A DNA stretch of 64,000 nucleotides from Hygrophila difformis. Its lineage: Eukaryota > Streptophyta > Magnoliopsida > Lamiales > Acanthaceae. The translations under genes and the position numbers were made by a program. Position 1 is the first letter of the stretch. Every line of letters starts with the position of its first letter. The DNA is taken from NCBI GenBank assembly GCA_030278955.1, contig JAOANR010000003.1:58645628-58709627 (forward strand), written 5' to 3'. Below are positions 1-64,000 of the stretch, in pieces. The notes under the pieces were generated by a model. That model saw nothing but the letters and a program-made list of their open reading frames with translations, was not told where the DNA came from and did not search any database.

Positions 1-2669
1 TTGGGGCAGCATGGTTTGTAGTAAGAGACCAAGCAGACGCACAACAGCTTTCTTCTGCTTCTTCAGCAATCATAGTCTTGGAAACATTAACATGAAGAGA
101 AGATTGTCGTCCATCAGTATGAGGGCTCGATAAATTGTTCGTACACTGTTTCACTGGTGGGGTTCCAGAATCAGCCAATTTATTATGTGAATTAGTAATA
201 AAACTGCCCCTTTGTCCATCATATCCGTGGTTTATCTGATGGGCCTCAAGAGCTCGATTCCAGGAAGCTGCTGCTGGGGAAGCCAAGGGCTCTACGAACA
301 TAAAATTGAATAAATGTTACAGCTTGCAAACATTAGAAAGTAAATGAAGCTCAAAAGAATATTTTTGAAATGCTAATCGAACCAGAAGCTGGGATTTCAA
401 CATGAGGTCGAGGTCGTTTATTCTTAAACATCGGAAGCTGAACCAGTGATGTAGGGACTGATGCAACAAATGGTTCTATTTCCCATGGTGAAACCCTGTC
501 GGGTCTCAATATGGATGCCGGCTCATCCCACTGGACCTGCAAATGTAGGAAAATACAGTAGGAATGTCAGTCATCAGTGATTTTTAATCAAATCAAGAAA
601 TATATCAATCAGTGAATAAGCAAACCTTCAAATTTCTCCATTTAGAGTTTTCCCACTGAGGAGAAATATCATCGACCCCAATAATTGTACCCGAAAACCT
701 GATTGCCAAAGAACCTGAGTGAATAGGCTAAACTTACCACTGCTAATCAAAATATGTATAATAACACAAACCTACGCTCTGGAGAATCTTCTCCCTCAAA
801 CCGCATCTTGAATCTCATGCCGACTCCAAAATCATGGTTTATAGCATCAAGGTATTTATTCACGCCAACAATGAACTGACTTGTTCTAAAATAAGACAGG
901 TTTGAATGATATTAAGCAACAAAAATATTAAGTACGATACTAGAAAATGATTCCTGGAGCATAATACCAACCTTGGCTTGTAGTAAACTACAAAGAAAGT
1001 GTTAGTTAAAACAGCATGAGAAGCAGTTGCAAGCACTCCCAGGTGCATACTCTGGCTTGAAATAACAGACGAAGGCATGGTAGATTGTTGACGAGCATGG
1101 CGCTTGACGCCAACTCGCAATTCCCCAGTTTCCCCCCTACAATTACAAAGTTCCACAATGATGAGATTTGAATCGAAAACAAGACCCAAAGAGACATCTA
1201 AACATAAATCATCAGAGAAAACTGTCACAACTTTAGCACCTCAAAAACACAAACGAATCCCCAGCAACTAATCTCTTTGACGTGACAAAGGTACTCCATC
1301 CTGTCGTAAGCAAATGCCTCCGGGGCTGCCCTGTTCAATTCAAGAAAAAGTAGGAATGCTGCATTACCAAACTAGGCGGAATACATATAAGTAGTAGTAT
1401 ATGGCATTAATTGGACAAGTCACATAAATAAACCTAGATGAATTGCTGGCCTGCCTGGCCATAGTTCAAAAAATCGAGATACTATAGGCATCAACATATA
1501 GACAATGCTATACCTCTAAATATATGCTTAAAATGCCATTCAATTCCATGAAGATCCTTGGCTACCAGTTCCTGAGTCGGTGTTGGTTGGCTCATATCCT
1601 AATCAAGATCAACAGAGAAGTTCCCTCTAATTACAGAAAGACATATACGGGCTTCGGCTATAGGACTAACAAAACAATCAAGAAACTAGTACCAATTGAG
1701 GAAGGCATTCATTAGCATGTTTCCGGAGCACAGAGAACCCGCCGTGCGTGCTCGTGTCAGATGCTGTCAAAACCTTGCAGAATGAGTGCACAACAGGTCT
1801 AGGAGCTTCCTCAGGACAATCATCGGGAGTTTCCGGCTCAGTTTGCTAGAAAAGGTTTTGTTTGTAGATATTCGTGTCAGCAATTTATCCATTATCACAA
1901 TTTTCAAAACACCGAATAAACTCTTACATCTGTCTCCGGCATCAAAGTAATTTGGGCATAAACTTCATCAGTGTCTTGTTCAGCCTATACAATACCACAA
2001 GAAGCAAATCACTGTCATTCTACAATCTAGCGTTATTTTGAACCTAACAAATTATGAAGCTTAGACCAAACTCACATATCAAATTTGAACAACAAACAAA
2101 GATTATGTAAAGGGCCATACCAGTAAATTAATGACAAAAACTTTGCAGAGGATCTTAGAGGACAATTTGAACATATCTATCCTCTGATTTAGTTCCTGAT
2201 TTGTTGATGCCTCCAACTAACACATCATACATTCAAACCATCAGAAATAAACCCCATACAACTATAAAGCAATAATAATTTATCAATTTTCAGGGACTTT
2301 CAAAGTCCAATCCCAGCTTTCTACACAAAGATCTGAAGTTCCAAAATCCCCAATTGAAAGAATTTCTAAATCCAAACATACTTGCTCCATGTGACCTTGT
2401 GGGAAATAGTAAACTCTTTCCCCAACCTTGGGAACATCCACCAAAGGCCCTGCACAAGCCCTCCATAACTCTTCATACATTTCATCTTTCCCTCCACCCC
2501 CTAAAATTGCCAAAAGTTAAACATGAAACTCAAAATCATCCTCCAAAAACAAAAGAAAAACTCAAATTTCTACGGAAGCAACTGCAGCAAATGAAAGAAT
2601 TGTTCAAAACTTTTAACCTTGAGCTGAAAAATTACTCTGCTGCTGAGTATATGAAACCCTATTTGCCAT
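1..2669 (-). CDS. Auxin response factor, ARF9/11/18-like (5' twelve exons; 3' end outside window)
   Basis: DNA-binding transcription factor of the auxin response, acting in the nucleus. Exons on the minus strand, each bounded by GT/AG and keeping frame: 2669-2618, 2500-2382, 2216-2121, 1984-1928, 1845-1693, 1598-1514, 1330-1240, 1136-972, 885-772, 698-626, 536-383 and 291-1 (open at the edge), about 483 codons. Start chosen at the ATG at 2669 ([17 protein letters not shown]), which splices in phase to the exon carrying [14 protein letters not shown]. The B3 domain (about residues 130-232) keeps the THGGFSV and [14 protein letters not shown] motifs that contact DNA in this family. The auxin-response domain follows to about residue 335 and ends in the conserved PASI...VSPWEIEPF block. 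The middle region begins near residue 340; the C-terminal PB1 domain is not in the window. Clade assignment is by resemblance; this clade usually represses. Family membership is nearly certain; intactness of the 3' half is unknown. Confidence 0.95.
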
Positions 2670-2975
2670 AATTGTGCCAATACAAACGCCACACCTCCTT
2701 GAGACAACACAGGAAAACCCCAATCTAAAATCTTCAACAAAACCCCCACCTCAAAATCGTCCACCCTAATTTCGCGACACCCCAACCCAACACCCAAATT
2801 GACCACAAAATTAAGGACAACAACAGTCAAATCGGCGGCCTCAATTACTCCCTGGCGCCGTAAAACAAACCCTTTTTCCTTGAGCAGACGAAAAGACTGA
2901 AAAGATTTTCACTGTCCGCGCAGAGTAGTAAATACCACCACCACCATAGGAAGATAGGAAATGACAGAAACGGCG
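2670..2975 (-). promoter_or_regulatory. ARF 5' leader with a short upstream ORF
   Basis: Stretch between the inferred transcription start and the ARF ATG. It contains an AUG-started upstream ORF of 12 codons (2947-2909, minus). A TGTCTC hexamer, the classical auxin response element, lies on the minus strand at 2701-2706, but one hexamer can occur by chance. Leader limits are inferred from the TATA position. Confidence 0.5.
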
Positions 2976-2997
2976 TCACGGAGCCCCAAGGAATAGC

Positions 2998-3005
2998 TTA
3001 TTATA
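2998..3005 (-). promoter_or_regulatory. TATA-like box of the ARF gene
   Basis: TATAATAA on the minus strand, about 335 bases upstream of the chosen ATG. It would place transcription start near 2970-2975. No transcript evidence is available. Confidence 0.45.
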
Positions 3006-4289
3006 CGCCTCTTGAATCCTTGATTGCTCCCTCTCTGTCAATATACAAAAGTATTTTTATACATACATATTGCTTTTGAGTAAATACTTGTTGGGTTTCA
3101 CACAACGTGGGTTTGGTTGTCTGCTTTTTCACTGCACACGCACCCCCCTGTCCCTGCCCCCCCTCGCCTGTACCCCCTAACCTAAGTGTGTGGTAACAAG
3201 TTAGCAGCAGTGGAAATGCCTAACTAACCATGGTTAAATCAGGGTTGGACGGTTTCGATGACGACATTTTTTGGCGGAAATTTTGGTGGGGTCTCGCGGG
3301 GTTTCAGCGAAGCAGGCCACAGATGTTAGGATGAATGATGATGCCGTCACTCACCGCCCGTCGTTTTATCCTTTCCCGGACAATTTGGCCTGCCTGCTTT
3401 TTTATTACACAGTAATCCCTAATAACTGTTCCGGATCATGGAATTTCTGCAGAAGTCCCAGGACTTGATCTCCGGAATCATCCTCACCGTTGGTTGAATC
3501 GTACCATACGTCTTAATGATCAGGATTTTGGGCCATGTGGGGATAGGTTATGAGCTCATCCACCCACTAGGAGTAAAAGGAAAAGGGTTTTTATTCAATT
3601 ATTTTTTTTTTGCTTATGCTATGGTATCCCAAATATATTGAACTTAAAACTAATTCTATGGGCATTGAAGGAGTATCTTTCAAATCAAATCAGAATTCTG
3701 TATCTATAAATTTAAATTCAAAATTTTTACTTAAGCCCCATATCATTCAAACAGACTGTTTTGGTTATTCAATTAACTAAAACGAAATTGAATGTCAATT
3801 TATTTTTCTACTTTAATTTTAATAATAATGAGGATGAGGATAATAATAATTGGTGAGGGGCAAAAGGGTAATATCGGTGGATGGCTGTCTGGTGCGGGGG
3901 CAGGCAACAGCGTCGGCTCCACTTCACCCCGGCAGAGAATTTTTTTAATTAAATAAATGGTTGGGGGCAGGAAGGTAATTTCGGGTTGGGATGGGGCTGT
4001 AATAACGAGAGTGCCAGCACATGGGTTGGGGTGTGTGTTCCAGTGGGCCATATCTGATTCAGGAATCAGTGGTCCTGAGGTCGTCAGGTGCTCAGATGAT
4101 TCCACGTGGCGGTGGGGCCTACCGGTTCGACGTGGACCACTCCCTGTCGTGCGTACGAGGTCACGCACGTGATTCGGACTCACTCAAGCGCTCTCTCTCA
4201 CTATTCCTTTTATTCTTCTTTCAATTCCAATTTCTTTTTTATACATGATCACTAATTCTTCAAATAAATAAATTAGTAGTACTTCAATA
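3006..4289. other. ARF upstream region; GC-rich patch with two G-boxes
   Basis: No gene recognised. Short ORFs here have no domain signature. A C-rich tract lies at 3140-3180. A patch at about 3860-4200 is clearly richer in GC than its surroundings and holds two CACGTG G-boxes (4103-4108 and 4166-4171), then a CT-rich run near 4190-4200. G-boxes bind bZIP and bHLH factors. The patch could be a distal promoter element of the ARF or the start of an unrecognised plus-strand transcript. Confidence 0.3.
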
Positions 4290-4520
4290 CACCCTCGATA
4301 CTTTTATTCTTACAAAATTCAATATATTTTAATGCTTTATATCTCAAAATTAGTATAAATAAAAATTATACAAAATATATATTTTAAAATTATACTATTA
4401 GACGATTCTAATAATATAACAATTTTTTTTTCTTGCATCAATATAATATAATTGAGTCAAAATTAAACAACTAAAATTGTTAAAAATCAAATATAACCAC
4501 AACTATTGGGACGGAGGGAG
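4290..4520. mobile_element. Stowaway-like MITE (degenerate left end)
   Basis: The right terminus GGGACGGAGGGAG is followed by TA. The left end is a diverged inverted copy preceded by TA. The AT-rich interior has no coding capacity. It is typical of Tc1/mariner-derived Stowaway elements with TA target duplication. Confidence 0.65.
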
Positions 4521-4699
4521 TACTGTATTAATTCTAAATATACAAATGTGTTGGGAATGAGAACTTTATGTCCCTTGCCATCTCTTTTATCCACTCTAGT
4601 AATTTTTGTGCCTTGAGCTCTACACATTTGCCGACAAATATATTAATGTTTCAAAAAATAAATAAATACAAATGTGTTAAATTATCATTCATAAATATT

Positions 4700-4873
4700 T
4701 TTGGTGAAACCGGGTATCCCCAGGCCACATTGGACCCAAGACTAATCCCTCGAGGATCTGCAGGGGCAATTAAGGGCGCCTCTCCCAAAGCAGTTTTTTG
4801 CATACACAAGGCTCGAACCCGAGACCTTGCTTAAGCGACTAGAGTCCCATCCACTCAAGCCAACTGCTGTTGG
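4700..4873 (-). mobile_element. SINE, family S1, copy 1
   Basis: Read on the minus strand it starts CCAACAGCAG and has a Pol III box B (GGTTCGAGCC). It ends near a GGTTTCACC motif with a short A tail. It is flanked by a perfect 17-bp target duplication, TATCATTCATAAATATT, at 4683-4699 and 4874-4890. This is a full-length tRNA-derived plant SINE moved by LINE machinery. Confidence 0.9.
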
Positions 4874-4947
4874 TATCATTCATAAATATTGAATCATCAC
4901 TCAAAAATATTGAATATTTCAAATAGTAACTAATTAATGTTAAAAAT

Positions 4948-5165
4948 ATACTCCCCCGTATTTTTAATTTGCCACATTGGGCTTTTACGCACTATTCACA
5001 CTCACACTTTGATTTAAAATTATACTTTGTACAAGTTAAAATATATTCAAGTGAGATCTTGTTAGATTTGTCCCACATTGTAATTTTTAAATATGGAACT
5101 TTTAGAATTTTTATTTCTACCGAATATAAATTATTAATGACTTAAAATATAAATGCAAAGTCACT
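4948..5165. mobile_element. Truncated Stowaway-like MITE
   Basis: The left end TACTCCCCCGT and an interior like the other Stowaway copies (GTGAGATCTTGTTAGATTTGTC) are present, but no matching right end is seen. The right limit is approximate. Confidence 0.4.
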
Positions 5166-5260
5166 ATTACAAGAGTTGTCGACAACGTAAATACGCCTGG
5201 GCTAAAAAAAACCCTTGACCAAAGAAAAAATAAAATAAAACAAAATTCACCGTACTCACT

Positions 5261-5551
5261 CACTACAAGAAATTTGCAGGAATGCGACAAAATAGAAGAC
5301 AAATCACTACAAGAAATTCACAGGAATGCGACGAAATTTTAATGAAATTGTCGTCCGACAGATTTCGTCATCTTGTTTGTCGCCTAGTGCGCCAGGCGAC
5401 GAAATCCTTTAATCACCTTCTCACGAATTTTTTGTAGTGAATGTCGTCGTCGCCTAAAATTTCATCGCCTGCCGAATTTAATCGCCCCATGCGCTAGGCG
5501 ACACAATGCGACAAAATCTTTTCGTCACATTCCCTAAAATTTTTTATAGTG
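5261..5551. mobile_element. CACTA-type MITE (outer)
   Basis: Starts CACTACAAGAAATTTGCAGG and ends in a diverged inverted copy (…TTTTTATAGTG). The terminal repeats match over about 30 bases. Flanked by a perfect 3-bp duplication ACT (5258-5260 and 5552-5554), the size made by CACTA/EnSpm transposases. There is no transposase, so it is non-autonomous. A second element of the same family sits inside it. Confidence 0.85.
5305..5439. mobile_element. CACTA-type MITE nested in the outer copy
   Basis: A 135-bp element with termini CACTACAAGAAATTC and an inverted GAATTTTTTGTAGTG, flanked by AAT on both sides (5302-5304 and 5440-5442). Its termini resemble those of the surrounding element, so a family member jumped into another copy. 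Confidence 0.85.
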
Positions 5552-5554
5552 ACT

Positions 5555-5858
5555 ATAATATGAAAATTAATTGGGTAACCCTTAGAAGTGTTAATCCAGC
5601 CTAATACATATGTCACCTTAGGATTGATAATTTTTTTTCGGTGAGTTAGGATTGATAATTTGAGCATGAGTGTTTAGTAGTCCATATTGATTATATTTAT
5701 TATAAATGTGTATTATAAGATAGAAGTATATGAGTAGATTTTGATGGATTAACAATTATAAGGGTTAGGCAATCGTTCTTCCTATAACATTATCATCATT
5801 TCAAAATATTCCTCTCACTATGTATTAAAGTATAACGATAATTGTATATCTTAAAATA
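5555..5858. other. AT-rich spacer, nothing recognised
   Basis: AT-rich sequence without an ORF or motif that I can assign. Confidence 0.5.
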
Positions 5859-6019
5859 AGGGCGTGTTTGTTGAATTTTATTGGGTCTTATCACCCCTTA
5901 TCTCTTATCCAACAAAAAGCCTTTTCCAATTAGGTTTTTTTTTGTTAGGATAAGCAAATACTAGCATTACATTATGTGCTTCTTATACCTCTTATAGATC
6001 ATAATAGTCATATCTTATT

Positions 6020-9000
6020 TTTTGGGTGACACAGCCTGAGAAGGCGAGCAAAGAAAGAAAAAAGTCACAAAAAAAAAATAAATGAATCAAAGCTAAAGCA
6101 AAACAGTAACTCTAACTATGCCGGAAAATAGTATCCTTCGCATCATTCGCCAATGCCACCGAAACATGATCCGGAGGAAAAGCCCAAGTTGTATAGAAGT
6201 CTTCTAATCTAGCCGCCCAACGAGCCATGGCATCCGCCACCTGATTGCCTTCACGATAGACATGTCGAAGCGCACAACCCGGCATACTCATCAAATGACG
6301 TTGAATGACATCAATAGTAGGCCAATATCGATGCAAGCGATTACCTCCACTGTTAACCAACCTTACTACTTCCATTGAATCCACATAGCAACAATGAAGC
6401 ATCACCTAGCAACGAGCAGCCATCTCAAGCCCAAATCTCAGCGCCAATAACTCCACCTCTAGGATCATCCGACCATTCAATTGGCCGCTACAACCCATCT
6501 GCCAATCGCCCGCAGTACTACGCACTACAGTGCCAAAACCAGCCAAGCCCTCCTCTTGAATAACACAGCCATCCGTGTGGAGCAGGAAGCCCGTGTCAGT
6601 TTGCATCTTCCAGGTGACCAGACGCACCGGTCGCTCCTGTGATCGACGTTGAAGCTGGCCCTCAAGCACCGCCTGTAGATGGCGAGCCTTATACCATAAG
6701 TGCTTTGTTCGCTTACAAGAGTCCCTAAAAATTTTAGCATTGCGCTCCCTCCAAATGACCCAGAGAAAAGCAAGGAATCCAGCCCCATGCACGCGAAATC
6801 GCCACTCAAGCCAATGTCTAACGCTTTCCATAGCTAGGCCATGCAAGGAATTATCAATTTTCATACCACTCCTTCGCCAAACATCTTGAGCCCAGTAGCA
6901 TAGAAAAAGAGCATGCTTCCAAGTATCAATCTCCATACCACAAACTGAACACAATGGTGATGATGCCATCCCACGCCGAAAACGAAGTTCATTACATGGA
7001 AGCACACCATGTCTAAGCATCCATAACAAAAACCCCAGCTTTTCTGGAATCCCCGACGTCCACATCCATGCCCAACCGGTGCTTTCCTCCCCTCCATCAG
7101 TCAGCCAATGATATCCCGACTTGACAGAGTATTTCCCACTTAAATCCCCCCGCCAATGAAGCACATCAACAGCCGTGTCAGCAAGCACAGGGGCTGGTGT
7201 GTTGCCCAGTTCGACTCGTAATGCATCCGGGATGCCTGTATACAGACCCGACAGGTGCCACCTTCCATCGTTAATTACATCTTTGATTGTGAGAGCTACA
7301 TCATTGTAATGCACATAGGGAACCTTATCAGCAAGAGCCTCACCCTTCCACCACGGAACATACCAAAAGGAGCTAGATCCCCTCCCAACACGTTCTCCGT
7401 AGCCGGTCTTGAAAATCTCTCCCACCTTGTGAAGCATCTTCCAAACTTTGGTACTCCTATAATGTGCATTAGGAAACACACCCTCAGCAAGATCATATTT
7501 TTCCTTGAGAACCTTAACCCATAATTCGTCCGTGCGAAATAGGAGGTCCCATACCAACCGGCCGAGTAACGCCAAATTCATCATCCTAGCAGACCGCAGC
7601 CCCAATCCCCCTCTCTTCCGTTGGCACGACACCTTCTCCCAGTTGAGTAGATGAATGCCATGGCCAGCCGCGCCTTTCCAAATCCAACGGCGAATAATTC
7701 TATCAATATGACGACACACTCCTTGAGGTAATAAATGGATTTGCATAGCATAAACCGGAATAGCCGCTAAGACTGCCCGTGCCTTGGTCACACGGCCAGC
7801 CTTGTTGAGAAGAAAACCCGACCATGAAGCCAAACGATCCTCCAGTTTCTTGATTAAATAATCAAAATGTGCAAGTCGCATTCTCCCCTGAATAATAGGG
7901 AAGCCCATGTATCTCCCTATATCCGAACCTACAGTAATGCCCATATAGTTGCGAAGCCAGGACTTCTCAATCTCCGTTGCATGTATCGACGTAATAGCGA
8001 TAGACTTGGAAGCATTCATTTTCAGTCCCGCCCTTGTACCAAACCTGTTGAGAACCTCGGCCATACAAATCACACTCTCTTCCACCAACTCGGAGCAGAA
8101 GATAAGGTCATCTGCGAACATCAAGTGAGACACGCCCAATCCACCCATGCGAAGTGTAATTGGCCGCCAGTGGCCCGTCGCCACCTCCTCCATGATCGTC
8201 TTTGACAGTTTCTCCATCACAATCACGAACAAGTAAGGAGAAAGTGGATCACCCTGCCTTAAACCCCTACCAACCTGAACATGACCAATTGGGGAGCCAT
8301 TCCAGAGGATAGAAAAAGTAGAAGATGTAACACATTCCATTATCAATTGGCGGCAACCCACTGGAAAAGCTAATTCCCTCAGACAATCAGATAAAAAATC
8401 CCAACATACGGTATCATAGGCCTTGGCAAGATCAATTTTCGAGATTGTCGCATGACAATTCGTTCGAGTTTGCTCCAAAGAGGCTACCAATTCTTGTAGT
8501 AAGAGGCCATTATACGCCGTGCCCCGTCCTGGCAAAAATGCAGACTGAAACGGACTTATAATCTCATTTAAAATAGGCCGAAATCGCTGCACCAAGATCT
8601 TTGTGATAATTTTAAACGAGACATTACATAACATTAACGGACGAAACTCGCGAATCGGGCAACCTTCGGCAATAAACACATATATGCATGAGCTAGATTA
8701 TTCGGGAGCTTGCACGAATTAAAGACAGACGTCACCATCCTTACCACAGGCAACCTGAGATACTCCCAAAACTCCTTAAAAAAACCAGCCGGAAAGCCGT
8801 CAGGACCGGATGCCGCAAACGCTCTCATAGAATGTAAAGCCGCCCCTATCTCCTCGGCCGAGACTTCCTTCTCAAGGTCCCGTTTTTGCATCTCCAAAAT
8901 GGCATCCAGCCTAGGCAAATCCCGCCCCTCTCCAACTTCCACCTGACCAGCAAATGTATTAGTGAAATAGTTGATCGCATGTGTTTGCAATCAGCCCTGG

Positions 9001-9825
9001 TCTATCTCCATCTCCCCATCAATTTGTAAGCCATAAATACGACCTCTCATCCGATGAATCTGAGTTTTAGCATGAAAATATCTCGTGTTCCGATCACCCA
9101 ATCGAACCCAGCGATCTCTAGATTTTTGGTACCAAAGAATCTCCTCCTGTGCTAAAATGTCATCCAGCTCCTTTTTCAGCTCACCCTCCAATCGGAGCAA
9201 CCATGCGGAATCCACAGACACAAGACGTTTTTGGATACCCAAGATTCTATTCTTGAGCTTTCTCTTCCGATCCCTAATATTTCCAAAAGCTTCTCGGTTA
9301 AATACTAGTGAATTGTCTTGAACTTTACCAAGAAGACCGATCAAGTCCTCACCACCTTCATCCACGCTTATAACAACCACCTCCTTATAACCCCCATGTA
9401 AACTCCAAGCAGCCTCCCAACGAAAGGGTCGGGCTCCTGCCAACCGAGACCTCTCACCACAGACTAGTTGAAGCGGACAATAATCCGAACCAATGCGCGG
9501 TAAGTGAATAATTCGACCCTCGTCAAAGGTGTTTAACCATCCCAGATTAGCCAAGCCTCTATCCAATCGCTTGCTAATTCGCCGACCCCCTCCCGTCATC
9601 CGGGACCAAGTGAAGGCCGGACCAACCGAAGGCACCTCAATTAAGCAACAATCATCCAAAGCCTCCCGCAGTTCCGATGCCCTCTCCGAAAGGAAAACCC
9701 CACCTTGAACTTCCCCTTCCTGAAGAATTTCATTCCAGTCACCCATGATGATCCAAGGGCTGTCAACACCTCTCGCCAGCTGAACAAGTTCCAACCAATT
9801 CTCTTTCCGACGCTGATAATTCGGA
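6020..9825 (-). mobile_element. LINE (L1/RTE-like plant non-LTR retrotransposon), 5'-truncated
   Basis: Flanked by a perfect 19-bp target duplication, ATAATAGTCATATCTTATT, at 6001-6019 and 9826-9844. The 3' end, with a very short A tail, is at 6020-6023; the 5' end is truncated at 9825 inside the endonuclease domain. ORF1 and the endonuclease N-terminus are absent. Truncation and target duplication are as expected for target-primed reverse transcription. Confidence 0.93.
6112..9825 (-). pseudogene. LINE ORF2 remnant: endonuclease – reverse transcriptase – RNase H
   Basis: In minus-strand order: the C-terminal half of an APE-type endonuclease with the GDWNE motif (about 9825-9000); a reverse transcriptase with PGRGTAYN…QGDPLSPYLF and the catalytic FADD motif (about 8650-7500); a zinc-binding RT-associated region (CSVCGMEIDTWKHALFLC, near 6950); and a plant-type RNase H (TDG near 6580, VELLAL, then VDS and NQVADAMARW near 6200). 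It cannot make one protein. There is an in-frame TGA at 8993-8991, a frameshift within about 8679-8634 just before the RT core, and a TAG at 6408-6406 inside RNase H. Confidence 0.93.
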
Positions 9826-9987
9826 ATAATAGTCATATCTTATTGATAATAAGTCACTTAAGTAATAAGAGGTAAAACTTCTCATCCAATCAAACATGAC
9901 CTCTTATATCATAATAGTCATATCTTATTGATAATAAATCACATAAGTAATAAGAGGTAAAACGTTTCATCCTCTCAAATATGGCTT

Positions 9988-10371
9988 TAAGATCCTAAAG
10001 TCCTTCAATTGACCTGAAAAGAAATAGTACTAAGTATTTCCTTGTCCCTCACAAGACTTATGGTACAGAAATTGTAGATGAGAGTCAATCCTGGCCCATG
10101 GTTTACTCCACACAACACTTGCAATAATCAGCTGTGGATTAACATCCTTATATTGGGTGGATGTTAAAGAGAATATTGGGGAGTAATGTCCCACTTCCAA
10201 CAATCTACCATGAAATGATGTAATTCACACATGGGAAGAGGTTATATATGGTGTATGATCTGCACAACAGGGATATGCAAATCCACAATTGTATGTGTTA
10301 ATTGTCATTTAGCTAATAAGCCCATGGATATTGAGCCAAAACAATTCACAATTTTAATGCAGAAAACAATT
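9988..10371. other. AT-rich spacer, nothing recognised
   Basis: No ORF, RNA gene or repeat terminus that I can support. Confidence 0.5.
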
Positions 10372-10379
10372 TTACAATA

Positions 10380-10546
10380 GGGGATGAGGACTAAGTGGTT
10401 AAGTCTCTCGACTTCCAACGGAAGGTTGGAGGTTCGATTCCCCACCGGCCCTCTATCCCTCCATTTTATTCCCTTTGTAATTTGTATGGCATGAGCTCCC
10501 ACCACCCATTTCCTAGCGTGTATAGGCTGTTAAGCAAAAAAAAAAA
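10380..10546 (+). mobile_element. SINE, family S2, copy 1
   Basis: tRNA-like 5' part with box B GGTTCGATTCC, then a body containing TTGTAATTTGTATGGCATG and the tail GGCTGTTAAGCAAAAA. Flanked by TTACAATA at 10372-10379 and 10547-10554. This is the best-preserved S2 copy and serves as reference for the others. Confidence 0.9.
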
Positions 10547-11033
10547 TTACAATATATTTATTATTTAAATTCATTCGTATCTTGATATTATCTTTTAACT
10601 TTAAAAAGACTTAAACAACTTCTTTGTTTCACTTAAAATTGTTTATGGAGTTCATTGTCACAAAATGATTGGCATCAAAGGCTTGTGGTATACCATTCCT
10701 ATTAAAGATAACTATGGGAATTTTTAAGACCGTAAAGAGTTAAATATTTTTTTAGGCCATCAATAGGCAGATAATTCACTTTTGGGCCATGAAAGATTGA
10801 AATATGAAATTGAGTCATCAACAGGCATTCAAGCCGAATTTAAAGCCAATTTGACCAAACCACACAAAATCGGACCGCGTGCAACCCACTCACCACGCGA
10901 TGGCCTAAAAGCGGAAATTGTCTCCTTTTGGTGGTCTGTTTTAATTGTTTGGTAATTAAAATAAATACCACTCCATCACTTTCCTTTTTCTGTCTATTTC
11001 AACATTTTTGTCTCATTTTCATTATGATAAATA

Positions 11034-11288
11034 CTCTCTCCGTCCCAGTTTAATTGTCTTGTTTGATTTTTTGTCACTGTTAATTATTTAACTTTGACTT
11101 AATGTTATTACAAGTATATCTTAGAAAGAAATAGTCGAGTTGGGTCTTGTTAGAATCGTAAACTCATGTAGTTTAAAAAATATATTTTATATAATTTTTT
11201 TGTATATATTATGAGATATTAACGATTGAAAATGTGGATTGGATGTGTGCACAAATCAAATAAGACATGTTAAATGTGATGGAAGGAG
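11034..11288. mobile_element. Stowaway-like MITE nested in the MULE
   Basis: Ends CTCTCTCCGTCCC and …GATGGAAGGAG, flanked by TA. The interior is like that of the other Stowaway copies in the window. Confidence 0.75.
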
Positions 11289-11310
11289 TAATTAAATATT
11301 AATCACCAAA

Positions 11311-11463
11311 CCTACCTTAAGTCCTCCAACTTATAGGTTGGTAGTTCGATTTCTCTCTCGGCCTCTTATCCCCCCCTTTGTCCATTTGTAATTTGTGTGA
11401 CATGGCCTTCCACCACCAATTTTTTAACCTCCTGCATAGGCTGTTTTGCAAAAAAAAAAAAAA
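11311..11463 (+). mobile_element. SINE, family S2, copy 2 (5'-truncated)
   Basis: Box B-like GGTAGTTCGATTTC, body TTTGTAATTTGTGTGACATG and tail GGCTGTTTTGC plus A run. Target duplication AATCACCAAA at 11301-11310 and 11464-11473. Confidence 0.88.
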
Positions 11464-12478
11464 AATCACCAAATCTACTATATCACATCAAAAAATTGAA
11501 AGTTCAAACTGACGACAATTATAAATTCCAACCCAGGACCATACATCTCACATAACTAAATTAATTAAAAATTTAAATTTAATATAATTGTATCACATAA
11601 ATTTCTAGTTTACTTCTACAATAAATACTAATATACACTACATTAAATACGGTCTATCGCCACATAAATACCATGGTCAAAATGCCATGATGTGAAATAA
11701 ACATTCATTACAATAAATAATAAAATATATATTATAAAAAATTTAAAAATAACAAAATAATAAGTAGAATTAATTGTATTAATAATAACATCAAGAATTA
11801 ATTAAAACATCTAACCTCAAATGAAAAATTAAATAATTAAATCTAAAAAATAAATTAAATTTTGACGGACAAAAAATATTGTGACGGACAATAAAAAGGA
11901 AAGTGAGACATAATTAAACAGTTGGATGAAGTATTCTTTAATTTAATTTTAAAAAAATAGAAAATAAATACAAAACCTAAAATAAGCCATCAAAAGGTGA
12001 CCATTGCAACTTTTTAGGCCAGCGAGTGAGAGAGTGTGGCGAGTGGCGCACACACGCCCGTTGAGACGTTGACTTGGTCAATTTAGCCTAAAAAATCAGC
12101 CCGAATTCCTGATTGTGGCTTAATTTTATAATTCAATCTTTCATGGCCCAAAAGTGAATTATATGTCTATTGATGGTCTAAAAAAATCTTTAACTCGACT
12201 ATAAACTATGCAGATATAACGTTTTAAAATTAAGTAATTTTTGAATAAATGTTTAATATATCAATTGTTTTTTTTATTATAAATGTATGTGAATATATAA
12301 GATATGTAAATAGGTTTGTAGTATTAACTACGTAATTGTTAGTCAATCATTCTATTTATGTTTAATTTGTTTTATTATGATAAATTTGTTATTTATAGTT
12401 TTTTAAAAATCTTTTTAATAATAGACACTGTAATCAGAGCTAATTAGGAACAATTAAAGTGAGTGTTTGGGTGATTCA

Positions 12479-12653
12479 ATTTTTTTTTTCTTAACAATCT
12501 ATACAAGCTATGAAATTAGTGGTAGGAACTCGTACTACACAAATTATAAATAGACAAAAGGGTGGGATATCCGGATGAGAATCGAATCGAACTCTAAACC
12601 TAAAGGTTGAGAGTCAGGAAAATTAACTACTAGGTCAAATCCTCCTCATCCAT
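12479..12653 (-). mobile_element. SINE, family S2, copy 3
   Basis: A complete S2 body on the minus strand, with the A tail appearing as a T run at 12480-12489. Target duplication GGGTGATTCA at 12469-12478 and 12654-12663. Confidence 0.88.
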
Positions 12654-12711
12654 GGGTGATTCATATTTTGAAATAACTTAACACAGTCCTTATATACTAA
12701 ATGCATCGAAT

Positions 12712-13225
12712 AGGGGTACTGACTTACTCAAGTGGTTACGTTCTTATCTTTTAACTTTATAATTGGAAGTTCGATTTTTCGGAAAAAAAACCCATTTAGT
12801 CCCATAAGTTTTTTAAATTTCCAAAACAGTCCCACAACTATCGAATTAGACAAATCCGTCCCATAACTACCCTAGTCTTAGCCGAACCCGTCCATGAACC
12901 GGTTTTTTTGCCAATCATTGCCGAACCCATCCCATAACTTCCCTAATGGAGGGATGGGTTCGGCAATGATTAGGATAGTTATGGGATGGGTTCGGCGATG
13001 ATTTACGAAAAAACCGGGTTCATGGACGGGTTCAGCTAAGATCAGGGTAGTTATGGGACGGATTCGTCTAATTCGATATTTGTGGGACTGTTTGGGAAAA
13101 TTTTTAAAATTATGGGACGATATGAGTTTTTTTTCCTCGATTTTTCATTCAGCTCCATATCCCTCATCTTTGTAATCTATATGGTACGAGCTTCTACCGT
13201 CCTTTACTGGCTTCGGCTTTGCTTA
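12712..13225 (+). mobile_element. SINE, family S2, copy 4, split by a foldback MITE
   Basis: The 5' part (12712-12780) ends in the box B region, and the 3' part (13147-13225) continues with the S2 body and tail. The gap is exactly a foldback element and one copy of its target duplication. The outer duplication is no longer clear. Confidence 0.75.
12781..13136. mobile_element. Foldback Mutator-like MITE, family F1, copy 1
   Basis: 356 bp. It starts GGAAAAAAAA and ends TTTTTTTTCC, and almost the whole length forms two inverted arms rich in CCCATAAC/GTTATGGG motifs. Perfect 10-bp duplication TCGATTTTTC at 12771-12780 and 13137-13146. A 9-11-bp duplication and long inverted arms point to a MULE-mobilised MITE. 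Compare 37453-37806. Confidence 0.88.
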
Positions 13226-13228
13226 AAA

Positions 13229-14087
13229 CACATATAAAATCAGCAACTACTAATCAACCAATCATTTTCCAACAATTAATTTATGACATGTAAATATGTA
13301 ATGACTTTGCAAGTCAGACAAAAGAGAGCCATTAATCACGACCTTGTCAAGCAGACATGATTCATTCACTAAACTTAGTTTTGTCTTTCTTTGGGTTCAA
13401 AGAATATTGAACTCCTACCGACCCACAGAATAACCAATCTATTTGATTTTTGACTGATTAGATAATTTGCAATATTTAACCAAAGTTTTATAAACTCTTG
13501 TAAATATAGATAATTATTTTTTGATAGGTTTATCCATTTAATTTCATAGCTTGAAATTATTATCGAGCCTTAAAAAATTTAAGAAATCCCTTCCATTACC
13601 AAAACAATTACTATTTCAATAAGGATGTTATTGTTATTGTTACATAAAAATTTAAACGTTTAGGGTTCAAAATTTAATCCATGATAATTTTTTTAATTAA
13701 TTATATTTTTATTTATTTTATATTAATAATGTTGTATACAATGTATCTATTCAATTATGTAGTATAAATTAAAAGGCTGAATTGTTTAAATCCGCAGCAT
13801 TTCAAAACGACTTACTATTGATGTGTACTTATAAGTTGTTTTAATTTTTTTTTTTAAATTAAAAAATAAACGTTGTGGAAGATCCTTGCTACAGATTTAC
13901 TAATGGGAATGTGCATCATACAAGAGAATATGCCTGCGTTGAATTTTTAATTTTCCCATAATTAAACAATTTAACTTGCATCATGATTTTCAAGTCAAAC
14001 CTTAAATTTTGATTAAGTTTACCTTTTCAGTTTTTTTCATCTTCTTCCTTTTTTTGCATATTGAAATTGCGAATTGAAGATATATAG
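13229..14087. other. AT-rich spacer, nothing recognised
   Basis: AT-rich sequence with no ORF above background and no terminus that I can assign. Confidence 0.5.
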
Positions 14088-14089
14088 TA

Positions 14090-14346
14090 CTCCTCTGTTT
14101 TTTTAAATCTTCTCCACTTCTATGTTTTACACTTTAATGCATATTTTTAACGATTAATATCTCCAATTATATATAACAAAAAATTATAAAAATTTAATTT
14201 TTCTAAAACTATGTGATTAGTCGAATCTAACAATATCTTGTATAACTATATTTTATCTTATATAACTATGTTTAAAGTCAAATCAAACTTACTCAATGAA
14301 CAGTATTAACTATGTAAAGGGTAAACATATTAAAAAACGGAGGAGC
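14090..14346. mobile_element. Stowaway-like MITE
   Basis: Ends CTCCTCTGTTTTTTT and AAAAAACGGAGGAG are inverted, flanked by TA. The AT-rich interior matches the family. Confidence 0.75.
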
Positions 14347-14583
14347 TACCGTGAATGATAAGAATCTCACCACAATCAAATTATTATACTCCTATATTTT
14401 TAGACAAACGGTATAAAATTCATAATATACAAAAAAGTCGATCTAAATTTTATAAATCGATACCCAATACTCCAATGTTACCATTATATTGAGACGATTC
14501 ATGATGAACAAATAATTGCATATATTGGACAGATCCAAAAGGAGTGCACTTACACATATATTAGTAGTAAAATTTAAAGGGTT

Positions 14584-14757
14584 ACAAAAGGAACGATAAT
14601 TTGGTCTAGTAGTCAAGTCCACTAACTTCTAATCTTATGTTTGGGGTTCGATTTCTCATCCGGACCCCTTATTCCCCATTTATCTATTTATAATTTATGT
14701 GGCTTGAGTTTCTACACACCTTTGCCGACACCCGATTGTCCATTGTTAAAAAGAAAA
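14584..14757 (+). mobile_element. SINE, family S2, copy 5
   Basis: Box B-like GGGGTTCGATTTC, body TTTATAATTTATGTGGC and an A-rich tail. Target duplication TAAAGGGTT at 14575-14583 and 14758-14766. Confidence 0.85.
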
Positions 14758-14766
14758 TAAAGGGTT

Positions 14767-15294
14767 GTGAATTTTTTTGGCACTAGTTGGATTTCTCTAG
14801 AATATATTGAATGGGTGGATATTTTAGTATATGCACATTGAAAGAAGGCGATTGTTTAATATATTTAGCCAATAAAATCGAAAATATAATACTTAAAATA
14901 CTAAGACGATGAAATAAGATGTCAACAACAAAAACATTTAAAAAAACAACAACACATATTCTCTCAAACACAACAACATGAAATGAAATGAAAGTTCCAA
15001 ACTTATAATGCTTCCATTATACACCCACACAACATAAATTTGAATAAAACTTTAAGGCCATATATAATACTTATAATTGTACAAACAACAAAGTGATACT
15101 ACTAATAAATACTACTAAAGTATAACAATTAATTTAATCCCTACACACATAAATATAATAATGGGGACAACTTTGCATCTTTTGCTTAGTGAAGCAACCT
15201 CATTGTCTCCTTTTAAGAATATAATAAAACAACAAGAAAAAGTCCCTCTCAAATTCCAACCCCAAAACACACTACTTGTTGGGATTCATATAGG

Positions 15295-15353
<59 letters not shown>

Positions 15354-17218
15354 TGCCCATTTACAAGTTATTATGACTTCATTTGATTTTGATTGAGAAA
15401 TTTTAAAAAACAAAACAAAAAAAGGGTATGCATTAATTTTGTTTTGTTACATGTAAGTGACAATGACATAATGATTTTTGTATAAATAAACCAATTAAGG
15501 GGAGCAAACAAGTGACTCATTCGACACCCACAAAGAGAAGATTGGAAAATTGGAAAATCAAAGCAAGGACTAGTCTAAATTCAATTTATTATTACAACAC
15601 ACGCCATATGCTTTTTCTTCTCACAATAATGTAAGGTTTGTGTTGATTCCATGCAAGCAAAATTGATTATGCTTTTGCAAATTTTATGATGTATTATTAT
15701 GTACTAAATAATTAATGTTAATTGGATTAGGGTTACTTTAATATAATTGTGTGTATATCTTTTGAGTGGAGAGACAAAAGAGAGTGTAAAGGACAAACCA
15801 ATTGGATTGTGATTATGTGAGTGTCTGTCTGTCCAATTAGGCCAAACAGCTATATTTATTTACACACTAATTTGCATTTTGGTGAAAAGGAAATTTGGTT
15901 CCTTTGGTGATGATGCGACTCTTGAATCCTTTCAAGGGTTGCATTCTTAAATGTATATATTACTTTTAAAGAGATAAAGATCATAAAAAATAAAAATAAA
16001 AATTTTTGATTGTGTTTTGGGATAAGTTTGGGGTCAAATTATATGCAATACAAGAAAGATCTAAATTATTTAGTGATGAAATGATTTATAAGTGCTAGAT
16101 GAAATCACTCAAATCAACTATTCAATACAAAAAAAGTTTTGGTAGCTACAACTTCATATTCCACTCTAATAAAAAAGTAATTACTATGTTTTTAACTTAT
16201 GTTTTATATATCATTAGTTACATTTTATAATAACACCTAGGCATTATATATATTTACACTATAATACTATAATGACAATACTTTAGCAAATTTGTTAGCC
16301 CAATTGTCCATATTGACTACATATGATAACTGATCTGTCAAACGAAGTTTGTTAGTACTAAATATTTTTAGAGAATGCTTGCAATTTGTATATATATACA
16401 CATCACAAATGGAGGCTAAATGTTATTATTATTACACCTACAATGACATAATACCCAAAAATGCAACAAACTATGGTGTAATTACATTGACCATTTGGGG
16501 TCACCTACCGCAACCGATTCCTATACTTATAATTCACAATAAGGATGTGCACTTATAATTAATTACGGAGTACTTATATAGTATTTGCAATGAATAGTAG
16601 TATTCAGTTATATAAAAAATTGTAAAATGTAATGGAAAATTGTAAAATAATCATACATTCAGTGTTCACGTATGCGAAGTATTAAATAATCAGTATTCAA
16701 ATTCAAACTAAAATTCTAACAAAATATCGACTTAGTGGTTCATTAACTTGATTAATTCAGATTTTTTAGATTTTAAATCTAGATCTTATCATAGAAATCC
16801 CAAGTTTTTAAGTGAATTAACCACTAATTAACATCATATTATAGCCCATAGTGTTGTGTTCTAGACCCTTATTATTGAATAATTTATACTTTTAAGCGAA
16901 TTTGTTACTAACCTATCGAAAACTAAGTAATAATTTAGATTAGTATTGGGTTCAATGTGGCATAAAGATAACTGGTTATTAAAAAAAAGTAATAATTTAG
17001 GTTTTATTCCAATTTCCAATGTAGTCTACTTATTTGAGCTGTATATTTATGTTGGAACCCCTTTAGTTTACTACACATGTTATATGTAATGTTCATTCAT
17101 CTTAAATCAATTTTTAAAGGGTTTCAATATTTTGAAAAGTATGGACTTCTCAATCAAATCATCACCTAATTTTTGGAGTTATAAATTCAAATAACTTGCT
17201 GGAAGAATAGGATTGGTT
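14767..17218. other. Gene-empty AT-rich region
   Basis: Only short ORFs without domains, one of them made largely by the TA repeat at 15300. No RNA gene or transposon terminus recognised. Confidence 0.5.
15300..15349. repeat. (AT)n microsatellite
   Basis: About 50 bases of uninterrupted alternating A and T. Perfect repeats of this length are usually length-polymorphic. Confidence 0.98.
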
Positions 17219-17221
17219 TTA

Positions 17222-17683
17222 AAGCCCGTTTGGATTGATTTCTAGGGAGGTGCTTTTGGCTTTTGCTTCTGCCAAAAGCACTTCTAGTAGAAATTAGGTG
17301 TTTGTTTTGGCTTTTAAGAAAAAGCAAAATCACCTCGAAAAGCGAAAAAAGTGCTTATGGGAGAAGCAGCCCAGGGGTGCTTCTTCCAAAAGCAGAAGCC
17401 AAAAGCACATCGTAAAATGTGCAAGGACTTAAATACCCCCACTACTTAATATAAATTACACTATAAATATATCTTATTATCATATTAAGTAGCATGTCCT
17501 TTTTGGTAATTACCACAGTCTAAAAGCAATTTTCATTTTCATTCATCCAAACATATTTTTTAGAAAAAGCCGCTTTTCAAACATTCCATCCAAACACAAA
17601 AATTACATGCTTTTGCTTTTGACTTCTGCTTATGCTTCTACTTTTGGCTTCTGCTTTTTTCAAAAGCCAATCCAAACGGGCCC
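17222..17683. mobile_element. Tourist/PIF-Harbinger-like MITE
   Basis: The ends AAGCCCGTTTGGATTG and CAATCCAAACGGGCCC are inverted copies, flanked by TTA (17219-17221 and 17684-17686), the PIF/Harbinger target. The interior folds further through repeated CTTTTGGCTTCTGC motifs. There is no transposase. Confidence 0.88.
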
Positions 17684-17686
17684 TTA

Positions 17687-19082
17687 CTTTTTTCACAATA
17701 TAAGTAGTAATTAATGTTTGTAAAGGATTAGGTATAATTAACATTGATGACTTAAAAGGGCTAATAATTAATAATGGTAGCCCATGTGGAGGCCGAATTA
17801 CAAGAGTTGAAAAGTTTGGGTGATTTTGATTTTTGGCATCCCATTAATTATTAAATTGCGCCAAGAAAACATAATTTTATTTTAATAACGTCTAACTTAT
17901 TATACTTAATTTTAATATTTAATTATTATATTTTGTTATCAGTCACTTATTATTATTAATTTAATATAAGTAAAATTATTAAATGTATTTGCTAATTTAA
18001 TGAATTAAGTATGTTTAATACTTATACAATAATTTATATAAACTGATATCCAAAATTAAATAAAAGTAATTTTTTACTTATTTAGTAGTAGTGGCCAGTA
18101 ACAATAACTTTGTAACAATATAGTTATTATAATTACTAATTTATTTTAAATTTTCTTTTTAAATTTATAATTTCTTGATTAAAATTCAATGACTGAATTA
18201 TTCAGATTCCAAACTTTAAATTCACATTCTGTTCAATTTTAATGAATGAATATTAGTGTTAAACTAAGTGTGATTAGTACTTAAACCCATTATATTAACT
18301 TTAACTATTCTTTGGTATATGTACCTGTATGTATTTTTTTAAAAAAAACAGCTATGTTGTCCATGTGATTACAATCATGACATAACAAACCAAACAAGTG
18401 AATTTTTTATAAGTAGTGTAAAAAATTAAATGACATCACATTTTGAGTAAAAAAAAAATTAACATCATGGTGGAATTTTGGTCCCCATGCATAAGGCATC
18501 ACTCTTTTTCCTTATTTATTTTTTTGGAGCAATAATCATTTCTGAATATGGTTTTTTGCCTTTCCACCATGAAACTTAAGATCTATTGGACTCTGTGTGT
18601 GTGTTTTCTTATATACTTATATATATATATATATATATATATATTATCTTTTAATTTTAAAAACTTAATTAATTATAAAGAGAAAGGTCAAGCTATTTAA
18701 CTAACCTCCTTTCTTTATTTTCCTAATAAAAGAAAGAACAAAATTGAAATGTATTAGCAAATTTCCACTTCCAAGTAGTTGTGAAGAAATGAAGCATGCT
18801 ATGTTTCAGCATTTTAGTCAGCCAAAATTTCATATAATATAATATCATAATATATATATATAGATACAAATAATTAGGTGAAAGTTGTTGCATCAATAAC
18901 ATTAATTAGTTTGAATTAATCCCTATTTGAATGGACTTTTAAAAATTCCTTTTGTTTTTTTACTAAAAAATAAAAAAATATTTTAAAATATATTCAAATA
19001 AATGGTAATATTCTCTGACTTCGGCTCCTTAAAAAAATGGTAATATTTGACGATGTGAATGAACAAGCTTTTGTCATTCATC
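17687..19082. other. AT-rich spacer with an (AT)n tract
   Basis: No gene seen. It holds a perfect AT microsatellite at about 18619-18645. Confidence 0.55.
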
Positions 19083-19093
19083 TATGTCTTTCA

Positions 19094-19205
19094 GGTGGGC
19101 ATTGAAAGATTGAATGTCTTAAAGGAAAATTCTGCATACACAAAGATTCGAATTCGAAACCTTTGCTTAAGCTGAGCCTCATACCACTCAAGCAATTGCG
19201 TTTGG
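19094..19205 (-). mobile_element. SINE, family S1, copy 2 (partial)
   Basis: Minus-strand S1 with CTTAAGCAAAGG and a decayed box B (GTTTCGAATTCG). Target duplication TATGTCTTTCA at 19083-19093 and 19206-19216. Shorter than copy 1 at the 3' side. Confidence 0.8.
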
Positions 19206-19312
19206 TATGTCTTTCATTATTTTTGAAGCAATTATATTAAAGAAAAATACATAATTTATCATTTATTTTAATGAATTAAGGTAAATTATATCTTATAGCT
19301 ACCAATTTAATA

Positions 19313-19719
19313 CACGTTCCGTTCCTTTTTAGTTGTCTTTTTAGAAATTAAAAAATGTTCCACAATAGTTGACATTTTTAGGTAGTTATAGGTAGTTATG
19401 TTATGTTTATACTATATTGCCCTTCACTTTATATAAATGCTATTTGTTGATATTTTTTTTTATTTATTACTATTATTTTTGCTGAACAGCCTATACAGGC
19501 TAGGAAAGGGGTGGTGGAAGACCATGCCACACAAATTACAAAAATGGAATAAAAAGGGAGGGAAAGGGGCCGGTGGGAATCGAACCTCCAACCTTCCATT
19601 GACATTTATTAATAGTGAGTTTAGTTGAAGGGTAAAAATGTAAGTTTATGAGTTAATTAATGCAAACATTGATTATTGAAATTGACCTGAAAGAGACAAT
19701 TATTTAGGAACGGAGGGAG
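19313..19719. mobile_element. Stowaway-like MITE carrying a SINE
   Basis: Ends CACGTTCCGTTCC and GGAACGGAGGGAG are inverted, flanked by TA. It is closely similar to the copy at 22036-22295, which lacks the insert and so shows the empty site. Confidence 0.85.
19456..19598 (-). mobile_element. SINE, family S2, copy 6, inside the Stowaway element
   Basis: Minus-strand S2 with CAGCCTATACAGGC and box B (GGAGGTTCGATTCC on the minus strand). Flanks TTGATATTT and TTGACATTT are the target duplication with one mismatch. The tRNA-like 5' end is shortened. Confidence 0.85.
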
Positions 19720-20340
19720 TAATTATAGTACGAGTAGTTTACTAGAATGTAATAAGTGAAATGAAGCTCAAAAATTAAATGACTGAATTCAAAATAACTT
19801 TTATGTATATTTTCTAAATAAACTAGAAGTAACTTTAAACAGTATTTTTTAAAATTTTTTTTTTTAGAAACTGACATTTTAAAATTTAAAATTTAAATAA
19901 TTTAATCATTCAAACGTCCACTTTGATTGAATTTTATGAAAATTAATTGCAAGTCCACTTCAAACGCCAATTTACAAGCGAGAATAAATTTAATAATCAA
20001 AATATAAAACTAGTAAAAATAGACATCAAATGGCATCACTACGAGCTCTTCCAAAAAAAATAAAAATGGCATCACTACGACAGAATTAAACTAGTAAAAT
20101 GACGTACAAAGATGATTTATTTTTATTCCTCGAGCATATTCCATTGTCAAATCAATGTTCTCATTGTAATAATACTAGTAATTTCCAGCTTTGGAGGACC
20201 GCCATATCTAAAATCCCACAAGATAAATTCGTAATTAAACGGATCTAATAGAGGAGAGGTCAATTATGAATTTTTTCCATCACTTAAACAAGATATTAGG
20301 ATTGAACTTATGTGAACTCAAAATAATAATAGTACTAATA

Positions 20341-20456
20341 CCAACAGCAGTAGAGTTGAATGGATGGGGTTCTAGTCGCTTAAGTAAGGTCTCGGGTTCG
20401 AGCCTTGTGTATACAAAAAAACTGCTTTGAAAGAGACACTCTTAATTGCCTTGCAG
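20341..20456 (+). mobile_element. SINE, family S1, copy 3 (3'-shortened)
   Basis: Starts CCAACAGCAG like copy 1 and has box B GGTTCGAGCC. Target duplication ATAGTACTAATA at 20329-20340 and 20457-20468. Confidence 0.88.
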
Positions 20457-20526
20457 ATAGTACTAATAATAATCTCTCTCACAAAATAAAATAAATATCG
20501 ACAGGCGAATTTATTTCATACATTTA

Positions 20527-20550
20527 ATATATATATATATATATATATAT
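20527..20550. repeat. (AT)n microsatellite
   Basis: About 24 bases of perfect AT alternation. Confidence 0.9.
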
Positions 20551-20691
20551 TTTTCCACAAACAAAGCACCCATACAATAGAACAGGATGTCAACCAAAAC
20601 CGACATTAAGGTCTCACGTTAGTTTTATTGTGGAATCAACAAGAAGCACAATTGTCAATAATACATACACGGATACACACAAACATAGATA

Positions 20692-20956
20692 CTCCCTCCG
20701 TTCTTGTGAAACTGAAACGTTTTACTTTTTGCTACTGAAACGTTCTTGTGAAACTTTGATTCAAACTTTTATCATAGTTATATAAGAAAAACTATAGTCA
20801 AGTAGGATCTTGTTGGATTCGTCTTATTTTGACGTTTTAGAATATCAACTTTTTATAATATTTTTTGTGTACACAATTTAAGTTATTAATCGTCAAATAT
20901 ATGCATTGGATTACGTGTTGGTGGTGAATGGTGCAGTTTTAAGAAATAAGAGGCAG
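20692..20956. mobile_element. Stowaway-like MITE (diverged right end)
   Basis: The left end CTCCCTCCGTTC is preceded by TA. The right end is a looser inverted match ending AGGCAG before TA. The interior contains the family motif GGATCTTGTTGGATTCGTC. Confidence 0.6.
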
Positions 20957-21384
20957 TATATGTATAACAGATGAGACCCAGAAAACATATACTACTAGTA
21001 TAGAATATATAGATAGGTGGGAAGTAGGCAGCAGCAACTGTTGGTAATATAAAGCAAGTTCAAGGGGGAAGAGGGTAAATGTATCATATAGAAGTACAAT
21101 ATATGTATGGCTGCTGCTGGTCCACAAAAAAACTCAACTGTTGCTAGCTGTGGGCTTATGAAGGAGTAGTAATTAGCTTTGTAAGCAAACAGTACTGTAG
21201 TAGACACAATAAATAGACCTTGAATAATAGTAGTAATAATACTACTAAGTGTGAATTGAATTGGGCCATTTGTTTGTACACACAAAAAAGTACGTTACTC
21301 TCATCAAGGTGGATGCTACCTATACAATACAGTACACACTATTTCACATTCATCATATATAGTAATTGTATTTGGAATCCCATC
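20957..21384. other. Spacer, nothing recognised
   Basis: Short ORFs on both strands lack any domain signature. Confidence 0.45.
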
Positions 21385-21392
21385 CCTGATTG

Positions 21393-21650
21393 CAGTGGCG
21401 GACGCAGGAATTTCTCACAGGTAAGGCCAAAGCCTGGAGGCGTGAAGCTGCGGCGATGCATAGAAAACTGAAGCCTGAAGTTGCCGAGATGGGGCTGCAA
21501 CACTGTGTAAAAGACTGAAACATGAAGGTTTGGAGATGGAGTTCTTTAAAAGATGAATCCTAAATTCAAAATGCCATATACTAATATTTTTTTTTCAATT
21601 TGAGAGGTGGGGCCAAAGCCTTAGCTGGCCTTAGTGTAGGTCCGCCACTG
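21393..21650. mobile_element. hAT-type MITE, copy 1
   Basis: Ends CAGTGGCGGAC and GTCCGCCACTG are perfect 11-bp inverted repeats. Perfect 8-bp target duplication CCTGATTG at 21385-21392 and 21651-21658. 258 bp, non-coding. Related to 38757-38863. Confidence 0.92.
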
Positions 21651-21658
21651 CCTGATTG

Positions 21659-22033
21659 TGATGAATGATGCATGAAACAAAAAAAAAAGAAAAAAGTGAC
21701 TAGCAACCTTTGGTCGTTAAAACTAGAGTAAAATTTTTTTTAAAAAAAAAACCCGTAAAAATTAAATTTTATAGTTAGTGACGCTTTTAGTAGTGTATAC
21801 CAGTAGTCTAGACTCTAGATACAACTAAAAATCAATGAAATAAATTTTTTAAACCTAAAAAAGTTATATTTGACCTTGTGCACTTATGGTGCATCTACTT
21901 ATTATCTCTGATCCCAACATAGTTTATCACAAGGCTTTTATTTTTGCCACCACCAATATATCTAATTCTAGTATAGAATTTCTCAATTTTTGTTACACTA
22001 CTGACAATATTTTATGGATCCACTGCAAACATA
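21659..22033. other. Spacer, nothing recognised
   Basis: A-rich runs and short ORFs only. Confidence 0.45.
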
Positions 22034-22035
22034 TA

Positions 22036-22295
22036 CTACCTCCGTTCCTTTTAGTTGTCTTTTTAAAGATTAAAAAATGTTTCACAATAGTTGTCATTTT
22101 TTGGTAGTTATATAGGTAGTTATGCTATGTTTTTACTATATTGTCCTTCACTTTACATAATGCTATTTGTTGGCATTTATTAAGAATGAGTTTGGTTGAA
22201 GGGTAAAAATGGAGTATAAATTTATGAGTTAATTAATGCAAACATTGATTATTGAAATTGAGCTGAAAGAGACAACTATTTAGGAACGGAGGGAG
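22036..22295. mobile_element. Stowaway-like MITE
   Basis: Ends CTACCTCCGTTCC and GGAACGGAGGGAG, flanked by TA. Nearly the same sequence as 19313-19719 without the SINE. Confidence 0.88.
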
Positions 22296-22401
22296 TAATA
22301 GTATTACACAAAACACACCTGAGCTGCATATGGAATATCGATAGACATACTACATTATGCATGGTTGTATACATTCCATGATCATGTTAGGAGACAATAT
22401 A

Positions 22402-22655
22402 CTCCGTCCATTTTTTTTTTAAAGTCTAACATTACTGTTCATTATAGCACTTTGACTTTTATTTTTGTTATAGTTATAGAAACACAAAATATAGCCAAGT
22501 GAGATCTTGTTGGATTCGTCTCATCTTGTAGTTTTTAAATCAAGTTTTAGAATTTTTATTTGTACCGAATTTGAGTTATTAATAGTTGAAAATATATATT
22601 GGTATACATGCAAATGAGAAATGTTACACTTAAAAAGAACACAAAAGGGAGAAAG
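22402..22655. mobile_element. Stowaway-like MITE
   Basis: Ends CTCCGTCCATTTTT and AAAAGGGAGAAAG, flanked by TA, with the family interior (GAGATCTTGTTGGATTCGTC). Confidence 0.75.
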
Positions 22656-22660
22656 TATAT

Positions 22661-23900
22661 AATACCGAAATGGCGGCCTCTACTTGCCTTGGGAGGCAAC
22701 TTGGGAGGGTTTTCAGTTTTGGTTGACTTGTTTTAAGGGCTTCTTATTACACGGTGCAAAAACGGCCACGGAATTGTGCCCGCCAAATCCAAATGAGCTC
22801 GAGATGGCTGCAAGTTTTTAATTTGCATGTAAGGTGGGTAACATTATTGTTTCCACATTAAAAAACACACAAGTTTTTATTCCAAAAATATTCATTGGAT
22901 GCCTGAATGCACACGACACCAAGTATGTATCCTTCATCGATCTTTTTGTCTGGAGCCAGCCAAATCAAAATATCCAAAGTTTGGCATTTAGATATGAAGT
23001 ATGTCATGGTGTGGACCATATCATTAATAATTGTGATTTTATATATCAGACCCGTTGAATTCCAGGGAGGAGTTAAGACAAGGATAAGATAACGTACCAA
23101 CATCATCATCATGATGTTGTTTCTTTACATTTGGGACAGTGCCGACGATGGTGACTTCAGGTTCCAGTCCTGCAGCATTGAACAATGGAGAATTAGGATA
23201 TCATCACTTTAGGGTGATGCCAAAATTTCAAGCAATGGCTTGGCTTCTAAGTTCTAATCAATGCTACCGGGATCGTGATCTTAACTTGGATTAGTTTGTC
23301 TTTTCAAGATAGAGATCGTAAGATTGAATTAAGATGTTAAGATACTACGGACCGAATTTAAACAAATATATAAAACCAATTATACATATTAACAAGTGAA
23401 AAAATAACATGAATATAAATAAAACACTATAAACAGTCAAAAATAAAATTCAAGACCGATTTTATGATAAACACAAGATTACGGGAACATTTCAAATTTT
23501 GGTAGGATAAGATTTGTGAGATTCTACTAAATTTAAGATCCTACAAAGATCTGAATCGTTATTAAGAAATGAGATCCTAGAATTACAAGATACTAAGATC
23601 AAGATCCAGATCCTAATAATTATAGTTCCCACACTTGCAGCTCCATATCTGTGTCCAATCTGTGACTTGTAAACAAAGTTGAAAAAACAACCTCAGAAAG
23701 GTTACCTAGGATGAACTGGCTGTTGAGATTTTCCACCTTAGTATAGTTTACCCTTTGTCCCTGATGATTGAATTGGGAACAAAAATGGACTCATTTTCTT
23801 GTATCCCTTTTTGTACCAATGCTTCAACTGAAGTGCTACATCCCACCAACGCTCCTATTCACAACTTTGCCTAAATGGGGAACTGATGAAATCTCGAAGA
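22661..23900 (-). pseudogene. KAS I-like pseudogene, copy psi1
   Basis: Remnant of a beta-ketoacyl-ACP synthase I gene at the 3' end of the tandem array. On the minus strand the last exon (about 22810-22730) still reads SSFGFGGHNSVAVFAPC but misses the stop seen in the other copies. The exon before it (about 23175-23105) carries the EPEVT and TVPNVKKQHH block with a base missing near its start. A stub of the exon with the second catalytic His lies near 23640-23670. A fragment of exon 3 (about 23880-23790) sits directly beyond it, so exons 4-5 and most of exons 3 and 6 are deleted and exons 1-2 are not seen. It cannot encode an enzyme. Confidence 0.85.
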
Positions 23901-23959
23901 AAATGCCCGATCTTGCTTTGCCTCACAATGATGCGTGTTTTTGGTCATCTGAATGATCG

Positions 23960-24600
23960 TTGCATAGAGTGCAAGATGCATAACCAACAACTGCACGCAT
24001 GATTAGCTTCCGAATGCAAATGCATATCCCCAATTAGGGGGAATTGATAGGTTCTATAGAACATACGACCATTTGACATCGTTGTTGTCTCATTGATGTT
24101 TCATTACAAGATGATCTGAAGCCGTTCCTGGTTGAGTTACCAAAATATTAATGTTTTGTAATATTAGGTTTTTAAAGGTGCTAATGTATAGAGTGGAGGA
24201 AATAAGGGCGGATTGGGATTTCATGATAGTAGAGCACTCTGATAATATACAGTAGGGATCATCAGGGAAGAATTATGCAATAGATAATGAAAAAATCCAC
24301 TGTAATCTGCAGGTTGTACTAGCTTTGCAAGAGATGAATGATGCAAAAAATGATAATGGAATCAACAAGCCCTATATAATATTGTTATCCTAAATAACAC
24401 AAATATACATTCATTCATAAGCTACACATGAACAGATCAGAAATAATCACCTATGGTTGGTTGTATGTGGTCCAGTTCAAAATCTTATGCAGCTGTATTA
24501 TTCATTGATGTGTAGTGAATGTGATCAACGATGATGTTGCCAATCCGAAATTTCAGCCTCTTGTCTGGGACGACAACTAGGAAGGGTTTCAGTTTGCTCG
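23960..24600. other. Spacer between KAS copies psi1 and psi2
   Basis: No gene. The part from about 24290 to 24500 resembles 37830-38040, the 3' flank of copy psi3 (for example ACTAGCTTTGCAAGAGATGA in both), so it belongs to the duplicated unit. Confidence 0.65.
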
Positions 24601-24605
24601 ACTGT

Positions 24606-25975
24606 TTAAGGCTTATACGGTGTAAAAACGACCACAGAATTGTGCCCACCAAATCCGAATGAGTTTGATATGGCTGCAAGATTTTCGAAGTCAGTTGTAT
24701 GAGTTTTCATGTAAGGTAGGGAACATTGCTTTGACATTGAAACATAAGTTTTAATCTTATTGCTTTTCCCACAAAAATTCAATGGAAGCCTGAATGCTCA
24801 TGACAAGAACACCAACATCGATCTTTTGTAAGGAAATGAATTAGATGTCCAATGTCTGGCATTGAGATAATCAAGAATTGCCATATCTGACCATTGAATA
24901 CCAGGGGAGGCGTTAAGGCAAGACAACGAGAAGATAACATACATACCGACATTCACTTGATGCTGTTTCTTTACATTTGGGACAGTGTCGATGGTGACCT
25001 CAGGTTCCAGATCCTGCATAAAATAACTACTAATAATTAAGACATGACTTTAGGATCAATGATGCCAAATTTCAAGAAACTTGTAGTAGTCCTCCCGTAC
25101 ATATTGGTTGATGGTGGGATGTAACAAGCCGGTGTTGATTCCTTTAATGGTTGCTATGGCTTCAAACCCACCTGAAGCTCCAATTCCGTGTCCAATCAGT
25201 GACTGAACCAAGTTAAAACAACCTCAGCAAGATTACTCAGGATAAATTTATTGAGCAATATGATTTGCTTCTGATAAACAAAAAAACTTTCACCTTTATG
25301 CTGTTCATCTTAATCTCTGAGGTATCTTTGAAGGCCTTCTTGATGGCAATAACCTCTGCCAAATCTCCAGCCGGTGTTGAGGTAGCGTGAGCATTCACAT
25401 AATTAACCTGTCGTTGGAAAGTGCGTATATCATGTTTAGCAGAATCAGTACTATATGAGATATGAAAACACAAATAACTGTGACCTCTTCAGGTGAAACC
25501 CCTGCATCTTTTAAACTCTGGGTTATGCAAGAGAAAACGCCAATTCCATCGGAACGAGGGAGGGTAATGTGATATGCATCGCTGTTGATCGCACCTCCCA
25601 AGTACTCCGCGACAATGTTGGCTCCTCTTTTCAAGGCGTGTTCTAAGCTTTCCATGATCTGTTTGTACTCATTTTTTATGATTAGAAACTGTGAGATTCT
25701 TGCAGGATTTGCACCTTTTTTATTTATTTATTTATTTATTTTTTTTGTGGAGCTGTGATGGAACTTACCAGTACAGCGGCGCCTTCGCCCATGACAAAAC
25801 CATCACGGCTTTTGCTCCATGGCCTAGACGCCTTCTCCGGTTGATCATTCCTCTGTAACAAGCCGCCGTAATGGAGTAATTCGGAACCCATGTTCTTGAA
25901 TGTATTATGAATGAGAAAATGGACTCATTTTCCTGTTTCCCTTTTGCATAAATGCTTCAACTTCAGTAGCCATTA
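24606..25975 (-). pseudogene. KAS I-like pseudogene, copy psi2
   Basis: Exons 4-8 look intact and in frame: 25658-25485, 25407-25294, 25202-25101, 25013-24947 and 24673-24606. They include NAHATSTPAGD (first catalytic His), LIGHGIGASGG (second His) and the terminal FGFGGHNSVVVFTPYKP. Exon 3 (about 25970-25768) has an internal deletion that removes the catalytic Cys block, and its 5' side is fused directly to sequence that in the intact copy lies around exon 1, so exon 2 is gone. One position usually W (INTGW) is L. It keeps the canonical GFVMGEG motif that the intact copy has lost. It cannot be catalytically active. Confidence 0.88.
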
Positions 25976-26275
25976 CTACCCCGAATCACCAAAGAAGATT
26001 CTCGAGGCTGATTCTAAATATTTAATCTGATCAACTCAATAAAAACACCGACAACCTTAATGAATCTTGCACGTAAATTGAATGCAGCACATAACAACGT
26101 TAATTTATCTGCAAAGACCCCAATGAGATTGCTCTACTGCAACTACTACACTGAATTTTTTCAACTGTGGTTACGGAACTATATATGGCCACGGATTCGC
26201 GCCGTCATAGCAAAATATACTGGCAATGGCATATCGCATTAAATTCTCCAGAGTCTTAAGAATTGGTGGCCCAAT
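25976..26275 (-). other. Upstream flank of KAS copy psi2, homologous to that of the intact copy
   Basis: Collinear with about 31770-32095 (shared TTAATGAATCTTGCACGTAAA, GATTGCTCTACTGCA and CATTAAATTCTC). Homology stops near 26275. This shows that the duplicated unit included upstream DNA. Confidence 0.75.
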
Positions 26276-26923
26276 TTTCTAGAATGAGTTGTTTGCAAAT
26301 GATTGGCATATCCCTATGGATTAACTAGACCTGGATGAATTGACATTCGCTCTCTTGAATTCCATCAAGAAATCTTCAAATATATTGCAATGCCTTAATA
26401 AAAATTCACGAATGAAAGGCAAAGATCATCAATGAAACAATCAAGTGCATGCAAACTCATGTGACCTCACAAAATGGGAGAACTCACTTCTCAAAACTAA
26501 GACCACTAAAAATTAGTACAAGAGAATTACCCATAATTCAATTATCTTTTCAACAACTTGCCAGCATATCTTTCAAAATCTAAATCTAAAAATCTAACTC
26601 TGAAATCCACGTTCATGCTCAACTAGGTAGTAAATACTGTAGAAGAGAGTGGACAACTCGTCTTATATGTCCGAAAAATATGTCCGAAAGATTCAAAAAT
26701 TCAAAGAAAATAGATCCCTTGGCCAAAAATTACCAATCTTATATGAATCTCTATGTAAACAACCTAACAAATCCAAATATGTAACAAGATTTCAGAAATA
26801 ATGGACCAAGCAAAATGGATATGGAGTGAACAGTAACTAGTGACAATATTTTTAGGCTTTTATGGATTTTATATGGAGGAGAAGAAAATAAGTGTAGAGA
26901 AATCCTATCAACTAGCAAACATA

Positions 26924-26937
26924 GGCTCTGATACCAA
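26924..26937 (-). other. Primer-binding site of the 26-28 kb LTR element
   Basis: TTGGTATCAGAGCC on the minus strand, the complement of the 3' end of initiator tRNA-Met, and the same site used by the three Copia elements here. Confidence 0.7.
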
Positions 26938-27359
26938 AATAAATTGATGCCATGGATCGAATGCTTGTTAAGTTTGGTCCTCGGATGAAGAACAAGAAGA
27001 AGAGATGAACAAGAAAATAAATGACAAGGAAAATAAGGGATAGGGGAATTTTTGGAAGAAGGGGACTAAGTAAATCCAAGGGAAGTGAGATTTACCCAAG
27101 ACAAATGGATTTCATGAGTGCATCTTATCCATTGAAGCAAATTCCAATCTTCAATGGTGTGAAGAACCGAATGGATTTTCACAAAATGTGAGAACACAAT
27201 GAGTGCTCTGGGATATGACTTTGATTAATGAAAAATATGTTTATTCAAAAATATCAAAGTGACTACAAGAGTAGGAACTCATATATAGGGAAACCCTAAT
27301 ACACTAGATTAAACAACCCTACCAGAGTTTTAAACAAAAGGGATACAAGGAAACAATAA

Positions 27360-27660
27360 TCTGGAACTGTTACGACGTGAACCACAATGACGACGCGAAA
27401 CTCGGCTAGCGACGTAGGAGGGTCTGGCGTCGTAAGGGAAGACTTCGGCAGATGGGACGACGTGAAGCTCTGGCATGTTATGACGTGAACCATGGCTAGC
27501 GTCGTAAACGACGTGACATCTGGTTAGCGTCGTAGGTTTGGTCTAAGGACGAGGTTGCCTTCTGCTCTTACTTTCTCTTTTACGACGTGAAACATGCATT
27601 ACATCGTGGGACGAGGTTAGCGTCGTAGACCAGCTTGGCGTCGTAAGGTGAAGAAAACCA
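27360..27660. repeat. Cluster of TAGCGTCGTA / ACGACG cores
   Basis: At least six GCGTCGTA-type cores and several GACGACG or ACGACGTG variants in 300 bases, upstream (in minus orientation) of the TATA-like box at 27280. The same core is found at 55085-55255 and 56200-56671. Confidence 0.75.
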
Positions 27661-28112
27661 CCCATCTTTCAACCGGCTGGGCCCACTGACTCCGATCACT
27701 GTTCCGGTGTTGTCCAGCCGTTGACCGGCGGAGTTTTGGTCAGATTCCGGCGACTTCGCCGGAGCTCCGGCGACGACGGCGATGACAGCGACGATGGTGG
27801 CGGCGGCTGTGGGGCCCTCTTTTTGACCTCCTTATGCTGTTTTGATCCGTATGTGCATCTCGAGGTCTCCTTTCTTCCGGATTCAGTTGGACAAGGTGGG
27901 TCCCAAATTAATGAGACTCGGACCTTTCCTGTATTCTTCTGCCTGCATTAACAACTTCAGTCTGGGCTCCTTCTTCGGCTCCAATTTATCTGCTTCCTGA
28001 AACAGATACAAAGAAACTGAATTAATGAACTTCTTTATTCGGTTTTTCGAAATCGGTCCCTCGGGGAATTAGGGAATCAGATGCCATGTGTCATGACATC
28101 CATGTCACTGGA

Positions 28113-28482
28113 CCTGTTTGAGAATTAGATGTTAGCTGTTAACTTATTATGTGAGTAATTTGAGTAATAAATTAGTTAAAAATTAGTTGTTTGATAGTTT
28201 CGAGACACTTTTTTTTCCTAAAATAAGCTAATTCCAAAATGCTGCTATTTGCAGCGGTTTCAAAAAGAGCTAATTGAACACTAATTTAAGTTATTTTATC
28301 TTTTTAAATAAGCTAATTTATCTTGAATTGACTAGAATAAGCTAATTTCATTTATCTTATTTGCCAAACAGAGCCACTGTAATTAGTGTTTATTATATAT
28401 ATAGGATTTTAGACTATTTTTAGTATGTATTTTAAAAGCTAAACGCTAATTGCTAGCGTTTGTTCCCAAATGCAGCCGTAAT
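28113..28482. mobile_element. Possible MITE with weak inverted ends
   Basis: GGACCTGTTTGAGAA at the left and the loose inverted counterpart TTCCCAAATGCAGCC at the right bracket AT-rich sequence with GCTAATT repeats. No convincing target duplication. Confidence 0.3.
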
Positions 28483-28570
28483 CGGCCAGGCTCAGACCTC
28501 AAAAAATTGACGTAGGCCTAGTTGAAGCCTAAGCCTAGCCCGACCTAGCCTATTTCTACCCCTAGATTTG

Positions 28571-28646
28571 GACCACGAGCCCAAACCACACATATTACAA
28601 AGGGGAGGGATAGGGGCCGAGGATCGAACCTCCAACCTATGGTTGT
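28571..28646 (-). mobile_element. SINE, family S2, copy 7 (fragment)
   Basis: Minus-strand box B (GGAGGTTCGATCC) and an adjoining S2 segment; both ends are missing. Confidence 0.65.
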
Positions 28647-28649
28647 GTT

Positions 28650-29174
28650 ATCGCCTGAAAGATATTTCCTTGATAATAACAATAGTTTGGTCCATTACGT
28701 CCTGTTGGTGTTCCGATGGACTGGCTATAACTATTGTACATATAATATGGATTGTATCCATATGCCAGTTGCTGGTAACCATTGTAATTGAAATACATGA
28801 TGAACAGTAAATTAAATTAAGACTAAAAACTGAAAAAGATAAATAAAATACAGAGTTTGAATGAATTTTTGATGATGCCCTTGCTTATTACAATAGAAAT
28901 CCTATGTATAAAACTAATAGTGCTCCTTTCTAAACACACATATGCTCACAAAAATGCAGCCCTAGTACACATTCAAATAACCAATCCACCACTAAAAATA
29001 ACCACCCCTAAAACTTCTCTAAAATAACTAATATTATTTTTATTATTTTTGTGTGATAACAGGTTGGAAGGCTGGGAACATGACCACTTGGGTCAAGCCC
29101 CATTCCCAGGTCCAAATTAAATTTAAATGTAAATAATATTTAGATAGAATAAGTGATAATAGTAATTAATATAA
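28650..29174. other. Spacer, nothing recognised
   Basis: AT-rich, with short ORFs lacking domains. Confidence 0.45.
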
Positions 29175-29183
29175 AAATAATAC

Positions 29184-29371
29184 CATTTTTTTTGGAGGAA
29201 CCATTAAAAAAAGAAGGAGTGGTGGGAGCCCATGCCACATGAATTACAAATTATAAAGGTAACAAATGGCGAGATAAGAAGCGGGGTGGGGATTCGAACC
29301 CAACCTATAGGTTGGGATATAGGTTGGGAGTCGGGGACTTGCCACTAGGGTGAGTGAGTCCCCAACCCCAG
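29184..29371 (-). mobile_element. SINE, family S2, copy 8, just 3' of the intact KAS gene
   Basis: Complete S2 on the minus strand (box B GGGTTCGAATCCC, body GTAATTCATGTGGCATG). Target duplication AAATAATAC at 29175-29183 and 29372-29380. It lies about 95 bases past the stop of the intact KAS I-like gene, in the same orientation, so it probably falls in the 3' UTR or just beyond. Confidence 0.88.
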
Positions 29372-29466
29372 AAATAATACAATTGAGATAATGCTGTGAA
29401 TACTGAAATTGCAACCTCTTGTCTGGTAGGGCAACTTGGAAGGGTTTCTCGGTTTGCTTGACTTGT

Positions 29467-31772
29467 TTAAGGCTTATACGGCGCCAAAACGACCACAGAA
29501 TTGTGCCCACCAAATCCGAAGGAGTTGGATATGGCTGCAAAAAGACAGTTCTCTATATAAGTTTGCATGTAAAGTAGGTAGCATGATTGTTTTAACAATG
29601 AAATCCAAGTTTTAATCTTTTTGCTTTTCCCACGAAAATTCATTGGAAAGATTTGTCACCAAGACCATCATCAATCTTTGGCAAGATTTGTCATATCTGA
29701 GAGTTGAATGTCAGGGGAGGCGATAAGGAAAGACAACAGGAAGATAACATACCTACATTTACTTCATGTTGTTTCTTTACATTTGGGACAGTGTCGAAAG
29801 TCACCTCAGGTTCCAGGTCCTGAGAAAAAACCAATGGAAATCAAGACATGACTTTAGGATCAATGATGCCAAATTTCAAGGAACTTGTGTGTACATATTG
29901 GTTGATGGTGGGATGTAACCAGCCGGTGTTGATTGCTTTAATGGTTGCTATAGCTTCTAATGCACCTGCGGCGCCAACTCCATGTCCAATCAATGACTGA
30001 ACCAAGTTAAAACAACCTCAGCAAGATTACTTTGGATAAATTTATTGAGCAATATGATTTGCTTCTGATAAACAAAAAAACTTCACTTTTATGCTGTTCA
30101 TCTTAATCTCTGAAGTATCTTTGAAGGCCTTCTTGATGGCAATAACCTCTGCCAAATCTCCAGCTGGTGTTGAGGTAGCGTGAGCATTCACATAATTAAC
30201 CTGTCGTTGGAAAGTGCGTATATCATGTTTAGCAGAATCAAGTACTATATGAGATATGAAAACGCAAATAACTGTGACCTCTTCAGGTGAAACCCCTGCA
30301 TCTTTTAAACTCTGGGTTATGCAAGACAAAACGCCAAGTCCATCAGAACGAGGGTGGGTCACGTGATGGGCATCGCTGGTGATTGCACCTCCCAAGTATT
30401 CAGCAACAATGTTGGCACCTCTTTTCAAGGCGTGTTCTAAGCTTTCCATGATCTGCTTATTATACCCATTTTTCATGAATAGTACAAACTATGAGATTCT
30501 TATCTGATTTACACCCAAATTTATTTCAAGCTAATGGAATTTAGACTAACCAGTACACCGGAGCCTTCACTCATAACAGTACCATCGCGGCTTTTGTCCC
30601 ATGGCCTTGGCGCTTTCTCTGGTTCATCATTTCTTTTCGACAAGGCTTTGAGGGCTATAAAGCCTCCCATTACAGCATAATGAATTGGAGCGTCTGTCCC
30701 TCCAGCTACCATGATATCTGCCTCCCCTCTTCTAATATGATTAGCTGCATTAAAGAAGCAGTAATTTGATGAAGCACAAGCCGCTGAAATGTGGTAATTT
30801 GGACCCATTAAGCCTGCATCAACAGCCAGCAATTCGGACCCCATGTTGTAGATTACATTAGGAATCAGAAATGGACTTATTTTCCTATATCCCTTTTCTC
30901 TCAATGCTTCAACTTCAGTGGTGAAAACATTGTCACCTCCAAAGCAAGATCCCACCAGCACTCCTATTCTTGACTTGTCCATCTGCAATGCACAGTAGCT
31001 CTTTCAGACAAGAAAACACAAAGTTACCAGAGAGTGCAGATGCATATATATATATATATTGAAAGCACTCGCATTTTTGAGAATTTCTTTCCCAAGGTTA
31101 GCATCATCAAGTGCCCTTTTGCCAGCAACCACAGAATATCTCCAGCAGTCATCTAGTTGTTGGTCACTTTTGTCATCAATGTATCCCTGGGAGGTAAAGT
31201 TTCGGATCTGCCCCGCGATCCTTACTGGGAGTCCTGATGCATCAAATCTATCTATCGGAGTTATTCCACTTATTCCATCGAGCAGTTTATCGTAGAATGT
31301 GTCGATGTCGCTGCCAAAAACTGAAACAAGGCCCATTCCTGTTATAACAATCCTTTTCTTGGGATCCATTTCTCTCCTGGGAGCTGACACTGTAGGAGAT
31401 GCCATTGCCCTAATTCTGTTGCCCTTTGCTGCTGAGGTCTCAACAGAGCAAGTATATCAATGCATAAAATGGAATTGGAATGTGGAATCAGAAAACCATA
31501 GTATGAATTATAAAGATTATCACATAAAAAATGAGTAAAGCAGAAGACATTAATTTTTCTTTCTTCAAATGAAACCATGTTCTTCAACAGAGTAATTTTA
31601 TCAAACAAATGGAAATCATAACATTAAAGCTCAAATACATGGAAAGTACAAACATGACAGATCAATCATACGAACCCTTAGTCCCAATTCCTACTGAATC
31701 CACTCGTACCCCATTTGATTCTTCTCTACGGAGGATGAAAGGAGAGCAAGATACACAATATACAGTAGCCAT
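29467..31772 (-). CDS. KAS I-like 3-oxoacyl-[acyl-carrier-protein] synthase, complete 8-exon copy
   Basis: Condensing enzyme that would extend acyl-ACP with malonyl-ACP in plastid fatty-acid synthesis. Exons (minus): 31772-31710, 31438-31073, 30982-30551, 30452-30279, 30200-30087, 29996-29895, 29819-29753, 29534-29467; 1386 nt, 461 aa, near the usual plant KAS I length (about 470). A plastid transit-like N-terminus precedes DPKKRIVITGMGLVSVFG. Catalytic Cys lies in SAACASSNYC, His in NAHATSTPAGD and His in LIGHGVGAAG; FGFGGHNS closes the fold. Intron 2 begins GC (GCGAGT) instead of GT; this choice keeps frame and the family's spacing before MDKSRIGVLVG. Oddities: the conserved GFVMGEG is TVMSEG, the GGTEA block is GGTDAPIHYAV, and the usual DPRADG is HPRSDG. 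It may be a specialised or weakened enzyme. Four copies lie in tandem; this is the only complete one. Confidence 0.87.
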
Positions 31773-32486
31773 TACCCCCGAATCTCCAAACAAATAAGAT
31801 AAGGCTGATTCTAAATATTTACTCTCAACTCGATAATTTCTCAATAAAAACACTAATAAATTTAATGAATCTTGCACGTAAAGCAAATGCAGCTCACGAC
31901 AAATTTGACATTAATTTATCTGCAAAACCCCAGTTAGATTGCTCTACTGCACCTACTTCACTAATTTTTTTCAAAAGTTTCAGCAGTGGTTATAGAATAT
32001 AATTATGGTCACATATCTGCGCCGTTATAGCAAAATATAGATGGCATAACGCATTAAATTCTCTATAGTGTTGAGAATTGTTGGCCCAAAGATGAGCAAA
32101 TAGGTTGTTGATCAGGTGTCAAAACCAATAATATCAACAAGAATTTAATGTGAGGCATATTTTTCCAATGGCTAAAAAGTCTATATTTAAAGTGTATCAG
32201 TGTATAGAGAGATCCATATACCAAGTCATGAGTTATATATCCCTCATGCCATAAGAGGCGGAAGAAATGTTATCGCTCAATTATGAATTACACTTTCCTT
32301 TCATTGTATAAGCATAACATAATTTTTTTGGGGGTTGAAATAGAAACATACAATAATTAGAACATATGCTTATGTATATGGAGAATTTAATTATTCAAAT
32401 TGGTTACATTGTGGTGTGGACATTCATCTTTTAAATCTAATGCAACTGGAATATTACTGATTATGTATACTGAGAGAAAGGAAGAT
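31773..32486. other. Upstream flank of the intact KAS I-like gene
   Basis: Promoter side of the gene. The first 320 bases are shared with the upstream flank of copy psi2 (25976-26275). No clear TATA box or other regulatory motif can be singled out. The flank is cut at 32491 by Copia-1. Confidence 0.5.
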
Positions 32487-32491
32487 CCTCA

Positions 32492-32780
32492 TGTTGAAAT
32501 GTGATTCCAACCACATCTAATGCCCGTTGATCATTCAACTATTTTTAGTAAATGGACTTTGTCTTTCTGTTGCTATTATTCAGCAAGTCCGTGCAGAATA
32601 AGTCTCCTCATGTTGAGTGAGGATTAGTGGAAGTTATTATTTGATTTGTTTGCTTATAAAACCATGTACTGTCTTTCATTTATTAAGTGAGTAATATAGT
32701 GCAGAAAGTCTTCCTCTGCAACCTTTTCCCTTTCAAAAAACCATACTGCTACATCTTCCTTTCTTTTATTTGAACCAACA
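32492..32780 (+). repeat. Copia-1 5' LTR
   Basis: 289 bp, TGTTGAAATG…TGAACCAACA, with a TTATAAAA TATA-like box near 32654-32661. Confidence 0.96.
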
Positions 32781-32783
32781 TCT

Positions 32784-32795
32784 TGGTATCAGAGC
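32784..32795 (+). other. Copia-1 primer-binding site
   Basis: TGGTATCAGAGC three bases after the LTR, complementary to the 3' end of initiator tRNA-Met. Confidence 0.9.
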
Positions 32796-32886
32796 AATTT
32801 TATATAAATTCCAGGTTTCTGTCCAGGGAATTAAGGGGAGAGTGTGAGAGAGTACTAAACAAGGGTTAAGAGCATATTTGTTCGCA

Positions 32887-35800
32887 ATGCAGAACAACGG
32901 GTCACCTCAACTGCCGATTTTCAAGGGTGTAAACTACCATTTCTGGAGCTTGAAAATGAAAACTTTGTTCAAGTCTCAAGAGTTATGGAGTATAGTGGAG
33001 AATGGCTTTGAAGATGCTCAAACGGAAAATCCCAATCAACAATTAAGAGACAGAAGGAAGAGTGATTCCAGGGCTTTGTTTATGATACAACAAGCCTTAG
33101 ATGATGAAATCTTTCCGAGAATTGCATCGGCGACCACATCAAAGGCGGCATGGGATACTCTAAAGCAAGAGTATCTTGGTGATAAGAAAGTGATTACAGT
33201 GAGATTGCAATCACTAAGAAGAGAGTTTGAGACGTCTCTCATGAAGGACAATGAATCTGTGCAAGATTACTTGTCGCGCGTGTCCGCCGTGGTGCAACAA
33301 ATGAGATCTTATGGAGAAGAAATTACTGATGAACATGTTGTTGGGAAGGTGTTGAGAAGCCTTACAACCAAGTACGATCATGTGGTGGCTGCCATAGAAG
33401 AATCGAAGGACATGTCAACATACTCCTTCGATGAAATGATGGGGTCACTACAAGCTCATGAAGAGAGGCTTAACAGATCCGGCGAAAAGAAGGAAGAAAA
33501 GGCCTTTCAAGTGAAGCATGAATCTTTCGACAAAGAAAGATCGTGGCATTCAAATAGAAGAGGAGGAGGCAGAGGTGGATCAAGAGGAAGGGGACGTGGA
33601 AGAAGAAATAGTGAGGAAAGGGATTCCCAGTCTTACAAAGGTCCCAAATGCTATTATTGCAAGAAGCCTGGCCATAAGGAGGCAAATTGTTGGAAAAAGA
33701 TTGCTGATGATGCCGCTCATAAGAATGAGCATAAATCCAACTTTGTTGAGCAAGAACAAGAGCATAAGTTGTTTGTGGCTCAAAGTATCATTGATGATGA
33801 CGGTGGAGGTGTGTGGTACCTTGATAGTGGTTGCTCCAACCACATGACGGGCACAAAATCCATGTTTAAAGATCTGGATTACTCAAAGAAAAGCAAAGCC
33901 AGAATTGGTGATGGGAAGCAATTGGATGTAGAAGGAAAAGGTACTGTTGCAATCAAGACTAAACATGGTAACACTAAACTATTGTCTGATGTGCAATATA
34001 TACCAAAATTGGCTCATAATTTGCTAAGTGTGGGTCAATTGCTAGAGTGTGGTTATTCTTTGGTATTTGACGATGATTCATGCTTGATTTATGACAAACA
34101 ATCCAAGGAAATTATGATGAAAGTTAAAATGGGCAAAAATAGAATGTTTGCTTTAGATGTGTCTGGAAATTTGAGCAGGGCATTGATTGTCAAAGGAGAT
34201 GATGATACAAAGCTGTGGCACCTACGCTATGGTCACTTGAATGTGCATGGGTTGAGGTTGCTAAACAGAAAAGGCATGGTTCATGGCTTGCCAAAGATTG
34301 GTGAGCTTGAGCTGTGTGAAGGATGCTTGTATGGAAAGCAATTCAAGGAATCATTTCCAAGAGGAAAAGCTTGGCGAGCAAGTGATTGTCTTGAACTTTT
34401 ACATGCTGATTTATGTGGGCCGATGCTGACCGAGTCACTCGGCGGAAGCAAGTTCTTTATGCTCATCACGGATGATTACAGTAGGATGAGCTGGGTATAT
34501 TTCTTGAAAGCTAAGTCTGAAGCTTTCCAGAATTTCAAGAAATTTAAAGCAATGGTGGAGAAACAAAGCGGAAAATCTATGAAAGTTCTAAGAACAGATC
34601 GAGGTGGAGAGTTTCTTTCGCGAGAATTTATTTCATTCTGTGAAGAAGGCATAAGGAGAGAGTTGACAGCACCCTATACGCCACAACAAAATGGGGTTGC
34701 GGAGCGAAAAAATAGAACTGTAGTGGAGATGGCAAGAAGTATGTTAAAAGCAAAAGGAATGCCGAATAAGTTTTGGTGCGAAGCAGTAGCAACAGCGGTA
34801 TACATCCTCAACATTTCTCCAACAGTTGCTGTCATGAATCGGACACCGTTTGAAGCTTGGAGAGGGACGAAACCATCTGTAAGTCACTTAAGAGTTTTTG
34901 GTTGTATAGCCTATGCTTTGGTTAATTTAAGAACTAAGCTTGATGACAAGACTGTTAAGTGTGTATTTATTGGCTATGCCATTGAGTCCAAAGCATATCG
35001 GCTATATAATCCTCTTACTGGCAAGATTATTGTTAGTAGAAATGTAGTGTTTGATGAAGTTTCAGAATGGAGTTGGGAGCAGGTGAGTGGCGAAGGCATT
35101 GTGAGAACAATTCCAATCTATTGTTCAATGGAAGCTCCAGATTATAATCAAAACTCACCAAGTCCTCCATCAACACCATCAAACCATGACAGCTCCTCAA
35201 CTTCAAGTCCACCAGATCAAAGTTCTGCTCCAACAATCTCTTCAAGTGACTCGATTCCAAGAAGGGTAAAATCCTTGGCTGAAATTTATGAAAATTGTGC
35301 TTTTGCTTTGATGGTTACAGATCCATCAAACTTTGAAGAGGCTGTGAATGAAGCTGAGTGGCAAGTTGCAATGGAAGATGAAATAAGGTCTATTCAGAAA
35401 AATGAGACCTGGGAGTTGCTAGATCTTCCTCAAGGAAAGAATGTGATTGGCTTGAAATGGGTTTTTAGAACCAAATATAATAGCGATGGAAGTATTCAGA
35501 AGCATAAGGCTCGACTGGTAGCAAAAGGTTATGCTCAACGAAAAGGGATTGATTTCGAGGAAACATTCTCGCCCGTTGCAAGGTTTGAAACAGTGAGAAT
35601 AGTACTTGCTTTGGCCGCACAAATGAAGCTAGAAGTGTTTCAGCTCGATGTAAAGTCAGCATTTCTTAATGGAGAATTGCACGAAGAGGTGTTCGTTGAG
35701 CAGCCACTAGGCTTTGTAATGGAAGGAGAGGAAAACAAAGTCTACAAGTTAAAAAAGGCTTTATACGGTTTGAAACAAGCTCCCCGAGCTTGGTATAGCA

Positions 35801-36873
35801 GGATTGATGCATTCTTCCTCAAAAATCAATTTCAAAGAAGTGAGAATGAGCCAACTGTGTATGTGAAGAAGCAAGGTATATATGAGTTTATTGTAGTATG
35901 TCTTTATGTTGATGACATTATCTACTTTAGCTCTTCAAAGGCCTTACTGGATGAATTCAAGAACTCCATGATGAAGGAGTTTGAGATGACAGATTTGGGA
36001 AGTTTAAAGTACTTTCTTGGTTTGGAGGTGAAACAAAGAAAGAGTGGTACTTTTGTGTGTCAAACAAAGTATGCAAAAGATTTGCTGAAGAAGTTTCACA
36101 TAGAAAGTTGTGATATTGCTAAAACACCGATGAACACCAATGAGAAGTTGCAGCTTGAAGATGGCACAGAAAAGGCTGACGGGAAAGTGTTTAGAAGCTT
36201 GGTAGGAGGCTTAAATTATCTCACACACACACGTCCAGACATTACTTATAGTGTGAATGTAGTGTCAAGGTACATGAAAAACCCAACCAAACAACATCTT
36301 GGAGCTGCAAAGAGAATACTCAAATATGTTGCTGGCACAACCAACTATGGAATCTGGTATGAAAGTGTTGAAGATTTCAGAATATGTGGTTATACAGATA
36401 GTGATTGGGCAGGGTGCATTGACGATAGAAAAAGCACCTCTGGCTCAGTGTTCAATTTTGGCTCAGGTGCAGTTACATGGAGCTCAAAGAAGCAAGAGAC
36501 AGTGGCGTTATCTTCCTCTGAAGCTGAATATGTGGCGGCGGGATCGGCGGCAAGACAAGCAATTTGGCTAAGACAATTATTGAGTGATCTATGTTGCCGA
36601 CAGGAAGGAGCTACTGAGTTGTGGTGTGATAACAAATCTGCAATTTCAATGACCAAGAATCCTGCTTTCCATGCCAGAACAAAACACATTGAGGTGCAAC
36701 ATCATTACATTAGGAGGCAAGTGTCTGAAGAAAAGATTGTTCTGAAGTTCTGTGGAACAAATGATCAGGATGCAGATTTGTTCACAAAGGCTCTAAATCA
36801 AGCAAAGCATCAGTTCTTCATGGGGAAGATTGGAATGCGTGAGTTTGAATCAAGGGAGGGTGTTGAAATGTGA
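32887..36873 (+). CDS. Copia-1 gag-pol polyprotein, intact
   Basis: One frame of 1328 codons from the ATG at 32887, the first in-frame ATG after the leader. Order: N-terminal gag domain; zinc knuckle CYYCKKPGHKEANC (about aa 255); aspartic protease with DSG in WYLDSGCSNHMTG (about 310); integrase with the HHCC region ending CEGCLYGKQ (about 440-480) and the DDE core including LRTDRGGEF and QQNGVAERKNR (about 500-605); reverse transcriptase with YVDDI (about 1007); RNase H with DSDWAG and SSSEAEY (about 1170-1200), running 13 bases into the 3' LTR. All catalytic motifs are present and there is no stop or frameshift. With near-identical LTRs this looks mobilisation-competent by sequence; expression is unknown. 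Confidence 0.95.
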   Translation: MQNNGSPQLPIFKGVNYHFWSLKMKTLFKSQELWSIVENGFEDAQTENPNQQLRDRRKSDSRALFMIQQALDDEIFPRIASATTSKAAWDTLKQEYLGDKKVITVRLQSLRREFETSLMKDNESVQDYLSRVSAVVQQMRSYGEEITDEHVVGKVLRSLTTKYDHVVAAIEESKDMSTYSFDEMMGSLQAHEERLNRSGEKKEEKAFQVKHESFDKERSWHSNRRGGGRGGSRGRGRGRRNSEERDSQSYKGPKCYYCKKPGHKEANCWKKIADDAAHKNEHKSNFVEQEQEHKLFVAQSIIDDDGGGVWYLDSGCSNHMTGTKSMFKDLDYSKKSKARIGDGKQLDVEGKGTVAIKTKHGNTKLLSDVQYIPKLAHNLLSVGQLLECGYSLVFDDDSCLIYDKQSKEIMMKVKMGKNRMFALDVSGNLSRALIVKGDDDTKLWHLRYGHLNVHGLRLLNRKGMVHGLPKIGELELCEGCLYGKQFKESFPRGKAWRASDCLELLHADLCGPMLTESLGGSKFFMLITDDYSRMSWVYFLKAKSEAFQNFKKFKAMVEKQSGKSMKVLRTDRGGEFLSREFISFCEEGIRRELTAPYTPQQNGVAERKNRTVVEMARSMLKAKGMPNKFWCEAVATAVYILNISPTVAVMNRTPFEAWRGTKPSVSHLRVFGCIAYALVNLRTKLDDKTVKCVFIGYAIESKAYRLYNPLTGKIIVSRNVVFDEVSEWSWEQVSGEGIVRTIPIYCSMEAPDYNQNSPSPPSTPSNHDSSSTSSPPDQSSAPTISSSDSIPRRVKSLAEIYENCAFALMVTDPSNFEEAVNEAEWQVAMEDEIRSIQKNETWELLDLPQGKNVIGLKWVFRTKYNSDGSIQKHKARLVAKGYAQRKGIDFEETFSPVARFETVRIVLALAAQMKLEVFQLDVKSAFLNGELHEEVFVEQPLGFVMEGEENKVYKLKKALYGLKQAPRAWYSRIDAFFLKNQFQRSENEPTVYVKKQGIYEFIVVCLYVDDIIYFSSSKALLDEFKNSMMKEFEMTDLGSLKYFLGLEVKQRKSGTFVCQTKYAKDLLKKFHIESCDIAKTPMNTNEKLQLEDGTEKADGKVFRSLVGGLNYLTHTRPDITYSVNVVSRYMKNPTKQHLGAAKRILKYVAGTTNYGIWYESVEDFRICGYTDSDWAGCIDDRKSTSGSVFNFGSGAVTWSSKKQETVALSSSEAEYVAAGSAARQAIWLRQLLSDLCCRQEGATELWCDNKSAISMTKNPAFHARTKHIEVQHHYIRRQVSEEKIVLKFCGTNDQDADLFTKALNQAKHQFFMGKIGMREFESREGVEM
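36848..36860 (+). other. Copia-1 polypurine tract
   Basis: The purine-rich run AATCAAGGGAGGG directly before the 3' LTR, where plus-strand DNA synthesis would start. Confidence 0.75.
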
Positions 36874-37151
36874 TTCCAACCACATCTAATGCCCGTTGAT
36901 CATTCAACTATTTTTAGTAAATGGACTTTTTGTCTTTCTGTTGCTATTATTCAGCAAGTCCGTGCAGAATAAGTCTCCTCATGTTGAGTGAGGATTAGTG
37001 GAAGTTATTATTTGATTTGTTTGCTTATAAAACCATGTACTGTCTTTCATTTATTAAGTGAGTAATATAGTGCAGAAAGTCTTCCTCTGCAACCTTTTCC
37101 CTTTCAAAAAACCATACTGCTACATCTTCCTTTCTTTTATTTGAACCAACA
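36861..37151 (+). repeat. Copia-1 3' LTR
   Basis: 291 bp, equal to the 5' LTR apart from two extra T bases in the run after AAATGGAC. Confidence 0.96.
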
Positions 37152-37221
37152 CCTCATCCATTGTTGACATGCATATATAATGCCTTCCAAGAAACATCGA
37201 TGAAAACTATGAGCCAGGAGA

Positions 37222-37368
37222 TCACTCAACGTCTTGGACCCTCATTACAGCAATGGTCCATAGACCCATAGCGCCGTTGATAGCCACTCTACAGAGGGTG
37301 GATTGGTTAGCATGTCGATACTGTTGAACATCTTCTGCAGTTAATGTTGGCTGCTGCTGCTGCTCCAT
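37222..37368 (-). CDS. Small ORF of unknown function, 48 codons
   Basis: ATG at 37368, stop at 37224-37222. It begins with M-E and four Q, then TLTAEDVQQYRHANQ, then a hydrophobic stretch (VAINGAMGLWTIAVM) that could be a membrane segment. I do not recognise it. A GT within ATTGCTGTAATG could be a splice donor, so it may be the first exon of a longer or decayed gene. It sits between Copia-1 and the 3' flank of KAS psi3 and may equally be chance. Confidence 0.25.
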   Translation of the reverse strand: MEQQQQPTLTAEDVQQYRHANQSTLCRVAINGAMGLWTIAVMRVQDVE

Positions 37369-37452
37369 TTTATATGTTGATGAATTCTACTAAAGAAATA
37401 AAGGGAGGAAATAACAGAGGATTAGGGTTTCATGATACACTAGTGAATAAAG

Positions 37453-37806
37453 GGGAAAAAAACCAATATGATCCCACAACTTTCGTGTGTTTCTCAAATG
37501 GTTACATAATTGTGCACTTCACTTAATCCATCCAATATGTTTGCCAATCCTCGCCCAAATGGTTCCATTCGAGCTTAATGATCTCCCAGGCTGACGTGTC
37601 GCAAGGATTAAGGGTTAATTATGGGACCATTTGAGAAACGGACGAAAGTTGTGGGATGATTTACCCGTTAATCCTCACAATTAACCTCCGATGGGATCAT
37701 TTGGGCGAGGATTAGCAAACATATTGGATGGATTAAGTGAAGTGCACAATTATGGGACCATTTGAGAAACACACGAAAGTTGTGGGATCATATTGACTTT
37801 TTTCCC
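37453..37806. mobile_element. Foldback Mutator-like MITE, family F1, copy 2
   Basis: 354 bp, beginning GGGAAAAAAA and ending TTTTTTCCC, with long inverted arms (ACTTTCGTGTGTTTCTCAAA and its complement). Perfect 11-bp duplication AGTGAATAAAG at 37442-37452 and 37807-37817. Same size and termini type as 12781-13136. It is inserted in the 3' flank of KAS psi3. Confidence 0.88.
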
Positions 37807-38019
37807 AGTGAATAAAGAATGCAATAGATTATGAAATCTTCTATAATCTTGCTGGTTATACTAGCTTTGCAAGAGATGAAGATTCAAAAAATGGCAATGG
37901 AATCAACAAGACAGTATATAACGCTGTTATCCAAAAAATTACATATATAAGTTCATATGCTGCATATGAATAGAAATAATCAACTATCAATAAATGCTAT
38001 CCAGTTCAAATTGTCAAGC

Positions 38020-38156
38020 AGCTATACTATTTAATGATGTTTAGAGAATGTGATAATCGATCAGTACATAATGTTGTGAACACTGAGATTGCATCCTCTT
38101 GTCTGGTAGGGCAACTTGGAAGGGTTTCGATGTCCTTGACTTGTTTAAGGCTTATA
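38020..38156 (-). pseudogene. KAS I-like copy psi3, 3'-terminal piece
   Basis: Minus-strand sequence after the stop region of the last exon (CTTGTTTAAGGC with GGGCAACTTGGAAGGG), matching 29400-29475 of the intact copy. It continues across Copia-2 at 45148, where the last exon's FGFGGHN segment is found. Confidence 0.8.
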
Positions 38157-38433
38157 TGTCGAATAAACTCATTCCACGTCTGCGCACACCAGTCAAAAAG
38201 AGTTTGTCATCAAAAATATACACCATGCGTGTCTGAATTGCATTTCGTCAAAAGCAGCTAATTGCGTATGTCTCATGTATGCCATATTTGTCAAAAAGAA
38301 TGTAATTTATGTCTCCACGTTTGTCAGTTCATTAGGCTATAAATAGCATGTATTATGGAATGAAAATTGCAGAACGAGTTTTAGAAACGTAACATCTAAG
38401 CTCAATTGTTCTCTCCAATTCAAAATTCCAACA
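38157..38433 (+). repeat. Copia-2 5' LTR
   Basis: TGTCGAATAA…ATTCCAACA, with TATAAATA near 38338-38345. Confidence 0.95.
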
Positions 38434-38438
38434 GAATT

Positions 38439-38450
38439 GGTATCAGAGCC
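38439..38450 (+). other. Copia-2 primer-binding site
   Basis: TGGTATCAGAGC shortly after the LTR, matching initiator tRNA-Met. Confidence 0.88.
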
Positions 38451-38756
38451 TGAGATAACTCAGAGCAAAAATAACTTGAGTATAAACACTCAAACTTAAA
38501 AGACTTAAATCTGCTCACCGTTGAGCTGCTGCCTAGCAGCCCCTTGCCATCACCGGAGCGCCGCCCGCTGCCACCACCAGCGCCGGCACACCTCCGACGA
38601 GCTTGTGCCATTGTTGTCTCCTCCTGAAGCTGCTCCCGCCGCTGCCACCAATCACCGCCTCGCTGTTTCAAATACAGCCCGCTACCGCCGCCTGCTCAGA
38701 GAGTTGCCCAGCTCCCACCGCTGCTGCCGTTATCCTCCTTCCTCCGTCCCTATGCC

Positions 38757-38863
38757 CAGGGGCGGATCTACCCCTAGGCCCGGTGGGGCCTCGGCCCCAC
38801 CTCAAATTTAAAAAAAAAATAGACTCCAACCCTACCTCCCGAAAAATCCTGGGTCCGCCACTG
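38757..38863. mobile_element. hAT-type MITE, copy 2, in the Copia-2 leader
   Basis: 107 bp. CAGGGGCGGATC and GGGTCCGCCACTG are imperfect inverted ends. Flanks CCTATGCC (38749-38756) and CCTGTGCC (38864-38871) are an 8-bp duplication with one mismatch. Same terminal motif as 21393-21650. Confidence 0.8.
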
Positions 38864-39290
38864 CCTGTGCCAGATCCCCTGCCCCTTCGTGAACGGTGAA
38901 ACAACGCCACCGCCGGCTCTTCGCAAGCTGCTGTGCGGCCTGCTCCTTCCCGCTGTTTCACCTCTGCCTGCGAACGGAAATCTACTCCGTTCACACCACC
39001 ACTGCAACCACCACTATCGATCTGCTGTTGCTGTCTCTTGCCAAAACCAAGCTAAAAATACAATTGAGAGAAAGTGGCGTGGATGACTTGGTGGAGTTAA
39101 AGTCAAAATAGTAGTGTTCGGGAATTAAATTTGGTAGTTGAAAATTTAATTCGGTGGTTGGGAATTTTTTTTTTTAAAAAAAGAGGAAAAGAGGAGTTAG
39201 TGCAGTACATTTAAAAAAAAAAGGCTAGTGGAGAAAGATCTGTCAAATTGAAGAGGAGGTCCTGCAATTATTCAGAAAATATTGTTCACA

Positions 39291-40205
39291 ATGGCGTCAA
39301 CCAGTTCCATCCAATCGCAAGTGCCCAAATTAACAAAAAATAATTACAGGAGTTGGAGTATCCAGATGGAAGCATTATTGGGGTCACTTGACGTATGTGA
39401 TTGCGTGGAAAAGGACTTTGCAACATCAACGGAGCAAGAACAAGATGAGGAAAAATCAAAGGACCTGAAGAAAAGGGAGAAAAAGGCCCTTTTCACAATT
39501 TACCAAGCAATAGAAGAATCCACCTTTGAATTAATTGCTACAGCAAAAACTTCAAAGGAAGCTTGGGAGATATTGAAGAAAGCAAATGAAGGGGTAGATA
39601 AAGTGAAGAAGATCCGACTTCAAACCTTGAGAGCCCAGTTTGAATTATTGCGCCAAGGCAGTACAGAGAACATTTCTGATTATTTTGCTCGAGTCATATC
39701 TATTGTTCACCAGATGAGACAGAATGACGAAGAGATGAGCAACGTTCGAGTTATTGAAAAGATCTTGAGATCTTTGGACTCAAAGTACAACAACATAGTT
39801 GTTACTATTGAAGAAACAAAAAATCTTGAGGTATTGACTATTGAAGAGCTAATGGGTTCTCTGCAAGCATATGAACATAGAATAACAAGCAGAAAAGATG
39901 ATCAGTCCCAAGAACAGGCGATTCAGTCCACTCTCTCATTCAAAAGAAATAATTTATCCCGAGGAGGATCAAAACGTGGAAGATTTCAACCACAAAGAGG
40001 AAGAGGTGGCCAAGTACCAGGCCATGGGTATAATCAGAATACCCAGTTTAATGGTGAAAAACAAAAAGAACGTGGTCGTGAAGCCTACCGAGGCCGTGGA
40101 AGACATCAAGGTCATGGACGTGGAAGGAATTCCGGACAGAGATATGACAAATCAGAAATCCAATGTCATATCTGCAAGAAATTTGGCCATTATGCATGCC
40201 AATGA
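39291..40205 (+). pseudogene. Copia-2 gag remnant
   Basis: Starts at the ATG at 39291 (MASTSSIQSQVPKLT). It has the gag N-terminal domain, an RG-rich stretch, then the zinc knuckle CHICKKFGHYA, where a frameshift near 40197 leads to a stop at 40205. The knuckle's last Cys is found in the next frame. Confidence 0.9.
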
Positions 40206-43200
40206 ATGCTGGTATAATCTAAACAAAGGGGAAGAAAAGGCGCATCTTGTCGACAAAGAAGAAGTAACTGATAGAGAAGTGTTGCTGTTGACAAGCACTG
40301 GATCAGATGCAATCAGTGATGTGACATGGTTCCTAGACACAGGAGCCTCAAACCACATGTGTGGAAGGAAGGAACTGTTCACCAGACTTGACCAATGAGA
40401 GCTTGGCAATGTCACATTTGGTGATCTCTCACAGAAGCCAATCGAAGGGAAAGGCGATATAACCTTTCAACTCCAAGATGGAAGAAAAGTAAGCATTTCA
40501 AATGTTTATTATGTTTCACATATGAAAAGCAACCTCTTGTGATATTCATCATTTTGTGCTTATATTTTATATGATTCTATATGGTTGATTGATGAGTATT
40601 TGTCCATATTGGTGTCTTATTATAGTGTTTTGGATTGTAGGAGCAAAAATGAGCTTGGCTTGAGAAAGACATCAAATTGGTGATATTTTGGAGAAGTTTC
40701 AGGTCGTATGCCCATACACAAGGGACATGGCCAACTCTGCTGAACAAGAATCATGCTGATGTGTTTCCAACTCGGTTGCTGATATGTCCATACGACTTGG
40801 ATGGTGATGTGGACTGAATTGAGAGCTGATATCATGAGATTTGGGATCCTGGAAAGCATATTGTGGATGGGATACTTGTTTCCAAAAGGGAGAGCAAGGA
40901 TTTGCAAAGAAGGAAACAAATTTGTAAAGAAGGAAACTTGATGTATTTGATTGATTTCTTGCTTCTCTTTTACTTGGTTGCTGCTATGGACGAAATTGAG
41001 GGGTTGGACAGAGATAAATTCATCTCTTTGCTGCTGTTTGGAGCAGACTTTGATTACTGGAGAGCTCGACTTGGTTCCTGGAGAAGACACGAAGGGCTGG
41101 AGAGCTTGAAGATTCATTGAAGTTCATTCTTCCTATCGACATAGTGTTTGGAAGACTTTTATTTTATCTTTTGTTATTTCTTTCATGTTTCGTGAGTAGT
41201 TTCTATTATCTAGCTTAGGATTGAACCCCGTGTTGGGATTGGATTATCGTTGTGAGACTCGTTATGTTTTGAATGTTTTATTTTCCTTAGAATATTAAGT
41301 ATTTTCATGATTACTGTTTGCACGCCATTAATTCCTTTGTTGATTGGTTGTGAAGGGCCCCATAATTAATTGAGTTAGGAGTTATATTGTTATGATTAGA
41401 TTGGTGTCCGTGTAATTGCACTTTAATCTAATTGGGTAACAACTAGACGATAAAACTCTAGGGAATCATGGAATCAATTGAGAGAATCACCGCGTAGGTA
41501 GGTTCATCCATTTGAATTAGGCTTTTCTAGGATTTAATGCAATCGGATAAGTACTTCTATGGTCGTACCTAGGATCTTAATTCAGTTAGGGAAGTGAATA
41601 ACGGCCGTGCCTTGTTCACCGATTAAGTAAGGAAAAGTTGGTCACGGAGCGGTTGCCGAGTGACTATAACTAATTTATTTAATAGGCTAAGGAAATATTT
41701 GTCAATGATCAACAATAAATTCAATTCCAATCCGGCAAGTTCAAGTCCTAAGCTAGGTACCTTTATTTGATTGATTTCCTCGACTTTTCAGTATTCTCCT
41801 GTTCATCGCCCTTTAGCCATTTTTATTCTTTCATTCTCTTTTGTTTTATTATTAGTAGAATGAGTTTCAATCAAAACCTCCCCTTAATATTATTGTAACT
41901 AATCAAAGTTTAATATTTCTATCCAATCCCTGAGGAGACGACTCTACTCATCATTATCTATTTTATTTTCATACGGGTAGAATTATTTATTTTTGTAGCT
42001 AGACGACAGCTATCATCTTGAGTGTTGGACAGTTGCTCGAGAAAAAATACAAAGTGATGATGGAGGATTTGTCACAGAGCATTCGAGATAAGAACAACAA
42101 TCTCATTACCAACGTGAGGATGACGAAGAACATGATGTTCCCATCAAAAGTCAGCATCAATGAAGTAAGCTCCCTCAAAGTTACAAGCATGGATAACTCA
42201 ACACTTTGGCATCGTCGTTATGGGTATCTGAACTTTGAAGTATTAAAATTGCTTGAAAAGAAAAACATGGTGATCGGAATATCAAAATTGGAGAATACCA
42301 ACAAGTTGTGTGAAGTTTGTGTCATGGGAAAACAACACAGAAACCCATTCAATAAATACAAGTCGAGGAAAGCAGCTTCCAGACTTGATTTGGTGCACTC
42401 CGATGTATGCGGACCAATTACTCCCGAGTCCATTGGAGGAAATAGGTATTTCCTAACATTTACTGATGATTGTAATGGAAAAACATGGGTTTATGTGTTG
42501 AAGCAGAAAAATGAAGTCCTTACAAAGTTCAAGGAATTCAAAAAGCTTGTTGAAAAGCAAAGTGGATGCCAAATCAAGTGCCTGCGTACAGATAGAGGAG
42601 GTGAATATACCTCAAGGGAGTTTGACATTTTTTGCAAAGAACATGGGATATCGCATCAACTCACCATGCCACAAACACCGCAACAGAATGGCGTTTCAGA
42701 AAGAAAGAATCGAACGATTCTTAACATGGTTCGATGTATGCTCACAGAGAAAAATATTCCCAAAGAATTTGGGGTGATGCAGTTGCCTGTTCTTTTTACT
42801 TATTGAACAGGTTTCATATGAAGAGTGGTGATAGGACCCCTGAAGAAGCTTGGAGCCTGCGCAAACCAAGAATTGACCATCTACGAATTTTGGGAAGCGT
42901 TGCCTATGCAAAAGTGCAAGAGAAGAAAAGAACAAAGCTTGAAGACAAAAGTCAAACGTGCATTCTTCTTGGCTATGGTGAAAATTGCAGTGGTTACAAG
43001 CTGTACAATCCAGTAATTCGCAAAATTGTGATGTCAAGAGACGTGGAATTTGATGAAGAACAGGCATGGGATTGGAATTCTCCAAATCAGCTCACAAAAG
43101 TCCTACTTGAAGATGAGCAAGAATCCATCAAAGAAAGGCAAGCAGAACCTGAAGAGATATCATCACCACCACCAGAACAAATTCAAAATAATCCAGAAAA

Positions 43201-44860
43201 CGATGGCCCAAACAGTAGCAGCCCACTCATTCGAAGGACACGAAGGATCCAAGACATTTATGATACTACAATTGCAATTGATGATGAATTCATTAATTTC
43301 TGTCTCTTTTCAGATCGTGATCCTTTAACTTTTCAAGAAGCTTGTAAAGAAACCAAATGGCAGAAAGCTATGGAGGAAGAAATCCAGGCGATAACAAAAA
43401 ATGACACATGGGAACTTACACCACTTCCTCGTGGACACCAAGCCATCAGAGTCAAATGGTTGTACAAAACAAAAAGAAATGAGAAGGAAGAAGTGGAGAA
43501 GCATAAAGCAAGATTGGTTGCAAAAGGGTACAAGCAAGAATTTGGGATTGACTACGATGAAGTCTTTGCCCCAGTAGCCCGACTTGAAACCGTGAGACTG
43601 CTCATTTCAATTGCAGCCCAAAAGAAGTGGAAAATATATCAAATGGACGTGAAGTCAGCCTTTCTGAATGGATACCTCAAAGAAGAAGTCTATATTGAGC
43701 AACCACCAGATTTCACTGTCAAAGGCCAAGAAGATAAAGTCCTCAATCCAAGAAAAGCCCTTTACGGCTTGAAGCAAGCCCCCCGTGCATGGAACTCGAG
43801 AATTGATGAATATTTCTCTCGAGTTGGTTTTCAGAAATGTCCGTACGAACATGATTTGTACATGAAAGTCAATGCAAGTCAAGATGTACTGCTAGTGTGC
43901 CTCTACGTGGATGATTTGATCTTTATGGGAAGTAATGCAAAAATGATCAAAGAATTCAAGCAATCCATGGAGAAAGAGTTCGAGATGACAGACTTGGGAT
44001 CAATGAAGTACTTTCTGGGCATTCAAATTCAACAAGAAGCTGAAGGAATATTTGCGTCCCAAGAAAAATATGCCATGGTGATTCTAAAGAAGTTCAACAT
44101 GGAAGATTGTGAAACCGTGAACATTCCAGTGGAGTGCGGCACCAAGTTGTCCAAAGAAGGAGAAGGTAAACCAGTAAATCCGACGTACTACAAGAGTATT
44201 GTTGGTTGCCTTCGATACCTGATGTGTATTCGCCCATTCATTCTTTATGGTGTTGGATTGGTTAGTCGATACATGGAGAAGCCTATGACTTCTCACTTGA
44301 AAGCAGCAAAGAGAATTCTGAAGTACATAAAAGGAACGATTGGTCATGGATTACTATACCCAAGTAATGGAGATGCAAAGCTTACTGGGTTTAGTGACAG
44401 TGACTGGGCTGGAAGTTATGATGACCGTAAAAGTACAACTGGATTCGTCTTTTTCAATGGCGAAACGGCTTTTACCTGGTCTTCGAAAAAGCAAGCTGTT
44501 GTTGCCTTATCAACTTGTGAAGCAGAATACATTGCAGCATCATCTTGTGTCTGCCATGCCATCTGGTTGAGAAAAATGTGTCAAGAATTAAAGTTGCATC
44601 AGGACAGTGCAACAAAGATATTTGTGGATAATAAGTCAGCAATTGCCCTTGCGAAAAATCCAGTTCATCATGAACGCTCCAAACACATTGATATTCGCTT
44701 CCACTTCATCCGGGAGAAGGTCAAAGAAGGAGAAGTAGGCTAGTACATGTGAACTCAAGAGAGCAAGTTGCAGACATCTTCACGAAGGCGTTGAAAGTTG
44801 AAACTTTCCAATATTTGAGGAAGAAACTTGGAATTCAAGATTTCAAAGGGATGAGTTTAA
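40206..44860 (+). pseudogene. Copia-2 pol remnant
   Basis: The protease motif WFLDTGASNHM (about 40330) is followed by a stop at 40398. The frame is then cut at 40539 by a solo LTR and resumes at 42021 (SVGQLL). Integrase follows with LWHRRYGYLN, CEVCVMGKQ, RTDRGGEYTS and QQNGVSERKNR; a frameshift lies near 42770. Reverse transcriptase (YVDDLIF near 43900) and RNase H (DSDWAGS, STCEAEY) are largely open to 44743, where a further frameshift displaces the last 40 codons. Several independent lesions show that it is dead. Confidence 0.92.
40540..42015 (+). mobile_element. Solo LTR of a Gypsy-type retrotransposon
   Basis: 1476 bp starting TGATA and ending TATCA, flanked by TCTTG (40535-40539 and 42016-42020). 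There is no internal region. Its start (…CATTTTGTGCTTATA) and end (GTAGCTAGACGACAGCTATCA-like) match those of the LTR at 61735-63124, so both are one family, probably Tat/Athila-like Ty3/gypsy by the long LTR with GAGGAGACGACTC near the 3' end. Solo LTRs arise by recombination between the two LTRs of an element. Confidence 0.85.
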
Positions 44861-44870
44861 GGGGGGAAAA
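44854..44870 (+). other. Copia-2 polypurine tract
   Basis: AGTTTAAGGGGGGAAAA immediately before the 3' LTR. Confidence 0.8.
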
Positions 44871-45147
44871 TGTTGAATAAACTCATTCCACGTCTGCGCA
44901 CGCCAGTCAAAAAGAGTTTGTCGTCAAAAATATACACCATGCGTGTCTGAAGTGCATTTCGTCAAAAGCAGCTAATTGCGTATGTCTCATGTATGCCATA
45001 TTTGTCAAAAAGATTGTAATTTATGTCTCCACGTTTGTCAGTTCATTAGGCTATAAATAGCATGTATTATGGAATGAAAAATGCAGAAGGAGTTTTAGAA
45101 ACATAACATCTAAACTCAATTGTTCTCCCCAATTCAAAATTCCAACA
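44871..45147 (+). repeat. Copia-2 3' LTR
   Basis: TGTTGAATAA…ATTCCAACA, with about ten base differences from the 5' LTR. Confidence 0.95.
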
Positions 45148-45152
45148 TTATA

Positions 45153-45803
45153 TTGTACAAAAACGATAGCACAATTGTGGCCACCAAATCCGAATGAGTT
45201 CAATATAGCTGCAAGATTTTGGACGTCGGTTGTATAAGTTAGCATGTAAGGTAGGTAACACTGGTTTGAGTTTTGACATTGTACAATTTCCATTCTTGTT
45301 TCTTTTTCGTGATAAATTCATTGGAAGCCTAAAATAAGGACATTGTTAATTAAGGCAAGGACAAGGACAAGATAACATACCGACATTTACTTCATCTTGT
45401 TTCTTTACATTTGGGACAGTGTCAAATGGAGACCTCAGGTTCCAGATCCTGCATAAAATAACTGAGAATTAAGACATGACTTTAGGATCGATGATGCTAA
45501 ATTTCAAGGAACTTGTAATATAGTAGTCCTCCCGTACATATTGGTTCAGGGTGGGATGTAACTAGCCGGTGTTAATAGCTTTAATGGTTGCTATGGCTTC
45601 AAACCCACCTGAAGCTCCAATTCCGTGTCCAATCAATGACTAAACCAAGTTAAAACAACCTCAGCAAGATAAACAAAAAACTTTCACCTTTATGCTGTTC
45701 ATCTTAATCTCTGAGGTATCTTTGAAGGCCTTTGTGATGGCAATAACCTTTGCCAAATCTCCAGCTGGTGTAGAGGTAGCGTGAGCATTCACATAATTAA
45801 CCT
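45153..45803 (-). pseudogene. KAS I-like copy psi3, middle piece (exons 5-8)
   Basis: Minus-strand exon 5 (45803 to about 45690, NAHATSTPAGDLAKV), exon 6 (about 45642-45541, IGHGIGASGGFEAIATIKA with a stop replacing the W of INTGW), exon 7 (about 45450-45383, frameshifted) and part of exon 8 (FGFGGHNCAIVF). The catalytic His positions are recognisable, but stops and frameshifts make it a pseudogene. It is bounded by Copia-2 on the left and Copia-3 on the right. Confidence 0.85.
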
Positions 45804-46722
45804 TGTTGGGAACCAGTTTTGAGCAAATGTGTTCACAACCGATGTCTGAACTACTTTGTTGGACCAACCACGACAACAACAGATAAACTAAGTAAAGGAA
45901 GAAGAGCTAGCTAATATACTCATGAAGATCCTCCAACGGCTAGCTGATCTTCTGCCCGGATCTTGCACACGGAGTATGGAAACTACAATCTCTTAATTCG
46001 GGCAACTCTATTCTAAGGATCCGCGCATTTATGGAAAGGAGATCTTCTACCTTAGAATAGAGACAAGGTGATTCTCTTCAAATAGGGCGGCCAAGGGATG
46101 GATCTGTACGACGAGTGAATTGACTTACACCCTTGAGCAATCAAAAGCAACTGTGAAGAAAGAATCACATTCCTTCAGTGTTCGCGAGTTTATCATTTCG
46201 AAGGAAGAAATCTGATCAACACTTCATCGGGTGAATTGATCGACAGTGTTACCGTGAGCTTGATTGAAGTCGACGGATTCAATCAAGGCTTTCGAGGAGT
46301 CGTCAAACTCAAGAGCTTAATTGAAAGATTCAAGGAGGAGAGTCGCCAACAGGTTTCTACCAAGGACAAACTTGAAGGAGTGAGCCTTCAAGGAATTGAA
46401 GCAAGGTCGGGGAGATCTTCACTAAGACAGGGGGAGTGTCTTGGTTTGACAATTCAGTCCACTTGGTGATTGGAGTTGGGCGAAACAAATCACTATTGTT
46501 TAGATCAAGGATCAAGTCAAAACAATTAGTGAATCTCCTGGATTGGTATCCCCAAGATGTAGGCTTGTGCCGAACTGGGTCAACAAACCTTGAGTTCTTT
46601 ATTCTTACAGTTTATTTACTTTCCGCTGCTTAATTACTTAAACTGTTTAACGTGTCCACGAAAGGTGTTTGAACTAGTTTTCAGGACTACTTAATTGGTT
46701 ATCCACGCAATCGGACCTAACA
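45804..46722 (+). repeat. Copia-3 5' LTR
   Basis: TGTTGGGAACCAG…GACCTAACA. ORFs inside it are incidental. Confidence 0.95.
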
Positions 46723-46724
46723 AT

Positions 46725-46736
46725 TGGTATCAGAGC
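46725..46736 (+). other. Copia-3 primer-binding site
   Basis: TGGTATCAGAGC two bases after the LTR, matching initiator tRNA-Met. Confidence 0.9.
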
Positions 46737-46772
46737 CACACGCTGTGGAAAGTGAGATCCAGACAAAGAAGC

Positions 46773-49700
46773 ATGGAAAACCAAGGCGGATCTGTAACCA
46801 GACCTCCATTGCTCGATGGATCCAACTATGCATACTGGAAAGATCAAATGGAGGCTTTTCTCATTGCTCTGGATGAAGGGGCTTGGGATGCAGCAGAAAA
46901 CCAATACCATCCTCCAGTAAAAGAAGAAGACGGTGTAAAAACCATCAAACCAAGGAGTGAATGGACTGCTGCCGAGAAGCTTGCCGCTTCAAAGAACTCC
47001 AAAGCCCTGAATGCAATTCACAATGCTGTCACAAAGGATCAATACAGACTCATCGCTGGATGTAAGGTTGCATACGATGTCTGGACTACTTTAGCCAATA
47101 CCTACGAGGGTATGGCTCCGGTAAAGAAATCTAGAATCATTACTCTCGTTGCTCAATTTCATAAGATCTCTATGGATGATAATGAGTCAGTCGGCCAATA
47201 TATTGGTCGCATTCGTGATCTAACCAACCAAGCTCTTCAGCTTGGCAAAGTGTATTCTCAACAGGACATTGTAGGAAAAATCATTGGGACGCTTCCGGAA
47301 AGGTTCAATGCAAAAGTCGCCGCACTTGAACTATACAAAGACTTTGATAAATTGCAGGTTGATGAACTAATGGGAATCCTACAATCGTGGGAAATGGATC
47401 ACTGTCCCAGGACCAAAAGTAAACCAGTGGCATTCAAATCCGTGACCAAGGATGTGGATGACTCCTCCATGGAAGATCATGATGACTTTAGTGACGAAGA
47501 AGAATTGGCTATGCTGTCCAAAAGACTAAATCAGATCATCAAGAACCGAAGATCTAGATTCAACTCATCCATGAAGAAGGATGCCGGGACATCAAACTCA
47601 AAATCCACTCAGAAAGGCTCGAAGTCACTCGACAAAAATAAACCAAAATCTTCAAAGATTGAAGATGACAAGGAGATCATCTGCTTTGAATGTGGGGGAA
47701 GAGGCCATATGAAAAAAGACTGTGCCAATCTCAGACCAAAGGAGTCCAGCAAATCCTATCAAGTAACGTTCAGTGACTCTGAAGATGAGAAGGAGTCTAA
47801 TGAACATGGTGTAAACTATGGAGTAGCCTTCATCGGCACATGGGATTCAGATAGTGATGATGAACCCGAGGCAGGTATTGGTACCAACTCAGTCAATATG
47901 GTTTCCTCTAACATGGTTCGCTCTTTTGCTAGGGATCAAGATGAAAGCATCAGTAAACTTAATGATCTCTATGAAGAAACTTTCGAGAAACTGGAAATAT
48001 CCATTGCTGAATCAGTAGAATTACATGTTGAGAATGGAAGCCTAAAGGAACAACTCCAGAGTCTCACAAGCAGAAATCAGGAACTTGAAAAGGCGTCCAC
48101 AGAGCTGTCGGGACTGGTGAACGGACTACGTGAGAAAAATGCAGAGCTTCAGAAAGAAAACAAGGAACTGGAGGTTGAAAAAGTTGACTATAAACTATGG
48201 TACTACAGTATGCTTGGAAAGAAAGATGCTCTTCACACCGAACTCACCGAAGTTCAAGACAAACTTGCCAAGGCAGAAAGCACTCTAGCGGCACTAAACA
48301 AAGGAAAAGCCAAGTTAGATGATGTAATTGCTATGGGAAGGCCGAGCAACAACAAACAAGGCTTGGGATATCAAGCCTCAGCCTCAAGAGGAGAAAAGAA
48401 AAGCAAGTTTGTGTCTGGGGGAATGCTAAGTGAACACCGAACTATCAAGAAATCATTCCATCCTGAAGGAAGGAACAAATGGACAAGAAGACCACCACCT
48501 CCAATCCCACTCAGATGCGATTATTGCAAGCTTGAAGGCCACAAAACCAAGAACTGTGGGATCTTGGTAAGAGACCTACAAACAGGAAAACCTATCACCT
48601 GGCCAAGTGACAAAATCAAGATGAAGCTGATCTCCATCAAGTGCGAATGGGTTCCTAAAATTCAGAACAAATGTCAAGTTGCCTTTCTTTCACAAAAGAA
48701 GAATGTTGCGGACAAAGTATGGTACTTCGACAATGGATGTTCCAAACACATGATAGGAGAAAGGAGTCTGCTCAAACACTACAAAGAGATTGATGGAGGA
48801 TTTGTTGTATTTGGAGATGGAAAAAGGGGTGCCCTAGTTGGACAAGGCACCATTGAGAACAATGGCTCGAAGGAACTGTCTCCAGTTTTCCTTGTCGATG
48901 GACTCCAAGCTAACTTGATAAGCATCAGTCAGTTGTGTGATGAGGACCTTGTGGTGCAGTTTACCAAGAAAGATTGTCAAGTGCTCAATCAAGATCAAGA
49001 ATGCATCATGAGAGGTTTGCGCTCTAAAAATAATTGCTATCATCTTGTTCAAACTTGCAATTTTGGTGCAGCTACAGGAAAAGATCACATCACACTATGG
49101 CATGAAAAACTTGGAAATCTCAACTTCAAAGATCTTATCAAACTCAGCAGAACCGGGGCAGTCAAAGGTCTTCCTCAATTCAAAAAATCAAATGCAGTTC
49201 TCTGCAACGAATGTGCCAAAAACAAACAGCACAGGAGTTCACACAAATTGTCTGAACACCCTGGATCAACCAAGTGTCTTGACCTACTGCACATGGATCT
49301 TATAGGTCCAATGGAAGTTGAAAGTTTGGGAGGTAAAAAATATATTTTTGTATGTATTGATGATTACTCCAGGTACACGTGGATAGATTTTCTCAGGGAA
49401 AAAGGCGACACGTTCAAAGCTTTCGAGAAGCTGTGCAATCGACTCATGACCGAAAAGGACACCAAGGTGAAACGAATTCGAAGTGATCATGGACGAGAGT
49501 TCGAAAATCAATTCTTTGAGGAATACTGTGCAACACATGGAATTAAGCATGAATATTCGGCACCAAAAACACCTCAACAAAATGGAGTAGTCGAAAGAAG
49601 AAATCGAACTCTACAAGAAATGTCTAGGGTGATGCTCAATTCAAAGAAAGTGGCTGAATTCCTTTGGGCCGAAGCCGTTAACACAGCATGCTACACCATA

Positions 49701-51776
49701 AACCGAGTCTACTTAAGGCCAAACTCTCTTATGACTCCATATGAGATTTGGAACGGTAAAAAGACCTCAATTACTTATTTCCATATTTTTGGTAGCAAGT
49801 GTTTTGTTCTAATTGACAGGGAACATGTTGGGAAGTTTCAAGAAAAAAGTAATGAAGGAATATTTGTGGGATACTCTACCACAAGTCGTGCATACAGAGT
49901 ATATCTTCCTAAAACAAGGAAAGTACTGGAGTCCACAAATGTGACCATAGAAGATGTGACCAGCAAAGAGGTTGTTCCACCTCATGATGATGAAACTCCC
50001 AGTGGTCAGGATGATCAAAATAGTGCAGCTCTACCCACGTCTGATGACCAGTCCACCAAAAGAGTCCAAACGCCAACCATGGACACCTTGTCACGAGAAG
50101 CAGAACCTCAAAAGGATCTAAATGGACGCATTCACAAGCATCATGACCCTGAAGACATTATTGGTGATGTAAATGAAAGGAGAAAGACTCGAGGGAAAAA
50201 GATCGACTTTAAAGAGCTAGCTGGCTTGCACTGCTATACTTCAAAGATCGAACCCTCCAGAGTTGAAGAAGCTCTTCAAGATGAACACTGGATAAATGCC
50301 ATGCAGGATGAACTACTCCAGTTTGAAAGAAATGAAGTCTGGACCCTGGTTGAAAGACCTCAAGACATGAACATAATCGGAACCAAGTGGATCTTCCGCA
50401 ACAAAAGTGATGAAACAGGGAATATTACAAGGAACAAAGCTCGGTTAGTTGCTCAGGGTTACACCCAGGTTGAAGGTGTCGACTTCAGTGAAACATTTGC
50501 GCCTGTAGCAAGACTTGAAGCAGTCCGACTCCTACTGTCCATCGCATGCTCGCTAGGATTCAAGCTTTATCAAATGGATGTCAAAAGTGTCTTCCTAAAT
50601 GGTTGGCTTGATGAGGAAGTGTATGTAGAACAGCCTAGAGGGTGTGAAGACCCCCATCATCCTCAACATGTCTACAAGCTCAACAAGGCACTCTATGGAC
50701 TGAAACAAGCTCCTAGGGCTTGGTACGAAAGGCTTTCCAAGTACCTGCTTGAACATGGATTCGAAAGAGGAAGCTTGGACAAAACTCTCTTTATCAAAAG
50801 AGAAAACAAAGGAATTCTCATTGCTCAAGTCTACGTCGATGACATTGTCTTTGGATCAACACACCATGTGCTCAAAGACCAATTCATCGAAATAATGGGT
50901 AAGGAGTTCGAAATGAGCATGGTAGGGGAACTAACTTATTTCCTTGGCTTGCAGGTTGCTCAGAAGAAAGATGGAATATTTCTAAGCCAAACAAAATATG
51001 CCCGAAACATTGTTAAGAAGTTTGGCATGGAGTCCAGCAAACCCGTCCGAACGCCTATAGGGACGAATGATAAAATGAGCAAAGATCCCAGTGGTCAAAG
51101 TGTTGATCAGAAACTCTATCGAAGCATCATTGGAAGTCTTCTATACCTAGCTGCAAGTCGACCTGACATAAGCTATGCAGTAGGAGTTTGTGCTCGCTAC
51201 CAAGCCGATCCCAAGGAATCACACCTGAAAGCTGCCAAACGAGTGATTAAATATGTTTCAGGGACTAGTGATCTTGGCATATGGTATTCTAAAGAATCTA
51301 ATCTTTCACTACTTGGTTATAGTGATGCAGATTGGGCAGGTGATGCAGATGATCGAAAAAGCACAACCGGAGGATGCTTTTACATTGGAACTAACTTAGT
51401 TAGTTGGTATAGCAAGAAGCAAAGTTCCATCTCCCTCTCAACTGCCGAAGCTGAATACAATGCAGCTGGAAGTTGTTGTGCACAATTGCTATGGATGAAG
51501 CAAATGATGCTAGATTATGGGATTGATCAAGAAGTCCTCACTATACTATGTGACAACATGAGTGCGATCAACATCTCAAAGAATCCAGTCCAACATGGGA
51601 GGACGAAGCACATTGAACTCCGACACCACTTCATAAGGGATCTTGTCGAAGAAGGCATAGTGTCCATACAACATGTCGGGACTACTGAGCAACATGCGGA
51701 TATTTTCACTAAGGCTCTTGATCGTGAGAGATTCGAAAAATTAAGAAGAGATCTCGGCCTATGCACGATCACATAA
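46773..51776 (+). CDS. Copia-3 gag-pol polyprotein (Sirevirus-type)
   Basis: 1667 codons from the ATG at 46773 ([14 protein letters not shown]). Gag domain; first zinc knuckle [14 protein letters not shown] (about aa 304); an acidic segment and a long coiled coil (about 390-530, heptads with ELEKASTEL and [13 protein letters not shown]), as in Sirevirus gag; a second Cys/His cluster [14 protein letters not shown] (about 582); protease [11 protein letters not shown] (about 650); integrase ([10 protein letters not shown] to [11 protein letters not shown], about 775-940); reverse transcriptase with YVDDIVF (about 1354); RNase H with DADWAGD (about 1519). The frame is open throughout. Oddities: the protease active site reads DNG where the family has DSG or DTG, and the RT has DVKSVFLNG for the usual DVKSAFLNG. 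Confidence 0.94.
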
Positions 51777-52239
51777 CTCCCGAAAATTGTGGAATAAGTT
51801 TTTAATTTGTAATTTCCATATTTTGTGTAATTTTATATTTTATTACCTCAATAATGTTTTCTAACTATCTTGTTAAGAATATTCCACAGGATCTCCTTAC
51901 TTGAGAAGTTAATCTCCTCCATTTAAATTCAAACAAGGAAAGAATCAATTCACTTGATTTGACATCTCATCATGGCACGTCTGACGTACAGCCGGCGGGA
52001 ACGGTTGATAGCCACCAAAAATTCAAATTTGTGATCATGACCATGTTTGGGAACCGTGATTCACCTTCCATATTCAAATTAAGGGAAGTTTCCTCATAAC
52101 CGCTATCTCACATCCTTATTTGATCGGATTCTCCTACCTCACATACTTACTCTTCTCTCAAAGAAATCTCTCGGCTTTTTCTCTTCCAAACACACATCCA
52201 CTCTCACTTGTTCTTGCCAAAAGTTTCTTTTCAGCTACA
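51777..52239 (+). other. Copia-3 spacer between pol and the env-like frame
   Basis: Non-coding stretch of about 460 bases after the pol stop. It may hold splice or internal-promoter signals for the downstream frame, but I see no decisive motif. Confidence 0.5.
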
Positions 52240-54108
52240 ATGGTGAAGACACGAGGAAGCCAATGCTCCAAATCGCAAGACCCGATTCCTGCCTCAACTG
52301 CTGGAAGCAAGAAAGGTGTCTCTCCAGGAGAATCCAGCGCCAAAGGGAGGGCAAAGGCAGTACAACAAGCTATTATCGAACAGACTATTTCGGAGACTCC
52401 ATCCATCGTCCCTGTTCCTTTTCCGTCGTCCTCTCCTTCTACTGTCGGAGGACAAGGCACTACCTCTGTTGGTGTCCTCGACCCACTGGACATAAGGGCT
52501 GAAGTTGCTGGAGCCACTACCACAAAGCCAAAAGGAGACGTGCCACAGAAATCAAAAACCAAGACTGTCTCCTCAAAACCACGAGAGAAAGCCGTTGCAA
52601 GGAAGAATGCATCCATCAGCGAACGAGTTGAGGCAGACCTTGCCCAAGCGCTCAAGCCTATTGAAGCTATTCTCGCTGACCTACCTGCAATGGGTTCCGG
52701 CAAAGATGCTGAAGGAATCATGACCACTAAAGTTGCTGATCCTGCTCCGACGAATGCACCCAAGGTGTCCACTGAAAGTTCAAAGAAGAAAACTCCTGCA
52801 AAGAAGGCTGTACCAGGGCCAAGTGTTCCGACCAACCCAGCACCAATCACCACTGTTGAAGCAACCCCTGAAGAACCCCTGCAGATCACTACCACAGTGA
52901 CCCAAATAGGTCCACCAAAGGAGTCCGAACCTGTCAATGAACCACTTAACGAGGAAGAACTGGACTCAGACTATATTCAAGAGGAGGCTGATGAAAGCTC
53001 TGGAGATGAATCAATGATTGACATCAGCGATGACGAAAGAGATTGTGCTATGAACGAAATCACCGAAGAAATTGCTTGGACTGCCAGTCAGAAACGAAAA
53101 CATGCGCTGAGGAAGGAACCAGAGCAAGTTGCAGTGATCAAAGAACCAGTTGTTCACACTGAAGTTGTTCACACTGAGGATGAACAGGAGGAAGAAGAAG
53201 AAGATGAGAGTTCATCTGAAGATGACCAGAACAATGAGTCCGGAGGAGACTCTGTACACCCTCAAATCGATGCCCAGGAACCACTTGAGGGGGAGAATCC
53301 CACTGACAACCAGTCCGAAGAGTTGGTATCTCAAGACACTCAAAGTGGAGAGGAAGAGTCCGATGAAGAGAATTCTGAAGAAAGAGTCGAGGTCAATGTT
53401 GAACAAGTCGCTGTGCACGAAGCAGTAACCCAGCCAGAAGCACGAGAGCCTACGTCACCAAGGAGTTCACCCAAGGAGTCTGAACCCAAAAAGCGGACTC
53501 GTTTTGAACCTGAAGCCTCTGCCAAAGCCTCTGGATCCAAGAAAAGGAAGATTGCTGAATCCTCATCCGAGGACCATGAGCCTGAGATCATTGATGCCGG
53601 GAATGCCATTTCCATTGACTTCTATTATGAAGTGTCCAAGCACTACTTCTCAACTGTCTTGGAGAAAATGAAAGTCCATCCTGAGATTCGCTTTGCTGCG
53701 GAACGATATGAGGAGATGGGGTGGCACAAGTACCTGGAGGAGAGGTCCCTTTTGTTTTGGGGAACGGAGATCAAGCAGTACAAGGGACAGCTAGTTAGGC
53801 ATTTTTATGCAAACCTGATCTTTGAAGTCCTCAATACCAAGAGCCCCTGGCTCGAACTTGGTTATGCCCATGGAGAGCTGTTTGAACTCAAAGCCAGGGC
53901 CTTGAATCGCTTTCTCCAGGTACCCCGCACTTCTCTGAAATCTGTTTACTCTCGAGGTGCAAAATTCCCTATGAACACTATTGCTGAAACATTCTCTGGA
54001 GTGGAAGGGAAAAGATTTCAGGGAAAAGGATTGAGTGCAGGAGTTCTGATAATGGCCAAAATTGACCATTATTTTCAATCTATTTCCGTGTCTAATACGG
54101 ACATTTGA
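52240..54108 (+). pseudogene. Copia-3 env-like ORF, 5' part, truncated
   Basis: Starts at the ATG at 52240 (MVKTRGSQ, a start common to Sirevirus downstream ORFs). A low-complexity Ser/Thr/Pro/Lys region and a Glu/Asp/Ser-rich acidic region (about aa 230-430) are followed by a more conserved domain (from about aa 460, ISIDFYYEVSKHYFS) of the kind annotated as putative plant transposon or retroelement protein. No signal peptide or clear membrane span is seen, so 'env-like' is by position only. A TGA at 54106-54108 ends it, and a 5.4-kb insertion starts ten bases later; the same frame resumes at 59499. Confidence 0.8.
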
Positions 54109-55084
54109 TCGCATTCCGGTCTTATTTAAATAAGAAAGCAGTTGAATTTGACAAATATATGCAAGTTTGTATAAATAATAAGCTGTTATTGAAAAACACA
54201 AAAATATTGTTATTTTTATTAAATTTGTATTAAAAAACCCAAAAACATGATAAAAATATTCAAAATCCTACATTTGATAAATTTGGTTTGGTGGTATCTG
54301 TTCGGTGAAACATGGGTCTATTAAATAGAACACAAGCCAAATAATCAATTGGAAGAAATATCTATATCTATTTATGCATATATAGTATTTATTTTGTCTA
54401 TATTTATATATACAATAAAAAAAAAAAGAGAAGAAACGAAACAGAAAAAGAAACGAAAATGAAGCAAAAATGAAAACAAGTGTAGTTTATACAGGTGGGG
54501 CCCACACTACATCACTCCCAAATTGCATTTTTGCAATTGAATGGAAACAGGAGCAGCATCGATTCCGGCCACTCATCTTCAACTTTCACTCCGGCGAAAC
54601 AACAACCGCGGCCTCTCCTCAATTCCGCTGCTCCGATCATCTTCCCAACTCCATCACTCCGGTCATCGTCTTCATCCGTGTCAACAGCTCCGGCGAGACC
54701 CGAAATGGTGAAAACCCACAAATTATTTTCCTCTTCCGGCGAGAATCATCACCTTCTCCGATTGCTACCTCAAATCCGGCGAAGCAGCGGCCATGGCAGT
54801 CCACTCCTTCGTCATCTTCCGGCACTCCAGTATCACCACCACCACCTTAAGGAAACTCCCGTCACCGCCGCTGTTCATTATTGGAAGCTCCGGCGAGTCC
54901 CGAAAGTCGCAACTACAACAAAGAACAAAACTCCGATGTGCCGCCGCAAGCTTCCTTCTCCGGCTAATCACCATTCCGCCTCTGTTGCTGACATCCACAT
55001 ACATCTCCAACCATTACTCAACTCCGGCAGCAATTCTCCGAGGACGACGCTATCCTCCATCCCACACCACGAAGCCATCCTCCA

Positions 55085-55255
55085 ACACTACGACGCTAGC
55101 CTCCGGAAGTATAGCGTCGTCCGGCCGAGTGTAGCGTCGTCCACCCCAGCCAGCCCCTTCCCCAACTACGGCGCCAACCCCCATCAAGAGCCTCACGTGT
55201 AGCGTCGTAATGAGTTTGTAGCGCCGTCCTTTGCTTCAGCGTCGTCCTTTTTATC
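55085..55255. repeat. Cluster of TAGCGTCGTA cores upstream of a TATA box
   Basis: About seven TACGACGCTA/TAGCGTCG(T/C) or GGCGCC variants in 170 bases, about 190 bases before CTATAAATAG. The architecture matches that of the minus-strand element at 27.3-27.7 kb. Confidence 0.75.
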
Positions 55256-55433
55256 CTGCGTGTACGCCCTCCCCCCAATTCAAATTGGAGAATTTTTCCC
55301 ATGTGCACAATTGCATAGGAAGGCCCTGGACCTGAGGTCCCTAAGTGCTAATACTTTTGTCTTCTCCTCCTGGACCACGAAGACCCGTCCCTCGCTGCGA
55401 AAATTTCGAGCTGGCCCAAGGCCCATTGGACTT

Positions 55434-55455
55434 AGGGTTTAGCGGCTATAAATAG
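55434..55455 (+). promoter_or_regulatory. Putative promoter of the inserted element
   Basis: TTAGGGTTT then GCGGCTATAAATAG, a strong TATA-box context typical of plant LTR promoters. It would drive rightward transcription through the palindromic array. Confidence 0.5.
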
Positions 55456-56105
55456 CTGATTTGACCTCAAACAGTAAAGGAGACATCAGTCAAAAAAATT
55501 ATTTGCTGTTCTTGGGGACAACTTGGTGTTTCCTGGTTTAGTTTAGGGTAGTTAGATATTTTAATTTTACGCAATGTAGAACTAGTTTAGTTTATTTTTA
55601 GTGTCTAGCATGTTAATATCGCCTCATTTTCTGTAGTTAGCCATGTCTATAATTTTTACAGCTTTTAGTTTGTATTTTTTTTGGTTTCAAACACTCAACT
55701 AATGGGTCTATTTGAACCATTTTTATTATCTTCAATGATATGCAAGAAAAATGCTCCAAAAAATCTGTTATGGAACTCATTCCATGGGTTGTTTACTGTC
55801 TCATTTTCATTTTGGTCATTTGACCCATTTTTTTGAGTTTTAGTAAGGTTTTATTGCTTTCCTTGTTTAATAAATGCTCAAATACTTGACATTCATCCAT
55901 TTGATGATTTATTAGTTTAGGTCTTGTTTATATTTTCATTTCCAGTTTGGTTTTAGTTTATTGTTAGTTGAGTAGTTATTTTTATTTTATTTTTGATGTT
56001 GTCCTTAACTTTATTTTCTTTTTTTTTTTTTAGGATTAGTATAATAGATCTAAAAGTGGATGATATTTTTGTGTTTGTGCATGTTCAAAAACTTGAAAAT
56101 AGGGT

Positions 56106-56182
56106 TTTGCAATCGCATAGATTGCATTACCCGACCAACAATTTTAGGGTTTGCAATCGCATAGATTGCATCACCCGAACAA
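56106..56182. repeat. Two-copy repeat with inner dyad
   Basis: TTTGCAATCGCATAGATTGC followed by A-T-(T/C)-A-CCCGA occurs twice (from about 56104 and 56150), about 46 bases apart. Each core GCAATCGCATAGATTGC is itself an interrupted palindrome. Confidence 0.85.
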
Positions 56183-56199
56183 CAACATTCTGGGCTAGC

Positions 56200-56671
56200 T
56201 ACGACGCTAACCGCCCTACGGCGCTATCCTTGGATAGCGTCGTAGGTGAGGTTTAGCGCCGTAGTTATCCAGACTTAAACAAAAATTTGCCTTACGGCGC
56301 TAGACCAACGACGCTAACCTCGGATAGCGTCGTAATTTTTGTTCAGCGTCGTAGGACCCCAAAATACTTCATTTCTCATAAAAACCCACCTACGGCGCTA
56401 TCCTCACGACGCTATCCTAGGATAGCGTCGTCATTTAATGTCTAGCGCCGTAGCATCTCTCCTTTTTCCAAAAACTTCTTTCTTCCCCAATTTCTCAAAC
56501 CACCTACGACGCTACACCTACGACGCTATCCTAGTATAGCGCCGTAAATTAGCGTATAGCGTCGTACACACCCCTTTAACCCCAAAATTTCACCTCTTTC
56601 ACCAATCCACTACGGCGCTATACCTACGACGCTATCCTAGGATGGCGTCGTAAAATCCGCCTAGCGCCGTA
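56200..56671. repeat. Tandem array of five nested-dyad (hairpin) modules
   Basis: Modules at 56200-56263, 56293-56353, 56391-56452, 56505-56566 and 56611-56671, start-to-start 93, 98, 114 and 106 bases. Each has an outer pair TACGRCGCTA / TAGCGYCGTA and an inner pair such as ACGACGCTATCCT / AGGATAGCGTCGT; in module 3 the inner pair is a perfect 26-base palindrome. Spacers of 30-50 bases are pyrimidine- or A-rich and not conserved. The symmetry, not the spacer, is conserved. Confidence 0.92.
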
Positions 56672-59498
56672 ATTGGCATTTTTGCCAAATTTTCCATTTC
56701 TCCATTTTCCTCATTTAATTAATTGAACCTTTATATTAACATTTTGAGGTTGAAATCCAATGATCTCAACCCATGATTAATTTGATATAAAGAACTTTGT
56801 TCAATTTTCCATTAAAAGACTTTTCTACAAAATAAAATAAAAATTAAACTCTAATGATTTAAGTATATAATCCGGACTGTAATTAATTAATTAATTATGG
56901 AATGAGTGATTATTTAGACATAAAGAGTAATTATGGATTTAATTCCATACCCTTGCATGAGAAACCAATGTCTCTCATACAAGATGACCCAAAAATATTT
57001 TCTTTTATTTATTTTGTCTTTATCCGTATTGTGTGAAACAACTAGTAAGAGATATAACAGACTAATGTTGGCGGGTATTCCCACACGGATAAACTAGCTC
57101 GTGGTCTGTATATTAATTACTAGATGTTATTTTGCATGGTCTGGATAGTGGCCGGTGGAAGCCTTGGCGGTTCGTCCATCCGGGATTATAATAGCTGCTC
57201 AGCTGACTCCTATCCGGATACAATTTTCTTTTCTTTATTTTAATTTCAAACACCCGAATCTGGAGCTGTAGTAATGTTAGATGATATTTGCCAATGTCAT
57301 CTAATAATTATTGCAGTGATAGAACATGTGGGTTTTTATCCAAATTCACAGATAGTGGAGTCTAAGATGACGGTGGCAACTGTCATTTAGGGAATTCCAC
57401 TATCTAAAAATCATCCCACCTGGAATAGTCAGGACCTGGATCGCAGATGTTTGCAGTCCGGATTATCCTGATTATTTTTGTCATCTTTTTAGCCAAAAAT
57501 AAATTCTTCTCACCTCCGGCTATTTCATCTTTATGTTCCAACTTCTGTCTAAACTCACCTTATATTTTGGGTTATTTAATTTTACACTTCTTTATAAATT
57601 TATGCATGATATTATTATGTAAATATTGTGGTCAATATTATTTTGGGATCATTCCCTTGGATACAGGAGTCTTGATTTTAATCAGATGTCTCACAATAAA
57701 TTTCCAACAAAAATTCATTTATAAAATCCGGATTTGAGTAAGGGATAAATTCCACAGTTATGACTAATTCATATCCGACTGGGGGTTGATTTTGGGAAAT
57801 TAGAAGCAGAGTCAGCGATTAGGTCTCACCTAGACTGAAAGGATCTGTGTTTTAATTGAGAGTCTAGTACCTGTTTAGGGAATGATTTTCAAATCAATTA
57901 TTTTCCAAAATTGCTTTGTGTTGGAAATCTGGTATTAAATATCACACTGAGATGGGGTCCACTTGGATTCAAATACGGTGTGATAGATAATTCTAGAGGA
58001 ACAATACATAGGCCTTGGTTATTTTCTAAGATAGGGTTGAGTATTCTTTCAACGGCTATCCTCTTCTGCCAGAGCCTATTTTTGAGTCCTGAGTGAGTGC
58101 ATCCGGAACGAACTAATTTATTAGTTCGTTTCATTAGTTTGTATCTCATAACCACCCGACGGGAAGTGAACACTGCGAGCGGTTCACCGAGAATAGGGAA
58201 TTCTTGATCCACATCCGGTCATTCTGACTGGGGGCTTTCTTTTACTACCAGGGTCAGACTTTAAAAAACCTCCGAGTGATAGGATTTAAATGCTTTCTTT
58301 ACCGCTTTCTTTACCGCTTTCTTTTAAATGCTTTCATTAGAGGTCACTCGGTTGTATTGAGAGTTGTGTAACTGCTACTAGGACTGAGAGTTAAGGGATA
58401 GTTCAGGGCTTAATTAGAATCTTCGGATGTGACATGGGGGAATGATAGCAGTACTTGACACTTCAACTAATGATTTGTCAGGTGTTGCTTATCCACCACA
58501 GATAAATAACACACCATTGCAAGGGTAGTTATGTGTCTGTGGTATCTTAGAATTTATTTTCTTAAGAGCATGTAAACTCTTACTGTAAGTACCTGTCTGT
58601 TAAAGGGAACATGGTATAGAGAGCATGAAAATTAGCTAACTGAATGGATTATCCCAAGCAAAGATCTGTGTAACAAAATGGAAGTTTAACTGTGTTTCAT
58701 CTGAATCTTGTCCAATCTTTATTCTTTTCTTCCTGTCCCTTCTGTCATATTTTAAATCTGCTTTCTTAGAATAATCTTAACCGCTTTCTTAGAATAATTT
58801 TATTGCTTTCTTAGATTAAATTTAATTCGCTTTCTAGAATAATTTTATCTGCTTTATTTTAATTGCTTACATAACTTAGTTTAAATTCTGTCGAGTAGAT
58901 TATAATCAAACACAAACTTGAATCGAGTAACCGAGTGAAAAATCTTAGTAAACGACGTGGGCCCTGCTTCCATCGCACATCCTCCAGTGAACGATCCGGT
59001 ACTTACTATAAATTACTGCAATTTTTGACTCCGTGCACTTTCGGGGGCACAGTTTCTTAACACGAGTGAATAAAAACGTGACAACCTATAAATATATCCC
59101 TAATCCCAACTCCGCCTTCATAATTTGGTTTCATTAAATAAAATTGAAAACCAGGATTATTATGTTTCAGAAAATACTCATGTAATGGGAACTTGTCAAA
59201 AGTTTCATGGCAAGGATCTTCAAGGCACGAAATTGTCAAAGATTTCATGTCGGGGAGGTCCATAACGTCGTTTGAACTCAAAGTTTCCTCTCATGAGTAA
59301 TAAAAAGTGAAATATATCCTTAAACCCCTTTCCCACAAATCATAACTCTTTTCATTTTAATAAATTCAATCCTGATATATTTTATAAAAATATACTCGTG
59401 TTAGTGAAATTTGTCAAAAGTTTCAAGTTCTGACTCAAAGGTTTGCTATGCTGTATAAATTGTGTGCTCACAATATCATGCCAACTGCTAACATTCCG

Positions 59499-59998
59499 TC
59501 GTGTCAAAAAGCATGTGTAAATTGTTGTTTGCTATAGACCAGAAATATGAGATCAATTATGGAGCACTTGTACTTGAACAAATGCTGGGATTTGCTGGAA
59601 AAGTCAAGAGGAAGTATAACACCACACTTCCATTCCCTGGTCTCATCTCGGAGTATCTAAAGCATCTCCACATCATGGGCAGCAAACGTGATCGTCCTGA
59701 GGATATTGCTGACTTCAAGCTCTCTGCCAACTTTGCCAAGAAGAAGCCAGACCTGGCTGGACCAGGAGGAAGGATCCCTGCAAAGGATGCCTTTTCCCAG
59801 CTCCGTGATGATCTCACTGACCATATCAATCATCTCAAAGTGTTGGAAGCTCAAGTACACATGCAAGTTCAATCCGCTGAAAAGATGCTTAGACAGCTTC
59901 CTGATGTCTGGTCGGATGAAGATGAGCCATTGGATACCAATCCAGAGGAGGAGTCCAGCGAGTCTGATGCTGATTCCTCTGATGCCTCAGAGTGATAT
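59499..59998 (+). pseudogene. Copia-3 env-like ORF, 3' part
   Basis: In-frame continuation of the frame interrupted at 54118. It contains SKSMCKLLFAID, LVLEQMLGFAGKVKR and an acidic Ser/Asp-rich C-terminus ending SDASE before the stop. On its own it lacks a start of its original frame. Confidence 0.85.
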
Positions 59999-60420
59999 GC
60001 CCTTTTTGGGCAAATTGTGTGCCAGAGGGGGAGTAAAAGTTGATCAACCATCGGTTCCTCTGGACATTTGAAGGAAGGGAGTCTGCTACCATTTCTGCTG
60101 CTGCTGATAAAGGGTAATTTTTTGCTTTTGTTTGAACTGTTTTTGTGAACTACTGTGTTTGCTGGACAATTGCACAATGGCCTGTAATAATTAAATACAT
60201 GCTTTATTTTGTGATTATTGCCATGTGCTTACTTTTGATGTGAATGCTCCCAGAATATGTGATAGGCTATCTTGTACGGAGCATTAGTATAGTTTGTCTT
60301 GAATTGGGAACCATTGTAATTGGTGGTTGGGTTTCAATGGGAAGTATTTCAACATTATTGTTCTTGTGTCAATTGTTTAGACATCGGTTGAATCAACTCT
60401 TGTACTGGCCCACATTCTGC
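59999..60420 (+). other. Copia-3 3' untranslated region
   Basis: Non-coding stretch between the env-like stop and the polypurine tract, T/G-rich. No conserved palindromes of the CACCGGAC type known in some Sireviruses are seen. Confidence 0.55.
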
Positions 60421-60435
60421 CAAAAAGGGGGAGAT
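60421..60435 (+). other. Copia-3 polypurine tract
   Basis: CAAAAAGGGGGAGAT immediately before the 3' LTR. Confidence 0.85.
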
Positions 60436-61353
60436 TGTTGGGAACCAGTTTTGAGCAAATGTGTTCACAACCGATGTCTGAACTACTTTGTTGGACCAAC
60501 CACGACAACAGCAGACAAACTAAGTAAAGGAAGAAGAGCTAGCTAATATACTCATGAAGATCTTCCAACGGCTAGCTGATCTTCTGCCCGGATCTTGCAC
60601 ATGGAGTATGGAAACTACAATCTCTTAATTCGGGCAACTCTATTCTAAGGATCCGCGCATTTATGGAAATGAGATCTTCTACCTTAGAATAGAGACAAGG
60701 TGATTCTCTTCAAATAGGGCGGCCAAGGGATGGATCTGTACGACGAGTGAATTGACTTACACCCTTGAGCAATCAAAAGCAACTGTGAAGAAAGAATCAC
60801 ATTCCTTCAGTGTTCGCGAGTTTATCATTGCGAAGGAAGAAATCCGATCAACACTTCCTCGGGTGAATTGATCGACAGTGTTACCGTGAGCTTGATTGAA
60901 GTCGATGGATTCAATCAAGGCTTCCGAGGAGTCGTCAAACTCAAGAGCTTAATTGAAAGATTCAAGGAGGAGAGTCGCCAACAGGTTTCTACCAAGGACA
61001 AACTTGAAGGAGGAGCCTTCAAGGAATTGAAGCAAGGTCGGGGAGATCTTCACCAAGATAGGGGGAGTGTCTTTGTTTGACAATTCAGTCCACTTGGTGA
61101 TTGGAGTTGGGCGAAACAAATCACTATTGTTTAGATCAAGGATCAAATCAAAACAATTAGTGAATCTCCTGGATTGGTATCCCCCAGATGTAGGCTTGTG
61201 CCGAACTGGGTCAACAAACCTTGAGTTCTTTATTCTTACAGTTTATTTACTTTCCGCTGCTTAATTACTTAAACTGTTTAACGTGTCCACGAAAGGTGTT
61301 TGAACTAGTTTTCAGGACTACTTAATTGGTTATCCACGCAATCGGACCTAACA
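60436..61353 (+). repeat. Copia-3 3' LTR
   Basis: 918 bp, TGTTGGGAACC…CCTAACA, with about 15 substitutions and one 1-bp indel from the 5' LTR by eye. Confidence 0.95.
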
Positions 61354-61358
61354 AACCT

Positions 61359-61734
61359 GTTGTTGGAAAGTGCGTGTATCATGTTGAACAAAATCAGTAC
61401 TATATGAGATATGAAAACGCAAATAATTCAGTACTATATGAGATATGAAAACACAAAAAAATGTGACCTCTTCAGGGGGAAACACTGCATGTTTTAAACT
61501 CTGGGTTATGCAAGACAAAACGCCAATTCCATCAGAATGAGGGAGGGTCATGTGATACGCATCGCTGTTGATCGCACCTCTCAAGTACTCTGCAACAATG
61601 TTGGCTCCTCGATTCAAGGCCTGTTCTAATCTTTCCATGATCTGTTTGTACTCATTTTTTGTGATTAGAAACTGTGAGATTCTTGCAGGATTCGCACCAT
61701 TTTTTTAATTTATTTTTATTATTATAAAACTACA
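61359..61734 (-). pseudogene. KAS I-like copy psi3, upstream piece (exon 4 and flanking introns)
   Basis: Exon 4 on the minus strand at about 61638-61465 (ANIVAEYLRGAINSDAYHM…, still open) and the start of intron 3 up to 61734. Intron 4 contains a local duplication of AGTACTATATGAGATATGAA. Exons 1-3 would lie beyond the Gypsy element to the right, outside the window. Confidence 0.85.
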
Positions 61735-63124
61735 TGATTGACAGCTTGTCGTGTAGCTGCAAAATAAAATTGATTCCAATGTCACCAAGTACAAAATAGA
61801 TATAGTATAGCAGTGACAAGGGTCGAGTCCTCAGGGATTGGAATGCAACATTTTCATAATATATACAATAGTTGAAAAGGGGGGTTTTGACATTGTCACA
61901 AAGTTTGATATTAAAGTTAAGAAAATAAAGAAGTGCACAAGCAAATAAATATCAAAGTGAGTTCAAGAACACAAGACTAAACAAGATTGGATTTTAACTT
62001 ATGGAATTAAAAGCCTCTAGTTCAAAGAATGATTTGGAATGTCATTTGGGATAGATCATCGATGCATAAACATGATACAAGTTAATAAACCGGTTACAGT
62101 TGTCAGGTCCGCTTAGACAACCAACTTTTCCTTACAGATTAGACAATTAAGGTACGCCCGTTAATTGCCCCTAATCGAATCAACAGTTCTAGGTACGCCC
62201 ATAGAAAATATTGTTCAATCGCATTTGAAATTAGAAAAGCCCGATTCAAACCAATTACTACCTACGCGGAGTAATTCCCAATTTGATTACACAATTCCCC
62301 GGGAAGAAACTAATCAACCCGGTTGCCACCTTTTTAATTCAAGTACAATTACGGATACCCAAATTAAATTGGCATTCAACTATTAATCTAGACAAACATT
62401 TGGATCCAAAAACATTCATCCAAATCAATAATCATAAACCCTAGATATAGGAATTGCATAAATATTAACAAATATCAAGTTTCATAGTCACAAAATACAT
62501 CATCTCCCATAATCCCAAAAGCCATTTTCAATCAACCTTTAAACTAGAGGAAAGGAAAGTCTACTCAAAATCCATGGAAAAGAAAACAAAATAGAGAATG
62601 TTACAACCAATTTCCAAGGATTGTTGAATAGAAGAAGATTCTACAATGGCCTGCTCTTCTCGTCCTTGTCTGCTCTCCTGGACATTCTTCTCTTCCAAAA
62701 AAGTTGAATCCCCCGAAAAATTGCCCAAATCTCTTGTCTCTCCCCTCTTCAAAAGTTGTTCTACTTTTAGTAAAAAATGAAAAAGTGTGGTCTGCAAAAA
62801 TGATTCCTGTCAAAGCCGTCCATCCTTTCTTTTCCAATCTTGAAGTGTGTAATGGGCTGGGCTGAAATTGGACTTGGGCTTGGCTTGGGCATCTTGTTTT
62901 ATTTTTCCAGCTTCCATCATCCTTGCTAGTCATGGCCATGACTAATAAAGTCATGCCAAGCTGCCATCTTCATTCTTTTCTTCTCTTTTGTTATTCCTTT
63001 TTCATTTACATTGCCATCTTCCTACAATCAACAAAACCAACAAAACAAGAGTAAAGTGCTACCAAAATCACCACAAAAATATCCAACATTTATATCATTA
63101 TCAAGCACAAAATTCACACTATCA
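61735..63124 (-). repeat. 3' LTR of the Gypsy element
   Basis: 1390 bp. Near its 3' end it has a CCCTGAGGACTCGACCC segment and GCAGCTACACGACAAGCTG, paralleling the end of the solo LTR at 41920-42015. ORFs here are incidental. Confidence 0.82.
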
Positions 63125-63140
63125 AATTCCCCCAAACCTA
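63125..63140 (-). other. Polypurine tract of the Gypsy element
   Basis: TAGGTTTGGGGGAATT on the minus strand directly before the LTR start. The nearby GCTTGAGGGCAAGC hairpin is common at this place in Tat/Athila elements. Confidence 0.75.
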
Positions 63141-64000
63141 AAGTATGCTTGCCCTCAAGCATAGAAACCAAATTGAATCATAGAGAGTTTAAAACCAACA
63201 AGTCAATTCAAGTACAATCAAATCAATCCAACATCAAACACATTAAGCCAACAACCTCCCAAGGATAAAGTGTATACACTCCTCTCAATATCAAGTGTAG
63301 GTGAACATGTAAGCACTTAAGTGGTAAAGCAAAATTACAATCCCATATGCTTGAATGAAAATCACATCTCCCTTGCAAAAATATATTATCCAATATTAAG
63401 AATCAAAGGGTCTTTCAAAAAGGGTTATAACGGGGCCATGGTTGGGGTAGGAAGAAAAAGGAAATAGAAAGGCTAAAGTGAATGCAAGTACTTCCAAAGA
63501 GTCATCATAGAAAACATCATAGCACATCATGGTTGTCAAACCAAAACAAAACCAAGAGGTTCAAAAGAACAAAATTTACCTCTTTTCTACCCTCCCAAGG
63601 TTTTCCAAAATAAACAAACCGAAAGATCATCCTATATACAACTTTCAAACTATCCAAAAATTTCTCAAGCAAATGAATCCATCAAAACCAAAACTTTGCC
63701 AAACATATATCCCCTTTTATTTTCTTATCTTTTTTTTTTTCTCTTTTTTTTATGGACTTCAATAGCTTGGTCACGTTTATTAGAGGAATTCAACAATCTG
63801 AAAAGTGCAGACGGAACTTCAACTCTATGTTCATAACACTAATGTCAGAGGAACACGTTTCAAGCTATATCCATCCATTGCCCTTATATCTTTTTTTTTT
63901 CTTTTTTTTATAGGGCTGTTTCTTTTTTTTTTCTTTTTTTTATATTTTTTTTATAGGGGAATATATATATACAAACATTCCACAAATCATTCCAACAAAA

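Follow-up and report, generated by a model that had tools for sequence, protein, structure and literature searches.

The window, i.e. the whole 64,000-nucleotide stretch of Hygrophila difformis DNA analysed here, holds arrays of a short CpG-containing half-site within long terminal repeats (LTRs), and these arrays are probably the sites of a sequence-specific DNA-binding protein, of switchable specificity, that would control LTR transcription or silencing. This reading comes from comparison of sequences, within the window and among copies elsewhere in the genome. Two apparently unrelated LTR families seem to draw on two kinds of site in common and to switch between them.

Mirrored half-sites in five modules

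The original prediction described five modules with two concentric inverted pairs each, recurring every 93-114 bases. Both coordinates and spacing are right, and the concentric pairs are borne out in all five modules (together termed array B), each of which comprises two forward (F) and two reverse (R) copies of a 10-bp half-site, TACGRCGCTA, in the order FFRR, to make 20 sites.

56200-56263: array B module 1, FFRR, gaps 7/8/9
56293-56353: array B module 2, FFRR, gaps 4/8/9
56391-56452: array B module 3, FFRR, gaps 4/8/10
56505-56566: array B module 4, FFRR, gaps 4/8/10
56611-56671: array B module 5, FFRR, gaps 4/8/9
56101-56182, + strand: 44-bp direct repeat, two copies, directly before array B, with a hairpin stem in each

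Modules are 61-64 bp long, with starts 93, 98, 114 and 106 bases apart; the centre gap is 8 bp in every one of the five, and the outer gaps are 4-7 and 9-10 bp. All 20 sites are within one mismatch of TACGRCGCTA, the variable R position giving CGA in 12 and CGG in 8. Exact ACGRCGCTA, counted on either strand, occurs 28 times in the 64-kb window where 0.10 would be expected, a number reached by none of 100 shuffles, and half-sites are present beyond the stretch first described, at 55043-55246 (array A) and 27371-27645 (array C). Array B is a dense array of a short motif, with tandem-repeat organization, in noncoding transposable element sequence. Its spacers had been called unrelated, which is so for most; however, two of the six inter-module spacer pairs are weakly alike (shuffle fractions 0.007 and 0.013), and this points to old tandem duplication.

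The two 44-bp repeats ahead of the array form hairpins with 7-bp plus 4-bp stems (z of -5.6 and -5.0), and their sequence is unrelated to that of the TACGRCGCTA half-sites.

A solo LTR of a LARD-like family

Arrays A and B lie within a solo LTR, itself inserted in another retrotransposon.

45804-61353, + strand: Sirevirus-like Ty1/copia element with target duplication AACCT, in which the solo LTR is inserted
54042-54046: target-site duplication AGTTC, 5 bp, left flank of the solo LTR
54047-59425, + strand: solo LTR, 5379 bp, TG...CA, of a LARD-like high-copy retrotransposon, holding arrays A and B (limits from genome-copy homology)
59426-59430: target-site duplication AGTTC, 5 bp, right flank of the solo LTR

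The ends of the solo LTR are recognizable because other genome copies were compared: homology among copies runs to 59425 on the right; on the left it passes 54100, and letters of the flank remain aligned as far as 54047. A 7-bp sequence, CATTCCG, near 54113 and 59491 was considered as a target duplication and discarded as a chance occurrence, the genome copies putting the ends at 54047 and 59425.

In the same host genome (915 Mb searched), 40 places, window included, match the whole array B query at 94-100%, these being the best 40 of 2001 first-look candidates scored. Among them are eight same-strand pairs 8.1-8.5 kb apart, taken from their spacing to be LTR pairs, one of which was checked (C9:32.60 Mb). 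This full-length relative, L059, has the structure LTR-internal-LTR, with an internal region of 2.87 kb whose longest stop-free stretch is 146 codons and, directly after the LTR, the primer-binding site TGGCGCCGTTGCCGGGGA, which differs from TATCAGAGC and which we take to be the tRNA-Asp type of Tat/Athila Ty3 elements. LARDs are large non-autonomous LTR retrotransposons with long LTRs, a non-coding internal region of several kb and a primer-binding site, and the solo LTR family, with its 5.4-kb LTR and an internal region and primer-binding site known from one copy, L059, fits that description.

The surrounding Sirevirus-like element has RVT_2, gag and integrase domains, and a Sirevirus-type PPT, AGGGGGAG, then AT|TG at 60426-60437. 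Between its LTRs there are 15 substitutions over 918 sites, i.e. about 0.64 My at a rate we take to be 1.3e-8. The solo LTR presumably inserted later than this element and, being younger, would belong to a recently active family. Its insertion splits an env-like gene, of which the right piece resembles PF20167 below the curated cut-off and the left piece has no domain match; for the env-like open reading frame 52060-54108 no homologue was found among 7990 candidates scored. In the window's Sirevirus LTR no 8-mer has three or more copies.

Elsewhere in the window, 24275-32089 contains a diverged pair of stretches that are 81% alike along 1.3 kb; beta-ketoacyl synthase exons are present in one of them. 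Pieces 79-91% alike to them are present at 45350-45803 and 61428-61723, on both sides of the Sirevirus-like element, which therefore seems to be inserted in a third copy. An imperfect 354-bp palindrome at 37453-37806, 76% self-complementary, is possibly a foldback element.

A dense array of direct and inverted motifs could also be a captured subterminal repeat region of a CACTA-type transposon, whose encoded protein would bind the repeats. CACTA subterminal regions are similarly rich in direct and inverted stem-loop motifs (PMC2613891, as far as the available part of that paper goes), but in 54120-59491 no terminal CACTA/TAGTG pair has matching ends or a 3-bp duplication, so a CACTA transposon end was rejected, and the arrays are at promoter positions in two LTR families. 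Such an origin is very unlikely.

Site or fold

A/G changes in one arm had been reported to be often matched by T/C in its partner. Counting does not sustain this: matching arm pairs number 6 of 10 in the window, against 5.2 by permutation (P = 0.55), and matching cells 239 of 400 in the 40 genome copies (P = 0.26 with random partners). When partners are exchanged among modules, the result is much as with the true ones (fraction reaching the observed value 0.5 for inner and 0.7 for outer arms). In most of the 40 copies mismatches affect the outer and inner arms of module 1 (39 and 36), the outer arms of module 2 (33) and the inner arms of module 4 (28), those in module 1 inner and module 2 outer arms being mostly G-T, which RNA tolerates. 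A single clean covarying pair is provided by the outer arms of module 5, matched in 39 of 40 copies, where each position changed once on a tree built without the site columns; with matching at chance level and only this one event on the tree, covariation was ruled out as proof of pairing. As covariation is not above chance, base-pairing is poorly supported, and to a large extent the arms drift independently among the copies, which the original prediction had named as grounds for its refutation. A hint of arm-arm linkage does come from the pairs with polymorphism in both arms, of which there are two: in association they rank 1st and 3rd of 36. Arms may tend weakly to change together, perhaps through template switching, with strict pairing not required.

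These results bear on whether array B acts as an array of RNA hairpins in the 5' leader (R-U5) of genomic RNA, for packaging, translation or as a source of small RNAs. Its location downstream of the presumed transcription start is as such a role would have it, and folding is strong, with z = -18 for 56096-56680 (any palindrome array would give such a value) and from -4.0 to -6.9 when the five modules are folded one by one; the module 5 outer arms are also in keeping. Nevertheless, overall covariation at chance level, the restriction of the module 5 change to one tree event, stable arm mismatches in most copies, the often non-hairpin order of half-sites upstream of the TATA box and conservation that goes by half-site CpG together make it improbable. 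Of two stretches of array A, one folds no better than shuffles and the other has z -3.6, and no Rfam family reaches its gathering score anywhere in the window. The original prediction's other suggestion, a binding array for a dimeric factor, gains indirect support, in that the half-sites are kept under apparent purifying selection, recur ahead of TATA boxes, not always in hairpin layouts, and switch class as one block.

Apparent selection on the CpGs of half-sites

All 40 CpGs in the 20 sites of the window's array B are kept, while its spacers have 4 against 8.9 expected. Among the 40 copies, 39 of 1598 site cells have lost their CpG, versus 61 of 354 cells outside sites (9 CpGs), and in 2.6 kb from each of 20 sequences, that from the window included, 1014 CpGs are in sites, which account for some 10% of bases, and 783 are elsewhere.

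The eight LTR pairs permit differences within a pair, which postdate insertion, to be compared with those between the eight elements, the sample being small and the between-element comparisons non-independent. Site CpG positions differ in 13 of 638 comparisons within pairs (2.0%) and 49 of 2226 between elements (2.2%), a ratio of 1.08, whereas for non-site non-CpG positions the values are 59 of 5204 and 1222 of 17906, a ratio of 6.0. Site CpGs thus decay once inserted but hardly change in the multiplying lineage. The corresponding ratio is 2.4 for non-site CpGs, 3.7 for other site positions and 9.9 for the A/G position, which is consequently free to vary. The half-sites are under apparent purifying selection.

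This signal counts against the arrays being a neutral tandem or palindromic repeat, produced by slippage and template switching, homogenized by gene conversion and without function. The likeness among modules, the weak spacer likeness and a module number that varies from 4 to 6 among copies all fit tandem duplication, but neutrality sits poorly with the replacement of U3 sequence while the half-site is kept, and with the recurrence of both half-site classes in a second family, again at that promoter position (both points dealt with below). It has little probability as an explanation, about the same as that of the hairpins.

Position relative to the promoter and turnover of U3

Array B is downstream of the presumed LTR promoter, and a further array lies upstream.

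55043-55246, + strand: array A, eight class I half-sites (seven with at most one mismatch, one with two), order F F R R F R R R
55446-55454, + strand: TATA box CTATAAATA, presumed LTR promoter (consensus match only)

In the window copy the seven closer-matching sites of array A span 217-403 bp upstream of the TATA box, the nearest being 217 bp from it, and array B starts 754 bp downstream. A similar arrangement is found in 19 chromosome-1 LARD copies chosen by a class I FFR pattern match at module 1, i.e. because their class I module is intact. All 19 copies so chosen have an array B, of 14-23 sites, and sites upstream number 6-13 in 16 of them, three in one and one in two. A TATA box is identifiable by pattern in 14 of the 19; 12 of these have 6-12 sites upstream of it, with the nearest at 58-182 bp (the remaining two have one site each), and in all 14 array B starts 646-823 bp downstream. 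The upstream layout exists in several versions, often not hairpins.

For comparison of U3, the 450 bp before the TATA box was taken, with sites masked, from seven of eight representatives (L099 has no TATA match). Eight of the 21 pairs have no alignable sequence, the figure for array B being 2 of 21, and five of those eight join copies that both have at least six upstream sites. Around array A, then, sequence is replaced from copy to copy, with the half-site usually retained.

A second family and a second class of half-site

Array C is in the U3 of an LTR belonging to a different family.

26966-27953, - strand: LTR, 988 bp, second Ty3/gypsy family, primer-binding site TGGTATCAGAGC at 26925-26936
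27371-27645, - strand: array C, in U3, from 84 to 358 bp ahead of a TATA box at 27287; half-sites of class I plus a CACGTCGTA variant

The final 64 bp of array C (27371-27434) forms an imperfect FFRR module whose sites have one or two mismatches. Family assignment comes from one relative, with Ty3-type gag and protease (both weak, below curated cut-offs) and a Tf2-1-like integrase SH3 domain (E 5e-24); on this basis assignment to Ty1/copia, from the primer-binding site, was rejected. The Ty3 and LARD families have different primer-binding sites and the same half-sites upstream of the TATA box.

In a genome search with the array C LTR (best 40 of 832 candidates), many matches flank the array on both sides and skip the array itself. 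Of 20 loci taken, 19 yielded a U3 cassette (L133 did not): 14 cassettes, the window's included, are class I, three (L129, L130 and L132) are class II, with half-sites of GTCGCGGAAC type, and two (L128 and L135) are other. Cassette flanks align at 68-90% in 18 relatives, some of the aligned pieces being short, and the CpG observed/expected ratio is 0.95-1.72 in cassettes and 0.61-0.93 in flanks. As to arrangement, the L124 cassette has three FFRR groups and, among the class II cassettes, L130 has FFRR while L129 and L132 have long F runs before R and no clean FFRR.

L128 and L135 have further CpG half-site forms, GTCGCAAG and CGTCGTGA, perhaps representing additional classes. Because of these, and of the CACGTCGTA variant in array C, the two-class picture is blurred.

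For class II in LARD-type LTRs the evidence is one copy read letter by letter, L142, together with hit positions. L142 derives from chromosome-1 LTR-start hits (among the best 40 of 2158 candidates) without a class I match in the list, and of the chromosome-1 hits four are in the region that the class I list covers, none of them with a class I match there. It has two FFRR modules of TGTCGCGG/A half-sites, with pitches of 14-17, 17 and 18, near those of class I, and is followed by a stretch, L141, that begins with a TATA box some 90 bp on. Of the 40 places scored for a 201-bp piece of L142 (best 40 of 2946 candidates), ten are 130-131 bp before a place matching the L141 stretch, the query's own two-LTR element being among the ten. 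A further LARD-type hit, at C1:15.48 Mb, was set aside as uninformative, since the two stretches read there belong, by appearance, to another, copia-like element. LTRs of the L141 type give eight same-strand pairs 15.0-15.4 kb apart, plus other distances (best 40 of 4455 candidates), a spacing that could reflect autonomous relatives.

Genome-wide, the class I pattern has 3933 matches and the class II pattern 9012, with none for reversed controls; these totals do not count modules, since a symmetric module may be hit on each strand, and the two patterns permit different gaps. Class II matches also occur in threes, about 95-100 bp apart, like array B. Mixing of classes is absent from the copies read: it is seen in none of the 19 cassettes, and the 19 LARD copies, selected for class I, have 365 class I cores and no class II core.

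Two observations on class II copies are added here. In L141 (C1:19025700-19026300), the promoter and downstream part of a class II LTR, CpG observed/expected is 0.05 over 601 bp, while in the upstream array stretch, L142, it is 0.83, so that CpG loss is extreme outside the array. At C1:77792, C1:2455526 and C1:3409659, FFR matches of class II whose first spacer is longer are on the opposite strand about 10 kb from groups of class II modules, and may sit inside the longer elements.

A putative reader

If the favoured interpretation, a sequence-specific DNA-binding protein, is right, array B would be a cluster of composite DNA sites, bound probably by a dimer or pair of dimers that reads two facing CGRCGCTA (or GTCGCGG) half-sites at a nearly fixed distance. 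Four-site modules, and arrays of modules, would raise occupancy around the presumed LTR promoter, which arrays A and B flank. The protein, of host or element encoding, would activate LTR transcription or shield the LTR from silencing and methylation, with the consequence that lineages keeping sites and CpGs go on multiplying; that binding should help the element is suggested because it is multiplying elements that keep the sites. Specificity would switch with the U3 cassette, to half-sites either of the TACGACGCTA type or of the GTCGCGG type in a related mirror order. A more tentative proposal is of trans-acting recognition in two or more specificity classes (TACGACGCTA and GTCGCGG), spread over unrelated LTR families and switched by whole cassette, as an arms-race-like counterpart of the VANC system considered below.

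Transfer of U3 cassettes by recombination or template switching needs no switching protein, and the half-sites might then be ordinary, perhaps stress-responsive, transcription factor sites. Modular diversification of U3 is described for the Tnt1 superfamily (PMC1838419, available part), and in the array C family the flanks of the cassette align where the cassette itself often fails to. From the other side, the solo LTR insertion and the array C region have no alignable sequence in common within the window, and class exclusivity with a common mirror layout suggests a specific reader. Transfer without such a reader is possible if rather unlikely, and is compatible with, not exclusive of, the explanation favoured.

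If the DNA-binding protein exists as proposed, thousands of near-palindromic CpG composites, under apparent selection and exchanged between two specificity classes in two families, would offer a direct handle on the protein involved in sequence-specific escape of plant LTR retrotransposons from silencing, and class switching could be observed in natural copies.

Comparison with known systems

Among the titles listed, no plant-element paper was found with the motif letters and, among the titles and abstract openings listed, nothing on half-site classes common to LTR families, subscription literature being largely outside the scope of both searches. None of the ten loci from three scans of viral contigs (0, 2 and 8 loci) has an FFRR array (L004, L007 and L009 have short tandem repeats). 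CACTA subterminal repeats, in which a short motif recurs many times in both orientations and may fold into stem-loops (available part of PMC2613891), differ in that no CACTA termini are present in 54120-59491. In the Tnt1 superfamily the U3 regulatory segment differs between subfamilies whose remainder is alike, a precedent for U3 cassette turnover; half-site classes common to unrelated families, as described here, are absent from the available part of that account (PMC1838419).

The closest known system in form is that of the Sirevirus repeated motifs. According to the accessible text of PMC2829016, these are element-specific, CpG-island-like CpG palindromes, repeated many times in the LTR ahead of a conserved TATA box, each a single short palindrome, with a CGG-CCG core in all but one, and reported to be Sirevirus-specific. 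Sites upstream of the TATA box are likewise a feature of arrays A and C and of 12 of the 14 TATA-bearing LARD copies. In contrast, the sites here are split FFRR composites whose core is CGRCGCTA (centre gap of 8 bp in array B) or GTCGCGG, they are in non-Sirevirus families (Tf2-1-like integrase SH3 in one; primer-binding site TGGCGCCGTTGCCGGGGA in L059 in the other), and the arrays also occur downstream of the promoter and are common to two families.

In behaviour, the closest known system is the VANC target arrays of VANDAL transposons. The parts available of PMC5735166 and PMC10398659 describe arrays of short noncoding motifs whose classes differ between related elements, with one motif set also present in an unrelated family, AT9TSD1; the VANC protein is encoded by the VANDALs themselves, and the VANC21 motifs are in one orientation and, as printed, without CpG. 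Dense arrays of short noncoding motifs in transposable elements, with tandem organization, are shared with the case described here, which differs in its FFRR mirror order, its setting in LTR retrotransposons and its CpG half-sites. A VANC-target array is further characterized by demethylation on binding. Among the papers cited, and as far as their available parts go, VANC is the clearest case of sequence-specific anti-silencing (PMC5735166, PMC10398659).
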